Origin: an uncultured bacterium
GTDB taxonomy: Bacteria; Planctomycetota; UBA1135; GCA-002686595
Direction: 5' to 3'
Length of the DNA stretch: 64,000 bases
Assembly (NCBI GenBank): GCA_937896235.1
Contig: CALBMX010000035.1
Span: 62,001-126,000, forward strand
Shown here: positions 1-64,000 of the stretch, in pieces
Layout of the letters: each line of letters starts with the position of its first letter
Position numbering within the stretch: position 1 is the stretch's first letter
Translations under genes and position numbers: made by a program
Notes under the pieces: model-generated
What the model was told of the DNA's origin: nothing
The model's input: the letters and a program-made list of their open reading frames with translations, nothing else
The model's database searches: none

Positions 1-2131
1 ACAGGTTCGCAGCTTCTGGACCTTCGAGTGAGACCCATCCCTCGACACGCCCGGACTCGGAGCCTGGACCGGAAGCATTCGGGTCCGGGGCGACGTACTT
101 CACCTCCAAGTCGAGTACGAAGTCGGACTCGACTTGGAGCTGCTTTAGAATCGCCTTGCGGGTCTTGTCGTAGATGGCTTCGGCCTCACGCCACTTGCCA
201 GCGCCCGGTTGAGCGACGACTCCGTCGATGATCTGTACATTGGGCTCTGCTCCACCCACTTCGGCTGCGCGCGCGATCGCCAGCTCGTTTGCGAGCGGAT
301 CCAGGGCGGGTACCGCCAAGTGATACGAGAGGAATGCGACGTTGTCTTCGTTGAAGTGCTGCATCAAACCCTCTTGGGCCAATGCGCCTCCGATAGCACC
401 GCCGCGCTCCTCTGTTCCGTAGTAAGCATTCGTAAAGAACTCGACCAGAACGATCTTGCCGGTCGTGTTCTCTGTGGTCTCTTTGAACTTCGTAGCGGCT
501 CCAAAGTTGCGGACCTTGCCCGCGATCATGCGCTCTACAAGATCCACCGAGAAGCTGGCATCTTTGCTTCCGGCCTCGGTCATTTTTGTTTGCACGCGCG
601 CTAGGGCCTCCATGGCAGGTGGGCCGCTATCAGCTTGAATGGAGGCCTGCACAAAGCGCGAGAACGCGCGGCGATAGCGCCCCAATGCGCGGTCGAGATC
701 ACCGCTTGCACGGAGCTCATCCGCTTGGCTTTCGTAGTAGCGTCCTAGGCCAAGATTCACGCGTCCGTCTTGCGGAATCCCAAAAGCGGCCGAGAGGAGG
801 TGCTTCCAAGCGGAGGTCCCTTGGCCGAGCTCCAGCTGTGTCTCGCCCACTTTTGCGTGCAGCTCGTGAACGGCATTTGGATAGCGATCGTCGCGGCCCG
901 ACTTGATGCCTAACTCGCCAGCGAGTACTAAATATTCTGGAAATCCGAAGGCCGCGCAGGTTGCCATCCACTCCAAGGCTGCGGTTGCCCGCAAGTCCTT
1001 AGGCGCGGTTGCATCCGCCCAGTCGAGCGCTTTTTGTACGGCTTCGGGGCCTGCACCTTGAATCAATCGCGTCTCGAGCAAAGCGACGGCGGCCTCTGCC
1101 GAGAGGCGCACCTCAGGGTAGGTCTCTAGATAGCTCTCCAAGGCATCCGGATCTTCGCGTCGGCCCCATACATCCCAAGTGGATTGGAAGAAAGCCAAGT
1201 CCTCCTGGGGAAAGAGTGCGTCCGCAGTCGGTGTTAGAAGAACGCGGCGGTTGGTGCGATCAACCTCGACGCGAAAATTTTCGAGTAGGCCGAGTCCGGT
1301 TACGCCAAGAGCGCCGTCTGGATGTACAAATGGAACTTCAGAGGGGCGTAATGCCAAGCGCTCAGAGAGATCGAAGCCCGCCAAACTAACGCGTCCGACA
1401 TCACCGGCCGGGTGCCCGAGATTTGCGACGAGGTCTGCGTCGATCACCGAGTCGTAGCGACCCGAGCCGAGCGCCATTGCTCCCGCAATCGCCTCCTTGC
1501 CTTCTCCCAAGATGACGGGCATCCAAACCATGCCATCCTTGACATTGATGTCGAGCGCGGTCGTCCCGTTGGGAAACGTCGGTGCCGCACCTTGGATGTC
1601 CAAGGTCGAGCGGGGCTCGAGAATGACCTCTCCGGCGGCCAAGTCGAAGGTGACATGGAAGTCCGCCAAGAGCGCGCCTCCCAAGGTTCCGATAACCGCG
1701 ACCTCACCGAGCTCGATCGAGTGCCATTTGGTGAACTTGTCCAGATACTTGTCGTCGCCGATTTGGCGTCGCTCGACCTGGAATTCCAAACCGGGCAGGT
1801 GGACGGTGATCGGAATCGTCTTGCCGTCAGGGCTCTCGGATTTGAGGCCTGACGCAGCCTGGTTGTGGAGCTCGAGGGTAGAGGGCGACTCGAAATCGAT
1901 AAACAAGTTCGCCGGTAGCCGCCGTGCTGTTGTCGAGACGTCGCAGGTCACCACAAGTCGATCTTGAATGACCTTGACAGGGAAACGAGCGATCGTCCCG
2001 GAGACAAACCGCGCGTTCTGCACGGTATAGGGCGAGCCCGGTCCAGCAGGTGTGTCTTGAATCAACGACAGGCACACAGGTGCAGCAAAAAGGAAAACAG
2101 CTAAGTTGAGGAGGGGGCTTTTTGCTCGCAT
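1..2131 (-). CDS. Secreted retropepsin-like/thioredoxin-like protein, 3' end outside window
   Basis: The frame is open from ATG at 2131 to the left edge, giving about 710 residues. The N-terminus (MRAKSPLLNLAVFLFAAPVC) is a clear signal peptide. Two consecutive segments look like retropepsin-type aspartyl protease halves: each ends in a 'G..LL.[DN]F.V..D....V.L.P' strand pattern (around residues 150-175 and 290-315). The DTG signature is not intact in either: the first reads FIDFES and the second MALGSG. A helical, probably TPR-like stretch follows. The last part resembles a DUF1223/Omp28-type thioredoxin fold (LVEFFTNAYYG, then LSYHL, then NVQIIDG) without the CxxC pair. The protein is probably exported and probably not catalytic in the classical way. 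It lies downstream of another secreted-protein gene on the same strand, separated by a strong hairpin. Its true length is unknown. Confidence 0.75.
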   Translation of the reverse strand, partial: MRAKSPLLNLAVFLFAAPVCLSLIQDTPAGPGSPYTVQNARFVSGTIARFPVKVIQDRLVVTCDVSTTARRLPANLFIDFESPSTLELHNQAASGLKSESPDGKTIPITVHLPGLEFQVERRQIGDDKYLDKFTKWHSIELGEVAVIGTLGGALLADFHVTFDLAAGEVILEPRSTLDIQGAAPTFPNGTTALDINVKDGMVWMPVILGEGKEAIAGAMALGSGRYDSVIDADLVANLGHPAGDVGRVSLAGFDLSERLALRPSEVPFVHPDGALGVTGLGLLENFRVEVDRTNRRVLLTPTADALFPQEDLAFFQSTWDVWGRREDPDALESYLETYPEVRLSAEAAVALLETRLIQGAGPEAVQKALDWADATAPKDLRATAALEWMATCAAFGFPEYLVLAGELGIKSGRDDRYPNAVHELHAKVGETQLELGQGTSAWKHLLSAAFGIPQDGRVNLGLGRYYESQADELRASGDLDRALGRYRRAFSRFVQASIQADSGPPAMEALARVQTKMTEAGSKDASFSVDLVERMIAGKVRNFGAATKFKETTENTTGKIVLVEFFTNAYYGTEERGGAIGGALAQEGLMQHFNEDNVAFLSYHLAVPALDPLANELAIARAAEVGGAEPNVQIIDGVVAQPGAGKWREAEAIYDKTRKAILKQLQVESDFVLDLEVKYVAPDPNASGPGSESGRVEGWVSLEGPEAANL

Positions 2132-2142
2132 ATTGTTGAAGT

Positions 2143-2175
2143 AGCGGAGCCCCGACGCAGTTTCGGGGCTCCGCT
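2143..2175 (-). terminator. Strong hairpin between two minus-strand genes
   Basis: A perfect 13-bp inverted repeat (AGCGGAGCCCCGA / TCGGGGCTCCGCT) encloses a 7-nt loop. It lies after the secreted-protein gene at 2330-3406 and just before the ATG at 2131. There is no good U-tract on either strand, so it could be an intrinsic-like terminator, a processing site or an RNA-stability hairpin. Confidence 0.55.
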
Positions 2176-2209
2176 AACTTTCCTAATCTATAGGGTTTAC
2201 GCCTTGAGG

Positions 2210-2332
2210 CTACCGAGTTCCCTTGGAAACTCCCTTGACCTCGCCAAAGGCCCAGTTGTCAGCTTCCATAGTGATCGTGATTTCGACGTTGTTCGGTACG
2301 CTCACGGCGACCGGTGCGAAACCGACACCTCA
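2210..2332 (-). other. In-frame continuation of the upstream ORF beyond a UGA codon
   Basis: The ORF at 2330-3406 stops at a TGA (2332-2330) right after FPGNC. The same frame then stays open for 39 codons to a TAG at 2212-2210, reading GVGFAPVAVSVPNNVEITIT and on. This is amphipathic beta-strand sequence of the same style as the rest of the protein. Directly after the TGA the RNA can fold into a stem (GGUG-U-CGGU paired with ACC-G-G-U-CGCC) around a small UUCGC loop. Options are selenocysteine insertion (a Cys-Sec pair), a recent nonsense mutation, a sequencing error or chance. No selenocysteine machinery is visible in this window. Confidence 0.45.
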
Positions 2333-3406
2333 GCAGTTGCCGGGAAAAACCGCGTTGACGAGTACATCGCCAGAGGCTTTTTCCTTAATAGCAAAGCGAG
2401 GGGAAGAGCCAAGAGGCATGAAGTTGGAGTACTCCTCGCCAGCGCTTCCGAAGTAGACAATGTCGGCGGGGCCAATCTGAACTTCTCCGCCTTTGCGGGC
2501 GTAGGCAAACTCGGCGTTCACCGGGCCGCCCCATGCGACTTTTGAAGTTGCACCCGCTGCGATCGTAATCGGCTTCGAGCGGCCCGTCTTCATGTCGGCG
2601 TGGCTCTTGCCGAGGACGACTTGAGCAGAGTGCAGAACGTATTCTCCGGTTGGGATCGACAGACCGCCTTCACCTGCCAGGGATCGCGCCAGTTCGAAGG
2701 AGTGCTTGCCGTCCTTGGAGTTGACAACAACCGAGCGCATCTTCGCTTTGGTCTCTAGATCCGTCCCCATGTCCAACGTGCCGGTTGAACCCGAGTAGGG
2801 CGTGAGCATGGCGGTTTTGCCATCCGCGCTAATCGAGAAGTCGTTGAGGACACCGTCCACGTGGATTGAGCTGGAGAGGAAGCTTGCGGTCTTGCCGCGG
2901 CCGACGATCATGGCGTCGACGCCGTAGTCGTTGAAGCTGCCATTGCCGTTCTGGTCAAAGACCTGAAAGCGTGTGTTCCCGAGCTGGCCTTCCATGGCGC
3001 CCGCGGGTGCAAAAGACCAGCGTCCATCATTCGCGACGCGGACCGCGTAGGAGGTCTCCGCTTCGGTGCCTTCGTTCAAGAGGAAGACCACGAGCTGGCT
3101 GCCAGCTTCTGGATCGGGAGTCTCGACACGCCCATCGAACTCGCCATCGTTGTCGCGGTCGATGCGAAGAGCACCGTCTTCGATGGCAACATGAAGCCCG
3201 GACTCGCCTGCTGCGGCAAACGGGATTGCATTCCCGATGGGGGCGAAGGTCTCAGCGGGAAGGTGGACATCCCACGTCCGCATCGTGCGAAAGCTCAAGT
3301 TGACGGTGGTGACTTCGGTACTGCCCTCGTTCGGGGCTCCGAACGAGGTTGCTGCAAGCACAGTGGCCGTTGCAAGTGCGAATATTGGGCTGGCTTTGGA
3401 CTTCAC
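2330..3406 (-). CDS. Secreted protein of unknown function, possibly read through UGA
   Basis: A 358-residue protein with a cleavable signal peptide (hydrophobic stretch FALATATVLAATSFGA) and an extracytoplasmic, beta-rich body. The family is not recognised. It contains short acidic loops of the calcium-binding type (DRDNDGEFDG, DQNGNGSFNDYG) and later immunoglobulin-like strands. The sequence ends at a TGA immediately after a cysteine, but the frame continues plausibly for another 39 codons (see 2210-2332). The gene may therefore encode a 397- to 398-residue protein or be freshly broken. It is followed by a hairpin and another secreted-protein gene on the same strand, suggesting a cell-envelope context. 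Confidence 0.7.
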   Translation of the reverse strand: MKSKASPIFALATATVLAATSFGAPNEGSTEVTTVNLSFRTMRTWDVHLPAETFAPIGNAIPFAAAGESGLHVAIEDGALRIDRDNDGEFDGRVETPDPEAGSQLVVFLLNEGTEAETSYAVRVANDGRWSFAPAGAMEGQLGNTRFQVFDQNGNGSFNDYGVDAMIVGRGKTASFLSSSIHVDGVLNDFSISADGKTAMLTPYSGSTGTLDMGTDLETKAKMRSVVVNSKDGKHSFELARSLAGEGGLSIPTGEYVLHSAQVVLGKSHADMKTGRSKPITIAAGATSKVAWGGPVNAEFAYARKGGEVQIGPADIVYFGSAGEEYSNFMPLGSSPRFAIKEKASGDVLVNAVFPGNC

Positions 3407-3596
3407 AGGCGAGATCTCCGTTGGGGTTCGGCTCGATGTACTAAGGTTGGACAGGCCTTCATATTAAAGGAATGAAGAGGTGAACTTCATTCTCGGGTAG
3501 GGACCGATTTTTCGAACCTTCTAACTTCCGTTCTTTTTGTAATGGCTCACCTTACGTCCTTGGGAGCGCCGCCCATGGGACGGCATAATCTGACCT

Positions 3597-4217
3597 ATGG
3601 CACGCAAATCTCGCCTTACCTTGGGCTCTATGCCCGATCCGGCCCGCGCCCATGGAGCATGGGTGTATTTGATCTCGGCCGTCCTTGCGGGGGTACTCGT
3701 CGGCGCCAAGAGTGGTCCTTTACCTGCATCTTTGGTCGGAATCGGCTTTGCGGGGCTGTTTCTCTGCTCGAGCGCATTCGCCGTTGGCTTCGAGCGAGGC
3801 TGGAAGCGATTCCTTATCGGCGGGGCCCTTGGCGTCGCCGGTCCTGGGCTGGCTTTGCGACTTGGCGCGGATCCGATGTTCCTCGCCTATGGCGCACTTG
3901 CCGTCTTCCCGGTCGCCGCATCAGCCTTTTTTGCCTCTAAAAACGGCTTCTTGTCGGTCCAGGCCCTCGCCTTTGGAGTCATGGCCCTAGCGCTGGCGGC
4001 GCCCTCGACAGCTTGTGCGGGAGGGGTAAACACGACTAGGACCCTCCTTTTGGTTGGATTGTTGACCCCCTTTTTTGTCTGGCGGGCGATCGCGATTCGG
4101 CTGCGCCTGAACACAGGCAAGTGGAAAGGGCCAGCTCTGCGCAGGGCAGGCCTACGCGAGGCTGGGTACACGGCCGCTTGGACGGTCCTAGTGATCGGTT
4201 TGGTTCACTTGGTTTGA
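3597..4217 (+). CDS. YwiC-like integral membrane protein
   Basis: A 206-residue, very hydrophobic protein with about six membrane segments. The N-terminus carries the PxxHGAW motif (residues 15-22) that begins YwiC-family proteins, a family of unknown biochemical role in the cytoplasmic membrane. It ends with a helix reaching the C-terminus (TAAWTVLVIGLVHLV). The start is the ATG at 3597, with the HGAW motif placed as in relatives. It is divergent from the minus-strand secreted-protein gene and about 80 bp upstream of the next plus-strand gene. Assignment rests on the N-terminal motif and topology only. Confidence 0.65.
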   Translation: MARKSRLTLGSMPDPARAHGAWVYLISAVLAGVLVGAKSGPLPASLVGIGFAGLFLCSSAFAVGFERGWKRFLIGGALGVAGPGLALRLGADPMFLAYGALAVFPVAASAFFASKNGFLSVQALAFGVMALALAAPSTACAGGVNTTRTLLLVGLLTPFFVWRAIAIRLRLNTGKWKGPALRRAGLREAGYTAAWTVLVIGLVHLV

Positions 4218-4299
4218 AGGCCTCGGGAAGAGAATCGGGACCCCGGTCGTACAACACTCCCCGCCAAGGTGGTGCTTTTGCTTCACCCCTCCGACTCGC

Positions 4300-6537
4300 A
4301 TGAAGAATTCGACACCTAAAGGCCCCAATCGGGCTGCCATCGCCCTTCTTGCCCTCCTAAGCGCTGTTTTGAGCGCGACCCTTTGGCTCTTTCATGACGA
4401 CAGCACCGGCCAAGAGGGGCTCTCTGGAGGTGCGCGGGAGCAGGCTCAAGCCACGGGGGACGAGCGCTATGCGGGAACGATGCCCTCGGAGCTGGAAGGG
4501 TCGACCCCCGGCGCCCGTGAAGCGGTCGTGACGCCATTATTTGCGGTTGTATTGGACGCCTTCGATGACAAGCCCGTGCCGTTTCTAGACCTCGTGGTTG
4601 TGCACCGGCCTGACTGGAATGAGAACCTTCCCGCCCTCGATGCGGAGAGGCTCGACCTACTTGCCGGGGACCGAAGTGGGGGAGATCGGACCGAATATGA
4701 GGTTCAAACTGATAAATATGGGCGCTTTGAGGTGCCCCTGCGCGGGCGCAAGGGCCACATCGCACTTAACGCTTTCGACGGCCCCGAGCGCCGCCGCGTC
4801 CCGCTGGCAGACGGCTTCAGCTTGTGGCTTGAAGAGCTACCCTTGGATTTTGGCGTCCAGGGGAAACCACTCGAGTTCACCGCAGCGATCGGGCCGACGA
4901 TTGCCTTGAACTTGACTCCTCCGGGTCAGCTAAAGATCTCGTACGTTCTCGAATCGATCAAGCTGTCGGCCACTGGTGAGGGCCCCAAGTTTCTCACCTA
5001 CCTCGACATGCGCGGGGATACACGAAGGGGCGTGGATTGGTACCGCGTGCGCTATGACGTGCATCCAGCCCTGCATCGCATCTACCTCGATGCGTACACG
5101 GACCAAGGATTTCCAGAGCGTGTGAGCCATACGGCTGCTTGGATTCGCTTGCCGGAAGTGCCTCCAGTCGAGCGCGCTCCAGGCGGTCAGGACATCACAC
5201 TGCACGTACAAGATGAAGAGGGACTGTTGGCGGGTAGTGGCGTCGTTCCCATCTTGCATGGGATTCAGGCGGACGCGCTCGGGTTGGAGCTAACGAAGCG
5301 CGGCGTGATTGCGGGGAAGGTCGTCAACCAACTCGGACTTGGTGTGCCGGGTCAGCGTATGCATTTGCGTTCACTGGAGCTGAATGAGTTCCCGTTCGTC
5401 CGAGGCAGAGGCGAGCTCCTCGTGACGAATGAGGCCGGCGAATTTCGCCTGGAGTGCGTTTCCGAGGGCAGCTGGCAGCTGCAAGCTTGGAACGGCGGCA
5501 ACCGTGACGGAGAGCTGGTCGGGGGGCAGGGTGTCCCCCTGTTGATGGAGCTCGCCCCGCAGATTGGGGCAATCAAAAACGTCATGCTCACCTATGGGCA
5601 ACCACCGGAAAACCGCAGTGAAATCAGGCTGACCCTCTCGAGTTACCGAGACCCCGGCAGCAAGAAGAGACGTCGACAGTCGTGGGCGGAATTCGAATCG
5701 ATCGAACAACTTTACGGCTTGGTAGGCGCGGTACTGGTTCCGCTAGACTCCGGAATCGCCGAAGTGGTTCCAACGATTCCCGTCGGCTCAGAAATCACCA
5801 AGAGGAGTGGTTCAGAGGTCGAGGTGACCCTCACGTACCCCAGTTTGCCACCTGGGAACTACGACTTGCTCTTGGGGGATGAGCCATCGCCTGACAGTGA
5901 GTTCAGCTTCGTTTGGCAGGAGGATATTGTCGCCTGGAGCCCGGGCGGTGAGGACCTCGAACTTCAGGGTAATGCGATCGACCGGCAGAGCGGTCGCCCC
6001 TGGTCAGACCCTCTCACTGGCGAGCCGGCCGCCCTGAGTTTTCGCACGTTTGCGTGGGCCCATCGGGACGGCCTTATCGGCGCATGGGGGTTCGATGGCT
6101 TGCCCGACGCCGAGCCAGAGTTGATCGTGCTCGAGGGGAACAAGGTGACAAGCACTCGCCTAGCCGGCCAACGCATGATCGCCTTCGGAGAGCGGCTGAC
6201 ACCCGTCCTCGAACCAAAACCAAGGCCAACCAGCGATGAGCTTCAAGTCGTCCAACCCATGAGCGCGAACGCGGGGTGGGGTATCGTGCTCTATGTCTCT
6301 CTTGGCACTTTGGGGGCACCTCTTCCCGGAGCGAGAGTCATGGTCGATGGCGCATTTGCAACACGAACCGATGGCGAGGGCCGCGCGCTCTTGGCGGCGC
6401 CCATTCCGCCGTCGCGAGTGACCGTGAGCTATCCCGGCTATCACATGCTCAACGTGCCGACCGATGAGAACTTCTTGCCAATCGAGGCACTTCCAATGGG
6501 CCAAATCGCCTACCGCGTGCTGATGCTCCGCGATTAG
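4300..6537 (+). CDS. Membrane-anchored extracytoplasmic beta-domain protein
   Basis: A 745-residue protein. Residues about 12-31 form one N-terminal membrane anchor or uncleaved signal (AAIALLALLSAVLSATLWLF), followed by a low-complexity linker. The remainder looks like a series of beta-sandwich domains. At least two segments resemble carboxypeptidase regulatory-like repeats: one in the middle ('GKVVNQLGLGVPGQRMHLRS', then 'TNEAGEFRLECV') and one at the C-terminus ('GAPLPGARVMVDGAFATRTD'). No catalytic domain is recognised. It is likely a surface protein. The start is the only good ATG before the hydrophobic segment. Confidence 0.6.
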   Translation: MKNSTPKGPNRAAIALLALLSAVLSATLWLFHDDSTGQEGLSGGAREQAQATGDERYAGTMPSELEGSTPGAREAVVTPLFAVVLDAFDDKPVPFLDLVVVHRPDWNENLPALDAERLDLLAGDRSGGDRTEYEVQTDKYGRFEVPLRGRKGHIALNAFDGPERRRVPLADGFSLWLEELPLDFGVQGKPLEFTAAIGPTIALNLTPPGQLKISYVLESIKLSATGEGPKFLTYLDMRGDTRRGVDWYRVRYDVHPALHRIYLDAYTDQGFPERVSHTAAWIRLPEVPPVERAPGGQDITLHVQDEEGLLAGSGVVPILHGIQADALGLELTKRGVIAGKVVNQLGLGVPGQRMHLRSLELNEFPFVRGRGELLVTNEAGEFRLECVSEGSWQLQAWNGGNRDGELVGGQGVPLLMELAPQIGAIKNVMLTYGQPPENRSEIRLTLSSYRDPGSKKRRRQSWAEFESIEQLYGLVGAVLVPLDSGIAEVVPTIPVGSEITKRSGSEVEVTLTYPSLPPGNYDLLLGDEPSPDSEFSFVWQEDIVAWSPGGEDLELQGNAIDRQSGRPWSDPLTGEPAALSFRTFAWAHRDGLIGAWGFDGLPDAEPELIVLEGNKVTSTRLAGQRMIAFGERLTPVLEPKPRPTSDELQVVQPMSANAGWGIVLYVSLGTLGAPLPGARVMVDGAFATRTDGEGRALLAAPIPPSRVTVSYPGYHMLNVPTDENFLPIEALPMGQIAYRVLMLRD

Positions 6538-6752
6538 CTCTCCCCCGGAAGGTGCCGCAGCCCGCCCGAACTTGTACTCGATACGTAGCCGCTTGTAGAC
6601 CCGCCCCAAAGAGGTAACGCGGCTAGCTGCGATCTCCCACGCAGGCAGTCTAGGCCAACACGGCCGAGCCTGTTTTCAGGCATGCCCGCAAAGACAGGGC
6701 GTAGACTTGTACCACGACGACATCGGATCCCATCTTTGGTGCAGAGGCGGTT

Positions 6753-7205
6753 TTGCGCGCGCTTATCTCGAATGGCGTTGTGCTCTGCGTTCGACTCCAA
6801 AGTGGCGAGCGAGTACCAGAAGCTTGTCACGCTGCAATTCGCGGTGGCCTGCGTGTCCTTGAGGTCACCCTGACCACTCCCGGTGCACTGCGTGCGATCC
6901 TTGAGCTCTCCAAAATCGATGGTGTGTTGGCCGGAGCCGGAACCGTACTCTCCATCGAAGATCTCGACGCTGTTTAGGTGGCTGGAAGCCGATTTGGGCT
7001 CTCACCGGTTTTCTATGCGAAGGTCATGGCGGAGGCCAAGCGACGCAATTTTTAGGTCATCCCCGGCGCAGCAACTCCAACAGAGATCCATAACCTGTAC
7101 GAGCAAGGCGCGCCTGTCGTGATGGTCTTCCCCGAGGGCTTCACGCTAGAGCATGTCGAGTGCGCCGCGCGCCGCGTACGAGAGTCCGTTGATCGCGCAA
7201 AGTAG
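6753..7205 (+). pseudogene. Pseudogene of 2-dehydro-3-deoxyphosphogluconate (KDPG) aldolase
   Basis: One frame from about 6720 to 7205 aligns piecewise with the KDPG/KHG aldolase family: GGLRVLEVTLTTPGAL, then GVLAGAGTVLSIEDLDA, then VIPGAATPTEIHNLYEQGAP, then VVMVFPEGF. It is interrupted by in-frame TAG codons at 6975-6977 and 7053-7055 and terminates at TAG 7203-7205. The Schiff-base lysine of the 'VKLFPA' segment is replaced (VVMVFPE) and the C-terminal part of the barrel is missing. The beginning is uncertain; a TTG at 6753 is the first usable start after an in-frame stop at 6702. The copy is isolated, with no other Entner-Doudoroff genes nearby. Confidence 0.8.
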
Positions 7206-7257
7206 TGGGCACTTTAGGGGGACGGGGGGGGGCTGTTTTTGGCCCCGAGGGAGCGCT

Positions 7258-7719
7258 CTAGGCTTCGCCTTCATCTTCGAAGTCGATGGGGTTCCCATCC
7301 GCGTCGATCGGACCGGACCAGAGATACGTCAGGATGCAAGCCCGCTGCTTTGACAGGCTCAACCCACCGCGAATGGGCTCCCATCCCCCCATGGGCCGCC
7401 CCTCATACTCGTCGTCGGTCGCCCAGATCAGGACCTGATCCTCAAACAAACGCTCGAGGAAGCTCATGACCTCTTCGACCACGCGCCGTGCATTTTCTTC
7501 AGGCGAATACCCTGCTCCGTAAGGTCCAAAGTCGCCGCGCGCCAAATCGCCAATTCCAAGGGCCACGCTGTTCCCTTCGTCCCAGATTTCGACATCGCCA
7601 ACGTACTCGCTTGCGAAGGGAAACACGACAATGGGTTCGGGTTCGCGACCTGGTTCCATTCCGGAATCCGGAAATCGTGCATACAGCTCGGGCAGCAGAA
7701 GTTTCGTGATCAAGCCCAT
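7258..7719 (-). CDS. Conserved-looking hypothetical protein, 153 residues
   Basis: Starts at ATG 7719, five bases after the stop of the upstream methyltransferase gene. A longer in-frame start at 7833 would lie inside that gene and is rejected. The product is acidic and soluble with no signal peptide. Recognisable patches are VVFPFASEYVGDVEIWDEG and the C-terminal GGWEPIRGGLSLSKQRACIL. I do not recognise the family. Tight spacing suggests co-transcription as the last gene of the oxidoreductase-methyltransferase set. Confidence 0.6.
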   Translation of the reverse strand: MGLITKLLLPELYARFPDSGMEPGREPEPIVVFPFASEYVGDVEIWDEGNSVALGIGDLARGDFGPYGAGYSPEENARRVVEEVMSFLERLFEDQVLIWATDDEYEGRPMGGWEPIRGGLSLSKQRACILTYLWSGPIDADGNPIDFEDEGEA

Positions 7720-7723
7720 GGTC

Positions 7724-8506
7724 CTAGCTTGGTTTGAGGGTCTCTTCTTTTTGGGCGAGAGCGCAGATCGAGTGTCCAGCTGGCCACCCGAAGGCCTTGG
7801 AGAGCGGAAGCTCTGCTCCGAAGATCCACGCAAGAATCGAGTGCAAGAACTTCGGGATTGGCCACGTTAGGTTCGTGTGGTTGGGGTCGGCCTGTTTTTG
7901 GAGGACCCTCTCCAAGAACTTGATGACCAGGACGACGGGGAAGATCAGTGGGAACAAGAACACGTTGGAGTGTGTGTTCCGCACGACGGTCATCCCCGCG
8001 CGCCCAAAGAGGTCGTTTAGCCGGCCGCGCCGATAGCGGCGGAAGTGGCGCGCCACGCGATCGTTGTTGGCGAAGAGCATTTGGTAGGCGGGCACGCTTA
8101 CAAATAGGTGCCCCCCCGGCGCGAGTACGCGCTCGATTTCCACCATGACCGCAAGATCGTCTTCTGTGTGTTCGATCGCGTCAAAGAGGCAGATCAAGTC
8201 GAAGCTCTCGTCCTTGTAGGGAAGAGCGTAGCCGTCAGCAATGACACCACCGGGGAAACCGCGGGCTGAGATATGACCTAAGCTCTCGGCATCGATGTCG
8301 GCCGGAAACACGCGCCCGTCAGGGGAGCGGATTTGATCTAAACCCTCGAGGAAGCCACCAATTCCGGCACCCAGGTCCAAAATTCGCTTGGGGCGATTGT
8401 CTTTGAGGAAGTGCTCAATCAGCCCGAGATACACGGTCCGCCTGCCGCGCATCCACCAGTGGCTGCGATCGAGATCAAGGAACTGCTTGTAGGCGAGGGG
8501 GTCCAC
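7724..8506 (-). CDS. Class I SAM-dependent methyltransferase
   Basis: 260 residues starting at GTG 8506. Motif I is ILDLGAGIGGFLEGL (about residues 41-55). The acidic motif is FPADIDAESL, and the family's IEHTEDDLAVMVEIERVLAPGG block follows. The N-terminus MDPLAYKQF...HWWMRGRR is shared with the methyltransferase at 16412-17200, so the two are paralogues of a type often found in cell-surface glycan clusters. The substrate is unknown. It follows another methyltransferase by 7 bp on the same strand. A hydrophobic stretch near residues 180-195 (VFLFPLIFPVVLVIKFL) suggests membrane association. Confidence 0.8.
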   Translation of the reverse strand: MDPLAYKQFLDLDRSHWWMRGRRTVYLGLIEHFLKDNRPKRILDLGAGIGGFLEGLDQIRSPDGRVFPADIDAESLGHISARGFPGGVIADGYALPYKDESFDLICLFDAIEHTEDDLAVMVEIERVLAPGGHLFVSVPAYQMLFANNDRVARHFRRYRRGRLNDLFGRAGMTVVRNTHSNVFLFPLIFPVVLVIKFLERVLQKQADPNHTNLTWPIPKFLHSILAWIFGAELPLSKAFGWPAGHSICALAQKEETLKPS

Positions 8507-8513
8507 TTTGCAG

Positions 8514-9479
8514 CTACTCCTTCGGTTTGGCGACGACGATCATCTCGTCAAACAGGTTGATGTAGAGAGCCTTTTTCCCGATCAGTCGGAGGGGCGATGC
8601 GAGCACCGAAAGGAAGGGGTGGATTCGGCCAACGCGCTCTGCGACAAAAGAGAAGGTCACGTACTTTCCACCAAAGCGTCCCGAGTTTTCGAGTGTGGTG
8701 AATCCCGCCTCATCCAAGAGCCTCGTGAGTGTCTTCTTGTTGAAGTGGTAGATGTGCTCGGCGTGTTTGTAGTGCTGCCACTTTTTCCCAAGGATCTTTT
8801 CCGCGCGGCTCTCGACATCCTGGGTCTCCACGATCAAGAATCCACCAGGCGCCAGCAGCTGCCGCGCTCGAATCAAGGCGGCCCTCGGATCGGGGATATG
8901 CTCGATCACATCCCAAAAAGTGACGAGATCAAACTTGCCCTCTTCCAAGTCGTCGTTGATGCCAAGCAAGCTTCCGCGCACGTTGTCCGGGCCGAGCTCC
9001 CTTTCCGCCTGAATGCGAATCGCATCCGAGGGCTCTAAGCCGGTGACCTCCCACCCCTCCTCTTGCATCACCGAGAGGAAGTAGCCCGCAGCGCAGCCGA
9101 TGTCGAGTACGCGCCTTGGCGTGCCGTCGGGCCGTTTGTTCGAGGCGAAATGCCTCTTCAAAATAGTCAGGCGATCGCGATAGGTGCGCTTGTACAGAGG
9201 CGCATCGGCCCGGTAGTCGGAGTACCCGTGAACCTTGGCTTCACTCGAGTTCCAGTAGCTCTCGTCGTAGACGCTCTCGATCAGCGACGCATCCTTGAGA
9301 CGCGGGGTCACATAGGTGACCTCGCAAGCCGCGCAGGTCACCACTGCAAAGGGCCCGTCGACGAACTTGAGCTTGCTCTCGGCACTCCCGCAGAGACCGC
9401 AGTCCACGGATTGCAGAGCGTCCTCTTTGAAACTCGGAGAGATGCCACTCGCGGGCGCAGAGCGCGCGCTAGAGGTCAC
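8514..9479 (-). CDS. Class I SAM methyltransferase with N-terminal zinc-ribbon-like motif
   Basis: 321 residues. The N-terminus holds two CxxC knuckles (CGLCGS and CAACE, about residues 27-57), followed by a Rossmann methyltransferase with motif I VLDIGCAAGYFL and the block FWDVIEHIPDPRAAL. Enzymes of this two-part type usually modify sugars or surface glycans. It starts at GTG 9479, overlapping the stop of the upstream FAD oxidoreductase (GTGA), so translation is coupled. The C-terminal region has a hydrophobic segment. The substrate is not predictable from sequence. Confidence 0.8.
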   Translation of the reverse strand: MTSSARSAPASGISPSFKEDALQSVDCGLCGSAESKLKFVDGPFAVVTCAACEVTYVTPRLKDASLIESVYDESYWNSSEAKVHGYSDYRADAPLYKRTYRDRLTILKRHFASNKRPDGTPRRVLDIGCAAGYFLSVMQEEGWEVTGLEPSDAIRIQAERELGPDNVRGSLLGINDDLEEGKFDLVTFWDVIEHIPDPRAALIRARQLLAPGGFLIVETQDVESRAEKILGKKWQHYKHAEHIYHFNKKTLTRLLDEAGFTTLENSGRFGGKYVTFSFVAERVGRIHPFLSVLASPLRLIGKKALYINLFDEMIVVAKPKE

Positions 9480-10879
9480 CCGAAGTACTCCTGGTCGGCA
9501 GCCACATCTCCGGCGCCGGCGTCGACACCTTTGATGATCGTGCGCGCAACTTTGCGGCCCATGGCAACCGAGTGGTCCATGTTGTTGTAGCGGTAGAGAC
9601 CCTGACGACCCGTAGTGGAGAGCACCTCATAAGAGCGCGCCTCTTTCATCAGGATGTCCAAGTTCTCGCGATAGGTCAAGTCGTAGACGGGATACGCATA
9701 GCGCGTACGCCTGATCTCGATTCCACGTGAGATGCCTGGCTTGATCAGGCCGACCGTGATCAGGTCGTTCTCAGCAATCTTGGCGCCCTCTTCCAGCGTC
9801 AGGTTCCAGTCCGAGTCCCCTCGGTTGCATGTGATTTCACAGCAGATGATGGTCTTGTCGCCCGGCACTTCGTGATCTGAGAAGTTCTTGAACTCCGAGA
9901 TGCGGTGGATCGTGAGGTTCTTCTCAGGGAGGTAAACCCAGTGGTCGGGGCTGACGGAAGGCGTGTCGATTTCGAGATATACGAAGACGATCCCTATGTA
10001 GCGCAAGTTGCCAATAGCTGTGGTGACCTCACTCGAAACCGGTGGTTCTAGCGCTTCGAGCATGCGTGGAAGAGGCATCGTGTTGACGATGAACTCCCCA
10101 TCGACATGAACGTCGTTGCCGTCCAGATCGGTATACGTGACACTCTTCGCAACCTTGTTTTCGGTGTGAATCGTTTTGACAGAGGAGTCCAGCAGAATGG
10201 TGCCGCCCATGCTGCGGATCTTCTCGGCGTACTTGCGGCAGATCGTGCCGATGCCGCCGTGAGCGGGGTACCAGAACTCTGAGACCAAGCTGCGCACCTC
10301 GCCCTCTTTGGGGGGGAATACCGTTGTCTTGATCGTGTGCCAGAGGTTGGCTTGGCTAATGCGCTGGCTTGCCCAATCGGAGCTGATCTCCGTGCAGGGC
10401 ATCTTCCAGGCTTTGGATGTGTAGGTCCCGAAGAAGACCTCGTACAGCGTGCGCCCGAAGCGCTTGATCACCCAGTTCTCAAAGTTCGTATCGGGGATAG
10501 GCTTGAACCACTGGCGGATGCGAATCCACGTGTAGTCGAGAATCGCCATGACCATGATCTTTTTTGGCAGTGCAACCAAGACATTGCCAAGCTTCAAGGG
10601 GTAGTCAAAGAACTTACCCTGCATGTAGATACGAGACATGCGTTCGCGAATGACGATCTCGTTGTCGAGTACCTCGTAAAGGTGCTTGATGAGATCTGCG
10701 TTGCGGCTGTGGAAGCGGTGTGGTCCATAGTCCAACCAGTAGCCGTTTTTCTTCCAGCTAATGCCGATGCCACCGACATCATTCTCTTTCTCCACAACGG
10801 TGACCTTGTGGCCAGCTTTGGAGAGCTCGTAGGCGCAGGAGAGGCCAGCTAGGCCGGCGCCGAGTACAACAACGTGCAT
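9476..10879 (-). CDS. FAD-dependent amine-oxidase/UDP-galactopyranose-mutase-like oxidoreductase
   Basis: 467 residues. The N-terminal dinucleotide-binding motif VVLGAGLAGLSCAYELSKAG is followed by VVEKENDVGG, typical of the protoporphyrinogen oxidase, amine oxidase and UDP-galactopyranose mutase superfamily. The GPHRFHS segment (about residues 52-58) resembles the sugar-binding start of mutase-like relatives. The C-terminus has YPVYDLTY and GRQGLYRYNNMDHSVAMG, where the FAD-closing Gly-Arg motif lies. It is first in a minus-strand unit with two methyltransferases, so a role in nucleotide-sugar or polyprenyl-linked sugar chemistry is likely. The exact reaction is unknown. Confidence 0.75.
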   Translation of the reverse strand: MHVVVLGAGLAGLSCAYELSKAGHKVTVVEKENDVGGIGISWKKNGYWLDYGPHRFHSRNADLIKHLYEVLDNEIVIRERMSRIYMQGKFFDYPLKLGNVLVALPKKIMVMAILDYTWIRIRQWFKPIPDTNFENWVIKRFGRTLYEVFFGTYTSKAWKMPCTEISSDWASQRISQANLWHTIKTTVFPPKEGEVRSLVSEFWYPAHGGIGTICRKYAEKIRSMGGTILLDSSVKTIHTENKVAKSVTYTDLDGNDVHVDGEFIVNTMPLPRMLEALEPPVSSEVTTAIGNLRYIGIVFVYLEIDTPSVSPDHWVYLPEKNLTIHRISEFKNFSDHEVPGDKTIICCEITCNRGDSDWNLTLEEGAKIAENDLITVGLIKPGISRGIEIRRTRYAYPVYDLTYRENLDILMKEARSYEVLSTTGRQGLYRYNNMDHSVAMGRKVARTIIKGVDAGAGDVAADQEYFG

Positions 10880-11030
10880 GGGAGGAGGTGAGGGGACTGA
10901 ATCGAACTTAGGAGGGAGCTTGAAGAGAATACCCCATCTTCGCGACCTCGGTTCGTGCTCTCCAAATAGACTTCGCGTTAATCGGGTCTAGAGAAGGATT
11001 TTTGAGGTCACTAATCCCGATCCCAGGCTC

Positions 11031-12929
11031 CTAGGCGGGATCGAAACTGACGCTAAAGACACTGCCGCCGCCCGTTCTGGTGTGATATTCGACCCGTGCA
11101 TTTAGGGCTTGGGCGTGGAGTTCAACAAGGTGTAGTCCAAGCCCGGTGCCCGGGGTCTCGCGGGTGGCCTCGTCGCCCATGCGATAGAAGGCCTCGAAAA
11201 TCTTGGTTTGCTCTGCCTCGGGGACTCCAGGACCGCGATCGGCGACCTCGAGAACGACCTTGCCCTTGCGGAGAGAGGTGCGCACCAAGATCGCCTCGGG
11301 AGCAGAGCCGTCTGCGTTTAAACCCGTGGGGACGGGGGCGTACTTGCGGGCATTCCCGACCAGATTGCGCAAGATACCATTCAGCGCTTCGAACTGCAGG
11401 AAGACGGGAGGGAGGTCGTCCGCAAGGTCAAAAGCAAGGTCGCTGCCGCGCTGGGATTTAGATGGGTCGAACCCGTGGTGATGCATTCCGTGGGTTGCGA
11501 GTTGATCCTCAAGCATACGCACCATACCCGAGAGGTCGCCGGGCGCGGAAGAGGCGCGCTCGGAGTCCAGTCGACTCTTTTGAAGCACGTTTTCGACCAA
11601 AACCGAAAGGCGCTCCGACTCACCGAGAATCCGATTGTAGTACTCCTGCCGGGCTTGCTCCGTTTGAGGGATGCCATCGACTAGCATCTCCCCGTGAAGT
11701 TTGATCGACGCAAGAGGGGTGCGCAGCTCGTGTGAAACCGCCGCGACAAAATTCTCAGTGCGAGCGGCCTGTTCGAGCTTCTGACGGACGTTGCGGAGGA
11801 TCAGGACGAGTCCCGTTCCCAAGGACAGCGCCATCATGAGCGCGACCGCGCCAAAGCGCAGGATCGCACCGGTGAACCGCTTGGCTGGGCCCGCTCGGTT
11901 GACAAAGATCGCAGCGTCGGTGTACGGCCATACGAGGCCGGGCGCGCGCTCGACGTTAAAGAGCGCGGACAAGTTGAGGGGCAGCTTCTCCTCGTCTTCG
12001 GGGCGTACTGCACGCGCGTCTGAGCCGAGAGCAAGGCGCGTGTCCCCGGCTAGTGCAACTGCCGCAGCTTCCATCGGGAGCTCGTTGAAAAGCCACTGGG
12101 GATCGAGAAAGAATCCCTGAGCGACGGAAAAGCCGTAGCGCAGGGGATCCATGCAGAATCCGTCTTTGGGAAGGTCGATGAAGCGTCCCACTCCATTCTC
12201 GACGAGTCGAATATGGCGAACCGCTGCCAGCCTTAGGTCGCCCGACTCATCTCGGAAGAGGCTCAGCTTAAACCGCGAGATCGTCATCGGGAGCGAGTAG
12301 CCCTTCATCACTCCATAACAGTTCGCCAAGCAGCCCTTGTGTCTCGCATTGTCGGCATGGACGGCAGCGGTTGTAAGCGGAACCTGAACGAGGTCCTCTT
12401 CTTCCCCACGAGATCGGAAAGGAGACCCGAACTCGATCAGGCGCTCTTTGACGACCGTTAGGGTTGCGCCGATGAGATGCTCCCGTTCCCCAGGAGTGAG
12501 CCCCGCTTGCCTTAGGCGATCCGCCTCAAAAAGATGGGGCGCACTCGCCCCCAAGTTGCCAGTGGTATCCACTTGAAACCAAGACAAGATCGGCGTCGGG
12601 GCCGGCGTCGCCAACATGGGCGACCGCAGCAGGGTGAGCTCTTCGGTGGCAGCTTCGGGAGGCGTGTAGAGGTCCGCGTATTGGTAGTGCGGTCGCTGCT
12701 CCTCGGCGTCGATGAAAACCTTGAAGCGGTTGGAGAGCGTTCGCAACAAGCGCAGGGCGTCGCTCTCTGCGCGCTGCGGGATGGCCTCGAGCTCTACTTG
12801 ATACGATCGGTAGAGTCCGAAGCCATGAAGTCCCATCAAGACAACTGCCGGGAGGACGAGAAGTGCCCCGTAGAGAGGCAGTCCGCGCCCAAGGCTTTTC
12901 GGGCCGGTCGATTTTTGGAGAAGGCCCAA
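11031..12929 (-). CDS. Membrane sensor histidine kinase
   Basis: 632 residues with a TTG start at 12929; an in-frame stop lies just upstream. One membrane helix is near residues 18-40, a large extracytoplasmic sensor domain with several cysteines follows (for example CLANCYGV), and a second helix lies at about residues 345-370. The cytoplasmic part has HisKA with SHELRTPL (His400), an N-box (NLVGNARKYAP), G1 (DRGPGVPE) and G2 (GTGLGLHLVELHA). It is co-oriented with and 28 bp downstream of an OmpR-type regulator gene, with which it forms a two-component pair. The ligand is unknown; the sensor domain is not a recognised family. Confidence 0.88.
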   Translation of the reverse strand: MGLLQKSTGPKSLGRGLPLYGALLVLPAVVLMGLHGFGLYRSYQVELEAIPQRAESDALRLLRTLSNRFKVFIDAEEQRPHYQYADLYTPPEAATEELTLLRSPMLATPAPTPILSWFQVDTTGNLGASAPHLFEADRLRQAGLTPGEREHLIGATLTVVKERLIEFGSPFRSRGEEEDLVQVPLTTAAVHADNARHKGCLANCYGVMKGYSLPMTISRFKLSLFRDESGDLRLAAVRHIRLVENGVGRFIDLPKDGFCMDPLRYGFSVAQGFFLDPQWLFNELPMEAAAVALAGDTRLALGSDARAVRPEDEEKLPLNLSALFNVERAPGLVWPYTDAAIFVNRAGPAKRFTGAILRFGAVALMMALSLGTGLVLILRNVRQKLEQAARTENFVAAVSHELRTPLASIKLHGEMLVDGIPQTEQARQEYYNRILGESERLSVLVENVLQKSRLDSERASSAPGDLSGMVRMLEDQLATHGMHHHGFDPSKSQRGSDLAFDLADDLPPVFLQFEALNGILRNLVGNARKYAPVPTGLNADGSAPEAILVRTSLRKGKVVLEVADRGPGVPEAEQTKIFEAFYRMGDEATRETPGTGLGLHLVELHAQALNARVEYHTRTGGGSVFSVSFDPA

Positions 12930-12957
12930 GGTTGCCCTAGATCAGCGATTCAGAAGG

Positions 12958-13716
12958 TTATGCGTACCAGCGGTAGCCTTTGCCGCGAACCGTTTGGATC
13001 AGAGTCGGCTCGGAGGGATCCGGTTCGATCTTGCGGCGTAAGCCCACGATATGAATGTCGACGGTTCGTGTCGCAACGTTGGGGTTACGGTAGTTCCAAA
13101 CGTCCCTGAGCAGGTCTTCGCGAGTGACGACCTTGTCGTTGTGCTTGATGATGTACTCGAGAATATCGCCTTCGCGGGGAGTCAGCAGCGTCGTGTTGCC
13201 ATCGCGATGGATCTCCAGGCGAGCCAGATCAACGGAAATTCCGTGGGGAAGGTCGAGCTGGGGAATCGGAGTGCTCTCGCTGGAGTTGCCAGGACCACGG
13301 CGAAACTGTGCATGGATGCGGGCGACAAGCTCGCGCGGCGAGAAAGGTTTGGTCATGTAGTCGTCGGCGCCCGCCTCAAAGCACTGCAAGATGTGGCTCT
13401 CCTCCGACAGCGCCGTGAGAATCAATACGCGAACTCTATGGTTCTTCTCTCGAAGCGCCTTCAAGAGCTCCAGACCATTGCGACCGGGCAGCATCAAATC
13501 GAGCACGATCAGGTCGTATTCCTTGTCCGAGCACTTTTCGAGGCCGGAGTCACCATCAAAAGCGACATCGGCGTGGAAGCCGGCGTGCACCAAAGCATCC
13601 CGAATCCCCATGGCCAAAGTTCGCTCGTCCTCGACGACCAAGATGTGCTTGACTTTGGCGGGAGCTGGGATCGTGGCCTCGGCTGGGGCCAGGTGCTGTT
13701 CGTTGTTCGTATTCAT
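12958..13716 (-). CDS. OmpR/PhoB-family response regulator
   Basis: 252 residues from ATG 13716; the longer frame to 13785 adds residues without homology character. The receiver domain begins at HILVVEDE, with phosphoacceptor Asp73 in VLDLMLPG and the conserved Lys in MTKPFSPRELVAR. The C-terminal winged helix-turn-helix carries LLTPREGDILEYI and TVDIHIVGLRRKIE...GYRW. It lies directly upstream of the histidine kinase gene as its cognate partner. Target genes are not evident from this window. Confidence 0.92.
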   Translation of the reverse strand: MNTNNEQHLAPAEATIPAPAKVKHILVVEDERTLAMGIRDALVHAGFHADVAFDGDSGLEKCSDKEYDLIVLDLMLPGRNGLELLKALREKNHRVRVLILTALSEESHILQCFEAGADDYMTKPFSPRELVARIHAQFRRGPGNSSESTPIPQLDLPHGISVDLARLEIHRDGNTTLLTPREGDILEYIIKHNDKVVTREDLLRDVWNYRNPNVATRTVDIHIVGLRRKIEPDPSEPTLIQTVRGKGYRWYA

Positions 13717-14063
13717 TTGAAGGAAGCTAGTTGTTGGGCCAAGGGTGCGGTTGGTTGCAGTGAAGCTCAATTCTTCCCTCCGCATCTTACTGTAAATCTA
13801 TAGGTCCCTCGGGCTTTCGAACTACGTAAAGCATGCTCATTGATGGAGCGATAGGACCCGTTTCTATTGGGATCCGAACAGCGAGATTACAATAGGGCCC
13901 AACGTCTTGTTTGCGCTGGCCAGGCTGGAGCGGGTGCAAGAAGCCACCCGGTGCCCGGAAAGTTGGACCTTGCGCAGGGGGAAAAGGCTTCGATTCGACC
14001 CGCGTGTTGGGGGGGCTGTAGGCTAATGTGGTCGGCTCCCCATCCGATTCCGAGTGAGAAGCC
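13717..14063. other. Intergenic region between divergent regulator and nagB
   Basis: 347 bp without a supportable gene. It must hold the promoters of the two-component operon (minus) and nagB (plus), but no convincing -35/-10 pair or operator repeat was found. Confidence 0.5.
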
Positions 14064-14849
14064 ATGGAAGTTGTAATTGTAGAGAAGCCCGAAGAGATCG
14101 GGCGAGTTGTCGCCGACGCGGTGGCTGGAGTCCTTGCTTCCCGCGCGCGGCCAACACTCGGGCTCGCCACGGGGTCTAGCCCTCTACCTGTCTACCAGGA
14201 GCTGATCAGGAGGCACCGGGAGGAGGGGCTCTCTTTTCAGGCGGCCTCGGCGTTCCTTTTAGACGAATACCTGGGCCTAGACGCAGCTCACCCTGAGCTC
14301 TATCGGACGTTTGCCGAGAGGTCTTTTGTTGGGCAAGTCGACTTCGAGCAGGGGCGGCTCTTCGGCCCCGATGTGCACGCCAAGCGCGCGGACGTCTCTT
14401 GCAAGGAATACGAAGCGCAGATCGCGGCTGCAGGTGGAATCGATCTCCAGCTGCTAGGAATCGGAAGCGACGGCCACATTGGATTTAACGAGCCCTCCTC
14501 GTCACTCGGCTCTCGCACCCGAATCAAGACGCTGACAAGGGCGACTCGGTGCGACAACGCCCGTTTTTTTGGCGGGCAGATCGAGGCCGTTCCGCGGCAC
14601 GTCATCACCATGGGAATCGGCACGATCTTGGAGGCTCGCCATCTCGTTCTTATCGCGATGGGCGAGGGGAAAGCGACGTGCCTAGCAGAGGCCGTGGAGG
14701 GACCGCTAACCGCGATGGTTCCAGCCTCAGCCTTACAGCTGCACCCACACGCCACGATTGTTGCGGACGAGGCGGCCGCTCACAAACTCAAGCTCTTGGA
14801 CTACTACAAAGAGACCTATCGGGAGAAGCCCGACTGGCAGGGCTGCTAG
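14064..14849 (+). CDS. nagB: Glucosamine-6-phosphate deaminase
   Basis: 261 residues, close to the usual 240-266. The enzyme converts glucosamine-6-phosphate to fructose-6-phosphate and ammonia in the cytoplasm. Visible family motifs are LATGSSPLPVYQ (phosphate loop), FLLDEYLGL (catalytic Asp region), GIGSDGHIGFNEPSS (catalytic Asp-His) and the ring-opening region through HVITMGIGTI. The start ATG 14064 puts the first beta strand (VVIVEKPEE) at the N-terminus as expected. Its 3' end overlaps by 4 nt the end of the convergent glycosyltransferase gene. No nagA or sugar transporter is adjacent. Confidence 0.93.
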   Translation: MEVVIVEKPEEIGRVVADAVAGVLASRARPTLGLATGSSPLPVYQELIRRHREEGLSFQAASAFLLDEYLGLDAAHPELYRTFAERSFVGQVDFEQGRLFGPDVHAKRADVSCKEYEAQIAAAGGIDLQLLGIGSDGHIGFNEPSSSLGSRTRIKTLTRATRCDNARFFGGQIEAVPRHVITMGIGTILEARHLVLIAMGEGKATCLAEAVEGPLTAMVPASALQLHPHATIVADEAAAHKLKLLDYYKETYREKPDWQGC

Positions 14850-15571
14850 CCTCGGAAGCGCTTGCGCATGATCGTCTTGAACATCCCCGTTGCGGTGCCG
14901 GCGACCTTCAAGAAGCTGTCGGAGTGCTTCGACTCGCCTCCGAGACGCGCTCCATAGGCGACGGGAATCTCGATGACACGCAATCCTTTTCGGTACGCCT
15001 CGCAGATCATCTCCGGCGAGAACGATGGACCCTTTTCAGTCGTGCCTGGTCGAATCACCGCCCACGCGTCCGTCCAAAGTGCGCGGTAGGTGCAGCCGAC
15101 GTCGGTGAGGCGGGGCTCGTGCGGCAAGTACCAGCACAGCTCGAGCAGCTTTGCCATCGCCACGTTTCCCCAGCGCAACAGCTTGTCCATATTTGCGCCT
15201 TGCTGCACCATTTGCCGTGTTGTGCGCGTACCGAGCACCATGCGGCAGTCGCTTAGATAGTGCAGCAGCTTGGGCAGGTCCGAGGCGCGGAACGAGCCAT
15301 CGGCTTCGACGATGGCCATGATGTCGGCGCCGCTTGCGGCGGAGTGATTCAGCCCGGCGCGAATGGCACAGCCGTAACCCGCGGCGGACTCCTGAATCAC
15401 ATCTGCGCCGGCTTGCTTTGCCAGTGCCGCCGTGCGGTCCTTGGAGTTGTTGTCCACAACGACCACTCGATCCACATCGGGGTCGGCTAGGAACTCGATG
15501 ACGACCTCGGCAATCGTGGCCTCCTCGTTATAGGCGGGGATGACGATATGGACGGTATGAGAGTGGAACAT
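14846..15571 (-). CDS. Family 2 glycosyltransferase, DPM1-like
   Basis: 241 residues. A GT-A fold is indicated by IVIPAYNEEATIAEVV at the N-terminus, VVVDNNSKDRTAALA and the metal-binding region MAIVEADGSFR. It has no C-terminal membrane domain. GT2 enzymes of this type move a sugar from a nucleotide donor, often to polyprenyl phosphate. It is the last gene of a minus-strand run containing a DNA glycosylase, a methyltransferase and another GT2. Donor and acceptor cannot be read from sequence. Confidence 0.85.
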   Translation of the reverse strand: MFHSHTVHIVIPAYNEEATIAEVVIEFLADPDVDRVVVVDNNSKDRTAALAKQAGADVIQESAAGYGCAIRAGLNHSAASGADIMAIVEADGSFRASDLPKLLHYLSDCRMVLGTRTTRQMVQQGANMDKLLRWGNVAMAKLLELCWYLPHEPRLTDVGCTYRALWTDAWAVIRPGTTEKGPSFSPEMICEAYRKGLRVIEIPVAYGARLGGESKHSDSFLKVAGTATGMFKTIMRKRFRG

Positions 15572-15598
15572 GGGGAAATAGGGGCGGGGCAGCTCGCG

Positions 15599-16402
15599 CT
15601 AAAAGCTTAGCGGAGTTCGGGCCGGGCAGGTATCGCACGTGGCCTTGACTTTGCAGTTGTCTTTACCGGCGGCGACAAAAAGCGCGTGAAACTCCTCATA
15701 GATTAGCTGGTTGGGGATAAGGACCTGCAAAAGCCAAGTCCGCAGCTCTTCATAGGGCGCCTTCATCGCGTCGCCACTTGGGAACGTGGCCGCGCCGGTT
15801 GGAAGCAGCAGCGGGCCCAATCCGTGGCGACTGAGGATGCGACGAGTGTAGGTGTCCACTACCGGAGAGAGCCTACCCACTCCGTAGCACAGGATCGCAT
15901 CGGCGGTTTCGGGGCCGATACCATAGATTCCCAGAAGTTCTGTGCGCAGGGGTTCGAGGGATCGAGTGGCGAGCTGCTGGAAAGCCGCGCTTGGGGTCTC
16001 GCCTTGGCTTTGGAACCAGGTCGCAAGCGCGCGTAGCTTTTTCGCCTTCACGCGGAAGGATCCCGAGGGTCGGATCCATGCCTCTAGGCCATCTTCTTCG
16101 GACTCGGGAAGGGACAAGAGGGCAGAGGCCGTTAGAGCATCCCGCTGACGCAGCGCGTTCAGAGCGAGCTCGACGTTTCCCCAGGCGGTGTTTTGGGTGA
16201 GGACGGCCCCGATCATGACCTCAAAGGGTGCTGCAGCGGGCCACCAATACTGCCGCCCGAATCCGCTAGACAGGTCGAGGAGAACGGTGTTTAGCCGCTC
16301 ATCTATGGAAAAGCGGGTCGTCCGGGTCGTCGGTGAAGGATCCTGAGAGCCGACGAAGTTTGCACCGGTGGGAGCGACTCCACAGCGATTGGCGAGTGAC
16401 AT
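15599..16402 (-). CDS. Endonuclease III-related DNA glycosylase
   Basis: 267 residues. The HhH-GPD core is visible: FEVMIGAVLTQNTAWGNVE and the hairpin LLGIYGIGPETADAILCYG, followed by the catalytic-Asp segment SPVVDTYTRRI. The position of the beta-lyase Lys of EndoIII (GVGRKTA) is Glu here (GIGPETA), which points to a monofunctional base-excision glycosylase, as in MagIII-like proteins. The C-terminal cluster region has only three cysteines (CKVKATCDTC) instead of four, so an iron-sulfur cluster is doubtful. It sits within sugar-transfer genes with short gaps, probably co-transcribed by position only. Confidence 0.82.
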   Translation of the reverse strand: MSLANRCGVAPTGANFVGSQDPSPTTRTTRFSIDERLNTVLLDLSSGFGRQYWWPAAAPFEVMIGAVLTQNTAWGNVELALNALRQRDALTASALLSLPESEEDGLEAWIRPSGSFRVKAKKLRALATWFQSQGETPSAAFQQLATRSLEPLRTELLGIYGIGPETADAILCYGVGRLSPVVDTYTRRILSRHGLGPLLLPTGAATFPSGDAMKAPYEELRTWLLQVLIPNQLIYEEFHALFVAAGKDNCKVKATCDTCPARTPLSF

Positions 16403-16411
16403 GAGGCGGCC

Positions 16412-17200
16412 CTAGCAGCGCTGCTTCTCGGCGCGCATCATGATGGAGACTCCCCAGCGAATGGGAAGCACTCGCACGAGCGCCGCCTCGATCACAAACA
16501 ACCCGGCGAGCAGAGCTTCGGCGGGGCGGGGCATGTCAAAAAAGTCTGTGCCGCCAGCCTCGTGCTCCGGCTTGGCGTCCGCCTTTTTAGACTTCAGCTT
16601 GCGCACGATCCAAATGAGAGGGAGCAAGAGGAAGTTGAAACCTCGCTCTTCCACAATCACAAACCCCGCGCGCTCGATGAGCTCGCGAATTTCTTTGGGG
16701 CGGTAGCGGCGGGCGTGGTGTAAGAACTCGTCGTGGGGTGACCACAGGCTCGGCCAAGCTGGCACGGAAAGGACAAGCGATGCACCAGGTGCGAGCACGC
16801 GCGAAAGTTCGCGGCTGATGGCCTCGTCGTCTTCGAAGTGTTCGATGATGTCGAGTGCAAGTGCACCGTCGAGGCTCCCCGTCGCGAAGGGCAGGTGGAG
16901 GCCGTCGCCCTGCAAGGCCGCAAAGGGGATCGCCGAGCGTCTACTTTTTGTGGCGGAGAATTGCACGGCTGCGGAGTCAAAATCGAGACCCACAAATCGC
17001 GCAGATGGATGGAGCGTGCTGAAGTGCGCTAGGTTACCGCCGGTCCCGCAGCCGATCTCGAGGATCTTCGAGGAGCCCGTGGTCCCGGCGAAGTCCGCAA
17101 GCATGCGCGATACGAGTGGCGCCAGGAGTCGGCGCTTGCCTCGAAACCACCAATGACGCTCTTCGATGGCATCCATCTCGATATACGCTGCCGGATCCAT
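16412..17200 (-). CDS. Class I SAM-dependent methyltransferase (glycan-cluster type)
   Basis: 262 residues. The N-terminus MDPAAYIEMDAIEERHWWF is followed by RGKRR and motif I ILEIGCGTGGNLAHF, then LALDIIEHFEDDEAI. It shares the 'MDPxAY...HWWxRGxR' opening with the gene at 7724-8506, so the two are paralogues. A hydrophobic segment near residue 180 may be membrane-associated. It is 3 bp downstream of a GT2 gene (stop at 17204) and 9 bp upstream of the EndoIII-like gene, implying a compact operon. The methyl acceptor is unknown, possibly a lipid-linked sugar. Confidence 0.8.
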   Translation of the reverse strand: MDPAAYIEMDAIEERHWWFRGKRRLLAPLVSRMLADFAGTTGSSKILEIGCGTGGNLAHFSTLHPSARFVGLDFDSAAVQFSATKSRRSAIPFAALQGDGLHLPFATGSLDGALALDIIEHFEDDEAISRELSRVLAPGASLVLSVPAWPSLWSPHDEFLHHARRYRPKEIRELIERAGFVIVEERGFNFLLLPLIWIVRKLKSKKADAKPEHEAGGTDFFDMPRPAEALLAGLFVIEAALVRVLPIRWGVSIMMRAEKQRC

Positions 17201-17203
17201 CGC

Positions 17204-18001
17204 CTATTTGTAGCGTCCACGCAGACGGTTATTGGTGATCGTAACAAGGTCGCGAAGGGAGCCGAAGACCGCTGCTAGGAGGCGCACTTTGGTGTCGTCT
17301 TCGTGGTGCCAAGCCACGGGGACCTGGGCCAGCTTGAGGTCGTGGGTTTGCGCGATTACAACGAGCTCCGCATCAAAGGCCCAGCCGTTGAGAAGCGAGC
17401 GCTCGAAGATCGTGACGGCGGCGCTGCGCTCGAACCCCTTGAAGCCGCACGTGAAGTCGTGAACACCCGGCGCTAGTGCCAAGTTGACAAGAAGGGTGAA
17501 GCACTTGCCGAGGGTCTCGCGAAGTTTCGGCTGGCGGCGCGTGATGTGCGCTCCGGGAACGCGCCGATTCCCCAAGACGACCTCGTAGCCCGACTCCAGT
17601 GAGCCGAGAAAACCTGGGGTCTCTTCGAGTGGCGTAGAGAGATCGGCGTCGAGGAAAAAGATGAACTTGCCCCGGGCCTCGAGCATACCCATTCGCACGG
17701 CCGCGCCTTTGCCTCGGTTGGTGGGGAGCTGAAAGAGTCGGGTTTGGCCGGGACGCCCGGCCTTGGCCTCGCTCGCGATCCATACGCGCGCAATCTCGAC
17801 GGAGCGATCCTTGGAGCCGTCGTCGACGAGGACTAGCTCCCACGTCTCGCCCTTCCCTCGATCCGCGAGCAGTTGGTCGAGATACAACTTGAGAGCGGCT
17901 AGAGATGTCTCGAGGACGCGCTCCTCGTTGTAGACGGGGACGACGAAGCTGAGGTACGGTTCAGGGGCCAGCGGGGCCGTTGTGGAGGGGGAGTTCGGCA
18001 T
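17204..18001 (-). CDS. Family 2 glycosyltransferase, ALG5/DPM1-like
   Basis: 265 residues from ATG 18001. The long in-frame extension to 18367 is antisense to the YfhO-like gene and rejected. GT-A motifs are LSFVVPVYNEERVL, LVLVDDGSKDRSVEIA, NRGKGAAVRMGM and the DxD block FFLDADLSTPLEE, the form seen in dolichyl-phosphate glucosyltransferases. The likely product is a polyprenyl-phosphate sugar. Its start region is divergent from the 1,032-residue YfhO-like gene 109 bp away, suggesting a shared control region and a common glycan pathway. Confidence 0.87.
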   Translation of the reverse strand: MPNSPSTTAPLAPEPYLSFVVPVYNEERVLETSLAALKLYLDQLLADRGKGETWELVLVDDGSKDRSVEIARVWIASEAKAGRPGQTRLFQLPTNRGKGAAVRMGMLEARGKFIFFLDADLSTPLEETPGFLGSLESGYEVVLGNRRVPGAHITRRQPKLRETLGKCFTLLVNLALAPGVHDFTCGFKGFERSAAVTIFERSLLNGWAFDAELVVIAQTHDLKLAQVPVAWHHEDDTKVRLLAAVFGSLRDLVTITNNRLRGRYK

Positions 18002-18110
18002 AGGAAGCAGAACACTCGGAAAGTCGGGTGCTCTTCGCGGCCCAAAATCTACCCTAGTAAGCCGCCGAGTGCCCCAAGTCAGGGCTATATGCCTGCCGCC
18101 AGCCCAATTT

Positions 18111-21100
18111 ATGAGCCCCCAAAACCCCACTCCTGAAGAGCGCCTTCGCGCAGATCTGCCATCGGACATCGAAGGTCTCGAGGGGCTTGCGGATATTCCC
18201 GGAGTCGTGCCACCCACGGAGCATGCCCCTCCTGGGCCCGGAGAGCCCGGTTTCGAGCGCATGTTTGGGGATTCAGCTCCCCGTCCTTTGGGGCTGCGCG
18301 AGGTCTCTCTTGCTCTTCTGGGCGCGCTGATATTGGCGGCGATTCCCCTGCGGGAGGGATTGTTCAACCCCGACCAAGTTCTCTTCGGGTTGGAGAGCGC
18401 GATTCACCAGGAGCCTTGGCAGAGCGCGATCCTTAGCGCCGGTGGCGAGCTCGGTCCCTCTAAAAACGACGGGCTCTCCGATCAGGCGAACGCATTTTAC
18501 CCGACGTACCGGTGGATCTCCGCGAGCTGGAGGGCTGGCGACCCCCCGTTTTGGAACCCCCTGAATTACGTCGGTGCTCCCGCTGCTGCGAATCCCCAGG
18601 CGGGTGTGTTTGATCCCCAGGTTCTACTGCTCGTGCTTTTCGACTGGTTCGGTGGGCAGCGCGCGTTTGATTGGGCGCTGTCCCTTACGGCATTTCTACG
18701 GTTGGTCACGGCGGGCCTGGGTGCGTACCTACTCGCCCGTCGACTTGGTCTTCGCCCACAGGGCGCGTGCCTCGCCGGGCTGACCTTTGGCTACTCGGGG
18801 TACTTGATCCTGTGGCTCAATTCTCCCCTGGGGCATGTGCCTCCTCTCTTCCCGTGGATCCTCTATTTTTTAGAGGGTCTACGAGGTCGCGGCCCCGGGG
18901 AGACCAGCCCGTGGCCGGCCCGTCGAGCGCTAATGGGCGTGATCGCTTTTATGGCCCTAACGATTTTGGCGGGCCACCCGGAGACCTCGTTTTTTGTCGG
19001 GTTTGCCTCGGGTCTGTGGGCACTTGGCATTTTCCTTCGCGACCGCCGCGCCGGTCTAAGCGGGCTGCTCGGACTGGCCATCGGTAGCTTGGCCGCCATA
19101 CCCGTCCTGCTTCCGTTTTACCGGTACCTGATGGTCTCGGGCGCGCACGAGATACGCTCAGCAGAGGCAGCACACGGCTCGATTGATTTTCAGGCGTTGG
19201 CGATGGCGGCCTTCCTTGTTGCCATTGCCGTCGTCACGCGAAGTGTACTCGTTCAGACGCCCGCCGCAGCTCCGGAAGCAGACGGCGAAGAAGCGGAACA
19301 GCGGACTCCATTCGGGGGGAAGCTCGGGACCGGCCTCGGCCTGGTCGCCCTTGGCGTCGTCAGTGCGGGTGGCCTAATCTGGTTCCTGGTGCGCGGCATG
19401 CCTGAAGTTGCGCTGCTCACCTGGCTTCCCGATCTCTGGGGGACCCCGGGTCGGGGCGTCGGCTATTTCGGTCCGGGAACCGCCATCTTGGAAGGGGCGA
19501 GCGGTTGGGTTCTGACGTCCACTTTGCTTGGTGGATTGGCGAGCTTCTTCGCCTTCGGATTTTGTCGAGGCGAGGAGCTGGAGGGCGGGAGTGGATTGCG
19601 CATGCGCAGACTTATCTTGGTGCTCGGGTTTGGTGCACTCGCTCTTGTCGTAGGGACGCCGGGTCTCTTGGACCTCTATCAATTGGTTCCTCTCGTCGGC
19701 CTTGGGGACACCGTGCGGTTTGCTGTGGTGAGCTCGCTCATGCTGGGGCTGCTCGCGGGTGAGGGGTTTGAACGGGCCGGTGGCAAGGCGCGGCTCGCAG
19801 CGCTTGTCGTAGTCGCCGGCCTCTTTGGTGCGACCGCACTTACGGGTGGTGCACCCCCAAAGCCAGTGGATCCGAGCGAGCAACCGGGGACGGATTTCGC
19901 ACTTGCCATGGAGGCTGAGGCGGGTACCGAGAGCCTCGTTCACATCGCGCTAAGGCCAGGCGAAAACTTCCGCCAAGGGACAGACCAGCTCGAGGGTTTT
20001 CTCGCACCAGGCCTAAAGATTGCCTCCATTCAGTTACGCCTTGAGCGCTATCTTCCAGATGGGAGCCTACTGGAGGGAGCAACGCGCGAGCTGCCTTGTG
20101 AAGCTCACTCCGAGCCGACCCTAGGCGCCGCGAAAGCAATGGAGAGGGCGGGCCTCAGCGCCCCGGAAGGAGCGCTCTTCTTTCGCACTAGCTACTTGCA
20201 GCCCAGTCGGCTAGACGAGGGCTGGTGGGGTCTATTCGTAGATTTCAGGGCAGAGGGTGCCGAGGCGAAATCAGCGCCTCTCGCCACTCATGCCGTTGGT
20301 TTGACACGGCTATTCCGGGGGCACGCTCCGGGTGGCAGCACAATCGCGCTCATCATCGCCTCTGCCGTATTGTTTGCAGCCGGACGGCGCGCGGGTCGAA
20401 TCCTACTGCCTGTCGCCGCCGCCCAAGGGCTGCTCTTCAGCCACGGTCAGAACCCGGTATATCCATCGGAGTGGATCTTTCCAGAGACGGTGACGGAGCG
20501 CATCCTAAGCGCCGAGCTCGGACCCTATCGCTACTTTGCCGAGCCTGGTGTGATGGCACCCAATACTGGGCTTGTGAGGGGGCTCGCTTGCCTCGACGGA
20601 TACGATGCGATCGACCCTCTGAGCTACAACCAGACGCGCCGCTTCGCCCTTAGACCTGGCATCCATCCTCTGCTGGGCTGGAACGCGCGCGGTGTCGACC
20701 TGAACAGCGCGGCCTTTCGCATGTTGTGCGTGAAGTTCCTTGTGCTCAAGTCACCGCTCCTCTCGCCCGTAGCCGACGAGTGGGAGCTTGTGGCGAGCCC
20801 GCGCAGGGACGCCGACGCGCTCCCCTATGCCGAGACGTACCTCTATCGCGCAAAGGCCGTCTGGCCACGTGCGTTCTGTGTTACCGAGGCGATCTCCCCG
20901 GAGGAGGCTCAGCTCTCGTTGGGAAGTTGGGATCCGCGCAAGACAGCTATCCTCATGGAAGAGTGGGTGCCCGGAAATCCGGCTGAGCACACGCTTGTGT
21001 CCGAACCTCAGATCACCAACAACACGGTGACCTGCACGGTCGAGTCCGACGGTGACGCCCTGTTCGTGCTAGCCGATCAGTTCTTCGAGTCCGCCGAGTT

Positions 21101-21209
21101 CCAAATCGATGGCGCCAACTTTCAGCCGATCGCTGTGAACGGACTGTTTATTGGAGTGCCGATCAAGGCCGGCAAACACGAGGTCGTTCTGGTCCGCACG
21201 CTTTTTTAG
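18111..21209 (+). CDS. YfhO-like giant membrane protein
   Basis: 1,032 residues from ATG 18111; the upstream extension to 17982 would overlap the divergent GT2 gene. After a polar N-terminus there are about ten or more membrane helices, starting at LALLGALILAAIPL. The segment NPLNYVGAPAAANPQAGVFD and the following helices are typical of YfhO-like GT-C-type membrane proteins. The C-terminal 350 residues form a soluble, probably extracytoplasmic part ending in DQFFESAEFQIDGANFQP and GKHEVVLVR, as in YfhO. YfhO-type proteins are linked to lipid-carried sugar transfer onto wall or surface polymers, which is consistent with the divergent polyprenyl-sugar GT2. Substrate unknown. Confidence 0.78.
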   Translation: MSPQNPTPEERLRADLPSDIEGLEGLADIPGVVPPTEHAPPGPGEPGFERMFGDSAPRPLGLREVSLALLGALILAAIPLREGLFNPDQVLFGLESAIHQEPWQSAILSAGGELGPSKNDGLSDQANAFYPTYRWISASWRAGDPPFWNPLNYVGAPAAANPQAGVFDPQVLLLVLFDWFGGQRAFDWALSLTAFLRLVTAGLGAYLLARRLGLRPQGACLAGLTFGYSGYLILWLNSPLGHVPPLFPWILYFLEGLRGRGPGETSPWPARRALMGVIAFMALTILAGHPETSFFVGFASGLWALGIFLRDRRAGLSGLLGLAIGSLAAIPVLLPFYRYLMVSGAHEIRSAEAAHGSIDFQALAMAAFLVAIAVVTRSVLVQTPAAAPEADGEEAEQRTPFGGKLGTGLGLVALGVVSAGGLIWFLVRGMPEVALLTWLPDLWGTPGRGVGYFGPGTAILEGASGWVLTSTLLGGLASFFAFGFCRGEELEGGSGLRMRRLILVLGFGALALVVGTPGLLDLYQLVPLVGLGDTVRFAVVSSLMLGLLAGEGFERAGGKARLAALVVVAGLFGATALTGGAPPKPVDPSEQPGTDFALAMEAEAGTESLVHIALRPGENFRQGTDQLEGFLAPGLKIASIQLRLERYLPDGSLLEGATRELPCEAHSEPTLGAAKAMERAGLSAPEGALFFRTSYLQPSRLDEGWWGLFVDFRAEGAEAKSAPLATHAVGLTRLFRGHAPGGSTIALIIASAVLFAAGRRAGRILLPVAAAQGLLFSHGQNPVYPSEWIFPETVTERILSAELGPYRYFAEPGVMAPNTGLVRGLACLDGYDAIDPLSYNQTRRFALRPGIHPLLGWNARGVDLNSAAFRMLCVKFLVLKSPLLSPVADEWELVASPRRDADALPYAETYLYRAKAVWPRAFCVTEAISPEEAQLSLGSWDPRKTAILMEEWVPGNPAEHTLVSEPQITNNTVTCTVESDGDALFVLADQFFESAEFQIDGANFQPIAVNGLFIGVPIKAGKHEVVLVRTLF

Positions 21210-21269
21210 CCCGCCACCGGCGGTCGCGTGTTTTCGCACTTCTCACCACCCTCGCCAGGGAGCCCAGTC

Positions 21270-22277
21270 CTACTCGGCACGACGCGCCATGCGCGAGCTG
21301 AAGATCGAGAGCAAGCCACCAAGCATTACGTAGCCCGTAGTTACCTCGACCATGACAACAAGCTGTCCAGGAATAGATGCGGGCACGGCATCACCGAAGC
21401 CGAGTGACGTCATCGTGACGACGCTCGTGTAGATCGGGGAGAGCCAGGTTTCATAGGGTCCGTAGTCCATCTCGACCATGGTGAACGCCTTGGCAAACGT
21501 GACCATGAGTAAGCAGGTGAGAAGCCCCCAGCGCACTAGACTTCGACCACAGTCGCTGGTCAGCCACCAGCCGTAGTAGCTTATTCGGGCCCAGGTTCCC
21601 CGGGACAAGAACTCGTGTAGGTAGTTTTGGTCGGCGATAAATCGTCGGGCTAAATAGGTTCCATGTAGGTCCACGTCTCGGATGTCCACGTTTTTCCACT
21701 CTGCCTTTTCGTAGCCGGTCATGCCTGCCATCTGCGAACCACGCAAGTCACATCGCGAAAAGTCCGCGCCGCCGACCTTTGTCGCATACAACTTGGAGTT
21801 ACTCAGGTCCGATCGCTGAAGGTCTGCACAGGTCATGTTGGAGCGCGTCAAGATCGCACCCCTCAACTGGATTCGTCTTGCTTGGATCCCCTGGAGATTC
21901 GCGCCCAACAGGTTCGCGCCGTCGCATCTGGCATCGACGAGTGTTGCCCCCGCCAAGTTTGCGCCAGCGAGGTTGGCCCCTTCGAGGCAAGCGTGCGAGA
22001 GGTCGACACCTTCGAGGTTCATTTCGGAGAGGTTCGCCTCGCGAAGATTCGCATAGGAAAGGTCTCGACCGCTCAAGGTGAGGCCGCGCAAATCTCGTCC
22101 GCTTAGATCCGCGCTGTGAAGGTCGACCGGGAACTCCCCCTCCAAGTTAGCTTCAGTACTTGTTGGGAGCCCGAGCAACTCTGCGGAAGTCAGAGCGATA
22201 CGTTCGATCTGCACTTCAGGATGACTAGAGGCTACAGCTGTGGCCGAGGGCGATGTTTCTTCGGGTTGGGGAGGCAT
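21270..22277 (-). CDS. Pentapeptide-repeat protein fused to a two-helix ion-channel domain
   Basis: 335 residues from ATG 22277; an alternative ATG at 22295 is possible but has no better ribosome site. Residues about 45-190 are pentapeptide repeats of the A(D/N)LXX type (NLREANLSEMNLEGVDL and so on), forming a right-handed quadrilateral beta-helix. The last 100 residues have one membrane helix (LVRWGLLTCLLMVTFAKAF), a pore loop with the filter TMTSLGFGD, and a final helix. TxGFGD is the potassium-channel-type selectivity filter of Ion_trans_2 domains. The channel is probably a tetramer gated or localised by the cytoplasmic repeat domain. Convergent with the YfhO-like gene. Confidence 0.82.
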   Translation of the reverse strand: MPPQPEETSPSATAVASSHPEVQIERIALTSAELLGLPTSTEANLEGEFPVDLHSADLSGRDLRGLTLSGRDLSYANLREANLSEMNLEGVDLSHACLEGANLAGANLAGATLVDARCDGANLLGANLQGIQARRIQLRGAILTRSNMTCADLQRSDLSNSKLYATKVGGADFSRCDLRGSQMAGMTGYEKAEWKNVDIRDVDLHGTYLARRFIADQNYLHEFLSRGTWARISYYGWWLTSDCGRSLVRWGLLTCLLMVTFAKAFTMVEMDYGPYETWLSPIYTSVVTMTSLGFGDAVPASIPGQLVVMVEVTTGYVMLGGLLSIFSSRMARRAE

Positions 22278-22364
22278 GGTTAGGTCCCTATACATCGATT
22301 CGGGGACCGGCGGATCTGGACGGAAACGCGAAGCTTTTTTGCATTGGCAGAGGCGTCGCGGGGG

Positions 22365-24497
22365 CTACTGCTGGGAGAAAGCCTCTGTCGCCCAGGCCGG
22401 GGCAACGGACCCCTGTGGCAGGGGCGAGGGGAGGGTGTCCCAGAGCGCGATGGCCTCGTCTTTGCGGCCCTCCAAAAAGAGCGCGGCTGCGTATTCGAAC
22501 TCTAGAGCTGGATTCGTGCGTTTGGGCTCCTTGGCCGTCTCCCGACGAGCCTGTCGAAAGAGCCGGAGCGCCTCGTCCATGGCCCCATTGTTCACGGACT
22601 CCCTTGCCCAGATCCACTGGGCCGCACAGGAATAGGCGCGCGCAAGAAGGGGGTCCTGCTCACTCGTCCCAGCGCTGTGGAGGTAGCTACCGGCGTCAAG
22701 GGGGAGCTCCGTTGGTGCAGCCGCTACTCTCTCGGCCAGCTCGGGACTGAGCTCCGGAAGGCCCTTGTTGAGTTGACCAGTGAGGATAAAGTCGGCGCCC
22801 AGCCGCTGGAGGTTGCGCTGGATCACGGGATAGCCAGGGTCGAGGGCTCGCACGTGGCTCCAGTGCGTGAGGGCACCGTCTAGATCCCCGTGGCTAGCGA
22901 GGAGACCACCAAGGTTGGTGAGGGCCTCAATCGAGTGCGGGCGCGCCTCAAGAGCCGCTTCCCAAAAGGGGGCGGAGTCTGCGAAGGCGCCGGCCATCGC
23001 CGAGTTGGCTTCGAAGGAGCTTGGGCAGCGCGTCACGATGGACTCGGGTGAGAGTACGCTGTCCTTCGCGGTTCCGAACAAGGCGCGCTCGTGTTGCATG
23101 AGGGTGTAGCCCTTAGGGAGCTGCCCTAGGAGTAACGCCGTCACCACGAGTAAAGGGATCGCGTAGGTTCTGGAAGTGCTCGGCGCTCTCGAGGATGCGG
23201 AGCTAGGGAGGCACGCGCCAAGCAATAAGAATGCGAGGGGCCCGGCGAGGTGGTTGGATAGTAGCGGGGCGTGGAATAGGCTGACGCCCAACAGGGCGAG
23301 GGTGGCAAAGGCGAGCCCGCGCCGCGTGCGATCTAAGCTCTTCTGGAAGACGCTTGCCAGGAGAGCGAGGCCTGCGCAAATCCAACCAAGGCCGAAGAGT
23401 GCGCCGCCAAGGAAGCCCTGCTCGGCGAAGGCGAAGAGAAGGTCGTTGTGGGGATGCTCGACCTCTTGAATCTCGGCCGTCTCCCGCTGGTGGCTTGAGA
23501 GTTCGATCTCGCGCAGGTCGCGGTAGGGCGGGTAAAGCGCTTGGAATTGTCCAGTGCCTACCCCCCCGGGGTAGTCCTTGATGAGTGCGGGAATCGTCCC
23601 CCAGATTAGGGTTCTGACGTTTACGCCTCCTAGATGGTCTTGCGCTTCTACCGGAGTGACTACGCCTATCGGTGCGTCGACTGGATTTGTTTGACTTCCT
23701 CCGATAGAGAAAGACAAGGCGAGTAGTAGCAGCCCCGCCGAGAGCCGCACCACGCCGCGGGTCCGTTTGCGGCTACTTGGATTGTGTTGGTCGCTGGGAG
23801 CGAAGGACGCAAGGACCGTCCAGCCCGCAATCACCGCGGCTACGCCAACAACGGGAGTCGTAATGGCAAAAGCCGCCGCGCTGATTGCCGCGATCCAGTA
23901 AAGGAAGGAGTGGGAGTTGAGGCCGAGTACGAGGAAGAAGAGCGCAAGGCAAAAGCCGGGCAGAAGAACCTGCGCGTCGTATCCCGTGTTACCCGTGACC
24001 AAGAATCCCTGGGGCGCAACCAAGAGCAGGGGACCTACGAAAGCAGTTAGCAGAATGGCGGTTCCAGCAAGGGCTTCGCGGCCCCTTCTCCCCATTTGTT
24101 TTCCGACGAGTAACGCCACGAGGCAGATCGTCCCCAGCAGGGTCGCCTGGCTGCTTTCGAACCTGTCGACAGCGCCCGAGTCAGAGAGCCCCCGGACTAT
24201 CCGGAGTCCTAAGAATAGGGAAAAGCTCCAGATCGAAAGAGCGCCCAGCCAGACCTGGGGCGTCGAGTATCCTGCGGGTACATGGAGCTCGTGCGAGCCG
24301 GATTTGGAGGGGCGAGCGGAGCAGAAAGAGACGGCTAGTCCAAGTGCCCCGATGGAGAGCGCAAGAAGGCTTGCGTAAGCGGGGCGCCCGTCCTGGGAGA
24401 GGAAGACGCCAAAGATCAGCAGCAGGAAAAGACCATGTTCGGCACGGATCAGCTTCTCAGTTGCGGGTGGGAGTTCTTGGTGCGAGTCGCTCGGCAT
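22365..24497 (-). CDS. O-antigen ligase/polymerase-like membrane protein with TPR tail
   Basis: 710 residues. About eleven to twelve membrane helices fill residues 15-430, with a periplasmic loop containing YPGGVGTGQFQALYPPYRD and HPHNDLLFAFAEQGFLGG. The H(N)D/L..E.G..G pattern is characteristic of O-antigen ligase/Wzy (PF04932-type) proteins. The C-terminal 230 residues are helical TPR-like repeats (ALTNLGGLLASHGDLDGALT). It likely polymerises or ligates lipid-linked glycans at the outer face of the inner membrane. It lies 43 bp downstream of ftsY on the same strand and may be expressed from the ribH-nusB-ftsY transcript. Confidence 0.8.
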   Translation of the reverse strand: MPSDSHQELPPATEKLIRAEHGLFLLLIFGVFLSQDGRPAYASLLALSIGALGLAVSFCSARPSKSGSHELHVPAGYSTPQVWLGALSIWSFSLFLGLRIVRGLSDSGAVDRFESSQATLLGTICLVALLVGKQMGRRGREALAGTAILLTAFVGPLLLVAPQGFLVTGNTGYDAQVLLPGFCLALFFLVLGLNSHSFLYWIAAISAAAFAITTPVVGVAAVIAGWTVLASFAPSDQHNPSSRKRTRGVVRLSAGLLLLALSFSIGGSQTNPVDAPIGVVTPVEAQDHLGGVNVRTLIWGTIPALIKDYPGGVGTGQFQALYPPYRDLREIELSSHQRETAEIQEVEHPHNDLLFAFAEQGFLGGALFGLGWICAGLALLASVFQKSLDRTRRGLAFATLALLGVSLFHAPLLSNHLAGPLAFLLLGACLPSSASSRAPSTSRTYAIPLLVVTALLLGQLPKGYTLMQHERALFGTAKDSVLSPESIVTRCPSSFEANSAMAGAFADSAPFWEAALEARPHSIEALTNLGGLLASHGDLDGALTHWSHVRALDPGYPVIQRNLQRLGADFILTGQLNKGLPELSPELAERVAAAPTELPLDAGSYLHSAGTSEQDPLLARAYSCAAQWIWARESVNNGAMDEALRLFRQARRETAKEPKRTNPALEFEYAAALFLEGRKDEAIALWDTLPSPLPQGSVAPAWATEAFSQQ

Positions 24498-24540
24498 GAT
24501 GTGTTCCGTCTCTAGAAAGCCACACGCGCTAGCAGCAGCC

Positions 24541-25464
24541 CTAAGCCGACTCTAGCGTTGTTGCCAAGATCGCGTCAACAAAGGCCTCTGGTTCGAAGCG
24601 CTCTAAATCTTCCATGGTCTCGCCGGTGCCGATGAAAAATACGGGCAATCCGACAGCTTCCGTGATCGAGAAGACCGCGCCGCCGCGGGCCGTTCCGTCC
24701 AACTTGGCGACGATGAGGCCGGAGACGTCGACCGTCTCTGTAAACAACTTCGCCTGCTGGATGGCGTTCTGGCCATTGGTCCCATCGAGCACTAACCACA
24801 CGGAGTGGGGTGCCTCGGGTAGGCACTTCCTGACGACGCGCTGAATCTTTTCCAGCTCTGACATCAGATTTTTTTGAGTGTGAAGCCGTCCAGCCGTGTC
24901 CAAGATGATCACGTCAGAGCCACGCGCTATACCCGCGCTCACGGCGTCAAACGCGACGGCGGCGGGGTCCGCACCCTCACCCTGGCGTACGATCTCCACC
25001 CCGGAGCGCTCTGCCCAAATCTGTAGCTGGTCAGCGGCAGCAGCGCGAAATGTATCGCAAGCGCCAACGAGTACGCTCTTGCCCTCTAACTTAAAGCGAT
25101 GGGCCAGTTTGGCGATGGAGGTCGTCTTGCCGGAACCATTGACGCCAACGACAAGTAGGACGTGCGGGGATTGGTTCATCTCGGGAAGCGGCCTCTGATC
25201 GCCTAACTTCTCAAGTAGACGGCTGCGCAGTGCACCGCGAACGTCGCCCTCGCCTTTGAGCTCGCCACGTTTGTGCATGCGAGTCAGCGTCGCGACAAGA
25301 TCCGTAGCAAGTGGACCTAGGTCCGAGGTATACAGAAGCTCTTCGAGCTCGTCGAGCAGCGCTTGATCCATGGCGCGCCCGCCACGAAAAATCGAGGAGA
25401 TGCCATCACTAAGAACACTGCGTGTATGTGTGAGGCGCTTCTTGAGGCGATCGAACAAACCCAT
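24541..25464 (-). CDS. ftsY: Signal recognition particle receptor FtsY
   Basis: 307 residues, a short FtsY lacking the long acidic A domain. The N-terminal amphipathic helix (MGLFDRLKKRLTHTRS) fits membrane binding, followed by the N domain. The G domain carries VVGVNGSGKTTSIAKLA (P-loop), DTFRAAAADQL, DTAGRLHTQKNL, KLDGTARGG and the closing FIGTGETMEDLERFEPEAF. FtsY docks SRP-ribosome complexes at the membrane. It is 12 bp downstream of nusB in the same operon. Confidence 0.96.
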   Translation of the reverse strand: MGLFDRLKKRLTHTRSVLSDGISSIFRGGRAMDQALLDELEELLYTSDLGPLATDLVATLTRMHKRGELKGEGDVRGALRSRLLEKLGDQRPLPEMNQSPHVLLVVGVNGSGKTTSIAKLAHRFKLEGKSVLVGACDTFRAAAADQLQIWAERSGVEIVRQGEGADPAAVAFDAVSAGIARGSDVIILDTAGRLHTQKNLMSELEKIQRVVRKCLPEAPHSVWLVLDGTNGQNAIQQAKLFTETVDVSGLIVAKLDGTARGGAVFSITEAVGLPVFFIGTGETMEDLERFEPEAFVDAILATTLESA

Positions 25465-25476
25465 AAAAACGTCCGG

Positions 25477-25929
25477 TTACTGGCCGGCCTCTTCAGCTTT
25501 TGCCTTATCTGCTTCTTCCGCTTCTTCTGCCACACGTGTCTTGATGCGATCCAAGACACCGTTGATAAAAGCGCCCGAGTTTTTCGTCGAGTAGCGCTTG
25601 CCGAGCTCGATAGCTTCGTTGATGGAAACTTTTGGAGGGATCTCGGCGAGGTGCTTAATCTCGTAGGTCGCCATGCGCAGAATGTTGCGATCGATGACGG
25701 CCATTCGAGCGATGTCCCAGTTTTGAGCGATCTCGCGAATCATGGTGTCGATTGCATCGATCTCTATGACGACACCCTTCGCGATCTTGATTGCGAAGTT
25801 TGCCGTGTCCGGATCCTCTTCCTCCTCGCGGATGAAATCGCCGATGTCTGGCGCGAAATCATCCCCTTGCAGGTCGAGCTGGTATAGAGCCTGCAGGACT
25901 AGCTCTCTGGCCCGGGTGCGCTTTTTCAC
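25477..25929 (-). CDS. nusB: Transcription antitermination factor NusB
   Basis: 150 residues. An all-helical NusB fold is recognised by [16 protein letters not shown] at the N-terminus and the C-terminal [27 protein letters not shown], the family signature. The protein binds NusE/S10 and boxA RNA in rRNA antitermination. It starts at GTG 25929, overlapping the ribH stop (GTGA), the usual ribH-nusB pairing. A charged Ala/Lys/Glu tail follows the conserved end. Confidence 0.95.
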
Positions 25930-26510
25930 GATAGGTCGTCTTGGTCTTTGGTGGTGTCGAACACGGTCACGGATTCGGCGTCGCCCATGCGACTAAACCG
26001 AGTTCCGGATGTTGGGAGGTTGCGGGCAAGGTCTAGCCCACGGAGGACTTCGAGGCACGCGCGGGCGACTTCACGCCCTTTGTTTTGTATTCCACCCTCT
26101 TCGACGGAGAGCGCTCGAGCGCGAGCTTGTTCTACGGTGTTGCAGGTCAGCACGCCGAAGAGCGCGGGTGTGCCCGTCTGAAAACCAATGTCCATACAAG
26201 CGTGTGCGACCGCTCGAGAGATGTGGCGGTCGTGTTCCGTTTCCCCTTTGAGGACGAGGCCAAATGCGATCACGGCGTCGATGTCTTCGCGGCGGGCTAG
26301 CTCCCGCGCAACGAGGGGCAACTCAAAGGCACCAGGCGCGGACAACACTATAAGATCCTTAGGCGCTAGCCCGGCAGCTTCCAGCTCTTTGCGAGCTGCG
26401 CGAACCATCGCGTCAATGAGCTCCCCATGGTAGGTGGATGCAACCACGCCGATACGAGCGCCGGGTCGCAGCCTTACGCTGGAGCTGTTTTGTGTTTCGT
26501 CGAGTGCCAT
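25926..26510 (-). CDS. ribH: 6,7-dimethyl-8-ribityllumazine synthase
   Basis: 194 residues from ATG 26510; a TTG at 26576 would add 22 residues without family match. The enzyme catalyses the penultimate step of riboflavin synthesis. Motifs are [52 protein letters not shown] (catalytic His) and [17 protein letters not shown]-terminal extension of about 35 residues after the family end ([12 protein letters not shown]) is unusual. It is coupled to nusB by a 4-nt overlap. No other rib genes are adjacent. Confidence 0.95.
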
Positions 26511-26585
26511 GTCGGAATCTAGGTTGCCAAGGAAGAGCGGGCGAAGAGTATACAGATCGACCCGCGGCTTGGGCAATCTGGGGCA

Positions 26586-29500
26586 CTATTCCGTTGGCAG
26601 AGGCTCGGGGGAGGCCTTGGTTCCGGGGGATTTCGCCCAGCGGAATGCGCCTCGGAAGCTGATCGCCAGATCGTCTAGCAGCGTGTAGGCGAGGGGGACG
26701 ACCCAGAGGGTGAAGAAGGTACTCGCTAGGAGACCACCGATAACGATCGAGGCCATCGCGCGATAATCGACACTTCCTGAGGCTGGCGGAACGATGGCCA
26801 TCGGCATGAGCCCAACAACTGTCGTGAGAGCGGTCATCATGATCGGCCGAACGCGATGGGCGCACCCTGCAAGGACAGCTTCGGCGCGCGGCATGGACTC
26901 CGAGAGGCGGTGGATGCGGTCGATCAGGACGATCCCGTTGTTGACCACGACACCAGCTAAAATGATGATTCCGATCATTCCCATCGCGTCGATCGGGTTG
27001 CCCATTCCCCAGATACTCCAGACCGCCCCAAGGATGGCGAAGGGGATTGTTGACAGGACTGAGAAGGGAAGAAGAAGAGACTCAAACAGGATCGCCATCA
27101 CCAGGAAGATGAGGACGAGGGAGAGCAGACCCGCCTTTTGCAGCTCGGCAATCTCGTCTCCCGCTCGGCTTTGCAAGGAGAGGTCGGTCGCGACTCCAAA
27201 ACCGCGTGGCATGGGGATGGTCTCAAGGGCGGCGTATCCTGCTTTTGTGACATCCATCAGCTGGGAGGGATCGTCAACCTGAGCCGTGAGTGCGTAGCTG
27301 ATCTGGCCGTCTTCTCGGTAGATGGTGCTTGTGCCCTTCGAGATGGAGAACTCGGCAAAGGCTGAAAGGGGGACTTGGTTGGAGACGGTGAAGACCGGAA
27401 GATCGCGAAGGGTGGCCATGTTGGGAGCGTCCGCACGGTCGAGCTCGATGATGAGTGGAATCTCGCGACCGCGCTCTTGGAAGCGGGGCAGTGGTACGCC
27501 TCGCAATGCCCAGTTTATGGACTGAATCGCGGAGTTGGCACCGATGCCAAACGAGTGGGCGATATCGCGGTCGATCTCTACGTTCACCTGGTCGGGCGCG
27601 CGCTCTTCGGGAAGAGAGACGCCTGATAATCCAGGGACGTGCCTGAGGACTTCGCGTGCCTCGATTCCAAGGGCGGCAAGCTCCGTCGAGTCTGTGCCGC
27701 GCAAAACAAACTGCGCTACGGACTGACTTGTATCCGACACGTTATCGCCACTATAGAATCGCACGCTGTGGCCAGGAGGCTTCGGCATGTTCGTTCGCAT
27801 GTCCGCCAGGATTTCCTCTCTTTTCGCAGGGAGTAGAGTGTCATCGAAGTAGAGCGCAACTTCGGCGCTGCGAGCGCTGAAGCGATTTCGGAGGTGGGCA
27901 AAGCCATACTCCATCTTGTGATCTTCGAGGTACTCCTCGTACAACTTCATCTCTTCAAAGGCTTCCACCAAAGTGAAGTCCGCCTCGAAGGTGACACCGA
28001 AGTCGATAGAGTTAGCACCTTCCCCTTGGGTAAACGCCGCCTTTCCCATACTGCTAATGGGGATCAGGATCGTAAGAAAGGCCACCAGCGAGAGTCCCGT
28101 TGCCCACAGGCGATTCTTTAGCGTCCAATCCACAAGGGCACGGTTCGATAAGATGAGCCACTCGATCAAGGAAGTGCCGGCGGGCACAAATGTGATCGGC
28201 GAAGATGGCGCAACTTGTCTGCGAGCCCTTCTCTTCCAGGTGGGAACGGCAAAGATGAGGATGAGGGCGCTCAGAATCCCGAATGCGACCACGGGACCCA
28301 TAGCAATCCCTATAAGCTGTGGATCCGATACGGCCCCCTGCGCATCCGTGATCAGAAAGGTCAAGCGGGTAGACTCGACATTAGCCCAGCCGGCTTGGAT
28401 GCTCGCGCCAAGAATGACAAGGCCGAGCAGTCGGAACCCCAGAGCGGGGAAGAGCAACAAGACGTTCTCGATCTTGAAGCCCAAGTGGATGCACTTATGG
28501 AAGAGGAAACGAGCTGCGCCAATGATGTGAGCGAGCAGACGGGCCGGAACTTGGAGGATCCGATCCAGAAAATGGGTGAAGCGGCTGACGGTTGGAGCTT
28601 GGTCGCCAATCACGCGGCCGATGATTACGGGAAGGAAGACGACAGCGACCAGCAGGCTTGCAATTAGGCTAGTGCAGAGGGGGATCCCCATACCGCCAAA
28701 CATGAGCCGAACCATCGGGTTGCCGCTCATGAAGATGATCGGCAGGAATACGACAACGGTCGTGAGCGTAGCTAGGGTGACGGGTAGTGCGATCTCGCGT
28801 GTTCCTAGGGCCGCGGCCTCTAGATCGCTCTTGCTTGTTTCACGCAAGCGCACGATGTTCTCCACAACAACGACGGCGTTATCGACGAGCATGCCGATGC
28901 CAAGCGTGATGCCGATCATGGTCAGCATGTTGAAGGAGCCTCCCGAGAAGTACTCGAAGGAGAGTGAGAGAAGGCTTGAGAACGGAATCGCGAGAGCGAC
29001 GCAGAGGGTGGTGCGAAAGCGGCGCAAAAAGAGGAAGAGAATGATCGCTGCGAAGAGGCCGCCACCGAGGGCCGTCTGCTTGAGTTGATCGAGGCTTCCC
29101 TTGATCATGTCGCCTTGCACAAAGAAGGGCACGAAGTTGATCTGGCCGGCTAGTGCGGGGTCCTTCACCAGCTCTTGCATGGCTGCCCTGAAATTGTCAG
29201 AAGCCTCAACTACGTTTGCCGTGCTCTCCTTTTGAGCGATTCCAAAATAGGAGAACTTGCCGTCGACTCGACTGATCTGATCTCGCACGCTCTTTCCGCG
29301 TATGACGGTGCCGACGTCGCCGATAACGAGTCCATTACCGATCGGATAGTTCGCAATCTCCTCGGTGTCCTTAAAGCGCATATCCGAGCGCAGGATCAGC
29401 CGCGAGCCGCCATTTTCAACCTCGCCCAAGGGCTGAGCAAAGTTGTCCCTAGATAGCTGACCGATCAAGACGCCAACATTGAGATGGGCAGCCAGGATGC

Positions 29501-30101
29501 GGTCCTCATCTAACTCAATGCGAATCGTGTCCTGCATGACGCCGAACACTTGAAGCTTGCTGACTCCGTTAGCGGCCTCAATGCGGGGAATGATGATCTC
29601 GTCAATCAAGTAATCCTTTTCTTCCGTGCTTCCCTCGACACCAATGCTGAAGTAGGAGAGGGGGAGCGTACCACCGGACTCAGACCACATCCCAATCTGC
29701 TCAGTAGTATCTGGAAGGCTCGGCTGCGCGCGCTCCACTCGGTCCCGAGTCTCGGCCTTGGCCTGCTCCATGTCCACATCGGATTGGAATTCGATCCGAA
29801 GTCGAACCTGATCCTCAGAGGACCAACTTCGAATCCGCTTAAGGCCGTGGAGAGTGCGGAGCTCCGCCTCGACAACTCGGGCGACTTTTTCCTCGTTCTC
29901 CCGTGCACTCGCCCCGGGATTAGGAACCCAGACCATGACGGAGTCATCGGCGAATCCACCGGGCAGAAGCTGGAGAGGAATCTTCACATACGCGATCAAA
30001 CCGATCACAACGAGTGTGATAAAGGCGACCAACAGCGCGACCGGTCGGTCGACGGTGAACCCAAAAAATCCACTGGCGCTAGCGTCTTGCTGTTGGTTCA
30101 T
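26586..30101 (-). CDS. RND efflux permease, HAE1/AcrB-like (second of two)
   Basis: 1,171 residues with twelve membrane helices and two large periplasmic loops. The opening is GFFGFTVDRPVALLVAFITL, and the TM4 proton-relay segment is GIGMLVDNAVVVVENIV with its Asp. It has long inserted regions near residues 540-650 relative to AcrB. It belongs to the AcrB/MdtB-MdtC-like superfamily of proton-driven exporters. It lies 15 bp downstream of a second RND gene and downstream of a membrane fusion protein; the pair could assemble as a mixed trimer as in MdtBC. No TolC-like gene is within the window. Substrate unknown. Confidence 0.9.
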   Translation of the reverse strand: MNQQQDASASGFFGFTVDRPVALLVAFITLVVIGLIAYVKIPLQLLPGGFADDSVMVWVPNPGASARENEEKVARVVEAELRTLHGLKRIRSWSSEDQVRLRIEFQSDVDMEQAKAETRDRVERAQPSLPDTTEQIGMWSESGGTLPLSYFSIGVEGSTEEKDYLIDEIIIPRIEAANGVSKLQVFGVMQDTIRIELDEDRILAAHLNVGVLIGQLSRDNFAQPLGEVENGGSRLILRSDMRFKDTEEIANYPIGNGLVIGDVGTVIRGKSVRDQISRVDGKFSYFGIAQKESTANVVEASDNFRAAMQELVKDPALAGQINFVPFFVQGDMIKGSLDQLKQTALGGGLFAAIILFLFLRRFRTTLCVALAIPFSSLLSLSFEYFSGGSFNMLTMIGITLGIGMLVDNAVVVVENIVRLRETSKSDLEAAALGTREIALPVTLATLTTVVVFLPIIFMSGNPMVRLMFGGMGIPLCTSLIASLLVAVVFLPVIIGRVIGDQAPTVSRFTHFLDRILQVPARLLAHIIGAARFLFHKCIHLGFKIENVLLLFPALGFRLLGLVILGASIQAGWANVESTRLTFLITDAQGAVSDPQLIGIAMGPVVAFGILSALILIFAVPTWKRRARRQVAPSSPITFVPAGTSLIEWLILSNRALVDWTLKNRLWATGLSLVAFLTILIPISSMGKAAFTQGEGANSIDFGVTFEADFTLVEAFEEMKLYEEYLEDHKMEYGFAHLRNRFSARSAEVALYFDDTLLPAKREEILADMRTNMPKPPGHSVRFYSGDNVSDTSQSVAQFVLRGTDSTELAALGIEAREVLRHVPGLSGVSLPEERAPDQVNVEIDRDIAHSFGIGANSAIQSINWALRGVPLPRFQERGREIPLIIELDRADAPNMATLRDLPVFTVSNQVPLSAFAEFSISKGTSTIYREDGQISYALTAQVDDPSQLMDVTKAGYAALETIPMPRGFGVATDLSLQSRAGDEIAELQKAGLLSLVLIFLVMAILFESLLLPFSVLSTIPFAILGAVWSIWGMGNPIDAMGMIGIIILAGVVVNNGIVLIDRIHRLSESMPRAEAVLAGCAHRVRPIMMTALTTVVGLMPMAIVPPASGSVDYRAMASIVIGGLLASTFFTLWVVPLAYTLLDDLAISFRGAFRWAKSPGTKASPEPLPTE

Positions 30102-30116
30102 AAATGGTCGGCCTCG

Positions 30117-33100
30117 CTAAGCGGAAACGTCGCCCAGCTCTTTGGTTGTGCTGGAGGGCGCGCGGTCCGAACCGCCGATGCGGAATCCCGCCAGCAGTCG
30201 ATAGACCGTGGGGATGACCAGGAGGGTGAGAAGTGTCGAAGAGACTAAGCCAGAGATCACTGCGATCGCCATAGGTTCGCGCATCTCTGCACCCTCGCCG
30301 GAGCCGAGCTCGCCCACGATCGGAAGGCCAGCTAAAAAGCCAGTCATCGGGAGCAGGCCGAGTGCAGTCGTGGCTGTCGTCATGAGGATAGGCCGCAGTC
30401 GTGCACGACCGGCTTCGAGGATCGCCTCTTGTAAATGGAGGCCGCTCGCTCGCTTTTGGTTAATGCGATCCACAAGCACAATCGCGTTGTTCACGACAAT
30501 ACCCGCGAGCATGATCACCCCGATGAAGACGACCACGCTAAGTGGAGTCTCCGTAATCTCAAGGGCGTGAATGACACCAATCCCAGCGAGGGGGACGGTG
30601 AGCAAAATGACAAACGGCTGCACTAGGGACTCGAACTGGGCCGCCATTACAACGTAGACAAGGAAGATCGCGAGAAGTAGCGCGAAGCGCATGGACTCCT
30701 GTGTCTCGTCCATTTCTCGTTTTTGGCCACCCATTACCCAGCGAACACCCTTGGGCATTTCAAGGTCAAGCAGTGCGGTTTCAATCCTCGCCGACAAGCC
30801 GCCAAGGTCCAGGCCCGCTGCCTGTGCAGTGACAATGACCGCGCGCGAATTGTCCACGCGCCGAATCTCCGCCGGCCCCTGAACTAACTCAAGCTCGACG
30901 ACCGAGCGAAGTGGAATAGGTGTGGGGGAGCTCGGATTGATCACGAGGTCGAGGACGTCTTCCAGGCTGGCGATAGCTGTTTCATCAGCCTGGATCCGCA
31001 CATCGATCCGCTCGTCACCTTGGCTGAAGCGTGTCGAGACTTTCCCCATCAATTGGTTGCGAACCAGATTGGAGACCGCCGCCAAATCTAGGTTGTACTC
31101 GCTGGTCTTATCACGGTCGAAGCTAATCAGGGCTTCGGGATGCCCGGGCCGCAGGTTCGTGGAGACATCGTCGAGGCCAGGCACCTGGTTCAGTCTGGCT
31201 TCGACCTCGCGCCCGATGCGCGAGATCTCTGCTAAGTCGTGTCCTCGGACCTCAATGACAACAGGCGCCTCTAGTGCGAAAGGTGTGGGCCGCTGGACTT
31301 CGACCGTCTCCACCGCGGGATGGGAGAGGAGCTGCGATCGAACTTCGGTGATGATGCTCTCTTCGAGTAGTGGATCGTGAAAATCGTCGCTCAGGCGAAC
31401 CGAGAGGCGCGCAGTATTTGGACCTTCGATCCGGCTCGTGAGGGTCTCTTTTTCAACACCAATCGTCAGGGCAGTACTCTCGATACCGTCGATCCTTCTC
31501 ACGCTTTGATCGAGCTCCTCCATGACCTCCAAAGTGGTCGCTAGGGAGGAGCCTACGGGGAGTGTGACGTGCGCCAGGAACTCGCCCTGATGGATCTCGG
31601 GGAGCAGCTCCGTGCCCAGGCCCGGCAGGCGCTGCCACGCGTCTGCAAACAGTAGGGCCGCGCCGGCAATGACGAGGAGTGGGACGGCTAGCGCCGCTTG
31701 GAGTGCGACGGAGTAGGCCTTATCGAGAGCCGCAAAACCTAGATCGAAAAGTTTTGCAAGTGGTCGGAGTAGCAGGGCGCCGGCCTTGTAGAAAAAGCCT
31801 ACGACCAAGACGACTCCTCGCATCGAGTAGGCCGTGACCCAAAGGACTGTGCGGCCCGTCAAAGCAAATACGCTGCCAATGAAAAACGCTGGCTTGAAGC
31901 TCAATCCGGCCAAGGGCGAGGTGGGTGCCGAGGCGCGAACTTCCTGCCCCAGGGCAGAGGCATCCATGAGCCAGCGGCGCGAGCAAAGCATCGGGATGAA
32001 GAGTAGCGCAACGATGAGCGAGACGAATAGGGAGGTCACGACCGTGATCGCCTGGTCGCCGAAAATCTGACCGGCGATTCCGGTTACAAAGACGATCGGT
32101 GCAAAGACAGCAACCGTGGTCAGTGTGGATGCGGTGACTGCGCCAAAGACCTCTCGAGTCCCTCGGATTGCCGCCGTGGACAAGTCGTCGCCCTCTTCGC
32201 GGCAGCGCGAGATCGACTCAAGCACGACGATCGCGTTGTCGACCAGCATGCCAACACCAAGTGCGAGCCCGCCTAGGGACATGATGTTCAGGCTGACGTC
32301 GAGCATGAACATAGGCGCGAATGTGACAACAACCGAGATCGGAATTGCGGTGCCAATCACAAAGGTGGTGGAGAGGCGTCGCAAGAAAACCCAGATGACT
32401 AGGACCGCGAATAGGGCGCCGAGGACAGCGGCTTGTTTGACGTCGTCGACAGCGCCTTCAATGAAGATGGACTGGTCCGCCAGGAGCTCCATGTCGGCCT
32501 CGTCTTGGATGCGATAGCCTAGGAAGTTGGTCGTTTGCCGGTCCATGGGGCCCGGAACCCCTCCCGCTGCTTCAATCTCTTCGAGTCTCTTGCGTTGCTC
32601 CGCACTGCCAAACAGGGTCGCTTTGACCAAGTCCGCAACGTCGATGATATTGGCACCCGCTTCGCGGAAGATGGCGATCTCCACAGACTCGGCACCACCG
32701 ATCCGCGAGATGACCTCGCGCTTCTTGTGGCTGCTAATGACCTCACCTATATCGCGAATGCGCACCGTACTTCCAGAGCGAGTCGCAATCGCAAGATCGG
32801 CAATCTCCTCGACCGACTCAAACTCGTTGCGTGTGCGGACAAGGTATTCCGTCGATCCCTCCAGCAGGGAGCCGCCAGAGGCATTCAGGTTCTCCTGGGC
32901 CAAGCGCTGGTCGACTTCATCGAGACCGATGTGCAGCGCGCTTAGTCGATGCGGATCGATGCGAACGCGAATCTCTTCTTCAAGGCCACCGTGGATCTGA
33001 ACCGCAGCGACGCCGTCTAGGTTCTCGATCTCGCGCTTGATGCGCTGTTCGGCAGTCCAGCGTAGGTTGATCAGGCGGTCGTCCGAAGTTCCAACATGGC

Positions 33101-33590
33101 TGTGTTTCTCGGGAGTCGAAACACCGATGCGCAAGATCGGATCCAAGTTGGGATCGTAACGCAAGATCAAGGGGCGCTCGGCCCCGGTGGGCAGGCGCAC
33201 GCTGTCGATCGCCTGGCGAACCGTCGGGACGGCTTGTGTCATCGAAGTGCCCCACGCAAAATCGAGCGTGACGTCAGACACGCCGGCGCGACTTGTGGAG
33301 GAGGTCCTCACCAGGTCCGGCAGAGCCGCGAGAGTCTCTTGCAAACTCTCAGAAATACGCGACTCAATATCCTCGGGCGCAGCCCCGTCCCAGTTCGTGC
33401 GCACGGTCAGAGTCGGATAGCTAATCTCCGGAAGAAGGTCCATCGGCAGCTTGCCAAGTGAAACCCAACCGAACACGGCCATCGCGACCATCAACATTGT
33501 GATGGCAATCGGGCGTGTCGTTATAAACGCTATCGCACTTGCAGGGCTTTGCCTGGGCAGAGAGTCGTTAGAGCTCAAGGGGGATTTCAC
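30117..33590 (-). CDS. RND efflux permease, HAE1/AcrB-like (first of two)
   Basis: 1,157 residues. The N-terminal TM1 is preceded by AIAFITTRPIAITMLMVAMA, with the porter-domain start LPEISYPTLTVRTNW. The TM4 proton relay is GVGMLVDNAIVVLESIS, and the last helices end ISGLVSSTLLTLLVIPTVYRLL. Like its neighbour it carries an extra insert of about 100 residues between TM6 and TM7. It starts 5 bp after the membrane fusion protein stop, so the three genes form an MFP-RND-RND unit. The family exports amphiphiles across the envelope using proton motive force; substrate unknown. Confidence 0.9.
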   Translation of the reverse strand: MKSPLSSNDSLPRQSPASAIAFITTRPIAITMLMVAMAVFGWVSLGKLPMDLLPEISYPTLTVRTNWDGAAPEDIESRISESLQETLAALPDLVRTSSTSRAGVSDVTLDFAWGTSMTQAVPTVRQAIDSVRLPTGAERPLILRYDPNLDPILRIGVSTPEKHSHVGTSDDRLINLRWTAEQRIKREIENLDGVAAVQIHGGLEEEIRVRIDPHRLSALHIGLDEVDQRLAQENLNASGGSLLEGSTEYLVRTRNEFESVEEIADLAIATRSGSTVRIRDIGEVISSHKKREVISRIGGAESVEIAIFREAGANIIDVADLVKATLFGSAEQRKRLEEIEAAGGVPGPMDRQTTNFLGYRIQDEADMELLADQSIFIEGAVDDVKQAAVLGALFAVLVIWVFLRRLSTTFVIGTAIPISVVVTFAPMFMLDVSLNIMSLGGLALGVGMLVDNAIVVLESISRCREEGDDLSTAAIRGTREVFGAVTASTLTTVAVFAPIVFVTGIAGQIFGDQAITVVTSLFVSLIVALLFIPMLCSRRWLMDASALGQEVRASAPTSPLAGLSFKPAFFIGSVFALTGRTVLWVTAYSMRGVVLVVGFFYKAGALLLRPLAKLFDLGFAALDKAYSVALQAALAVPLLVIAGAALLFADAWQRLPGLGTELLPEIHQGEFLAHVTLPVGSSLATTLEVMEELDQSVRRIDGIESTALTIGVEKETLTSRIEGPNTARLSVRLSDDFHDPLLEESIITEVRSQLLSHPAVETVEVQRPTPFALEAPVVIEVRGHDLAEISRIGREVEARLNQVPGLDDVSTNLRPGHPEALISFDRDKTSEYNLDLAAVSNLVRNQLMGKVSTRFSQGDERIDVRIQADETAIASLEDVLDLVINPSSPTPIPLRSVVELELVQGPAEIRRVDNSRAVIVTAQAAGLDLGGLSARIETALLDLEMPKGVRWVMGGQKREMDETQESMRFALLLAIFLVYVVMAAQFESLVQPFVILLTVPLAGIGVIHALEITETPLSVVVFIGVIMLAGIVVNNAIVLVDRINQKRASGLHLQEAILEAGRARLRPILMTTATTALGLLPMTGFLAGLPIVGELGSGEGAEMREPMAIAVISGLVSSTLLTLLVIPTVYRLLAGFRIGGSDRAPSSTTKELGDVSA

Positions 33591-33595
33591 GCGGT

Positions 33596-34951
33596 CTACT
33601 CCGCGACCTCATCGGCGGGGGACTCCGTATCGGATTCGTCCCCTCCCCCGTCGATCGAAACTTCAGCGCCGTCCTTCAACTCACGACTTCCAACGGTGAC
33701 CACCAGGTCTCCTGGCATGAGGGCGCCCTCCTCGGCGGGAGCGACCTCCACGTTGAGCTCGTCCGAGTATCCCTCGGCGACAAGCACGCGGCGCACCTTT
33801 CCCTCAGCGGCGACGAGTACAAACGTCTCGACACCTTCGCGACGAACAGCGCGTTTGGGGACAACAAGTGCATCGGCGTGTCGGCCCGTCTCGATGAACA
33901 TGCGAAGGAGCATTCCCGGAAGGAGCTTTACGACCTCTCCCGACTCATTAGGCGTGCTCTCAGGGGAGAGCTTTGCCGTGACGCGGAATGCGCCCGAGGT
34001 GCGATCGATCGTGGGGCTCGTGCGCAGGATCTGGCCAGGGAATCGAAAGCCGGGAAGCGCTTCGGCCTCGGCGTCCAAGATGATAGACCCATCCGTTAGG
34101 AAAATGTCGAGCTCGCGCTGCGGTCTGTGAAAAACGACGCGCAGCTGATCGGGGGCGATGATGTGAAAGGCGAGGGCACCCATGGACATGTTGGCGCCGA
34201 GCTCTGCCGTTCGCATGGCGATCACGCCATTGATGGGGGAGCGCATCTCACAGCGCTCGAGCAGGCGCTCCGCGCGGTCCTTGGCGAGGCTCGCACGCTG
34301 GACTGCGGACGCGGCGGACTTGGTGTCGAGGGCACTTCGCTCTTCCGCGAGCTTGACCTGGTTTAGGTTCTCCTGCGCGCTATCGCGAGCGATGCGACCC
34401 GCCTCTAAAGCTTGGGCGGACAGGGGGTTGATCTTCTGGCCATTGGTCAGCTGCAGGTTGCGGGCGTGATCTTGCTCCGCTTGCTCTAGTTGAAGCTCGG
34501 CAGTTCGCACACGGGCCCCGGCCTCTTTCTCCGCGAGCTGACTTCGCTCGAAGGCCGCATTGGACTCGGCGAGTGCGACGACGGAATCCGCCATGCTCAG
34601 CTCTTGATCGGCCTGTTCGATACTTGCGAGCAGGTCCCCTTTGTGGACCATGTCGCCTTCTTCGAAGTGGATCGCGATGATGCGGCCGGTGGCCTCGGCG
34701 ACCACATCGATTTCACTCTCCGACTCGGCGGCACCGGTCGTCTCGAGGATGCGCAGCATGTCTTGGCGAACGACAAGCTCGGTGCGGACCCGTGGAGATT
34801 CTCGCAGACGGACGGCGGATGGATCCTCAGCATTAGCCACTCCGGAAGAGTCACTGGAGGCTTCGACAGAGCAGCTTGCGAATGTGCAGGCGGCCATAGC
34901 GATGATGAGAAACGTAGGGGCTCCAAAAGTGGAGCGGCGAGGCATGGCCAT
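33596..34951 (-). CDS. RND membrane fusion (periplasmic adaptor) protein, probable lipoprotein
   Basis: 451 residues from ATG 34951 (34945 also possible). The signal sequence with a lipobox-like FASC around residue 25 suggests a lipoprotein. Biotinyl-lipoyl halves are IDVVAEATGRIIAIHFEEGD and MRSPINGVIAMRTAELGANM, flanking a long coiled-coil hairpin (residues about 110-215). A beta-barrel follows (ILDAEAEALPGFRFPGQI). It bridges inner-membrane RND pumps to an outer channel. It is first in the operon and divergent from moeA across 74 bp. Confidence 0.9.
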   Translation of the reverse strand: MAMPRRSTFGAPTFLIIAMAACTFASCSVEASSDSSGVANAEDPSAVRLRESPRVRTELVVRQDMLRILETTGAAESESEIDVVAEATGRIIAIHFEEGDMVHKGDLLASIEQADQELSMADSVVALAESNAAFERSQLAEKEAGARVRTAELQLEQAEQDHARNLQLTNGQKINPLSAQALEAGRIARDSAQENLNQVKLAEERSALDTKSAASAVQRASLAKDRAERLLERCEMRSPINGVIAMRTAELGANMSMGALAFHIIAPDQLRVVFHRPQRELDIFLTDGSIILDAEAEALPGFRFPGQILRTSPTIDRTSGAFRVTAKLSPESTPNESGEVVKLLPGMLLRMFIETGRHADALVVPKRAVRREGVETFVLVAAEGKVRRVLVAEGYSDELNVEVAPAEEGALMPGDLVVTVGSRELKDGAEVSIDGGGDESDTESPADEVAE

Positions 34952-35025
34952 AGAGAGGAGGAGGGGGAGAGAAGGAGGCGGCAAGTAGAGAGTCGGGCCG
35001 GCTAGCGGTTACACTCCAACTCATC

Positions 35026-36258
35026 ATGCGCACACCTATGGAAGCTATCGCGGAAATCTTGTCTCAGATTGCACCGCTTGAACAGGAAGAGATGGTCTCG
35101 CTCCTCGATGCGGCAGGACGGATTCTAGCGCGGAAGGTAACTTCTGACGTGAATCTTCCCCCATTCGAAAAAAGCATGATGGATGGTTATGCCGTTCGTG
35201 CAAGTGACAGCTGCGATGGCGAGTGGAGCTTGAGAAAGATTGGCGAGTCTCGTGCGGGTGAAGCTTTCGGAGGGGCGATTGCGAAAGGCGAGTGCATCGC
35301 GATTTACACCGGTGCGGAGATGCCGTTAGGTGCGGACGCCGTTGTGATGGTGGAGCGCACGCGGGAAGTTGATGGCTCGATGCACTCGAGCGGCGCAGTT
35401 CATGAGTTCTCCAATGTCGCACACAAAGGAGAGGTCCTAGCTGAGGGTCGCAGTGTGCTCTCTGCCGGAAGGCGCCTTGACGCCGTTGATTTGGCCCTGC
35501 TGGCCGCTGTTGGCTGCGATCCCGTTCCCGTGATTCGGAGGCCGCGCCTCTCGATTTTGACAACCGGTGACGAGCTCGTGCCGGCTAGCCAGAAGCCAGG
35601 ACCCGCTCAGATTCGAGAGGGCAATACGGTTTTTCTGGCTGCCGCCGCCAAAGAAATGGGAGTCGAGTTGCTGGAGATCGGCATCGTCCCGGATTCAAAA
35701 GAAAAACTCGAGGCTGCCTTTGTGCGTGCTCTCGATGCGGGGGATGCACTGATCACCACAGGCGGCGTCTCCATGGGGAAATACGACCTGGTTGGGCCAT
35801 GTCTCGAGGCGATTGGAACCAGGCCCGTCCTGCACAAAGTCGCTATCAAACCCGGAAAACCCATCTGGTTTGGCATGCGTGGTGAAAAACCCGTTTTTGG
35901 CCTGCCCGGGAACCCCGTCTCGAGTTTGCTGGGATTTGAGGTCTTTGTCAGGCCAGCACTAGCCCGCCTATCTGGCGCAGCTGTCGAAGCTCAGCAGCCG
36001 CGTATCGCCATGGGGCGCTGGAACGGCGGCGCCAAGACTGCCGCAGAGCGCGAAATCAATCTTCCCGTGGCCGTTACGGTGGATTCCGACGGCGTCCCTC
36101 TGCTTTCTCCGGTCCCGTGGAAGGGCTCCGCGGATGTAGCGGGCCTCAGCAGTGCAGCTGGATTCGCCATAATTGCCGAGAATAGCGCGATCGCGCCTGG
36201 AGAGCTCATTCGGTGGCGTCCGTTCGGATGCGGCTCGGGCGCGATAGGCGGGTGGTGA
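35026..36258 (+). CDS. moeA: Molybdopterin molybdotransferase MoeA
   Basis: 410 residues with full-length domain order. Motifs are VNLPPFEKSMMDGYAVRA at the start, IYTGAEMPLGADAVVMVE, LTTGDELV, the MPT-binding ITTGGVSMGKYD and GLPGNPVSSLLGFEVFV. The enzyme inserts molybdate into adenylated molybdopterin in the cytoplasm. It starts at ATG 35026, divergent from the membrane fusion protein gene. No other mo genes are nearby, and lnt follows after 31 bp. Confidence 0.95.
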   Translation: MRTPMEAIAEILSQIAPLEQEEMVSLLDAAGRILARKVTSDVNLPPFEKSMMDGYAVRASDSCDGEWSLRKIGESRAGEAFGGAIAKGECIAIYTGAEMPLGADAVVMVERTREVDGSMHSSGAVHEFSNVAHKGEVLAEGRSVLSAGRRLDAVDLALLAAVGCDPVPVIRRPRLSILTTGDELVPASQKPGPAQIREGNTVFLAAAAKEMGVELLEIGIVPDSKEKLEAAFVRALDAGDALITTGGVSMGKYDLVGPCLEAIGTRPVLHKVAIKPGKPIWFGMRGEKPVFGLPGNPVSSLLGFEVFVRPALARLSGAAVEAQQPRIAMGRWNGGAKTAAEREINLPVAVTVDSDGVPLLSPVPWKGSADVAGLSSAAGFAIIAENSAIAPGELIRWRPFGCGSGAIGGW

Positions 36259-36289
36259 CAGAGGCCAGTTCCTGATAGCCTAATTCGTC

Positions 36290-38209
36290 ATGGCTGATCA
36301 AGATGAAGTGCTTCCCAAGGCGTGGAATGCTGGCCCCGGCTCCGATTTGGCGCCTCTACCACGGTTACTGCTGCTACTCGCAAGCAGTGCCGCTCTACTG
36401 CTTAGCGGCCCGGGTATCGGGCCATTCGGCCCTTGGTCACCTCTTCTAGGGGTTTCCGGCTTGGCCCTATGGGCGCTGGCAGCGAGCCGCACAGGGCCGC
36501 GAAGGAAAACGATCGAATGGTTTGCGGGGGGCATCTATGGCGCCTCGCTTATGTCCTGGGTCGCCTACATCACACCACCTTCCGTCGCCTGGATAGGAAT
36601 CGGTTGGGGGCTGTACTACATTCTAGCCGGCACCCTATTAAGGAGGATACGCCACCACTGCGGCCTTCCACTTGCCACGGCCTTAGCCTTTACGGCGGTC
36701 GAGGCTCTGCGGGCTCAGCTGCCCACTCCCTTTGGCCTCTCCTGGATCCGGGTCGGGCATTTTTCCGCAGAGTTTGAGCCCCTATTGGGCTCTGCGGCCC
36801 TGTTTGGCGTCGGTGGGGTGGGCTTTCTTCTAGCGGCACTGGGTGGTCTTTTGGCGCAATTCGCTCAGGCGCAGTCGGGCCTAGTCCCAACGCGAGTTGG
36901 GGGGCTCCCGCGACTCCGCGACACCGTCTGGGTGCTTGGTTTACTGATGTTCAGTTTGGCGTTCGGGTGGACCTCGGGCTTCGGGTTCTCTCCTGATTCT
37001 GACGATTTTGAGCCGGGCCCGAGGCTCTTGCTCGTCCAACCTGGAATCCCCCAGGAGCGAAAGCAAGAGCTCAACAGTGGAGGGGGTGGTCTAGCAGACC
37101 TCGTAAATCTGCAAACGGCGCTCACGTTGAAGGGGCTTGCGCGCGAGAGCGCTGCGGGGAGCCCCGTGGATCTTGTTTGTTGGGGCGAGTCAATGCTTCC
37201 AGGACGATTTGTCCATCCGGGTCTGCGCGCTGCTCAAGAGTCGGCAAGTGCCACAGACGCCCCTGAATGGCCTGATTGGGACCTTCCCGACGATGGCGCT
37301 GATTCCTTCGTAGCGTACTGGACCGCTCGGGAAGAGCGGCTGATCGGAGACCTGCGGGCCGGACTTTTCTTCGAGACGGTGTCCGAGGACACGCGGGGTT
37401 TAATCGAGGGCGTCGACCTGGAAAACGCTCGCGCGCTGTTTGCAAAGACGGGTTTTGCCGCCGGCGCCATCCTATATACAGAATCGGACGGCAGGGTCAG
37501 GCGCACGAATGCTGCGATGCTTTGGGATCAGCAGGGCAAGTACGCGGGTTCGGGCTGGAAGAGGCACCTCGTACCTGGGGCGGAATCTCTTCGAGGCCTA
37601 GAAAATTGGGTTTGGGCCCGAGATGCCGCACATTTATTGATGCCCTATACGCCGGATTTTCGAGGAGCGACGGAAACTGGAATTCTTGAACTTCCCGGGG
37701 AAAAGCGCACCTGGAAGATCGGCACCGCCATTTGTTTTGACAATGGCTACGAGGATGTTTTTCTCGATGGTGTCGCTCGCGGTGAGGCCGACTTCAATCT
37801 CGTGCTCAGCAATGAAGCCTGGTACCAAGAGAGCCAAGAATTCGACCAGATGATCGCCATGTCCGCTCTGTGGGCCGCCTCCTCCGGCCGTGCGATTGCT
37901 CGTGCAACGAATTCTGGAATATCGGCGGTGATCGGCCCGAGAGGGCGCGAAATCGGCCGTCTCGTATCAAACGGGAAGGACCGGGCAGTGTCTGGAACGG
38001 CGGCGTTCACCGTGCCTGTGCCCTCAAAAACCTCCGCCGAGACGAGGACGTTCTACTCATATACCTATACCTATTGGAACGCCCTCTGGCTGCTCGCTCC
38101 ACTGCTCCTGTTGGCCGTTAGCGAGCTTCTCGGCGGACGCCCCTACAGGCCCTCCGGGGGCGGAACTTCCCCCGCCGAGAAATCGGAGCGATCTTCTGTA
38201 GAGTTCTGA
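36290..38209 (+). CDS. lnt: Apolipoprotein N-acyltransferase
   Basis: 639 residues, longer than the usual 510-540. N-terminal membrane helices (LLLLLASSAALLLSGPGIGP onward; PTPFGLSWIRVGHFSAE) are followed by a nitrilase-like periplasmic domain and a last helix (YWNALWLLAPLLLLAVSEL). The catalytic triad is readable: Glu300 in CWGESMLPG, Lys424 in SGWKRHLVPGAE and Cys482 in TAICFDNGYED. About 90 extra residues lie between Glu and Lys. It transfers a third acyl chain to lipoprotein N-termini, supporting a diderm envelope. Confidence 0.93.
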   Translation: MADQDEVLPKAWNAGPGSDLAPLPRLLLLLASSAALLLSGPGIGPFGPWSPLLGVSGLALWALAASRTGPRRKTIEWFAGGIYGASLMSWVAYITPPSVAWIGIGWGLYYILAGTLLRRIRHHCGLPLATALAFTAVEALRAQLPTPFGLSWIRVGHFSAEFEPLLGSAALFGVGGVGFLLAALGGLLAQFAQAQSGLVPTRVGGLPRLRDTVWVLGLLMFSLAFGWTSGFGFSPDSDDFEPGPRLLLVQPGIPQERKQELNSGGGGLADLVNLQTALTLKGLARESAAGSPVDLVCWGESMLPGRFVHPGLRAAQESASATDAPEWPDWDLPDDGADSFVAYWTAREERLIGDLRAGLFFETVSEDTRGLIEGVDLENARALFAKTGFAAGAILYTESDGRVRRTNAAMLWDQQGKYAGSGWKRHLVPGAESLRGLENWVWARDAAHLLMPYTPDFRGATETGILELPGEKRTWKIGTAICFDNGYEDVFLDGVARGEADFNLVLSNEAWYQESQEFDQMIAMSALWAASSGRAIARATNSGISAVIGPRGREIGRLVSNGKDRAVSGTAAFTVPVPSKTSAETRTFYSYTYTYWNALWLLAPLLLLAVSELLGGRPYRPSGGGTSPAEKSERSSVEF

Positions 38210-38270
38210 TGGTAACCGGCGGCAGAGTAGGGGATAAACAGGGTCGACGAAGGGACTCCACGGTCTGCGC

Positions 38271-38299
38271 TTGACCAGCGCCTGCCCCGCCCCTATATT
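38271..38299 (+). promoter_or_regulatory. Near-consensus sigma-70-type promoter
   Basis: TTGACC (38271-38276), a spacer of exactly 17 bp, then TATATT (38294-38299). It lies about 100 bp upstream of the coiled-coil gene at 38398, in a gap with no ORF. This is the best promoter match I found in the window. The 5' leader would be about 90 nt. Confidence 0.6.
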
Positions 38300-38397
38300 C
38301 CGTCCTCTTCCAAACGTCGTTCCGAACTTCTTCAGAGCGACAATCCCCCCCCCTTCCGGACCCCCCGGACGCCCCAAAGTAGAATCCCCGGAGCACC

Positions 38398-39255
38398 ATG
38401 AGCGCCATCGGACGTATTTTCCTCGTTCTGAACCTGATCCTCTCGGCCCTTTTTGTCGGATGGGCGGCTAACGCCCTCTCGACAAGCGAAGAGTACAAGA
38501 AGCAGTTAGATACAGAAGTGGCATCACATGCCACCACCCAATCTGAAGCTGACAGCATGGCCGAAGGCCTTCGCGCCGAGCTCAGCACCGCCAAAACTCG
38601 TGCCGCTTCCCTTTTGGACGAGCGCAACGATTTCTCAAATAACGCGACTCGCCTCCAGGGTGAACTGGACGCGGCCTTGGCCCGTACCGATTCTCTCGGT
38701 GGGGACGTGGCTGTGATCGGCAGCACGATCGCAGACCTCAACAGCACACTTGGCGCTATGGAAGCGGCCAAGAACAAAGCTGTTGCCGACGCAGCTCAAG
38801 CTAAGAGCAACGCCGATGACGCAACGGACGCCAAAATGGCTGCCGACAGCGCGCGCATTGATGCCGAAGATGCACTTGACTCAGCAAACGCGATGATCGC
38901 CGCTCTTGAGACAAGCCTTGCTAGCTCAAAGGCCAGCAACTCACGCCTCTCGGCAACCCTCGCAACTGCGGTGGAAGAGTACGGGATCGCTCTCGGCGAG
39001 ATCACCTCTCAGCCTGAAATCAGCAGCACGGTATTGAGCGTCAAGCAGTCTGGCGATATCGCTCTTGTTGCACTCAACGTCGGTTCCGACGATGCAGTCG
39101 TCAAGGGCATGACCTTCGAGATCTGGTCAGGTGGCCAGTACAAAGGTCAGGTCCGCGTAGAGAGCGTCATGCCTGGCATGTGCTCCGCACTCGTTACCAA
39201 GGCCGTGGATAACACGTCTATCGCCGAAGGCGACCACGCCGACACCCGCCTCTAA
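38398..39255 (+). CDS. Membrane-anchored coiled-coil protein, function unknown
   Basis: 285 residues. One N-terminal membrane helix (FLVLNLILSALFVGWAANAL) is followed by about 170 residues of Ala/Asp/Ser-rich heptads forming a long coiled coil. A compact C-terminal beta domain follows (VGSDDAVVKGMTFEIWSGGQ and VESVMPGMCSALV), resembling the small SH3-like or FlgT-C-like folds that follow coiled coils. Its architecture loosely matches MreC (anchor, coiled coil, beta domain), but I see no MreC motif. It is expressed from a strong-looking promoter and followed at 28 bp by a small membrane-protein gene, upstream of mreB. Confidence 0.7.
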   Translation: MSAIGRIFLVLNLILSALFVGWAANALSTSEEYKKQLDTEVASHATTQSEADSMAEGLRAELSTAKTRAASLLDERNDFSNNATRLQGELDAALARTDSLGGDVAVIGSTIADLNSTLGAMEAAKNKAVADAAQAKSNADDATDAKMAADSARIDAEDALDSANAMIAALETSLASSKASNSRLSATLATAVEEYGIALGEITSQPEISSTVLSVKQSGDIALVALNVGSDDAVVKGMTFEIWSGGQYKGQVRVESVMPGMCSALVTKAVDNTSIAEGDHADTRL

Positions 39256-39283
39256 GTTAGGCCTTTACTAAAGGAGTTATCCC

Positions 39284-39511
39284 ATGGCAAAGACCCGCGC
39301 ACGTTCTTCCCAAAGCAAAGCTACCCCGCGCCGCAATGCGCCGGCCGCAGCAGCAGTCGTTGAAGAGGCACCGTCAGGTGGCTTCGAGACAGGCATCGCC
39401 GTTCTCACCGCGATCCTGCTCGTCGCAGCATTCTTCTGTGTCGACTACCAGCTCGGCCAACATTACGGCGAAGGCCAGTTCTTCAAAGGCAACTACGCGA
39501 AAGCGAAGTAG
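39284..39511 (+). CDS. Small single-pass membrane protein
   Basis: 75 residues with a good ribosome site (AAGGAG, 39271-39276). The basic N-terminus is rich in Arg, Lys, Ser and Ala (residues 1-30), and one membrane helix follows (IAVLTAILLVAAFFCVDYQL, about residues 40-59), then a short polar tail (HYGEGQFFKGNYAKAK). Family not recognised. It pairs with the coiled-coil protein upstream; a 16-bp terminator closes the two-gene unit. Confidence 0.65.
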   Translation: MAKTRARSSQSKATPRRNAPAAAAVVEEAPSGGFETGIAVLTAILLVAAFFCVDYQLGQHYGEGQFFKGNYAKAK

Positions 39512-39613
39512 ACCAAGAGCCGGTAGCCCGACCTTTGGGGCCACAGCCACCTACTCCCACGGATGACCCGGGGGCCTCGGGAGGCGACGGTTGATCCCCA
39601 AAGTTTCGAAAAC

Positions 39614-39652
39614 AAAAGGAGCCGCGTCCAAATCGGACGCGGCTCCTTTTTT
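39614..39652 (+). terminator. Intrinsic terminator after the coiled-coil/small membrane protein pair
   Basis: A perfect 16-bp inverted repeat (AAAAGGAGCCGCGTCC / GGACGCGGCTCCTTTT) with a 5-nt loop, followed by TT. The stem includes flanking A and T runs, so it could act on both strands. Confidence 0.88.
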
Positions 39653-39818
39653 CGTATGCCGGCGATGGCACAAGCCAAGTTATCTCAACCATATTGAGAA
39701 CTCCTAGCCTAAGTCGCCTTGCGCGTAGTTACTCACTCGCTAAACTCTAGGAGTGCAGAGGTCCGCCTCCGCATCCTTCCACTGCTGCACTCTATTGCCA
39801 GGCTACCCCCCCCTCCTC

Positions 39819-40880
39819 ATGTCCATTTTGATCAAACCGTTTGAAAACCTGCTGGGACGCTTCTCCCTGGACATGGGGATCGACCTCGGTACTGCGAACA
39901 CCCTTGTTTGCGTTCGAGGACGAGGAATTATCCTAAATGAACCGAGTGTTGTCGCCGTTAGAAAGGGCACCAATGAGGTGCTCGCTAATGGAATGGCGGT
40001 TGGTAACGCAGCCAAGGCGATGCTCGGGAAGACCCCGGGCAACATCGAGGCGATTCGTCCCTTGCGTCACGGCGTGATCGCAGACTTTGAAGTCACCGAG
40101 AAGATGCTGCGTTACTTCATCACCAAGGTTCACGATGGCCGGGCGTGGGTTAAGCCCCAGGTCGTGATTGCAGTGCCCGTAGGGATTACTGCCGTCGAGC
40201 GAAGAGCTGTGATCCACTCGGCCGAACGTGCAGGCGCACGCAAGGTGCACCTCATTGACGAACCCATGGCTGCCGGTATTGGCGTGGACTTGCCCGTGCG
40301 TGAGGCGAGGGGCTCCCTCATTGTAGACATTGGTGGTGGCACTACGGAAATCGCAGTTCTCTCTTTGGGTGGCAAGGTGGTTGCGACCTCACTGCGTGTG
40401 GGCGGCGACGAGCTGGACGAGTCGATCGTCTCGCACATGCGCCGTGAGCACAATCTGCTCATTGGCGATCAAAGCGCCGAGCGCATTAAGACAACGATTG
40501 GCTCTGCATGGCCTCTCGAGCAAGAGTTATCCATGGACGTGAAGGGACGGGACTCGATCACGGGCCTTCCTCGTCGTGCTACGGTGACCTCAATCGAAAT
40601 CCGTGAAGCTCTGTCGGAACCGGTTCGTTTGATCTGCGAAGAGATCCGCCGTATTTTGGAGGAGTCTCCGCCCGAAATCGCGGCCGATCTTTTCGATTCG
40701 GGAATCACGATCGTCGGTGGCGGTGCTCTCCTCTTTGGGATTGACACTGCGATCAGCCAATTCATGGGGATACCGGCCTTTGTCCCCCCTGATCCCCTCA
40801 CTGCCGTAGCGCGCGGGACCGGCATATTCCTCGAGAATCTCGAGCTGTTTGGCAATGACCTTTCGTCTAGCGACGACTAA
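39819..40880 (+). CDS. mreB: Rod shape-determining actin homologue MreB
   Basis: 353 residues from ATG 39819; the frame to 39753 adds a non-homologous stretch. Actin-fold phosphate loops are DMGIDLGTANTLVCVRGRG and VDIGGGTTEIAVLSLGG, with adenosine-binding GGGALLFGIDTAI. The N-terminal amphipathic helix (SILIKPFENLLGRF) suits membrane attachment. It leads the operon mreB-mreC-mreD-mrdA-rodA and directs lateral wall synthesis. A weak promoter (TTGCGC, 16 bp, TAAACT, about 39719-39746) may lie upstream. Confidence 0.97.
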   Translation: MSILIKPFENLLGRFSLDMGIDLGTANTLVCVRGRGIILNEPSVVAVRKGTNEVLANGMAVGNAAKAMLGKTPGNIEAIRPLRHGVIADFEVTEKMLRYFITKVHDGRAWVKPQVVIAVPVGITAVERRAVIHSAERAGARKVHLIDEPMAAGIGVDLPVREARGSLIVDIGGGTTEIAVLSLGGKVVATSLRVGGDELDESIVSHMRREHNLLIGDQSAERIKTTIGSAWPLEQELSMDVKGRDSITGLPRRATVTSIEIREALSEPVRLICEEIRRILEESPPEIAADLFDSGITIVGGGALLFGIDTAISQFMGIPAFVPPDPLTAVARGTGIFLENLELFGNDLSSSDD

Positions 40881-40941
40881 GTCGCATCCCACTCCGGTTT
40901 AACTCTGGAGTCCCCAAAGTTGGCGGTAATAATCAGGGGCC

Positions 40942-42372
40942 TTGAAGGCCTCACCAGTTACCTCTGCCGGAATCCTTTTGGGAGCGCTCGCGGTGCTCTC
41001 GATTCGGCCGGTCCCCGCGGTTGATCACGCGCTAAATCTAGCTTTCGCGCCCATTCGGGTCGTGGCTGACCTGGCCGCGCCTTTGGGCTGGATTCGAGCG
41101 GAGCGGTGCGCCAAGGCGAACGCCGTAATCGCGGCAAGCCAGGAACAAGACGAGGCCGAGGGTCTCGCCGTCATGCAAGAGCTTGAGTTCGACGCGATGC
41201 CTTTTCGATCTTCCCTTCGCGAAGGCCGAACATTTGTTGCGGGGCGCGTCGGTACTCGGGTGCGCGGTAAGAAAGACTCGGTGTACTTGGCGATCGACGA
41301 TCTCAGCGGAATTGAAGTTGGCTATCCAGTCGTCCATGGCGACACGTATGTCGGCCGGATTGGCGCCATCGATAGTGACTCGAGCCGTGTGATTGTGGAG
41401 CTGGTGACGGGTGCAAATTTCTTCGTGGGCGCAACGGTTCGTGGGGCAAATGGAAGCCTCGATGGCGCAGATGGACGGCGTCTCGACCTCATCGTCGGTG
41501 GACTGGACAACGAGAACAAAGGCCCCGACTATCTCGCGGTGCACAATCCGAGTGTGCGGGAATTTCGGCCGGGGCTAGTCGAGGTGAGAGAGCCCGACCT
41601 ATTCGCTGAGACTTCGACCCACCTAGCCGATGGCTATCTACTTGGTCGTCTGACCCAGCTGCTTGGCAAGGATGGGCCGTGGTCGATCGAGCCTCTGCGC
41701 AATTTCGAATCCGGCCTCTTTCACCTTGTGATAGTCCTTCCCGAGACCGCTTCGCGAGCTGGTGTGGAGGGGAAACCTAGCCCGTTGCGGGACGGGAACT
41801 GGCGTCAGGCGAAGCTACTCTCCCATGGTGATCCCGAGGCTGGGAGGAGCGGCATGGTTATTGGACTCGGCGAAACCCATCGCGTTCGGCCTGGCGCCGC
41901 AGTGATCGCAGGTGCTCGGTTATTGGGTCGCGTAAGCCCGACCCGTGCGGGCTCGCCTTGGACTTCCCGTGTGGACTTGCTGTCAGAGCCCGGCTTTGCG
42001 GTCAATGCGGTCGCTCGGATTGACGAGGGGGAACACGGCGGAGAGGCGCGTGTTCTGGGCCGCCTAGTTAGCCTGGGAAGGCGCGAGGGTGGCATCGCAT
42101 TTCAGTGGCGCGCTGCGGTTCGCCTGGATGGGAAGTCGAGTGATGGTGCCGATCCTAGCGAGCAGGGGGTGTGGGGGACGGTCTTTACGGGAACAGGGCT
42201 CGATGATGTTCCTGGGGGATTGTACATCGGCCGAAGTCTCCTGCCGCTTAGTACGGGGTACCACGAGATTCTACTTACGGAGAGTAGTCTCCGTGGCGAG
42301 GCTGCGACCGGCACTTTGCCGTCGCGTATTTTTGCGCGTGTTGCGGCGTCTGCTACAGAGGTGTCCAAGTGA
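40942..42372 (+). CDS. mreC: MreC-like protein with duplicated beta domain
   Basis: 476 residues from TTG 40942, longer than typical MreC (about 270-370). An N-terminal membrane helix and a short helical region precede the first MreC-like core: PVVHGDTYVGRIGAIDSDSS, then VIVELVTGANFFVGATVRG. About 230 residues later a second similar stretch occurs: GAAVIAGARLLGRVSPTRAG, then SRVDLLSEPGFAVNAVARI. Position after mreB and before mreD supports the call. MreC is the periplasmic organiser that activates PBP2. The start codon is weakly supported; there is no clear Shine-Dalgarno. Confidence 0.78.
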   Translation: MKASPVTSAGILLGALAVLSIRPVPAVDHALNLAFAPIRVVADLAAPLGWIRAERCAKANAVIAASQEQDEAEGLAVMQELEFDAMPFRSSLREGRTFVAGRVGTRVRGKKDSVYLAIDDLSGIEVGYPVVHGDTYVGRIGAIDSDSSRVIVELVTGANFFVGATVRGANGSLDGADGRRLDLIVGGLDNENKGPDYLAVHNPSVREFRPGLVEVREPDLFAETSTHLADGYLLGRLTQLLGKDGPWSIEPLRNFESGLFHLVIVLPETASRAGVEGKPSPLRDGNWRQAKLLSHGDPEAGRSGMVIGLGETHRVRPGAAVIAGARLLGRVSPTRAGSPWTSRVDLLSEPGFAVNAVARIDEGEHGGEARVLGRLVSLGRREGGIAFQWRAAVRLDGKSSDGADPSEQGVWGTVFTGTGLDDVPGGLYIGRSLLPLSTGYHEILLTESSLRGEAATGTLPSRIFARVAASATEVSK

Positions 42373-42923
42373 TTGGAGGGCGCGAAATCGCTTGGCTCAT
42401 GCTTCTTTTTTGGAGCGCGATGATCCAAGCGTCGACAGGATTCTTGGCGAGCGGCTTGATGTCGCCTCGTTGGGCACCGGATCTAGGGCTGCTGCTTTTC
42501 CTCGCCGTCGCAGCGCGCCTTGGGCGCAAGGACCTAGCGGCATCCCGTAAGCCGGTCGGTTTCTTGGGGATCCTCTTGGTAAGCGCTGCTTCTCGTCTGG
42601 CATTTTCCGTGCAGGCCGTGGCCCCTGTCCTGACCGGGCTTTTGGCCGTCCTCTTTTGGCAGAACACGCTGCGCAGAGGGTTGGATGTCGAGCGCCCCAT
42701 GATCCGTATTCTTGTTGCGGGTGGCGCGAGTATGCTGTTGCTCTTTTGGTGGCATCTCGTACGAGAGGCAAACCTCATCGGCATCAGCGGAGAGGTGAGC
42801 CCCGTCGTTTGGAGCGATGTCGGTGCGTGGCGCAGTGTGCTCTTGACCTCGGCTTTAGCACCCGCTCTTATGCCCATCTTCCTGCGACTTCCCGGACTGA
42901 GTCCGTTGTGGGGGCGCGAGTGA
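42369..42923 (+). CDS. mreD: MreD-like integral membrane protein
   Basis: 184 residues, about five membrane helices (IAWLMLLFWSAMIQAS; LGLLLFLAVAARLG; GFLGILLVSAASRLAF and others). Sequence identity in MreD is low, so the call rests on size, topology and position. It starts at GTG 42369, overlapping the mreC stop (GTGA), and ends overlapping the PBP2 start. It is part of the elongasome membrane core. Confidence 0.75.
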   Translation: MIGGREIAWLMLLFWSAMIQASTGFLASGLMSPRWAPDLGLLLFLAVAARLGRKDLAASRKPVGFLGILLVSAASRLAFSVQAVAPVLTGLLAVLFWQNTLRRGLDVERPMIRILVAGGASMLLLFWWHLVREANLIGISGEVSPVVWSDVGAWRSVLLTSALAPALMPIFLRLPGLSPLWGRE

Positions 42924-45900
42924 TCGGCAGCAGGAGGACAACCGCGCCGATGTTGATGATTGCGCTAGGCGCGTTGGCGTTGATTCTGCGACAAGCGCAT
43001 GTGCAGCTCGACGAACACGAGATTTGGAGCGAAGAGGCGGCGCGCTTGGAGCGCTCGGGTGAGCTGTTACCGTATACGCGCGGGACAATCCGAGATGCTG
43101 GCGGAAGGCCCCTCGTGCGGGACCGAGAGGCGTATCATCTCGAATTCTCCTATCGCGAGTTTAGGCGCAGCCACCCGCTTGGCGCGGTGACCCACGCCGC
43201 GACCGTAGTCCTCTTGGAGCCGATTTCTCTTGTGACTGCCCTCGATTTCGCGGAAGAGTGGGCCGTGGCATTTTGCGAGATGACACCGGGAGAGCTCTAT
43301 GGGTTTCGCACCGGCCAAGGGGTTCGAGTCGACCTGCGGGGACTGCCTGGCTGTCTTGATAGGGCGGGCGCTCTGAAATGGATTGGTGCCACAAGCGGGG
43401 ATGAGGAGAGGGAGTCCATGGACCTCTCGGGCCGCGCTGGAGATCTGGGGTTTTATATTGGGCGGCTTTTACAGCTGACAAAGAATGAGAGCAAAGCGCT
43501 CCTGCGAGCGCACGAAAATGAGGTTATGGCCGGCCGCACTTACCTGCAGCTCGTTGCGGATATGCGCCGTGGCGACCGGGGCCGGGATCAATCGGCATTT
43601 ATAGGCTTGGGTGAGGCAGAGGCCAGCGAGCTGGCCGAAGAACAATTGCGTGAAGAGCTACGGGCCTTCGTGCGCCATTCGATTGCGGACCTAGACACGC
43701 TTGCGGCACGGATGGGAATCGAGGGCGCACGAAACGCGAGCGAAGGGGATACTCCTGTCGTCGACTTGGTCACAGACCTCGAGTCTTGGCGTAGGTCGAT
43801 CGAAAATGCCGCCGCTCGGAAGCTGTTCGAGGAGGCGGCTGGGTTTACTCCAGGTCGAATCGACGCCGAAACGTTGCTCTCGTCGTTTGAGTTGGACTGG
43901 ATTGCCCTCTATATGCGATGGGATCGGCCTCGATTGGAGACTTGGGTAAGGCGTACCCGCAGCTCTTGGTTGAGCGGGTGGCGCGGTAGCTATGCTTTGC
44001 CGAGACTACTCGCCGAGTTGAGGCTTAGTGAGGACGAGGAGCCCACCGTCGAGCGCGCTTGCAACTTGTTTTCCACAATGTGGTACCGCGAAAGTGACCT
44101 GTCTCTGGCACTTGACGGGAGGCCGGTGCCGCTTGCGCAACGCGCTGGGCTCGCGGTATTTGATGAGCTCCGTGACATCTTTGTGGCCAGTGTGGGGACC
44201 GCACCAAGACCAGCAGATGAGCGACTGCCTTGGACCGCGTTTGTCACCGCCCCCGAAGGCGAAGACCAGGTGCATGGCCGTGATGGATTTGATGGCGAGC
44301 GAATGGTCGAGGCGCGAGGCGCGGCTCCCCTAGGGAGCCAATCCTGGCTAGACGTGGAGGCCCGCCTAACACTAGCTAGCCGCGAGGGAAATCCGACCAC
44401 GCGCGCCAAGCGTTGGTCTCATCACATGGATCCGTCGCGTGCGGATTTCCGAAGCCGGGAAATTTTGCTTGAGCTTGCAGGGGAGGTCTGCGACGCGTGG
44501 GAGGGATCGTTCCAGGCTTTGGTGCGCGCCGCACTACTCGAAGCCCGCCAGGCGGCAATGCCAGACCAGCTGACCAAAGAGGGAGCGCTGCGGTTCAATG
44601 AAGATTCGTTAGATCGCGCATCCGATCGCGCGCGCTTCATCTTGCGCGACTATGGGATGCGGCGGAATGCACTGGAGGCACCGCCAGATCAAGAGGGCGA
44701 GTGGCCCGCCTATGAGGTGGTGCAGCTGCTCACTCGTTACCCCGATAGGTTCCCCGGGTTTGGTGTGCAGGATGCCCGCGAGCGCATTGCCTTTGTGCGC
44801 GAAGACGAGCCGGGACTGCCGGGCGTGGCACTACTTGGCAGCACCGTTTTTCTGGATGCCGAGCGTGCGCAAAGCCAGCGTGCCGACGTAAAGCGCCTAG
44901 ACCAATTGCGCAAGAAGGGAAAGCGCAGCACGGAGGACACGGTCGAGCTCTACGAGCTCGTTGGGCGCGTGGAGCCACCGTCCGAAGCGCGTGGCATTTC
45001 GGGTATCGAGGGCAGCTTCAACCACTTCCTTAGCGGGCAGAATGGCTATCGCGAGCGGGTTGGTTTAGAGGAGGCCGGGAGCGAACAGACGAGCAACTTG
45101 CGCAACGTAATCCACGGCAAGGACCTCGGGCTCACCCTCAACAGCGAACTGCAGCTTGCCGCAGAGATGGTGCTGGAGCACCCCGAGATCCCGGTTCCCG
45201 CGAATGCCCCCGACAAAGTGGACGCCGCTTGGCTAGCAGATCCCGAGGGCGCGATCGTGATCATGAGGCCCAACGGTGATTTGGTCGTCGCCGCATCGGG
45301 GCCTGCTCCCTGGAGCCCCCGAGTCTCGCTCGATCGTCCATCTGTCGAGCGGTGCCTGACCATGATCGATTTCAAACCTCCGGGCTCGACCTTCAAGCCG
45401 TTCGCCGCGCTGTGGGCATTGGAAACGGGAAAGTTGGCGGCGACGGACTCCTTCCTTTGCGAGCGTGAGGTTCCCTCGGATGGTAGCAACAAATGCAGCT
45501 ACAAAGGGGTTCACTGCCACACGGGTTACGGGCACGGCGATAAGGGCTTTGGGACGGTAACGCCGCTGAATATGACCGATGCGCTACACGTCTCTTGCAA
45601 CGTCTACTTCGCCCACGTTGGCGAAGCGCTCTCCATCGAGGATTTTCAAGGACTGGCAGACACCTTCGGATTTGGTGAGCCTACGGGGATCTCACCGGCC
45701 GGAACGCGCGGGATTGTGGAGCACTCATTTGGTGATCTATTTACTCGTAAGTCCCTCGAGGGGGGCCGCAAGTTCGGCGAAAAAGATCGCATGCGCGCCG
45801 CGAACGGACTGAGCGTCGTTCAGATTACGCCCGTTCAACTGGCGCGTGCGACCGCGGGACTTGCGACGGGCTATCTACCTAGCGTCCGTATTGTGGATCG

Positions 45901-46330
45901 CGTCGGGGCACCGGGTGGAGAGAAGCCCTACTTCGGAGATGAGGCTGAGAAATTAAACTTCTCGGAGCAGAATTTTCAGGTGATCCGGGAGGCGATGAGA
46001 GGTGTCGCTAACGATCCCGCAGGAAGTGGAAACCATGCGCTCTCGCGTGGCGACCTGGGATTTGACGTGGCGATGAAAACGGGAAGTGCGGACCTGACGT
46101 CCGGAGATGGAACGGTGCGAAAGCACACATGGGTTATTGGCTGGGCGCCAGCCACGGACCCTAAAGTTATCTTCACGTTTTTCGTGCGCGACACGATGGC
46201 GACCTCGCATAACTCCTCCACGTATCTCGCTCGGCAGTTTCTTGTACGACCTGAATTTCGCAGGTGGTTGTTTGAAGAGGGGGCCGACATCGACCCCAAC
46301 TTTAAACCCGGCCCCCCGCTCGCAGATTGA
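42920..46330 (+). CDS. mrdA: Penicillin-binding protein 2, unusually large
   Basis: 1,136 residues from GTG 42920 (GTGA overlap with mreD), nearly twice the usual 600-650. An N-terminal membrane helix (MLMIALGALALILRQAHV) is followed by the PBP-dimer opening GTIRDAGGRPLVRDREAYHL. The transpeptidase domain lies at the far C-terminus: GSTFKPFA (Ser823, Lys826), SCNVYF (Ser892) and KTGSAD (Lys1053). Roughly residues 110-720 are a mostly helical, Arg/Glu-rich insertion without recognised family. The enzyme cross-links lateral-wall peptidoglycan with RodA, whose gene overlaps by 4 nt. The extra mass is probably periplasmic. Confidence 0.9.
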   Translation: MIGSRRTTAPMLMIALGALALILRQAHVQLDEHEIWSEEAARLERSGELLPYTRGTIRDAGGRPLVRDREAYHLEFSYREFRRSHPLGAVTHAATVVLLEPISLVTALDFAEEWAVAFCEMTPGELYGFRTGQGVRVDLRGLPGCLDRAGALKWIGATSGDEERESMDLSGRAGDLGFYIGRLLQLTKNESKALLRAHENEVMAGRTYLQLVADMRRGDRGRDQSAFIGLGEAEASELAEEQLREELRAFVRHSIADLDTLAARMGIEGARNASEGDTPVVDLVTDLESWRRSIENAAARKLFEEAAGFTPGRIDAETLLSSFELDWIALYMRWDRPRLETWVRRTRSSWLSGWRGSYALPRLLAELRLSEDEEPTVERACNLFSTMWYRESDLSLALDGRPVPLAQRAGLAVFDELRDIFVASVGTAPRPADERLPWTAFVTAPEGEDQVHGRDGFDGERMVEARGAAPLGSQSWLDVEARLTLASREGNPTTRAKRWSHHMDPSRADFRSREILLELAGEVCDAWEGSFQALVRAALLEARQAAMPDQLTKEGALRFNEDSLDRASDRARFILRDYGMRRNALEAPPDQEGEWPAYEVVQLLTRYPDRFPGFGVQDARERIAFVREDEPGLPGVALLGSTVFLDAERAQSQRADVKRLDQLRKKGKRSTEDTVELYELVGRVEPPSEARGISGIEGSFNHFLSGQNGYRERVGLEEAGSEQTSNLRNVIHGKDLGLTLNSELQLAAEMVLEHPEIPVPANAPDKVDAAWLADPEGAIVIMRPNGDLVVAASGPAPWSPRVSLDRPSVERCLTMIDFKPPGSTFKPFAALWALETGKLAATDSFLCEREVPSDGSNKCSYKGVHCHTGYGHGDKGFGTVTPLNMTDALHVSCNVYFAHVGEALSIEDFQGLADTFGFGEPTGISPAGTRGIVEHSFGDLFTRKSLEGGRKFGEKDRMRAANGLSVVQITPVQLARATAGLATGYLPSVRIVDRVGAPGGEKPYFGDEAEKLNFSEQNFQVIREAMRGVANDPAGSGNHALSRGDLGFDVAMKTGSADLTSGDGTVRKHTWVIGWAPATDPKVIFTFFVRDTMATSHNSSTYLARQFLVRPEFRRWLFEEGADIDPNFKPGPPLAD

Positions 46331-47541
46331 AGCGCGGCCACGACTTTGAATACCGCAAACGCGGGGGGAACAGGCGCCGCTCATTTTTGCTGCCCGACCT
46401 GTCGCTCGCGCGATTTGATTGGGTTGTCTTTGCGCTCGGGCTGTTCTTGCTCGGTACTGGCTTGATGTTTGTGCATGCGTGCTTTGAGGCGAACGTGGAG
46501 TACAAGCGCCTCGATTTGACGGTGGGCGACCCTTTCAGTAGCCACTTAAAGATCGTGATGATCAGCACGCCAGTATTTCTGGCTGGCTTGTACATGCGAC
46601 CTGCTTGGTTGAGAGGTCAGTCGTATTTGATCTATGCCGCTGGAATATTCCTACTTGCTCTAGTGCCGCTTGTTGGTATCGAACTCAATAATGCAAAACG
46701 CTGGCTCGACACGCCCTTTGGATTCAACCTCCAACCCTCGGAGCTGATGAAAATCGCGCTTGTCTTGGCGTTGGCCCGCGCGCTCTATCGCAACCGTCTA
46801 CAGACCCTTAGGAGCTGGATCCTCCCCTCGTGTATCGCGCTGTTGCCCATGGGGATGATCATGAAGCAGCCGGATCTTGGGACGTCGCTGACGATCGTTC
46901 CTGTGACCTTGGGGATGTTCTATCTCGCTGGGGCGCGGATGAGAGTCATCATGGGGCTTTGCTTGCTCGTCGCAGGGCTCGGGTTTGTTTCGTGGCAAGC
47001 GGGACTTGTGAAGGACTATCAACTGCGCCGCATCGATACGTGGTCGCGCGCGTTTGATCCCGATGTCTTGATCTCCGAGCGCAACGCAGCCGGGTTCCAC
47101 ACTTATCAAGCACGAGTCACCATCGGCAACGGCGGTATGGATGGGAGCGGGATCGGCAAAGGGGTCGCGAATCGGGCTGGGCACTTGCCAGCGAAGGAGT
47201 CCGATTCGATCTGGTCGGTGGTCGCAGAAGAGCTTGGGTTAGTTAACTCCTCGGCAGTTCTGATCGCCTACGCGCTGTTTGCCATGCTGCTCTTGCGAGG
47301 CGCCGGGGAGCTGCGCGACCGCTACAGTCGATTGGTCGTCGGTGGCGTCGGTTTGTATTTCGGCGCGCACTTCTTCATTCACATCGGGGTGAATACCGGA
47401 CTCTTGCCGATGACTGGATTAACCTTGCCCTTGTTCTCCACCGGCGGCTCTTCGATGATCGCTAGTTTTGGAGCGTTGGGAGTTGCTCTCGGCTTGTCGG
47501 CGCGACGGGTCGCCGCCCTTGATGCCGACGCCTTTCGGTAG
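46327..47541 (+). CDS. rodA: Peptidoglycan glycosyltransferase RodA (SEDS family)
   Basis: 404 residues with about ten helices. SEDS motifs are ELNNAKRWLDTPFGFNLQPSE, the next helix KIALVLALARALYR, MKQPDLGTSLTIVPV, GIGKGVANRAGHLPAKESDS (catalytic loop region; SDSIWSVVAEELG) and the C-terminal NTGLLPMTGLTLPLFSTGGS. It starts at TTG 46327, overlapping the PBP2 stop (TTGA). RodA polymerises lipid II with PBP2. The cytoplasmic N-terminus is longer than usual and rich in Arg. Confidence 0.95.
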   Translation: MKRGHDFEYRKRGGNRRRSFLLPDLSLARFDWVVFALGLFLLGTGLMFVHACFEANVEYKRLDLTVGDPFSSHLKIVMISTPVFLAGLYMRPAWLRGQSYLIYAAGIFLLALVPLVGIELNNAKRWLDTPFGFNLQPSELMKIALVLALARALYRNRLQTLRSWILPSCIALLPMGMIMKQPDLGTSLTIVPVTLGMFYLAGARMRVIMGLCLLVAGLGFVSWQAGLVKDYQLRRIDTWSRAFDPDVLISERNAAGFHTYQARVTIGNGGMDGSGIGKGVANRAGHLPAKESDSIWSVVAEELGLVNSSAVLIAYALFAMLLLRGAGELRDRYSRLVVGGVGLYFGAHFFIHIGVNTGLLPMTGLTLPLFSTGGSSMIASFGALGVALGLSARRVAALDADAFR

Positions 47542-47575
47542 CGAGAAGGCGTAGCCGTTTTGTGCCTACCACCGT

Positions 47576-48985
47576 ATGCGCGCTTCGCTAAGATGCAAAC
47601 GAGCGAAGTTCATGGAAGAAACCAAGACCAAACCGGCGGCACCGTCCAGACACAGGTTGATGCGCGCCGTGGCGGCGCTTGCCCTTGGCTTCGCCTTGAT
47701 CGAGTCAAGCCTCTGGCTCTTGCATTTTACCGTTGGCCAAAAGCAGCGTCAGAGCGAAGGGGGAGTGGCCGAGATCCTCTGCATCGGAGACTCGCATACC
47801 TATGGGTGGAATGTTGATGGGCCTTCGACTTGGCCCGCTAAGCTCACCGAATACTCGGGAGTTGCAACCTCAAATCGTGGTGCACCGGGGAAGAACACCG
47901 CGACATTGATCGAGGAGTTGGACGAGTATCTCGCCCTAGACAAGCCGCGACTCGTGCTGATTTTAGGTGGGCTCAACAACCCCTGGTCCCGCCCGCATGC
48001 TGGAGGCGAGGCCAACCCCCCAAACTCCGTCTCGTGGTCACGCACGGTGCGGCTGATTCAAATCCTGGTATCGCGATTCGAATCAAAAGAAGCGGGTCTC
48101 GTAGCTAAAAGGATCCGAGAGTCAGAGGCCTCCACCCCTGCCCGAGGTACGTTTACCGAGACCGAGTTGGCAGGCGATTTAACGGAGGTCCGCGTGGTTA
48201 CACGCGCTGGTGACCTCGAGACCTTTGTGATTGGCGGTGGAACGCTGAGCACTCTGGAGACGCAAGTAGCCTATGACTGGATCACTCGCGATCTGGTCAG
48301 TCTGGTCGAGACCGTTCGGGAAGCAGGCGCGACGCCTGTGTTGCTGACGTACGCGTTGGAGGAGGGAGAGTACATACCCTCAGTCAACTTCACGATCCGC
48401 GAGGCCGCCGTCCAATGCGGAGCACTCTTGATCGATGTGGCGAAAGAGTTGGCACCTACGGTGAAGGAGTTCACTGCCGAGCGGCTCTTCTTTAAGGATG
48501 CTCACCCTAGGCGTGAGGGCTATGAACTCGTTGCGAGTGTGATCCGTGATGGTCTGATCCGCGCGGGACTCCTCGACGGGGAAATCAAGGGGGACCCCGG
48601 AGCACTCCTTCGTGGACATGTCCCCCCCGAACCTCGCCTGGCTCTTGTCGTAGATCCAGGGGCGGATGGAGCCCTAACCCTTGAGCTGGCCTTTGAGCCT
48701 GCGCTCTCTTACAACCTGCTTCTCTCGCGCTCTCTGGGCCCGCCGGAAGGAGAGGATTGGTTGGGCGTCCCCGTGACCATGGCCCGCGACGAGTTGTTTC
48801 GGGCTTCCGAGCGTATGAGCCAGCTAGGAGGGGACTTTAATCCCGAGGGCAGGGCGCGCCTCGAAATTACAGCAAATCTGGCGTCGGAGCTCGGGTTGTC
48901 CGAGGGCGAGATCTGGGCGAGTTTGGCGGTGCGAACCAAGGATTGGACCGTCTTGGGCGTCAGTACGCCCATTCGGCTTCGCTAG
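47576..48985 (+). CDS. Membrane-anchored SGNH/GDSL hydrolase-like protein
   Basis: 469 residues (ATG 47576; ATG 47612 is a reasonable alternative). An N-terminal signal-anchor (MRAVAALALGFALIESSLWL) precedes an SGNH fold: block I ILCIGDSHTYGWNV with the Ser, Gly in SNRGAPGKN, block III LILGGLNN and block V FFKDAHPRREGYELVA with the Asp-His pair. About 140 extra C-terminal residues are of unknown fold. SGNH proteins deacylate or acetylate envelope sugars. It follows rodA after 34 bp, suggesting work on wall or surface glycans. Confidence 0.8.
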   Translation: MRASLRCKRAKFMEETKTKPAAPSRHRLMRAVAALALGFALIESSLWLLHFTVGQKQRQSEGGVAEILCIGDSHTYGWNVDGPSTWPAKLTEYSGVATSNRGAPGKNTATLIEELDEYLALDKPRLVLILGGLNNPWSRPHAGGEANPPNSVSWSRTVRLIQILVSRFESKEAGLVAKRIRESEASTPARGTFTETELAGDLTEVRVVTRAGDLETFVIGGGTLSTLETQVAYDWITRDLVSLVETVREAGATPVLLTYALEEGEYIPSVNFTIREAAVQCGALLIDVAKELAPTVKEFTAERLFFKDAHPRREGYELVASVIRDGLIRAGLLDGEIKGDPGALLRGHVPPEPRLALVVDPGADGALTLELAFEPALSYNLLLSRSLGPPEGEDWLGVPVTMARDELFRASERMSQLGGDFNPEGRARLEITANLASELGLSEGEIWASLAVRTKDWTVLGVSTPIRLR

Positions 48986-49038
48986 GCGAGAGAGAGAATC
49001 CGGCTTGGTTTCGCACAATTGGGGATAAATGTGGGAAA

Positions 49039-49062
49039 TTGGGACTAATGATTTGGTCCCAA
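49039..49062. repeat. 7-bp inverted repeat between SGNH and FG-GAP genes
   Basis: TTGGGAC / GTCCCAA separated by 10 nt. It has no T-run, so it may be a weak terminator or an operator ahead of the secreted FG-GAP gene. Confidence 0.3.
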
Positions 49063-49168
49063 GGGAGATTCCGCACGAGGACTGGTGCAGGGGCACTGAA
49101 CTTGAGATAGAGTTGAAACTCCCCCCTTGTGCGCACCCTCGACATCTTTACAGTCGCCAAACTAGTCA

Positions 49169-51532
49169 ATGAGCACGAAGCCTCACTCTCGACACTTTCG
49201 CGTCCTCTCCCTTTTGACCGCTTGTGTTTTCGCAGCGCCAGCCTTTGGGCAGGTCGCATCCCTCCCATTCGAAGATGGCTTTGAATCTGGCTCGCTCGCA
49301 CCCTATTGGTCGGTCAACATCCCCCAGGGTTTGGGATACGCCAGCGTTTCAAGTGCGGATGGGCCCGCTACCGGGAATTTTCACTTGGTGATGGCTGCCT
49401 CTACCGACTTTGTGGAGAGCACAGCCGAGGCCATCCTCGCTCTTGACCTAGAGGGTCAATCGGACATTATTCTTGAGTTCTCTCAACGCGAATATGGGGA
49501 TGAGTCCGACATCGAAGACGGTGTGTTTATCAGCGATGATGGTGTCAAGTGGTTCAAGGCGGTTGACCTAGGAGCTTCCAGCACAAGCGTATATAAGGAA
49601 TGGAGCCTCAGTCTTGACGATCAAGTTGCTGTGGCCGGGATGACTTTTACGAACCCTTTCTACATCAAGTTTAGCTGGAATGACGACTACAACATTCCAA
49701 CCGATGGTTTTGGGTTCGACGACATACGCCTCCGTAGCGTGAACTACAAGACCCTGCAATCGATCCCCGGTAAGACCGTCAATGGCGAATTTGGTCGCAG
49801 TATGGCACCAGTCGGCGATTTTGACGGAGACGGCTTCCCTGACTTTGCGGTCGGTTATCCAGGTTGGAACGCAAATAAAGGGCGTGTCGAAATCTGTTCG
49901 GGGCTAGATGCATCGATCTTGGCGGTTGCTACCTCCGGGTCCCTTGGCGCGCGATTTGGGGAAACGATGGCCAACATCGGGGACCTAGATGGCGATGGGA
50001 AGGACGAGCTCCTCATCGGGGCCCCTTTTGCCGGCACTTTGGCCGCCGAGGGCGGGGCGGCGTTTGTCTACTCCTACGCCACGGGCTTATTCCTTCACAC
50101 GATCAACGGTACGGAAGTCGGCGGCCACCTTGGGGCCAGCGTCTCTGGAGTCTCCGATCTTAACGGAGACCTCGTGCCGGACTTTCTTGTTGGAGAGCCC
50201 TTCGCGGACAACGGAGCTTCGGTGAACGTTGGCCGTGCACTCGCCTATTCGGGCCAATCAGGAGGTGTCCTGTTCAGCCGATTCGGGGTCCAGGCTAATG
50301 AAAACTTCGGAAGCTCGGTTGCCGGAACTCCAGACGTAAATGGGGATTTGATTCCGGACGTCATCGTGGGTGCCCCCGGACGCAGCTTGATCATTTTCCT
50401 GAATGATCACGTTGGAAGTGCAGATGTGCTCTCGGGCGTAAGCGGTTCCATTATCCGAACGTTCTCGGGAGACACAGCGAACGGCAAATTCGGCGCATCC
50501 GTTTTGGGCATCGCCGACGCAAACGGTGACGGACTTGGTGACGTGGCGATCGGTGCGCCTGATGCGGGCACAGGCGCCGGAATGGTGCGCATCTTCTCCC
50601 CGGATAAGTTTCAAGTTATCGATACGCTTCTAGACTCGGCCGTCAGCGGGCATTTCGGCTTCGTGCTAAATCACGTAGGTGATGTGACTGGGGACGGGCT
50701 TGAGAACTTCGCAGTCGGATCAAACTCAAGTGGCATTGGCTCAGCTACAGTTTATCGCGCTTCGGATTTGGTGAAAATCTACCGATTCGACTCACTCTTG
50801 GCTGGCACTGGATTTGGGCAGACGGTCGCTGGCGCAGGGGATATCAATAACGACGGAGTGGGTGACGTCATGATCGGAGCCCCGACCGAAGTCGTCACCG
50901 GGAAGACCAATGCCGGCTTCGTTCGCATCGTTACGACAGCCAATGCTCCCGTATTTGAGCTCGTCGACGGAGTCCATAGTACGCTCAGCGGAGACTTGGT
51001 CATCAGAGGGCAGAGCCTATTGGCTAACTTGGTTGTCGAGATTGACGGTTTGGTTTACCCCTCCGTTTATGTGTCGCCTGTCGAGGCGCGTGTTTCCGTC
51101 GGGCCCGCACTAAAAGGCGGTTACTCGGACATCAAGATTTCAACAGACCTGGGAGAGGACTCGGAAGTGGGGGGCGTACCGCGTTTTCCCGCTCTAAAGA
51201 GTGATGCCTGGCTTTCGATTGGGGGGCAGCTCAATGTCACCCTCAACAATGGTGATATCGGAAGTTTTATCCTTGCGACCTCGAATCAGATCTTCGCGGC
51301 CCCCGCGGACTTCTCGAACTTTGGTTGGTACTACGGCTTGGAGCTTGCGGGCGTCTGGATGGTCGGCGCAGGTGGCTTTGGCCCGGGCGACTTCGAGCGG
51401 AACTTCTCCTTTTCGGGACCGACGACCTCGGGCCTTATCGGGACCGACTTTTATCTGCAGGCTTGGACGGCTCAAAACAGCCTTGGGCTGGTCGGGTTCT
51501 CGAATACGACCAAGTTCACGATCGTGCCGTAG
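49169..51532 (+). CDS. Secreted FG-GAP (integrin-alpha-like) beta-propeller protein
   Basis: 787 residues. A signal peptide (VLSLLTACVFAAPAFG) is followed by a MAM/jelly-roll-like domain of about 160 residues (PFEDGFESGSLAPYW at its start, GFGFDDIRLRS at its end). Seven FG-GAP repeats then form a propeller (residues about 195-585), with calcium loops such as DFDGDGFPD, DLDGDGKDE, DANGDGLGD and DINNDGVGD. The C-terminal 200 residues are an IPT/beta-sandwich-like region with no sorting signal that I recognise. It is a surface or secreted adhesin-type protein, common in large-genome aquatic bacteria. Confidence 0.85.
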   Translation: MSTKPHSRHFRVLSLLTACVFAAPAFGQVASLPFEDGFESGSLAPYWSVNIPQGLGYASVSSADGPATGNFHLVMAASTDFVESTAEAILALDLEGQSDIILEFSQREYGDESDIEDGVFISDDGVKWFKAVDLGASSTSVYKEWSLSLDDQVAVAGMTFTNPFYIKFSWNDDYNIPTDGFGFDDIRLRSVNYKTLQSIPGKTVNGEFGRSMAPVGDFDGDGFPDFAVGYPGWNANKGRVEICSGLDASILAVATSGSLGARFGETMANIGDLDGDGKDELLIGAPFAGTLAAEGGAAFVYSYATGLFLHTINGTEVGGHLGASVSGVSDLNGDLVPDFLVGEPFADNGASVNVGRALAYSGQSGGVLFSRFGVQANENFGSSVAGTPDVNGDLIPDVIVGAPGRSLIIFLNDHVGSADVLSGVSGSIIRTFSGDTANGKFGASVLGIADANGDGLGDVAIGAPDAGTGAGMVRIFSPDKFQVIDTLLDSAVSGHFGFVLNHVGDVTGDGLENFAVGSNSSGIGSATVYRASDLVKIYRFDSLLAGTGFGQTVAGAGDINNDGVGDVMIGAPTEVVTGKTNAGFVRIVTTANAPVFELVDGVHSTLSGDLVIRGQSLLANLVVEIDGLVYPSVYVSPVEARVSVGPALKGGYSDIKISTDLGEDSEVGGVPRFPALKSDAWLSIGGQLNVTLNNGDIGSFILATSNQIFAAPADFSNFGWYYGLELAGVWMVGAGGFGPGDFERNFSFSGPTTSGLIGTDFYLQAWTAQNSLGLVGFSNTTKFTIVP

Positions 51533-51553
51533 CTGAGCTTCAACAAACGTGCT

Positions 51554-51587
51554 ACAAGCCCATCTCGCTTTCGCGATGTGGGCTTGT
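51554..51587 (+). terminator. Hairpin after the FG-GAP gene
   Basis: ACAAGCCCA / TGGGCTTGT with an inner TCGC-TTTC-GCGA stem, 21 bp after the stop. The T-tract is short (TTGT), so efficiency is uncertain. Confidence 0.65.
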
Positions 51588-51682
51588 TGTACTTCATGCC
51601 TTTGCTTTTGGCGGGTATCCACTCTCTTATGGCTTACTCGGACTTTCGTCCCCCTTTGGGATGACAATCAAGACCATTTGGT

Positions 51683-51709
51683 CGTGCTTTACCGTGAAAA
51701 GCACGTTTT
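51683..51709 (+). terminator. Second terminator-like hairpin upstream of the microcompartment operon
   Basis: Perfect 8-bp repeat CGTGCTTT / AAAGCACG with a 7-nt loop, followed by TTTT. It lies in the roughly 400-bp gap 51533-51932, which otherwise holds the candidate BMC promoter and no gene. Confidence 0.5.
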
Positions 51710-51846
51710 GGTGACGCGGGGGAGTCCGGGGGTCGCGCCACCGATTCGGTAGAAGTAATCTTGGGAATAATGGCGTCTATATGACCTCTAAATGGTCTTC
51801 AAAATGCCCTCTATGATCCATGGTAGTCTTTGTGCCCTACGATAGG

Positions 51847-51875
51847 TTGCTCGGATCGCTCGGGCAGCATATACT
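51847..51875 (+). promoter_or_regulatory. Candidate promoter of the microcompartment operon
   Basis: TTGCTC (51847-51852), a 17-bp spacer, then TATACT (51870-51875). The -10 element is good and the -35 is weak, which would suit an activated promoter. Transcription would start about 50 nt before the first BMC-H gene. Confidence 0.45.
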
Positions 51876-51932
51876 GCTCGCCCCTAACCCTTCCTCCCCT
51901 CACGGAACCTCCTTGCAGAGGTGATTAGTAAC

Positions 51933-52223
51933 GTGCAACACAAAGCTCTTGGAATGATCGAGACCAAAGGTCTCATCGGTTCGATCGAAGCCGCAGACGC
52001 CATGGTCAAAGCGGCAAAGGTCGTGCTTTTCGGTAAAGAGAAGGCCACTGCTGGCCTTGTCACCATGTACATCTGCGGTGAAGTTGGTGCCGTCAAGGCA
52101 GCCACCGACGCTGGCGCTGCAGCAGCTCGCCGCGTTGGAGAGTTGGTCTCCGTGCACGTGATCCCGCGCCCCCATGCGCAGGTTCTCAGCATCCTCCCGG
52201 ACATGACTCCGGCTAAGTCTTAA
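51933..52223 (+). CDS. BMC-H hexameric shell protein (1)
   Basis: 96 residues from GTG 51933, preceded by GAGGTG at ribosome-site distance; the GTG at 51921 is less well placed. It is a single Pfam00936 BMC domain beginning [20 protein letters not shown] and continuing through [20 protein letters not shown] to VHVIPRP. The pore loop is KEKATAGLV. Hexamers tile the facets of the polyhedral shell, and the pore admits small substrates. First gene of the operon, with a paralogue at 54265-54552 that differs in the pore loop and tail. Confidence 0.96.
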
Positions 52224-52354
52224 ACACTCTCCCTTGATCTTGGCCCGCCGGAATCTCCACGGGGGCCCAGTCTAGTGAGCTGCGCTTTTTACTATTGGAT
52301 TCCGAGCGCCACCGGCCCGAACTCCATGGGACTGCGCCTCACCCTTCAAGAGCT

Positions 52355-54211
52355 ATGAAAGGACTCGATCCTGATCTCCGCGCCCTGCAGGAGATGCGTG
52401 ACGCTGTCAACGCATCGAAGCTGGCCTGTAAATCCCTTGCTACCTGGACTCAGGAGCAAGTCGATGCGCTCTGTCGTGAGATTGTCAAGGCTGCCTCGGC
52501 CGCTGCGCACGATCTTGCGCGTATCGCCGTTGAAGAGACGGGGATCGGGCGTGTGCATTACAAGGTCCTTAAGAACATCTTCGCATCTGAGGGCATTTGG
52601 GAGTCAATCAAGGACGAGAAGACGGTCGGGATTCTTGGCACGAACGAGCAAACCGGCGTGACTGAGATCGGCACCGCGTCGGGTGTAATCGCCTGCATCG
52701 TTCCCACAACGAATCCGACGTCGACGACCATTGGGAAAGCCTTGATAGCGATCAAGGGCCGCAACGCTGCGGTGATCAGTCCACACCCGCGGGCCAAGCG
52801 CTGCATCGTTGAGACGGTCGAGGTCTTACGTCGAGCAATCGAGCGAGCCGGCGGGCCCGCGGATTTGGTAACGGTGCTCGCGAATCCGACGATCGAATCC
52901 ACCGGCGCTTTGATGCGGCACAAAAACGTCGCGATGATCCTCGCGACGGGTGGCTCCGGACTTGTGCATGCGGCCTACAGCTCAGGGAAGCCCGCGTACG
53001 GCGTTGGTCCCGGGAACGTGCCGGTTTATATCGACCGATCGGCCAACATCTCCGAAGCGGCAAAGTGGATCGTCGCTAGTCAGAGCTTTGACAACGCAAC
53101 TCTATGCTGCTCGGAGCAGGCCATCGTTGTCGATGCCCCTGTGCGCGAGAAACTGCTCGCCGAGCTGGTGAAGCGTGGCGCGCATCACGCGAACGATGCC
53201 GAGCGCAAACTGCTTGAGAATTACTGCAACAGGAACGGCGCTCAGAACCCCGACGTTGTCGGATTGGATCCTTGGCGCATTGCCGAGGCTTCAGGTTTTC
53301 ACGTTTCGCGTTCAACCACGATTCTGTTGGCCGATCAAGATGGCGTGGGGGCTTGCTCGCCCCTCTCGATTGAAATCCTGTGCCCGCTGCTCTCTGTTCA
53401 CACGGTGGACGGATGGAAAGAGGGGTGTGAGGTCTCCATGAAGATCTTGCACAATCACGGGCTGGGACATACCTGTGGTGTGTGGTCGGGGGATCGCGAG
53501 GTGATTGAGGCGTGGGCCCTGCAAAAGCCGGCCAGCCGCATCATCGTGAACGGCCCGACGAGCCAGGGTTCGGTTGGGTACAGCACGGGCTTGACTCCCT
53601 CCATGAGCTTGGGCTGCGGTCCTCTCGCGGGCAACATCACATCGGACAACATCACCGCTCGACACTTACTCAGCGTAAAGCGCCTTGCGCCCCCGACTCG
53701 CGATTGGGCGGATCGCTATGCGAAGGATATGGCACGCGCCGCCTCGCTTACCGGCGACTCCGCTCCGCGCGGCTCAGGGCTCCCCGGCGACCCCGCACTC
53801 GGCTCCGACATGGGCGGGCGCCGTGATCAGGTTTCTGCCCAGGCGTCCAACTGGAGTGGAAACGCATCGCGTGCAAGTAACCCAAATCCAGCACCTGCGG
53901 CACCCGTTGTGCATGGCACACCTGCGACTCCTAGACGCGCGCCCGTCTTTGCCGGGGGCTTAGCGGGCAGCTCGCCGCGCCCCAGCACGCAGCCGCATTT
54001 TGTCGCCCCAGCGCCCGCGCATTCAGCGAAGACGCAAACGCCAAGGTCCGGTGACCTAACAGCACCTCGTTCCGCGGGGCGACAGGTTGGCGAGGCGCTA
54101 AGCGCAAACGAAATCGCAAAGATTATGGCCACAGCGGGAGCCGGCTGCCCCATGGGGCCATGTGGCGGTTGCCCGCACTCTGACATCTCAACGGGAGCCT
54201 GCACCGCGTAG
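52355..54211 (+). CDS. Acylating (CoA-dependent) aldehyde dehydrogenase with encapsulation-type tail
   Basis: 618 residues from ATG 52355. The catalytic core (about residues 1-455) is of the PduP/EutE/AdhE-N type, converting an aldehyde plus CoA and NAD+ to acyl-CoA. It shows IVPTTNPTSTTIGKALIAIK, ILATGGSGLVHAAYSSGKPA and the catalytic Cys251 in SFDNATLCCSEQAIVV. A linker of about 110 residues rich in Pro, Ala and Ser follows. A short amphipathic helix comes next (GEALSANEIAKIMATAG, about residues 579-595), like encapsulation peptides. The end has four cysteines: C598, C603, C606 and C616 (CPMGPCGGCPHS...GACTA). It lies between the two BMC-H genes, so it is the core lumen enzyme. The tail cysteines are unusual. 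Confidence 0.93.
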   Translation: MKGLDPDLRALQEMRDAVNASKLACKSLATWTQEQVDALCREIVKAASAAAHDLARIAVEETGIGRVHYKVLKNIFASEGIWESIKDEKTVGILGTNEQTGVTEIGTASGVIACIVPTTNPTSTTIGKALIAIKGRNAAVISPHPRAKRCIVETVEVLRRAIERAGGPADLVTVLANPTIESTGALMRHKNVAMILATGGSGLVHAAYSSGKPAYGVGPGNVPVYIDRSANISEAAKWIVASQSFDNATLCCSEQAIVVDAPVREKLLAELVKRGAHHANDAERKLLENYCNRNGAQNPDVVGLDPWRIAEASGFHVSRSTTILLADQDGVGACSPLSIEILCPLLSVHTVDGWKEGCEVSMKILHNHGLGHTCGVWSGDREVIEAWALQKPASRIIVNGPTSQGSVGYSTGLTPSMSLGCGPLAGNITSDNITARHLLSVKRLAPPTRDWADRYAKDMARAASLTGDSAPRGSGLPGDPALGSDMGGRRDQVSAQASNWSGNASRASNPNPAPAAPVVHGTPATPRRAPVFAGGLAGSSPRPSTQPHFVAPAPAHSAKTQTPRSGDLTAPRSAGRQVGEALSANEIAKIMATAGAGCPMGPCGGCPHSDISTGACTA

Positions 54212-54264
54212 GTTTTCGTCTCGGAATTACACTCAACAACTCACTTTAGAAAGGACTGAATACT

Positions 54265-54552
54265 ATGGATAGCCTTATCGCATTAGGTCTCATTGAGACC
54301 AAAGGAATGGTTGGCGCCATCGAAGCTGCTGACGCCATGTGCAAAGCGGCCAAGGTCACCTTGCTCGGCAAGGAGACTTCGGGTGGCGGCCTCGTCACCG
54401 TGATGGTCCGCGGCGAAGTTGGCGCGGTCAAAGCGGCAACGGACGCTGGTGCAGCAGCCGCCCGCCGTGTCGGCGAGCTCGTCTCAATCCACGTGATCCC
54501 GCGCCCCGCAGAGGATCTCGAGCGCTTCTTGCCGCCGATCCCCGAGCAGTAA
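54265..54552 (+). CDS. BMC-H hexameric shell protein (2)
   Basis: 95 residues with a clear ribosome site (AAAGGACTG, 54250-54258). Canonical BMC domain: [20 protein letters not shown], then [20 protein letters not shown] and HVIPRP. Roughly 70% identical to the first BMC-H. The pore loop is KETSGGGLV, glycine/serine-rich compared with KEKATAGLV in paralogue 1, so the two probably give facets with different permeability. Confidence 0.96.
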
Positions 54553-54582
54553 ATCACTGCAGAGTCCCCTTGGGACTCCGCT

Positions 54583-55242
54583 ATGAAAAAGTCCCCTGTT
54601 CAACTGCGCGGCTTGGTCATTATTGATCAGATGCAGCCGCAATTCGCAGCGACAATCGCCGCGAATTCCGATGGCTACTTCCCGATTCCTGGGGAGACCG
54701 CCTGTTGGGTAGAGGTCTGTCCAGGAATCGCTGTGAACCGCCTGCTCGATGCCGCCCTAAAGGGCTGTGACGTGAAGCCGGGTGCGATGATTCTCGAGCG
54801 CTCTTACGGTACCTTGGAGGTTCACGGACCGGATCAGGGCCAAGTGCGCGAGGCCGGGGAGTATGTACTGAAGGCGGCAGGTCAAACAAGGGACGATGGT
54901 CTCTCTCCAGCCGTGCTCTCTTCTGAGGTTGTGAATCAGATCGATCCCCATCATGCGATGATGATCAACAAGTCGAGAAGTGGCATGTTGGTACTGGGTG
55001 GTGACACTCTGTACACGCTTGAAGTCAATCCGGCGATTTGGGTTCTACTTGCAGCGAATGAAGCGGAGAAGGCTGCGCCGATACGCATCGTGAGCCTAGA
55101 GAATAATGGCGCTGTCGGGCGCATGCAGCTCGCGGGTTCTGATGCCGCGATTGAAGAGGCCGTGCGCGCAGTACAACGCGCTTTGGAAGGTGCCCCTGGG
55201 CGCAGCAATCCCGCTGGAGAAGGAGGCGGAGCATGTTTCTAG
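54583..55242 (+). CDS. BMC-T shell protein built of two circularly permuted BMC domains
   Basis: 219 residues. Two BMC-like halves are recognisable in the permuted order seen in EutS/EutL/CsoS1D-type proteins. The first is about residues 30-105 (ETACWVEVCPGIAVNRLLDA, then GTLEVHGPDQGQVREAGEYV). The second is about 133-205 (LYTLEVNPAIWVLLAANEAE, then GRMQLAGSDAAIEEAVRAV). Such proteins form trimers, in some families with gated large pores. It is less conserved than the other shell genes. It ends in a Gly-rich tail (AGEGGGACF) that overlaps the next gene by 10 nt. Confidence 0.8.
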   Translation: MKKSPVQLRGLVIIDQMQPQFAATIAANSDGYFPIPGETACWVEVCPGIAVNRLLDAALKGCDVKPGAMILERSYGTLEVHGPDQGQVREAGEYVLKAAGQTRDDGLSPAVLSSEVVNQIDPHHAMMINKSRSGMLVLGGDTLYTLEVNPAIWVLLAANEAEKAAPIRIVSLENNGAVGRMQLAGSDAAIEEAVRAVQRALEGAPGRSNPAGEGGGACF

Positions 55243-55562
55243 GTAAGGTAATAGGCGAGATTTGGGCGACCCAAAAGGTAAAGGATCTCGAGGGCAAGCG
55301 CCTGCTGGTCATCGAAGCGCTCGATGATCGGCGCGATCCTTCTGCACCGAAAATCACGCCCGTGATAGCTGCAGACCCGATTGGTGCCGGAGTCGGCGAG
55401 CGAGTGATTGTCGCCTTTGGGAAAGCGGCGAGGGTCGCCCTCGGTGGAGATGGTGACTACGCCTACGAGGCCGCGGTTGTTGGCATTGTCGACGACGCAA
55501 ATATTCCAGATGCGCCGGCCTCCTGGGGCTTCGGCGATAGCGACAGTCAAGGAGGCGCCTGA
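55233..55562 (+). CDS. BMC-P (EutN/CcmL-type) vertex protein (1)
   Basis: 109 residues, with a strong ribosome site (GGAGG) inside the preceding gene. The OB-like pentamer fold is recognised by MFLGKVIGEIWATQKVKDL, LLVIEALD, ADPIGAGVGERVIVAFGKAA and the C-terminal AAVVGIVDDANI. Pentamers cap the twelve vertices of the shell. The C-terminal tail (ASWGFGDSDSQGGA) is longer than in CcmL. Confidence 0.95.
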   Translation: MFLGKVIGEIWATQKVKDLEGKRLLVIEALDDRRDPSAPKITPVIAADPIGAGVGERVIVAFGKAARVALGGDGDYAYEAAVVGIVDDANIPDAPASWGFGDSDSQGGA

Positions 55563-55885
55563 TGCTTCTCGGAACAGTAGTCGGACAGGTTTGGTCCACA
55601 CAAAAGGATGCAACCCTTGTCGGCATTCGCATGCTAATCGTGCAGCCCTTTGTTAACAGCGAAAACGGCGAGCAAAAAAGCGCAGAGACCCTAGTGGTAG
55701 CCGACCCGATAGGCGCAGGCATCGGAGAGCGCGTAATCGTAGTCTTTGGCCGCGCTGCGCGCCATGTCATCGGGCAGGGTCACGACATCGCGATTCAAAC
55801 AGCCATTGCGGCAATCGTGGATGGGATGGAATTCGAGGGCGGCCGCAGTTTTGGGCCGAGCGCGGACACAGATCCCTCTCACTAA
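55562..55885 (+). CDS. BMC-P (EutN/CcmL-type) vertex protein (2)
   Basis: 107 residues; ATG 55562 overlaps the stop of the first BMC-P gene (TGATG). It has the same signature: MLLGTVVGQVWSTQKDATL, LIVQPFV, ADPIGAGIGERVIVVFGRAA and AIAAIVDGME. It is clearly a diverged paralogue rather than a recent copy, so vertices may be of two kinds. Confidence 0.95.
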   Translation: MLLGTVVGQVWSTQKDATLVGIRMLIVQPFVNSENGEQKSAETLVVADPIGAGIGERVIVVFGRAARHVIGQGHDIAIQTAIAAIVDGMEFEGGRSFGPSADTDPSH

Positions 55886-55921
55886 CAACACCGATCCGGG
55901 AAGACCCCGGGGAATTAACTC

Positions 55922-56518
55922 ATGACACGCAACGACTACAATCCCGCCCTTCGCGACGACGTGAACCTAGGCCCGTGCATTGGCCTACTTGAATTCGCAA
56001 CGATCCCCCGTGGGATCGAAGCTGCCAACGCCATACTCTGGGAAGCTAATGTTGAGCTGATCTTTTCAGCTCCTGTTCAGCCCGGTAAGTATGTGCTGCT
56101 CTTCACGGGCAGTATCGATGATGTCAAGACGGCCATGCGCTGCGGTGAGGAGCTCGGAGGTCACGATGTCATTGACCGCTTGTTCATTCCTCAAATCCAC
56201 GAACAGGTGGAAGTGGCGCTCCGCCGAACCGACGGTTATATCGACGGTAAATTGGATGCCGTGGGAATCGTTGAAACAACCACCGTTGCCTCGGCGATCC
56301 TTTCCGCTGACCTCGCCCTGAAAAAAGCGAATGTCGACCTCTTTGATCTGCGTATCGCCAACGGCTTGGGTGGTAAGAGCTACCTCTGCTTGACGGGCGA
56401 AATCTCAGATGTTCGCTCAAGTGTCACCGAAGCTGCGCGCTCGGCTAAAGAGGCCGGACGCCTGTCGCGCGAGGTCGTGATTGCGAACCCACACCCAGAG
56501 CTCTCGCGTTACCTGTAG
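55922..56518 (+). CDS. BMC-T shell protein with two canonical BMC domains
   Basis: 198 residues. The first BMC domain is at about 17-100 (IGLLEFATIPRGIEAANAIL; KYVLLFTGSIDDVKTAM). The second is at about 112-190 (DAVGIVETTTVASAILSADL; SYLCLTGEISDVRSSV). Domain order is normal, as in PduT-type trimers, but neither pore loop (SAPVQPGKY, GLGGKSY) contains the Cys that binds iron-sulfur in PduT. It is last of the shell genes, 36 bp after BMC-P 2. Confidence 0.92.
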   Translation: MTRNDYNPALRDDVNLGPCIGLLEFATIPRGIEAANAILWEANVELIFSAPVQPGKYVLLFTGSIDDVKTAMRCGEELGGHDVIDRLFIPQIHEQVEVALRRTDGYIDGKLDAVGIVETTTVASAILSADLALKKANVDLFDLRIANGLGGKSYLCLTGEISDVRSSVTEAARSAKEAGRLSREVVIANPHPELSRYL

Positions 56519-56547
56519 GTCCCTCCTACTCCTAAGAAGCTTTCCCG

Positions 56548-56874
56548 TTGCCCTCCCCTAACCTCATTATCGAGTCCGACATGCGCGCGCTTGCGCGTGG
56601 GACTCGCCTTGTAATTGAAAAGGGCACGATCGTCACACCGGCAGCCTTGGACTGTGCCTACGAGCGCGGGATCACTCTCGATCGTCGCGCGGGTTCAGGT
56701 CAAAGTGGCTTGGCGGGCACGTCGAAATCGAAAGACTGCCTGTGGCACAAAATGCTGGGTGAACCCGGCAAATATCTCGTCGAAGTTAAGAATGGCGAGG
56801 CCGTTATCTGGCTCCTTGGAGACAGCGGACCTGTGGCCTATGGCCGCGATAGATTGGAGAACCACAACTCATGA
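56548..56874 (+). CDS. Small BMC-associated protein with EutQ/EutT-N-like module
   Basis: 108 residues from TTG 56548, which is needed to include the whole module; ATG 56581 is the alternative. Residues about 5-44 (LIIESDMRALARGTRLVIEK, then GTIVTPAALDCAYERGITL) match in pattern the N-terminus of the next protein and, from memory, the N-terminal regions of EutQ and EutT. The C-terminal half (KDCLWHKMLGEPGKYLVEVK, then GEAVIWLLGD) looks like a small beta domain of unknown family. Its stop overlaps the next ATG (ATGA). Probably a scaffold or targeting protein of the compartment. Confidence 0.65.
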   Translation: MPSPNLIIESDMRALARGTRLVIEKGTIVTPAALDCAYERGITLDRRAGSGQSGLAGTSKSKDCLWHKMLGEPGKYLVEVKNGEAVIWLLGDSGPVAYGRDRLENHNS

Positions 56875-57392
56875 CACGCCGTTTCCTTACCGCTGAAGAC
56901 GTCCGCCGCCTAATCCAGGGCGGCGGTGGCGGCGAACTTGTTGTCGACGCTGAAACCGTCGTAACTCCCCAAGCACTCGAAGTAGCCAATGCGGCTGGAG
57001 TTAAGATCAACTCTGGCGCCGGTGGAGCGTGGCAAGTGCCGCAGCCAGATCGCGGCCCGGATGCTGCAAGGGCAATGAAGACTTTGAGCCGCTTGCCCGA
57101 ACCGGAAGCCGGCGCGGGCGACGGGACGGGGGTGATCCTCACCGTAATCGGTAAAAACCGACTGGGTGTGCTCGCCGAAATCACGGCCTTCCTCGCTAAG
57201 TCTGGATGTAATATCCACAAGGTGTCTCAAGAGATCGTCGAGGGTTATTTTCACTTGATCCTGACCGTCGAACTTGATGGCACAACATCTTTCGAATCAC
57301 TGAAGTCCGGCATAGAGTGCCTTGGCGGAGAGGACGACTTTGTCGCTCGCGTCATGCACGAGCGCGTCTTCCGCTTCATGCACCGCGTCTAA
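56871..57392 (+). CDS. ACT-domain protein with EutQ/EutT-N-like module
   Basis: 173 residues. Residues 4-45 (RFLTAEDVRRLIQGGGGGEL, then VVTPQALEVANAAGVKI) repeat the module of the upstream protein. After a linker, residues about 85-170 form an ACT domain (VILTVIGKNRLGVLAEITAF, then GCNIHKVSQEIVEGYFHLIL), the type found in free-standing UPF0237/GcvR-like regulators. UPF0237 ACT proteins are commonly encoded just before UPF0210/DUF711, exactly as here. ACT domains usually bind small ligands such as amino acids. The module fusion suggests the ACT protein has been recruited to the microcompartment. Confidence 0.82.
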   Translation: MTRRFLTAEDVRRLIQGGGGGELVVDAETVVTPQALEVANAAGVKINSGAGGAWQVPQPDRGPDAARAMKTLSRLPEPEAGAGDGTGVILTVIGKNRLGVLAEITAFLAKSGCNIHKVSQEIVEGYFHLILTVELDGTTSFESLKSGIECLGGEDDFVARVMHERVFRFMHRV

Positions 57393-57405
57393 CGAGGACA
57401 ACTCC

Positions 57406-58773
57406 GTGGCACCCTATACCGATCGCGAAATTCTCGAGCTCGTCCGCATGGTCGACCTCGAGACACTTGACGTCCGCACTACAACCCTCGGCATCAATCT
57501 ACTGGATTGCGCCGACCCTGATCTCGAAAGCACGTGTGAGAAGATCTACGCTAAGGTTGTTCACCACGCCTCCAAGCTGATCGAAACCGCAAACTCTGTT
57601 GCAGCGGATTACGGCGTTCCCATTGTGAACAAGCGGATTGCCGTTACGCCGATCTCTCTGGTCGCGGCGGCCTGTGGCGCAGACAACCTTGTTCCGATTG
57701 CACGTGCGATGGACGCAGCCGCGAAGGAAGTTGGCGTTGACTTTATCGCCGGCTTCACAGCGTATGTGCACAAGGGATTCACTCGCGCTGACGAGGCACT
57801 TTTCAACTCGATTCCCGAGGCCCTTGATGTAACCGACCACGTCTGTTCATCGGTGTCCCTCGCGAGCACTAAGGCAGGCATCAACATGGATGCCACGCGC
57901 CGCTTCGCGCAGATCGTTTTAGAGACGGCGCATCGCACCGCTGACCGCGGCGGGCTGGGCGCGTGTAAGTTGGTTTGCTTTTCGAATGTGGTTGAGGACA
58001 ACCCATTTGTCGCCGGAGCCCACATGGGAATCGGCGAGGCGGAGACCGTACTCTCCGTCGGTGTCAGTGGGCCGGGCGTTGTACGGGCTGCATTGGCACG
58101 CCTTTCACCTGACGACGACTTGACTGCGGTTGCCGAGACGATCAAGCGGACATCCTTCAAGATCACTCGTATTGGCGAGCTGATCGGGCGGGAAACTGCG
58201 AGACGTCTAAACACCATCTTCGGGATCGTTGACGTCTCTCTGGCTCCAACACCTGCACCCGGCGACTCGGTGGCTGATATCCTCGAGTTGATCGGAGTCG
58301 ACGTGACAGGGGCGCCCGGGACAACTGCCGCCCTCGCCCTACTTACGGATGCGGTGAAGAAGGGTGGCCTGATGGCTTCGTCAAGCGTTGGCGGACTCTC
58401 TGGCGCCTTTATCCCGGTCTCTGAAGACCAAGGGATGATTGAGGCTGTGCGCAAGGGCGCCTTGTCTCTTGCGAAGCTTGAGGCGATGACCACTGTTTGT
58501 TCGGTGGGCTTGGACATGGTGGCCGTGCCGGGGGACATTCCTGAGGACATCTTGATGGGGATTATCGCGGACGAAATGGCGGTTGGCATGGTGAATAGCA
58601 AGACCACCGCATGCCGTATCATTCCAGTTCCAGGGCTAGGTCCTGGGGACACAGTGGAGTGGGGTGGCCTACTGGGGACGGGGATTGTGCAGGACCCGGG
58701 TAGGTTCGGGTGTGCAAACCTTCTTCGCCGTGGGGGAAGGATACCGGCACCGATGCAGGGTTTTCGGAACTAG
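57406..58773 (+). CDS. UPF0210/DUF711 family protein, candidate compartment enzyme
   Basis: 455 residues from GTG 57406 with GAGGA at good distance; the frame from 57322 overlaps the ACT gene and is rejected. Full-length match to the family pattern: VRTTTLGINLLDCADPDLES, VPIVNKRIAVTPISLVAAA, FIAGFTAYVHKGFTRAD, VCSSVSLASTKAGINMDA, VVEDNPFVAGAHMGIGEAE, SGPGVVRAAL, SLAPTPAPGDSVADILE, GGLSGAFIPVSEDQGMIEA, ICS-like TVCSVGLDMVAVPGD, and the terminal RRGGRIPAPMQGFRN. Function is unknown; the solved pneumococcal member (SP0239) was, as I recall, grouped with the PFL-like glycyl-radical fold. No glycyl-radical 'RVxGY' site is visible. It is the last gene of the BMC operon and the best candidate for its signature chemistry. 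Confidence 0.92.
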   Translation: MAPYTDREILELVRMVDLETLDVRTTTLGINLLDCADPDLESTCEKIYAKVVHHASKLIETANSVAADYGVPIVNKRIAVTPISLVAAACGADNLVPIARAMDAAAKEVGVDFIAGFTAYVHKGFTRADEALFNSIPEALDVTDHVCSSVSLASTKAGINMDATRRFAQIVLETAHRTADRGGLGACKLVCFSNVVEDNPFVAGAHMGIGEAETVLSVGVSGPGVVRAALARLSPDDDLTAVAETIKRTSFKITRIGELIGRETARRLNTIFGIVDVSLAPTPAPGDSVADILELIGVDVTGAPGTTAALALLTDAVKKGGLMASSSVGGLSGAFIPVSEDQGMIEAVRKGALSLAKLEAMTTVCSVGLDMVAVPGDIPEDILMGIIADEMAVGMVNSKTTACRIIPVPGLGPGDTVEWGGLLGTGIVQDPGRFGCANLLRRGGRIPAPMQGFRN

Positions 58774-58855
58774 AATCGGGTCCGCGGGGCTCTGGACGAC
58801 GGGTTCGCTCCATTTTTTGGGCGCTCACGTATAGGGGACCTCAAGTCGACTGCTT

Positions 58856-60130
58856 GTGCGAGTCGACGGTATGGGTATTCCACCGGGTTCTGGTGCCCAC
58901 AAGGCTCCTGGACACCCCCCCCTCCACCCCTTCATTCTGACCTTGTTCCACTCGTTCACCTTCGAGCCAAGCCCCGAATTGCCCCTAGGCGAGTCCCGCC
59001 TAGCGCAAGGCGCGGGACGCAGGGTACTCATCGTTGATGACGAGCCCGGATTGGCGGAGATGGTCTGCAGAGGGCTAGCTGGCAGCTTCGAGGCAGAAGC
59101 GGCTAGCTGTGCTGAAGAGGCGCTGGGCCTCTTGGCCAGCGGGAAAACCTACTCGGTAGTCCTCTCGGACCAAGAAATGCCAGGCATGACCGGCACCGAG
59201 CTCCTAAGGGAGATTCAACGGGAGCATCCGGAGACTGTCCGCATGCTCTTTTCTGGCTATGGTGATGTGGACACAGCGATTCGTGGGCTGCATGAGGGAG
59301 CAATCTTCCGTTTCCTTATGAAGCCCAGCTCACTTGCCGAGACTAGAGCCGCGATCGAAGCTGGCGTCCTTCGTCATCGGCGCAAAGTGACGTTTCGCAT
59401 CAAGCGCGAGCGTGCTCAGTTTGCAATGGAGGCGGCCGAGGGGTTCACTGCGCTACTAGAGGAGCGGCTGGATCAGGCGCAATACGCGACCGTATTTGCA
59501 CTTGCAAGATTGGCCGAAGAGCGCGATGACTGCACGGGTAAACACCTCGAGCGCGTAAGCATGTTCTGCCGTGAACTTTCGATCGGGCTTGCAGATACGG
59601 GCCACTTTCAAGATGAGATTACCTCGCGATTCGTTCGCGATATTGAGCGCTCCGCACCGCTGCACGATATTGGCAAGGTCGGGATTCCCGATTCGATTCT
59701 GCTCAAGCCTGGCAAGTTGACAGAGGAGGAGTGGGCCATCATGCGAACGCACCCCCAAATTGGTGCGGAAACGATTGCAGCGATCATGCGAACGGATCCG
59801 ACCGCTAGCTTCTTACGTATGGGGTACGACGTCGCCTTATGCCATCACGAGATGTGGGACGGCTCTGGTTATGGGCAGGGACTCGTGGGCGAGGAAATTC
59901 CGCTTTCAGCACGCATCTTAAAAGTGGCCGATTGCTACGACGCCCTAACGACTTGGCGTCCCTACAAGAAACGATGGACGCACGAAGATGCCATCGCCCA
60001 TGTAGTCAAGTTCGGCGGCTCAGAGTTTGATCCGATCGTAGCCGCGACACTGCGCCGGATGGGCGACCGGTTGAATTGTTTGCGACTCTCCCTATCAGAC
60101 GACATCCACATAAATCTCAAAACTGTCTAG
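58856..60130 (+). CDS. Response regulator with HD-GYP phosphodiesterase domain
   Basis: 424 residues if the GTG at 58856 is used; the first 50 residues lack homology and the real start may be further in. The receiver domain starts at RVLIVDDEPGLAEMV with the Asp in VVLSDQEMPGMTG and the Lys in RFLMKPSSLAE. The output domain is HD-GYP: HDIGKVGIPDSILLKPG and HHEMWDGSGYGQGL, followed by KVADCYDALTTWRPYKK. The expected activity is cyclic-di-GMP hydrolysis. It is on the same strand as the BMC operon, 83 bp downstream, with no evident terminator between. Whether it regulates the BMC genes is unknown. Confidence 0.85.
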   Translation: MRVDGMGIPPGSGAHKAPGHPPLHPFILTLFHSFTFEPSPELPLGESRLAQGAGRRVLIVDDEPGLAEMVCRGLAGSFEAEAASCAEEALGLLASGKTYSVVLSDQEMPGMTGTELLREIQREHPETVRMLFSGYGDVDTAIRGLHEGAIFRFLMKPSSLAETRAAIEAGVLRHRRKVTFRIKRERAQFAMEAAEGFTALLEERLDQAQYATVFALARLAEERDDCTGKHLERVSMFCRELSIGLADTGHFQDEITSRFVRDIERSAPLHDIGKVGIPDSILLKPGKLTEEEWAIMRTHPQIGAETIAAIMRTDPTASFLRMGYDVALCHHEMWDGSGYGQGLVGEEIPLSARILKVADCYDALTTWRPYKKRWTHEDAIAHVVKFGGSEFDPIVAATLRRMGDRLNCLRLSLSDDIHINLKTV

Positions 60131-60401
60131 CAGTCGAACCCGCGGCTCCCAGTTTCGTGCAGTGTAGTTCCTGAAGCATTGTGATCGTCTCGTCCACCAG
60201 GGGAGCGCCGCGGACTTGGTAGGAGTAACGGCTAGCATGTGGTGAAGGGAAAGCCACGATTGCGGACGCCAAGTGGAGCCTCCCACCCTGGGGCCAAGCG
60301 CGACCAACCCCAGCGAAAGAGTTGGAAGCCTAGTCAAATTAGTGGAGACAGGCCTGTGTGCGGCATGGGGGATCGGACCCCATCAATCACACGATGGGTA
60401 G

Positions 60402-60504
60402 TTATCCACACGCTGTGCACCACTCCTGCCTCGGATGGGGGAGTTATCCCCAGTGGCTACCCATCCCTTGTGGTTATCCACGGGATTTCCACGGGATTTC
60501 CACA
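60402..60504 (+). other. Cluster of DnaA-box-like sequences, possible origin
   Basis: Within the 433-bp gap 60131-60563 there are TTATCCACA (60402-60410, perfect DnaA box), TTATCCCCA (60444-60452), TTATCCACG (60474-60482), and two direct copies of a related motif, ATTTCCACG (60485-60493) and ATTTCCACA (60496-60504). All are in the same orientation, followed by a locally AT-rich run (CAATATGTAGTTG). No dnaA, dnaN or gidA gene is beside it. It could be oriC, a DnaA-titration site or an operator. The rest of the gap shows nothing else I can name. Confidence 0.5.
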
Positions 60505-60563
60505 TTTGGCACAATATGTAGTTGTTCTGGACGGCTAGGGCCCCAACCCCTAGTATGGGGCAC

Positions 60564-61316
60564 ATGAAGTCCCCTACGCGTATCTATCTTGTCGGCGCCC
60601 ACGCGACAGGGAAAACCACCCTCGCCCGTTGGATCCGCGACCACTATGGCTTGCCCATGATTTCAGAGGTGGCGAGAGGTGTTTTGGCAGAGATGGAAGC
60701 CCAACTTGAGTCCTTGCGCACGAATCTGGAGCTGGTAAACGAGTACCAGGCCCAGGTCTTCGAACGCCAACTCGAGATGGAGGCCCTCGCGACCCGCGAC
60801 ATCACTCGAACGGGTGGATTCGTTTCCGACCGCGCTTTCTGCAACCTTGCCTACGCAGCCCACCACTCAACGATCCTCTCGGAGATCATGAGCGACCCGC
60901 GCCTCGCGTCCTATATGGAAAGCGTAAAGCGAGGAGTTGTCTTCTACCTCCGGCCACATAGGGATCTCGTGGTGGCAGACGGCGTACGCGCCGGTCTTGA
61001 GTGGGAGGAGGTCGTTAGGATTGACGGCATGGTGAAGTTGCTGCTCGAGATGTTTGCGGTGCCGTATGTGCCCGTTGATTGTCTCCCTATGCAGGAGCGC
61101 ACCCGCCTAGTGGAGCGTGTACTGAGCTTGGCAGATGTCAAGCCGGTGGTCGGTAGCAAGACCTACCTTACTTCGCCCGGCCTTTCGATTGCGGTGGACT
61201 CCCGCAGCGAGCGGCTCTCTTCTCGTGATTTGACACCAGTCTCTTCCACCCGTCTAAGCAACGGTCATACGAATGGTGCACACAAAGAGAAAGAGCCGGC
61301 GAAAAGCGGCCACTAA
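60564..61316 (+). CDS. NadR/Ttd14-like P-loop ATPase or kinase
   Basis: 250 residues from ATG 60564 (60555 also possible). The P-loop IYLVGAHATGKTTLARWI is followed by SEVARGVLAE and SDRAFCNLAYAAHHS, the layout of NadR C-terminal (nicotinamide riboside kinase-like) and Ttd14-like AAA proteins. A later segment VPVDCLPMQERTRLVERVL fits the LID/C-terminal helix. The last 45 residues are polar and low in complexity. Substrate unproven. It lies just downstream of the DnaA-box cluster and is closed by a strong terminator. Confidence 0.7.
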   Translation: MKSPTRIYLVGAHATGKTTLARWIRDHYGLPMISEVARGVLAEMEAQLESLRTNLELVNEYQAQVFERQLEMEALATRDITRTGGFVSDRAFCNLAYAAHHSTILSEIMSDPRLASYMESVKRGVVFYLRPHRDLVVADGVRAGLEWEEVVRIDGMVKLLLEMFAVPYVPVDCLPMQERTRLVERVLSLADVKPVVGSKTYLTSPGLSIAVDSRSERLSSRDLTPVSSTRLSNGHTNGAHKEKEPAKSGH

Positions 61317-61339
61317 CGCGGGGACTTCTACCCAAAGTT

Positions 61340-61380
61340 GGGGCCGCCACCTGTTCTCAGGCGGCGGCCCCGCATTTTTT
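61340..61380 (+). terminator. Intrinsic terminator after the NadR-like gene
   Basis: GGGGCCGCC (61340-61348) pairs with GGCGGCCCC (61363-61371), with an inner CTG/CAG pairing, followed by GC and a run of T. It also lies beyond the 3' end of the convergent kinase-like gene. Confidence 0.88.
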
Positions 61381-61398
61381 GCAGGGGAGCTGGTTACG

Positions 61399-63402
61399 CT
61401 AAGGCAAATGTTCCCCGACCGAGGCTTCCCAGTTGGGGTGTTTGCGAACGGCGGAGAGCCATGGATCACGTAGCAATCTTGCCGCGGAAGGTCTTCCATA
61501 CGACGCGCTCACCCGATCGCGTTGGCCGAACTCGCCCTCGATGCTCCACTCCGTATCCCACTCTGAGGCCGCACCAAAGCGCTGTACATAGGCACCGAGT
61601 GTTTGAAGCGCGCCATCCAGATCCCCAGCTCGGGCTTGAGCAACGGCCAGATTGTGGTGGCCGGCGGCCATATCGGGATAGTCACGGGTGACCTTCTTGA
61701 GAGCTTCCAGTGCGCTCGCTAGCCCGTCCTGGTCCCCTTGTATTAGGTAGGATAAACCCAAATCCGCGTTGAGAACGGCGACATGCTGAACGATTCCATC
61801 AAACGATTCTGGCGGCACGGCATCCCCTTCTAGGGCCAAGTCCGAGAGTATGTTGAGAGTTAAGCGGCCCCAACTTCGGTCGCCGTGATGTAGTTTTTGT
61901 AGCTGCTGTTTCGCCAGGCTCGCGTTGCCGGCACGGAGCTCATACATCGCCGAAGTGAGGATCAATTCGGCCCGTTCTGGATACTTCTCTAGGCCTTCCG
62001 AGAGGGCGCTTACTAGATCCATTTCCTTGGCTCTGTCCACGGGCTTATGCGGGTCCTGGAATTTAGACAGAAGCTCGAGTACCTCGAGCTCGTAGGGAAG
62101 GTCGGCTTGTTTGATTTGGGCAGCACGAATGAGTTCGGCGATCTCCCGGCCTAGACTTCCTCCCTTTATGAAGTTCGCCACCGATTCAAAATCTTCCGGA
62201 TGGTAGGAGTACTCGCTCAGCCACTCGCCGACTTGGCTTCGAACATGGGCTGTTTTTCCGGCATCGCCTAGAGCGTCATGATCTCTAGCTGAAAGAGAGG
62301 CCCAACTCTCAGATGCAGCTAGGTAATCTCCCCTGTCCAGTTGGGACTCCATTTGAGCTAAATCGAACTCGCGGCGATTGGGGTTGTTGCTGCTCTCCAT
62401 CTCGGAGGTGCTGCTAGGGGGGGGGCTTGTTTGGGGAAGTGCCGAGCTCGCTAACGTCGAGCTCCCCATTGGCGCTTTGGGAATAGGCTCGGTGGGGAGG
62501 TACAACAAGGTGATCACTAAGGCGGTAAGTCCAAGCCCTACCCATCCCATAAGTGCCCGGGATACCTCCCGCTTTTCAATCGGAGGTGTTGGTGCAGCTC
62601 CTGCTACTACCAAGAGCTCATCCAATGCCAGCCCCAAATAGTAAGCACTCCGAAAACGTTTTCCAGGCTCGCGAGCTAGCCCCTTTTCTAAGAGATCTAC
62701 AAGGTCAGGCCAGTCGCTGCCGACTTGGCTAAGGACTTCATCATCCCCGAGTGCTGAACCGGTAACCAAGGCGGAGAGCGAAGCGCAAAGGCCGTAGACA
62801 TCTGCTCGGCGATCGATGTCATCGGCTACTCCTTGGGATTGCTCGGGGGCAGAAAAGCCCATTGTGCCCAGAGCGCGCGAGAGGAGCTCTGAATTGCTCC
62901 CTGGGGGTGAACGCAGCGAGCTGAAGTCCGTCAGTTTAGGCGTCTCGCCACTAAACATGATGTTGCAAGGTCGAACGTCCAAATGAAGGATGTCGTGTCT
63001 ATTCGCCACTGATACGGCGTCGCATACCTCGCGGATAATCCGGACAGCACGCCTTGGTTCCACGGGCCCCCGCAGGTAGAGGTCTGCTGCGGAACCGTCC
63101 TCTAGCAACTCCATAGCTGTGTAGAGTCCAGGAGCACTCTTGCCGTCGGGGTGTGGGGTGAATCCACCAGAAAATACGCGCGCGATCCCTATGTGATCCA
63201 AAGATGCGATCTGTTGCAAGCTGGATTCAAAAGCCACCTTGAGTTCTTCGCTAAACGACTCGCACCGCTCGAATCGGACAGCGACCAAAGCACCACTTTG
63301 AGTATCTGTCCCTCTCCAAACAGTGCTGGTTGCACCTCTGCCAATGACGTCATGCAACAAGTATGGCCCAATCTGGGGAGGGCTATTTTGTCCTAGATTC
63401 AC
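61399..63402 (-). CDS. Membrane-anchored Ser/Thr protein kinase-like protein (likely degenerate) with TPR-like domain
   Basis: 667 residues. The N-terminal kinase fold (about 10-265) has a glycine loop IGRGATSTVW, but the beta-3 lysine is Arg43 (LVAVRFE). The catalytic loop reads HLDVRPCNIMF (Asp142 and Asn147 kept, HRD Arg and DLKP Lys changed), and DFG is DFS (Asp159). Some metal-binding residues remain, so weak activity is possible. A membrane helix (GWVGLGLTALVITLLYL, about 285-305) separates a C-terminal TPR-like region (AAGHHNLAVAQARAGDLDGA). It is convergent with the NadR-like gene. It probably senses or scaffolds rather than phosphorylates efficiently. Confidence 0.82.
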   Translation of the reverse strand: MNLGQNSPPQIGPYLLHDVIGRGATSTVWRGTDTQSGALVAVRFERCESFSEELKVAFESSLQQIASLDHIGIARVFSGGFTPHPDGKSAPGLYTAMELLEDGSAADLYLRGPVEPRRAVRIIREVCDAVSVANRHDILHLDVRPCNIMFSGETPKLTDFSSLRSPPGSNSELLSRALGTMGFSAPEQSQGVADDIDRRADVYGLCASLSALVTGSALGDDEVLSQVGSDWPDLVDLLEKGLAREPGKRFRSAYYLGLALDELLVVAGAAPTPPIEKREVSRALMGWVGLGLTALVITLLYLPTEPIPKAPMGSSTLASSALPQTSPPPSSTSEMESSNNPNRREFDLAQMESQLDRGDYLAASESWASLSARDHDALGDAGKTAHVRSQVGEWLSEYSYHPEDFESVANFIKGGSLGREIAELIRAAQIKQADLPYELEVLELLSKFQDPHKPVDRAKEMDLVSALSEGLEKYPERAELILTSAMYELRAGNASLAKQQLQKLHHGDRSWGRLTLNILSDLALEGDAVPPESFDGIVQHVAVLNADLGLSYLIQGDQDGLASALEALKKVTRDYPDMAAGHHNLAVAQARAGDLDGALQTLGAYVQRFGAASEWDTEWSIEGEFGQRDRVSASYGRPSAARLLRDPWLSAVRKHPNWEASVGEHLP

Positions 63403-63451
63403 TCATGTACTTTTATACTTATTGCGTTTTAGCTTCAAGTGATATTCGTGA

Positions 63452-63519
63452 CCCCTGCGGTGGAGTGTAGTTGCGGGCGTTCGCTCCGGGAAGTCGGAAG
63501 CGAACGCCCGCAGCAGGGG
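63452..63519 (-). terminator. Long hairpin after the TPR gene
   Basis: TGCGGGCGTTCGCT (63472-63485) pairs with AGCGAACGCCCGCA (63499-63512), 14 bp. An outer arm CCCCTGC / GCAGGGG (63452-63458, 63513-63519) extends it. It lies 14 bp beyond the stop of the minus-strand TPR gene, without a strong U-tract on that strand. Confidence 0.65.
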
Positions 63520-63533
63520 CCTTTTAGAGGGGC

Positions 63534-64000
63534 TTACTTGCCCTTCTTGCCTTCTCTCTTCTCGAGGATTCGGCGCAGGCGCTTCGCGTTGTTACCCGAA
63601 TCCAGAAGGGCGACGGAGTAGAATTTGTCCTTGTCGTCTTGGCTGGTCTCAGGGTCATCCATGAGAGCCTTGGCAATCACATTGGCCTCGTCGTACAAGG
63701 CAAGCGCACGCTGGAGGTCGCGCTTAAGGTTGTAGTCGAGAACAACCGCGAGGTCATTCATGTAGTTCGGGTTCTTCGGGGCAATCTCTAGGGCCCGCTC
63801 ATACGCGCGGAGGGACTCTTCGTAGAACTCATGGACCTCTTCATCGTCCGCCATCTTGCGATCGTTGCGAATAAGAATGTCCGCGTGATCGCGGAGGAAA
63901 AGCGCCCGGTCGCTCCAGTGGGCGTCACCGGGTAGATCGGCGTTGGCGAGAAGTTCCGCGAGGATTGCACCGTCAAGTTTTCGGTCCGAGTAGCAGTATT
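63534..64000 (-). CDS. TPR-repeat protein, 5' end outside window
   Basis: The frame is open from the right edge to the stop at 63534; 155 residues are visible. An internal ATG at 63854 would give 106 residues, but good coding sequence continues upstream (ILAELLANADLPGDAHWSD, RALFLRDHADILIRNDRK), so this is a longer gene cut by the window. TPR-like helices are visible (FYEESLRAYERALEIAPKNP, NYMNDLAVVLDYNLKRDLQR, ALALYDEANVIAKALM). The C-terminus is a lysine-rich tail (KREGKKGK). Role unknown; TPR proteins mediate protein contacts. Confidence 0.75.
   Translation of the reverse strand, partial: YCYSDRKLDGAILAELLANADLPGDAHWSDRALFLRDHADILIRNDRKMADDEEVHEFYEESLRAYERALEIAPKNPNYMNDLAVVLDYNLKRDLQRALALYDEANVIAKALMDDPETSQDDKDKFYSVALLDSGNNAKRLRRILEKREGKKGK

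Follow-up and report, generated by a model that had tools for sequence, protein, structure and literature searches.

The described microcompartments closest to the locus analyzed here are the FRAG and HO (Haliangium ochraceum) types, the sugar phosphate utilization (SPU) type and, for one protein domain, the ethanolamine compartment. FRAG and HO types have shell genes at several places in the genome, a BMC-P triplet, a CcmP-like BMC-Tdp protein and a main locus that encodes an aldehyde dehydrogenase (ALDH) without an accompanying enzyme (PMC8217296). In HO type I, an aldolase lies beside BMC-P genes at a satellite locus; this satellite has two BMC-P genes, and the class of the aldolase is not named in the text (PMC8217296). 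SPU compartments have deoxyribose-phosphate aldolase (DeoC, pfam01791) and ribose-5-phosphate isomerase B (RpiB, pfam02502) as enzymes, together with an ALDH making acyl-CoA. For the ethanolamine compartment, one study describes EutQ as a shell-cargo adaptor, whose N-terminal H1/H2 elements bind the shell (PMC12487888).

Glycyl-radical enzymes and ribonucleotide reductases form a superfamily of ten-stranded barrels, which includes pyruvate formate-lyase and also the proteins of the DUF711 (UPF0210) family; no radical glycine motif is reported in the family member SP0239 (PMC4390871). The terms "DUF" and "PF05167" are absent from the main text of the catalogue by Sutter et al. (2021) (PMC8217296), and no paper joining DUF711 and microcompartments was found in our literature search.

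The analyzed window is a stretch of 64,000 nucleotides from an uncultured bacterium of the Planctomycetota. All of the FRAG/HO features listed above were found in the operon or genome studied here, including, as in HO type I, a satellite where BMC-P genes adjoin an aldolase gene. In contrast to FRAG/HO, the main operon additionally encodes DUF711 and an ACT protein with a EutQ-like N-terminal domain (EQ domain), herein referred to as EQ-ACT. Judging from the gene content, this locus is quite probably the main operon of an aldolase metabolosome that resembles the HO, FRAG and SPU types and is split over several loci; DUF711 would be an accessory cargo attached via EQ-ACT.

Operon structure and aldehyde dehydrogenase

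Profile searches of the window delineated an operon of ten genes (Table 1). The initial annotation had described six shell genes, an ALDH and three further genes ending in DUF711, all on one strand and without any usual signature enzyme. The profile matches bear out this layout, and no usual signature enzyme was found in the operon by these searches. Additionally, tblastn searches with the class II aldolase, DeoC and RpiB of the same genome gave no match anywhere in the window, nor in the 43 fetched loci that surround DUF711 or BMC genes. The locus contains AldDh while the complete core is absent from it, which corresponds to the published definition of MIC (PMC4207490).

Table 1. Genes of the operon (window positions 51921-58773), in 5' to 3' order
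Gene product	Position	Strand	Evidence
BMC-H shell protein 1	51921..52223	+	PF00936 89 bits
Acylating aldehyde dehydrogenase (EutE/AdhE-N type)	52355..54211	+	TIGR02518 515 bits (below cut-off of 620)
BMC-H shell protein 2	54265..54552	+	PF00936 99.5 bits
Permuted tandem BMC-T (CcmP-like, BMC-Tdp)	54583..55242	+	Pfam BMC 32.7 bits; NF053796 CcmP 224 bits (below curated cut-off of 340)
BMC-P vertex protein 1	55233..55562	+	PF03319 82 bits
BMC-P vertex protein 2	55562..55885	+	PF03319 82 bits
Canonical BMC-T (PduT-like)	55922..56518	+	PF00936 124.7 bits, two stretches; TIGR02526 (PduT) 119 bits (below cut-off of 250)
108-aa protein with N-terminal EutQ-like (EQ) domain	56548..56874	+	EQ model
EQ-ACT protein, putative adaptor	56871..57392	+	ACT 38.7 bits; EQ model
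DUF711 (UPF0210) protein, SP0239 homolog	57406..58773	+	PF05167 583 bits; PRK05313 668 bits

The start codons given for the ALDH (ATG) and DUF711 (GTG) are the most likely ones by comparison with relatives, which for the ALDH were loci L102 and L104. The 108-aa gene has no Pfam match; nevertheless, its N-terminal EQ domain makes its predicted product recognizable as a compartment protein. Promoter and terminator scans yielded no more hits than in shuffles. Families f1, f44, and f24 share the gene order of the operon, and f28 shares part of it, which is more than chance. Loci of relatives were annotated by profile searches; longest open reading frames were misleading in GC-rich loci.

The ALDH is 32% identical to EutE of E. 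coli K-12. Its best model is TIGR02518, versus 257 bits for the EutE-type model PRK15398. It has an Ala/Pro linker, an encapsulation-peptide-like helix and a Cys-rich C-terminal tail. By eye, this helix was present in all 21 ALDH sequences from genomes with DUF711 (19 from the host's family plus L102 and L104) and missing in both ALDHs from DUF711-less genomes of the family (G155 and G259). A pattern search, which missed one sequence, found it in 20/20 versus 0/2. Since G155 and G259 are sisters in the ALDH tree, the joint loss of the helix and DUF711 counts as one event. The ALDHs of the PduL-bearing loci L123 and L124, which we read as PVM type, are set apart in this tree by a very long branch.

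Satellite loci encoding aldolases and ribose-5-phosphate isomerase

Two satellites, both unlinked to the main operon, were found in the host genome outside the window. The first contains a class II aldolase gene beside a BMC-P triplet (G000:C35:12726-13608). Five BMC-P genes per genome, two in the operon and three in tandem elsewhere, were found in all 13 scanned genomes of the family, the third BMC-P of the triplet in G398 being a fragment cut at a contig end. By tblastn, the class II aldolase adjoins the triplet in all eight triplet loci fetched, namely in the host genome, six other genomes of the family and G109 of the order, and only these neighborhoods were read. PF00596 was confirmed in the five triplet loci tested. 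For the class II aldolase, the best NCBIfam model scores far below its cut-off. This satellite is also present in G355 and G396, both without RpiB and without extended DeoC.

In the second satellite, rpiB is directly followed by deoC, and both encoded proteins have N-terminal extensions. RpiB scores 160.7 bits (cut-off 135) and DeoC 284 bits with TIGR00126 (cut-off 117). RpiB was found in 44 of the 61 genomes of the family. Among the 53 of these genomes with a PF01791 match, 40 have an EQ-encoding ORF within 2.5 kb of the PF01791 gene. A second PF01791 match in the host genome is located on contig C69.

Co-distribution, the shared EQ domain and the terminal extensions suggest that both satellites belong to the compartment. 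The presence of the triplet with class II aldolase and of RpiB/DeoC elsewhere in the genome therefore points to a fragmented metabolosome of HO/FRAG/SPU-like type. DeoC would split deoxyribose 5-phosphate, and the class II aldolase a ketose phosphate, each into triose phosphate and a short aldehyde, as expected from the known functions of these families; the ALDH would then turn the short aldehyde into acyl-CoA inside the shell. Unlike in SPU compartments, DeoC and RpiB are encoded here at a satellite rather than in the BMC locus and are missing in some members; PduL is absent, and the ALDH scores higher with TIGR02518/AdhE models than with PRK15398.

The initial annotation had considered the ACT-DUF711 pair the only enzyme candidate besides the ALDH and proposed that DUF711, with ACT as regulator, supplies or modifies the aldehyde precursor. 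Neither claim is supported: a class II aldolase, DeoC and EQ-bearing RpiB are encoded in the same genome, outside the window. DUF711 as the sole signature enzyme was rejected in view of these satellites. The compartment had also been seen as a type outside the recognized classes. In substance, however, it resembles a known type with the signature enzyme encoded elsewhere, given the enzymes found and the likeness to HO, FRAG, and SPU. The case is a caution that where a BMC locus has no signature enzyme, the system may just be spread over several loci.

In four of the genomes fetched, further satellites contain BMC-T genes beside a conserved gene. In one of them (L133), the models indicate an RnfC/PduS-like and a PduT-like protein.

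Distribution of DUF711 among genomes with the compartment

In the host's family, BMC genes were found in 59 and DUF711 in 57 of the 61 genomes, and DUF711 is the last gene of the operon in 17 of the 19 genomes of the family whose loci were read. The suggested co-conservation of DUF711 with the shell genes thus holds within the family. It is limited by G155 and G259, which retain the shell, the ALDH, RpiB, and DeoC and lack DUF711, and by sister loci with related shell and ALDH genes, which make up 16 of 20 loci selected from DUF711-less genomes. A single loss of DUF711, with the shell retained, has occurred. By eye, the flanks of these sister loci contain genes judged unrelated to the compartment, which we take to be mrdA/rodA-, ftsH-, or purH-like.

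The genome G387, a single contig without BMC genes, also lacks DUF711 and RpiB, and the only aldolase in it is a remote one. No BMC genes and no DUF711 were seen in G430, a genome 64% complete, yet RpiB and DeoC matches were found there. A scan of the genome contigs with the ACT protein gave three loci.

The EQ domain and the probable role of DUF711

The EQ domain comprises about 45 residues and is common to the 108-aa protein, the ACT protein, and RpiB. It is homologous to the N-terminal ~50 residues of EutQ, including H1/H2. Residues 2-51 of K-12 EutQ score 19.9-27.1 bits with three EQ models, the best of 4,200 shuffles reaching 8.0-12.0 bits; residues 4-47 of EutT score 9.4-18.9 bits. The domain also matches the C-terminus of PduM and TIGR02536, the matches to EutT and PduM being weak taken singly. 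Thus, one small docking domain would be common to EutQ, RpiB, and the ACT adaptor, and possibly to PduM and EutT. EutQ carries a cupin, whereas EQ is fused here to ACT, RpiB, or a short C-terminal part. Weak EQ matches were also seen in ORFs of ~900-1200 aa (E 0.015-0.05). With the EQ domain as a guide, cargo genes hidden far from a BMC operon can be found, as was the RpiB/DeoC satellite here.

In EQ-ACT, the EutQ-like domain (residues ~4-49) is connected by a linker to the ACT domain (residues ~88-173). An AlphaFold model (pLDDT 71) has a helix at 8-17, a strand at 22-25, a helix at 33-41, and a strand at 45-48, followed by an ACT-like pattern. With a model built from the 108-aa proteins alone, EQ was found in 57 of 66 ACT ORFs (35 distinct after removal of duplicate loci) and, unlike in the ACT partner of DUF711, in none of the seven stand-alone ACT proteins found; the remaining two ORFs are one gene cut at a contig end. 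As a new observation from sequence comparison, the predicted EQ domain of DUF711's ACT partner is restricted to genomes that have this compartment, which supports an adaptation of this partner to the compartment. In G240, EQ-ACT is encoded with the shell genes, and DUF711 is on another contig.

Within the barrel superfamily of ribonucleotide reductase and pyruvate formate-lyase, DUF711 is an orphan. Its homology to Streptococcus pneumoniae SP0239 (PDB 2HA9; E 1.5e-153) extends over almost the full length. Since the conserved residues of the family are kept, it is probably an active enzyme. An AlphaFold model of DUF711 made from a four-row alignment had a pLDDT of 43 and was not used.

Because its ACT partner carries an EQ domain homologous to the shell-binding part of EutQ, DUF711 is probably a shell-docked accessory cargo. 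EQ-ACT would be the adaptor that fixes it to the inner side of the shell, which would make DUF711 an accessory cargo rather than a signature enzyme. As the enzymes that split sugars are encoded at other places in the genome, DUF711 is probably an additional passenger, attached by a borrowed docking piece. The uncharacterized and widespread DUF711/ACT pair thereby gains a compartment context and a predicted place.

DUF711 is kept in compartments without DeoC and RpiB. A bolder reading is that it is a catalytically active cargo, tethered inside the shell through an ACT adaptor with a borrowed EutQ module, and that in compartments lacking DeoC/RpiB it provides a second route by which substrate reaches the ALDH. 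In this reading, EQ, as a module of EutQ, EutT, PduM, RpiB, ACT, and the 108-aa protein, would be a general mobile tag used to assemble microcompartments. Taken jointly, these claims are speculative.

Somewhat less likely still, DUF711 could be a barrel enzyme that itself produces the aldehyde for the ALDH where DeoC/RpiB are absent, and hence an alternative, second signature enzyme. Its superfamily (PMC4390871) would agree with this, as would the 12 of 29 scored DUF711-bearing rows in which DUF711 and EQ-ACT are kept and long DeoC is missing (e.g., G355, G391, G329, families f44 and f24). However, G355 and G396 still have the class II aldolase satellite and with it a source of aldehyde, and BMC genes are absent from 9 of the 54 genomes in which DUF711 scores above the cut-off. 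DUF711 and long DeoC showed no significant tendency to exclude each other (Fisher p 0.22; median p 1 for independent pairs).

About equally improbable is a sensing or regulatory ACT-DUF711 pair that responds to an amino acid by modulating the compartment (e.g., its gating or the ALDH activity) and makes no product. ACT domains are usually ligand-binding regulators, 24 of 30 ACT proteins also match a GcvR model (E ≤ 0.1), and the pair is dispensable in G155 and G259. The 72 positions invariant among 55 core DUF711 sequences look more enzyme-like, which is suggestive only.

Regeneration of CoA by DUF711 in place of the missing PduL is very unlikely. PduL (PF06130) was found in none of the 61 genomes of the family, so that the PVM type (a locus with PduL) does not apply, and pyruvate formate-lyase is among the members of the superfamily (PMC4390871). 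Nevertheless, none of the 16 sister-type DUF711-less genomes is among the 59 of 392 genomes with a PF06130 match, which argues against a DUF711/PduL swap, and G018 and G192 have the compartment, DUF711, and a PF06130 match. Replacement of PduL was rejected, as there is no anti-correlation.

Finally, the loss of DUF711 in G155 and G259, where shell and ALDH persist, would suit a mere operon passenger unrelated to the compartment, but this explanation is the least credible, given the compartment-type domain fused to the ACT partner and the linkage of DUF711 to the operon across families.

Distribution of DUF711 among compartment loci

The ten genes of the operon are seen in the window on one strand, as the initial annotation had it, and its pairing of DUF711 with the shell genes holds in related genomes. 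BMC genes were found in 59 of the 61 genomes of the window's family and DUF711 in 57, the latter including one sub-cut-off fragment and one partial copy at contig ends. Across the phylum, BMC genes were found in 127 of 392 genomes and DUF711 in 56, in 54 of them above the cut-off; 45 of these 54 also have BMC genes (Fisher p 8.5e-17, relatedness ignored). The window's genome, G000, is assembled in 134 contigs (4.26 Mb), with the window at C35:62001-126000. The closest named relatives (loci L102, L103, and L104) are MAGs, L102 and L103 being labelled Planctomycetota.

Loci were read in the 19 DUF711-bearing family genomes of the phylum sample. DUF711 is the last operon gene in 17 of these and lies on a separate contig in the other two (G268 and G240). 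Beyond the family, DUF711 is likewise the terminal operon gene in families f44 (6 genomes), f24 (2), and f28 (1). In genomes G018, G118, G044, and G065, DUF711 follows BMC-T and EQ-ACT, the ACT protein with an EutQ-like docking domain (EQ), at a site apart from the remaining shell genes. A split form was observed in families f43, f55, and f23 (L016, L148, L098, L099), with BMC-T, EQ-ACT, and DUF711 together and the acylating aldehyde dehydrogenase (ALDH) and remaining shell genes on a different contig.

Two family genomes with shell genes and ALDH (G155 and G259) have no DUF711 anywhere in the genome. Twenty additional BMC loci, two of them PVM-like controls, were chosen from DUF711-less genomes; 16 of the 20 have shell genes and a related ALDH (at least 640 bits), with DUF711 absent. 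In the ALDH tree these 16 sister loci fall between DUF711-bearing lineages, and the ACT-DUF711 pair was therefore gained or lost several times.

By gene content, the compartment is a fragmented metabolosome with HO, FRAG, and SPU features, as these types appear in the available part of the 2021 catalogue (PMC8217296). Unlike SPU, the enzymes are not in the main locus here; for lack of this SPU feature, the compartment is described as HO/FRAG/SPU-like rather than assigned to a single subtype. In the 2014 terminology, as far as the available part of that source goes, the main locus alone would be of the incomplete-core type (PMC4207490).

Satellite gene sets

The initial annotation proposed that DUF711 supplies or modifies the aldehyde precursor; a distribution test able to favor DUF711 as an aldehyde source gave it no support. 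A second satellite, consisting of three tandem BMC-P genes, was found in 13 of 13 family genomes scanned and in G109 and G435 of the same taxonomic order. A class II aldolase accompanies this triplet in all eight loci read (158 bits for the G000 copy), those of G355 and G396 included.

The EQ domain was searched for across the 61 family genomes. Apart from both EQ genes of the operon, the search returned one more EQ protein, encoded next to a DeoC-family gene; of the 53 genomes that match PF01791, 40 show this arrangement. On contig C94 of G000 this EQ protein is RpiB (in the order helix, EQ, isomerase), followed by a deoxyribose-phosphate aldolase that is extended by a helix at its N-terminus (long DeoC). 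RpiB is present in 44 of the 61 genomes. A DeoC survey covered 42 selected genomes, 31 with a match. Long DeoC was found in 12 of 18 sister-side DUF711-less genomes (246-307 bits) and in G023, G018, G118, G044, and G065. DeoC has no extension in f24 (3 genomes); f44 has a short different extension in two genomes, only a remote paralog in one, and no match in three; in the controls G198, G185, and G142, DeoC is of the usual short form. Within the family, G329, G427, G391, G393, and G414 have short DeoC only, G396 and G408 remote paralogs only, and G355 and G406 gave no match in the DeoC search.

PduL (PF06130) was found in none of the 61 family genomes. DUF711 as a PduL substitute was rejected: a distribution test able to favor it gave no support. 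In a further satellite of four family genomes (L133, L134, L135, L137), a conserved gene of ~440 aa adjoins a BMC-T gene; the L133 pair resembles PduT and RnfC/PduS and could carry electrons across the shell.

Docking domain, DUF711, and ALDH

The N-terminus of the window ACT protein lies close to EutQ in NCBIfam (E 0.004). At E up to 0.1, ACT proteins of relatives match the PduM C-terminus in 20 of 30 cases and EutQ in 10 of 30. With three EQ profiles, E. coli K-12 (L160) proteins score 19.9-27.1 bits (EutQ, residues 2-51) and 9.4-18.9 bits (EutT, residues 4-47); the best of 4,200 shuffled sequences reach 8.0-12.0 bits. The docking domain appears to be common to EutQ, EutT, and the PduM C-terminus. 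According to the available part of a 2025 paper, no sequence homologs of PduM are known beyond Pdu compartments (PMC12108088). A profile built solely from the 108-aa proteins matches 57 of 66 ACT ORFs (35 distinct once duplicate loci are dropped); the nine negatives are seven stand-alone ACT proteins and one contig-end-cut gene present twice. The remaining stand-alone DUF711 loci have no ACT match at the threshold applied. Salmonella EutQ, in the accessible part of its description, binds the shell by H1/H2 and cargo by H3/H4 (PMC12487888); we infer that EQ-ACT would pin DUF711 to the shell.

The window DUF711 protein matches the solved SP0239 (2HA9) across almost the entire length. Among 58 aligned sequences, three divergent stand-alone rows were put aside; the other 55, the core sequences, agree at 72 positions wherever these are filled. 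One of the 72 is a cysteine, C364 (numbered from the alanine after the start), which might correspond to the finger-loop cysteine. Glycine at this position in the three divergent rows speaks against a universal catalytic role of C364. In the available part of one source, the DUF711 family is grouped with glycyl-radical enzymes and RNR (ten-stranded barrel), and no radical glycine was found in SP0239 (PMC4390871). Most operon-linked sequences cluster in the DUF711 tree, in a group that also takes in some satellite and stand-alone copies. G023 has two copies, sisters in the tree, one inside the BMC locus and one elsewhere (L088, L089).

As judged by eye, 21 of 21 ALDHs of DUF711-bearing genomes (19 family sequences, L102, and L104) terminate in an encapsulation-like helix plus a Cys-rich tail. 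In the DUF711-less G155 and G259 the tail is kept and the helix lost; the two are sisters in the ALDH tree, so this joint absence counts as one event. ALDHs of f44 have no Cys-rich tail, and Cys-rich stretches occur in their 108-aa homologs.

Cell-shape genes comparable to those of the window were also seen by eye upstream of L105 and L108, sister BMC loci without DUF711.

Features in and near the window
Feature	Position	Strand	Remark
Class II aldolase, G000	~C35:11920-12663		Outside window, ~100 kb from operon
Penicillin-binding-protein-like and RodA-like cell-shape genes	window 42656-46330, 46327-47541		Few kb upstream of BMC operon; names by eye
787-aa protein	window 49169-51532		Directly upstream of operon; secreted-looking, FG-GAP-like repeats, by eye
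ALDH Cys-rich C-terminal tail	window 54140-54211		C-x4-C-x2-C-x9-C, conserved across family
Response regulator	window 58856-60130		Downstream of DUF711; HD-GYP-like output, by eye
Serine/threonine-kinase-like protein	window 61399-63402	-	Opposite strand; by eye
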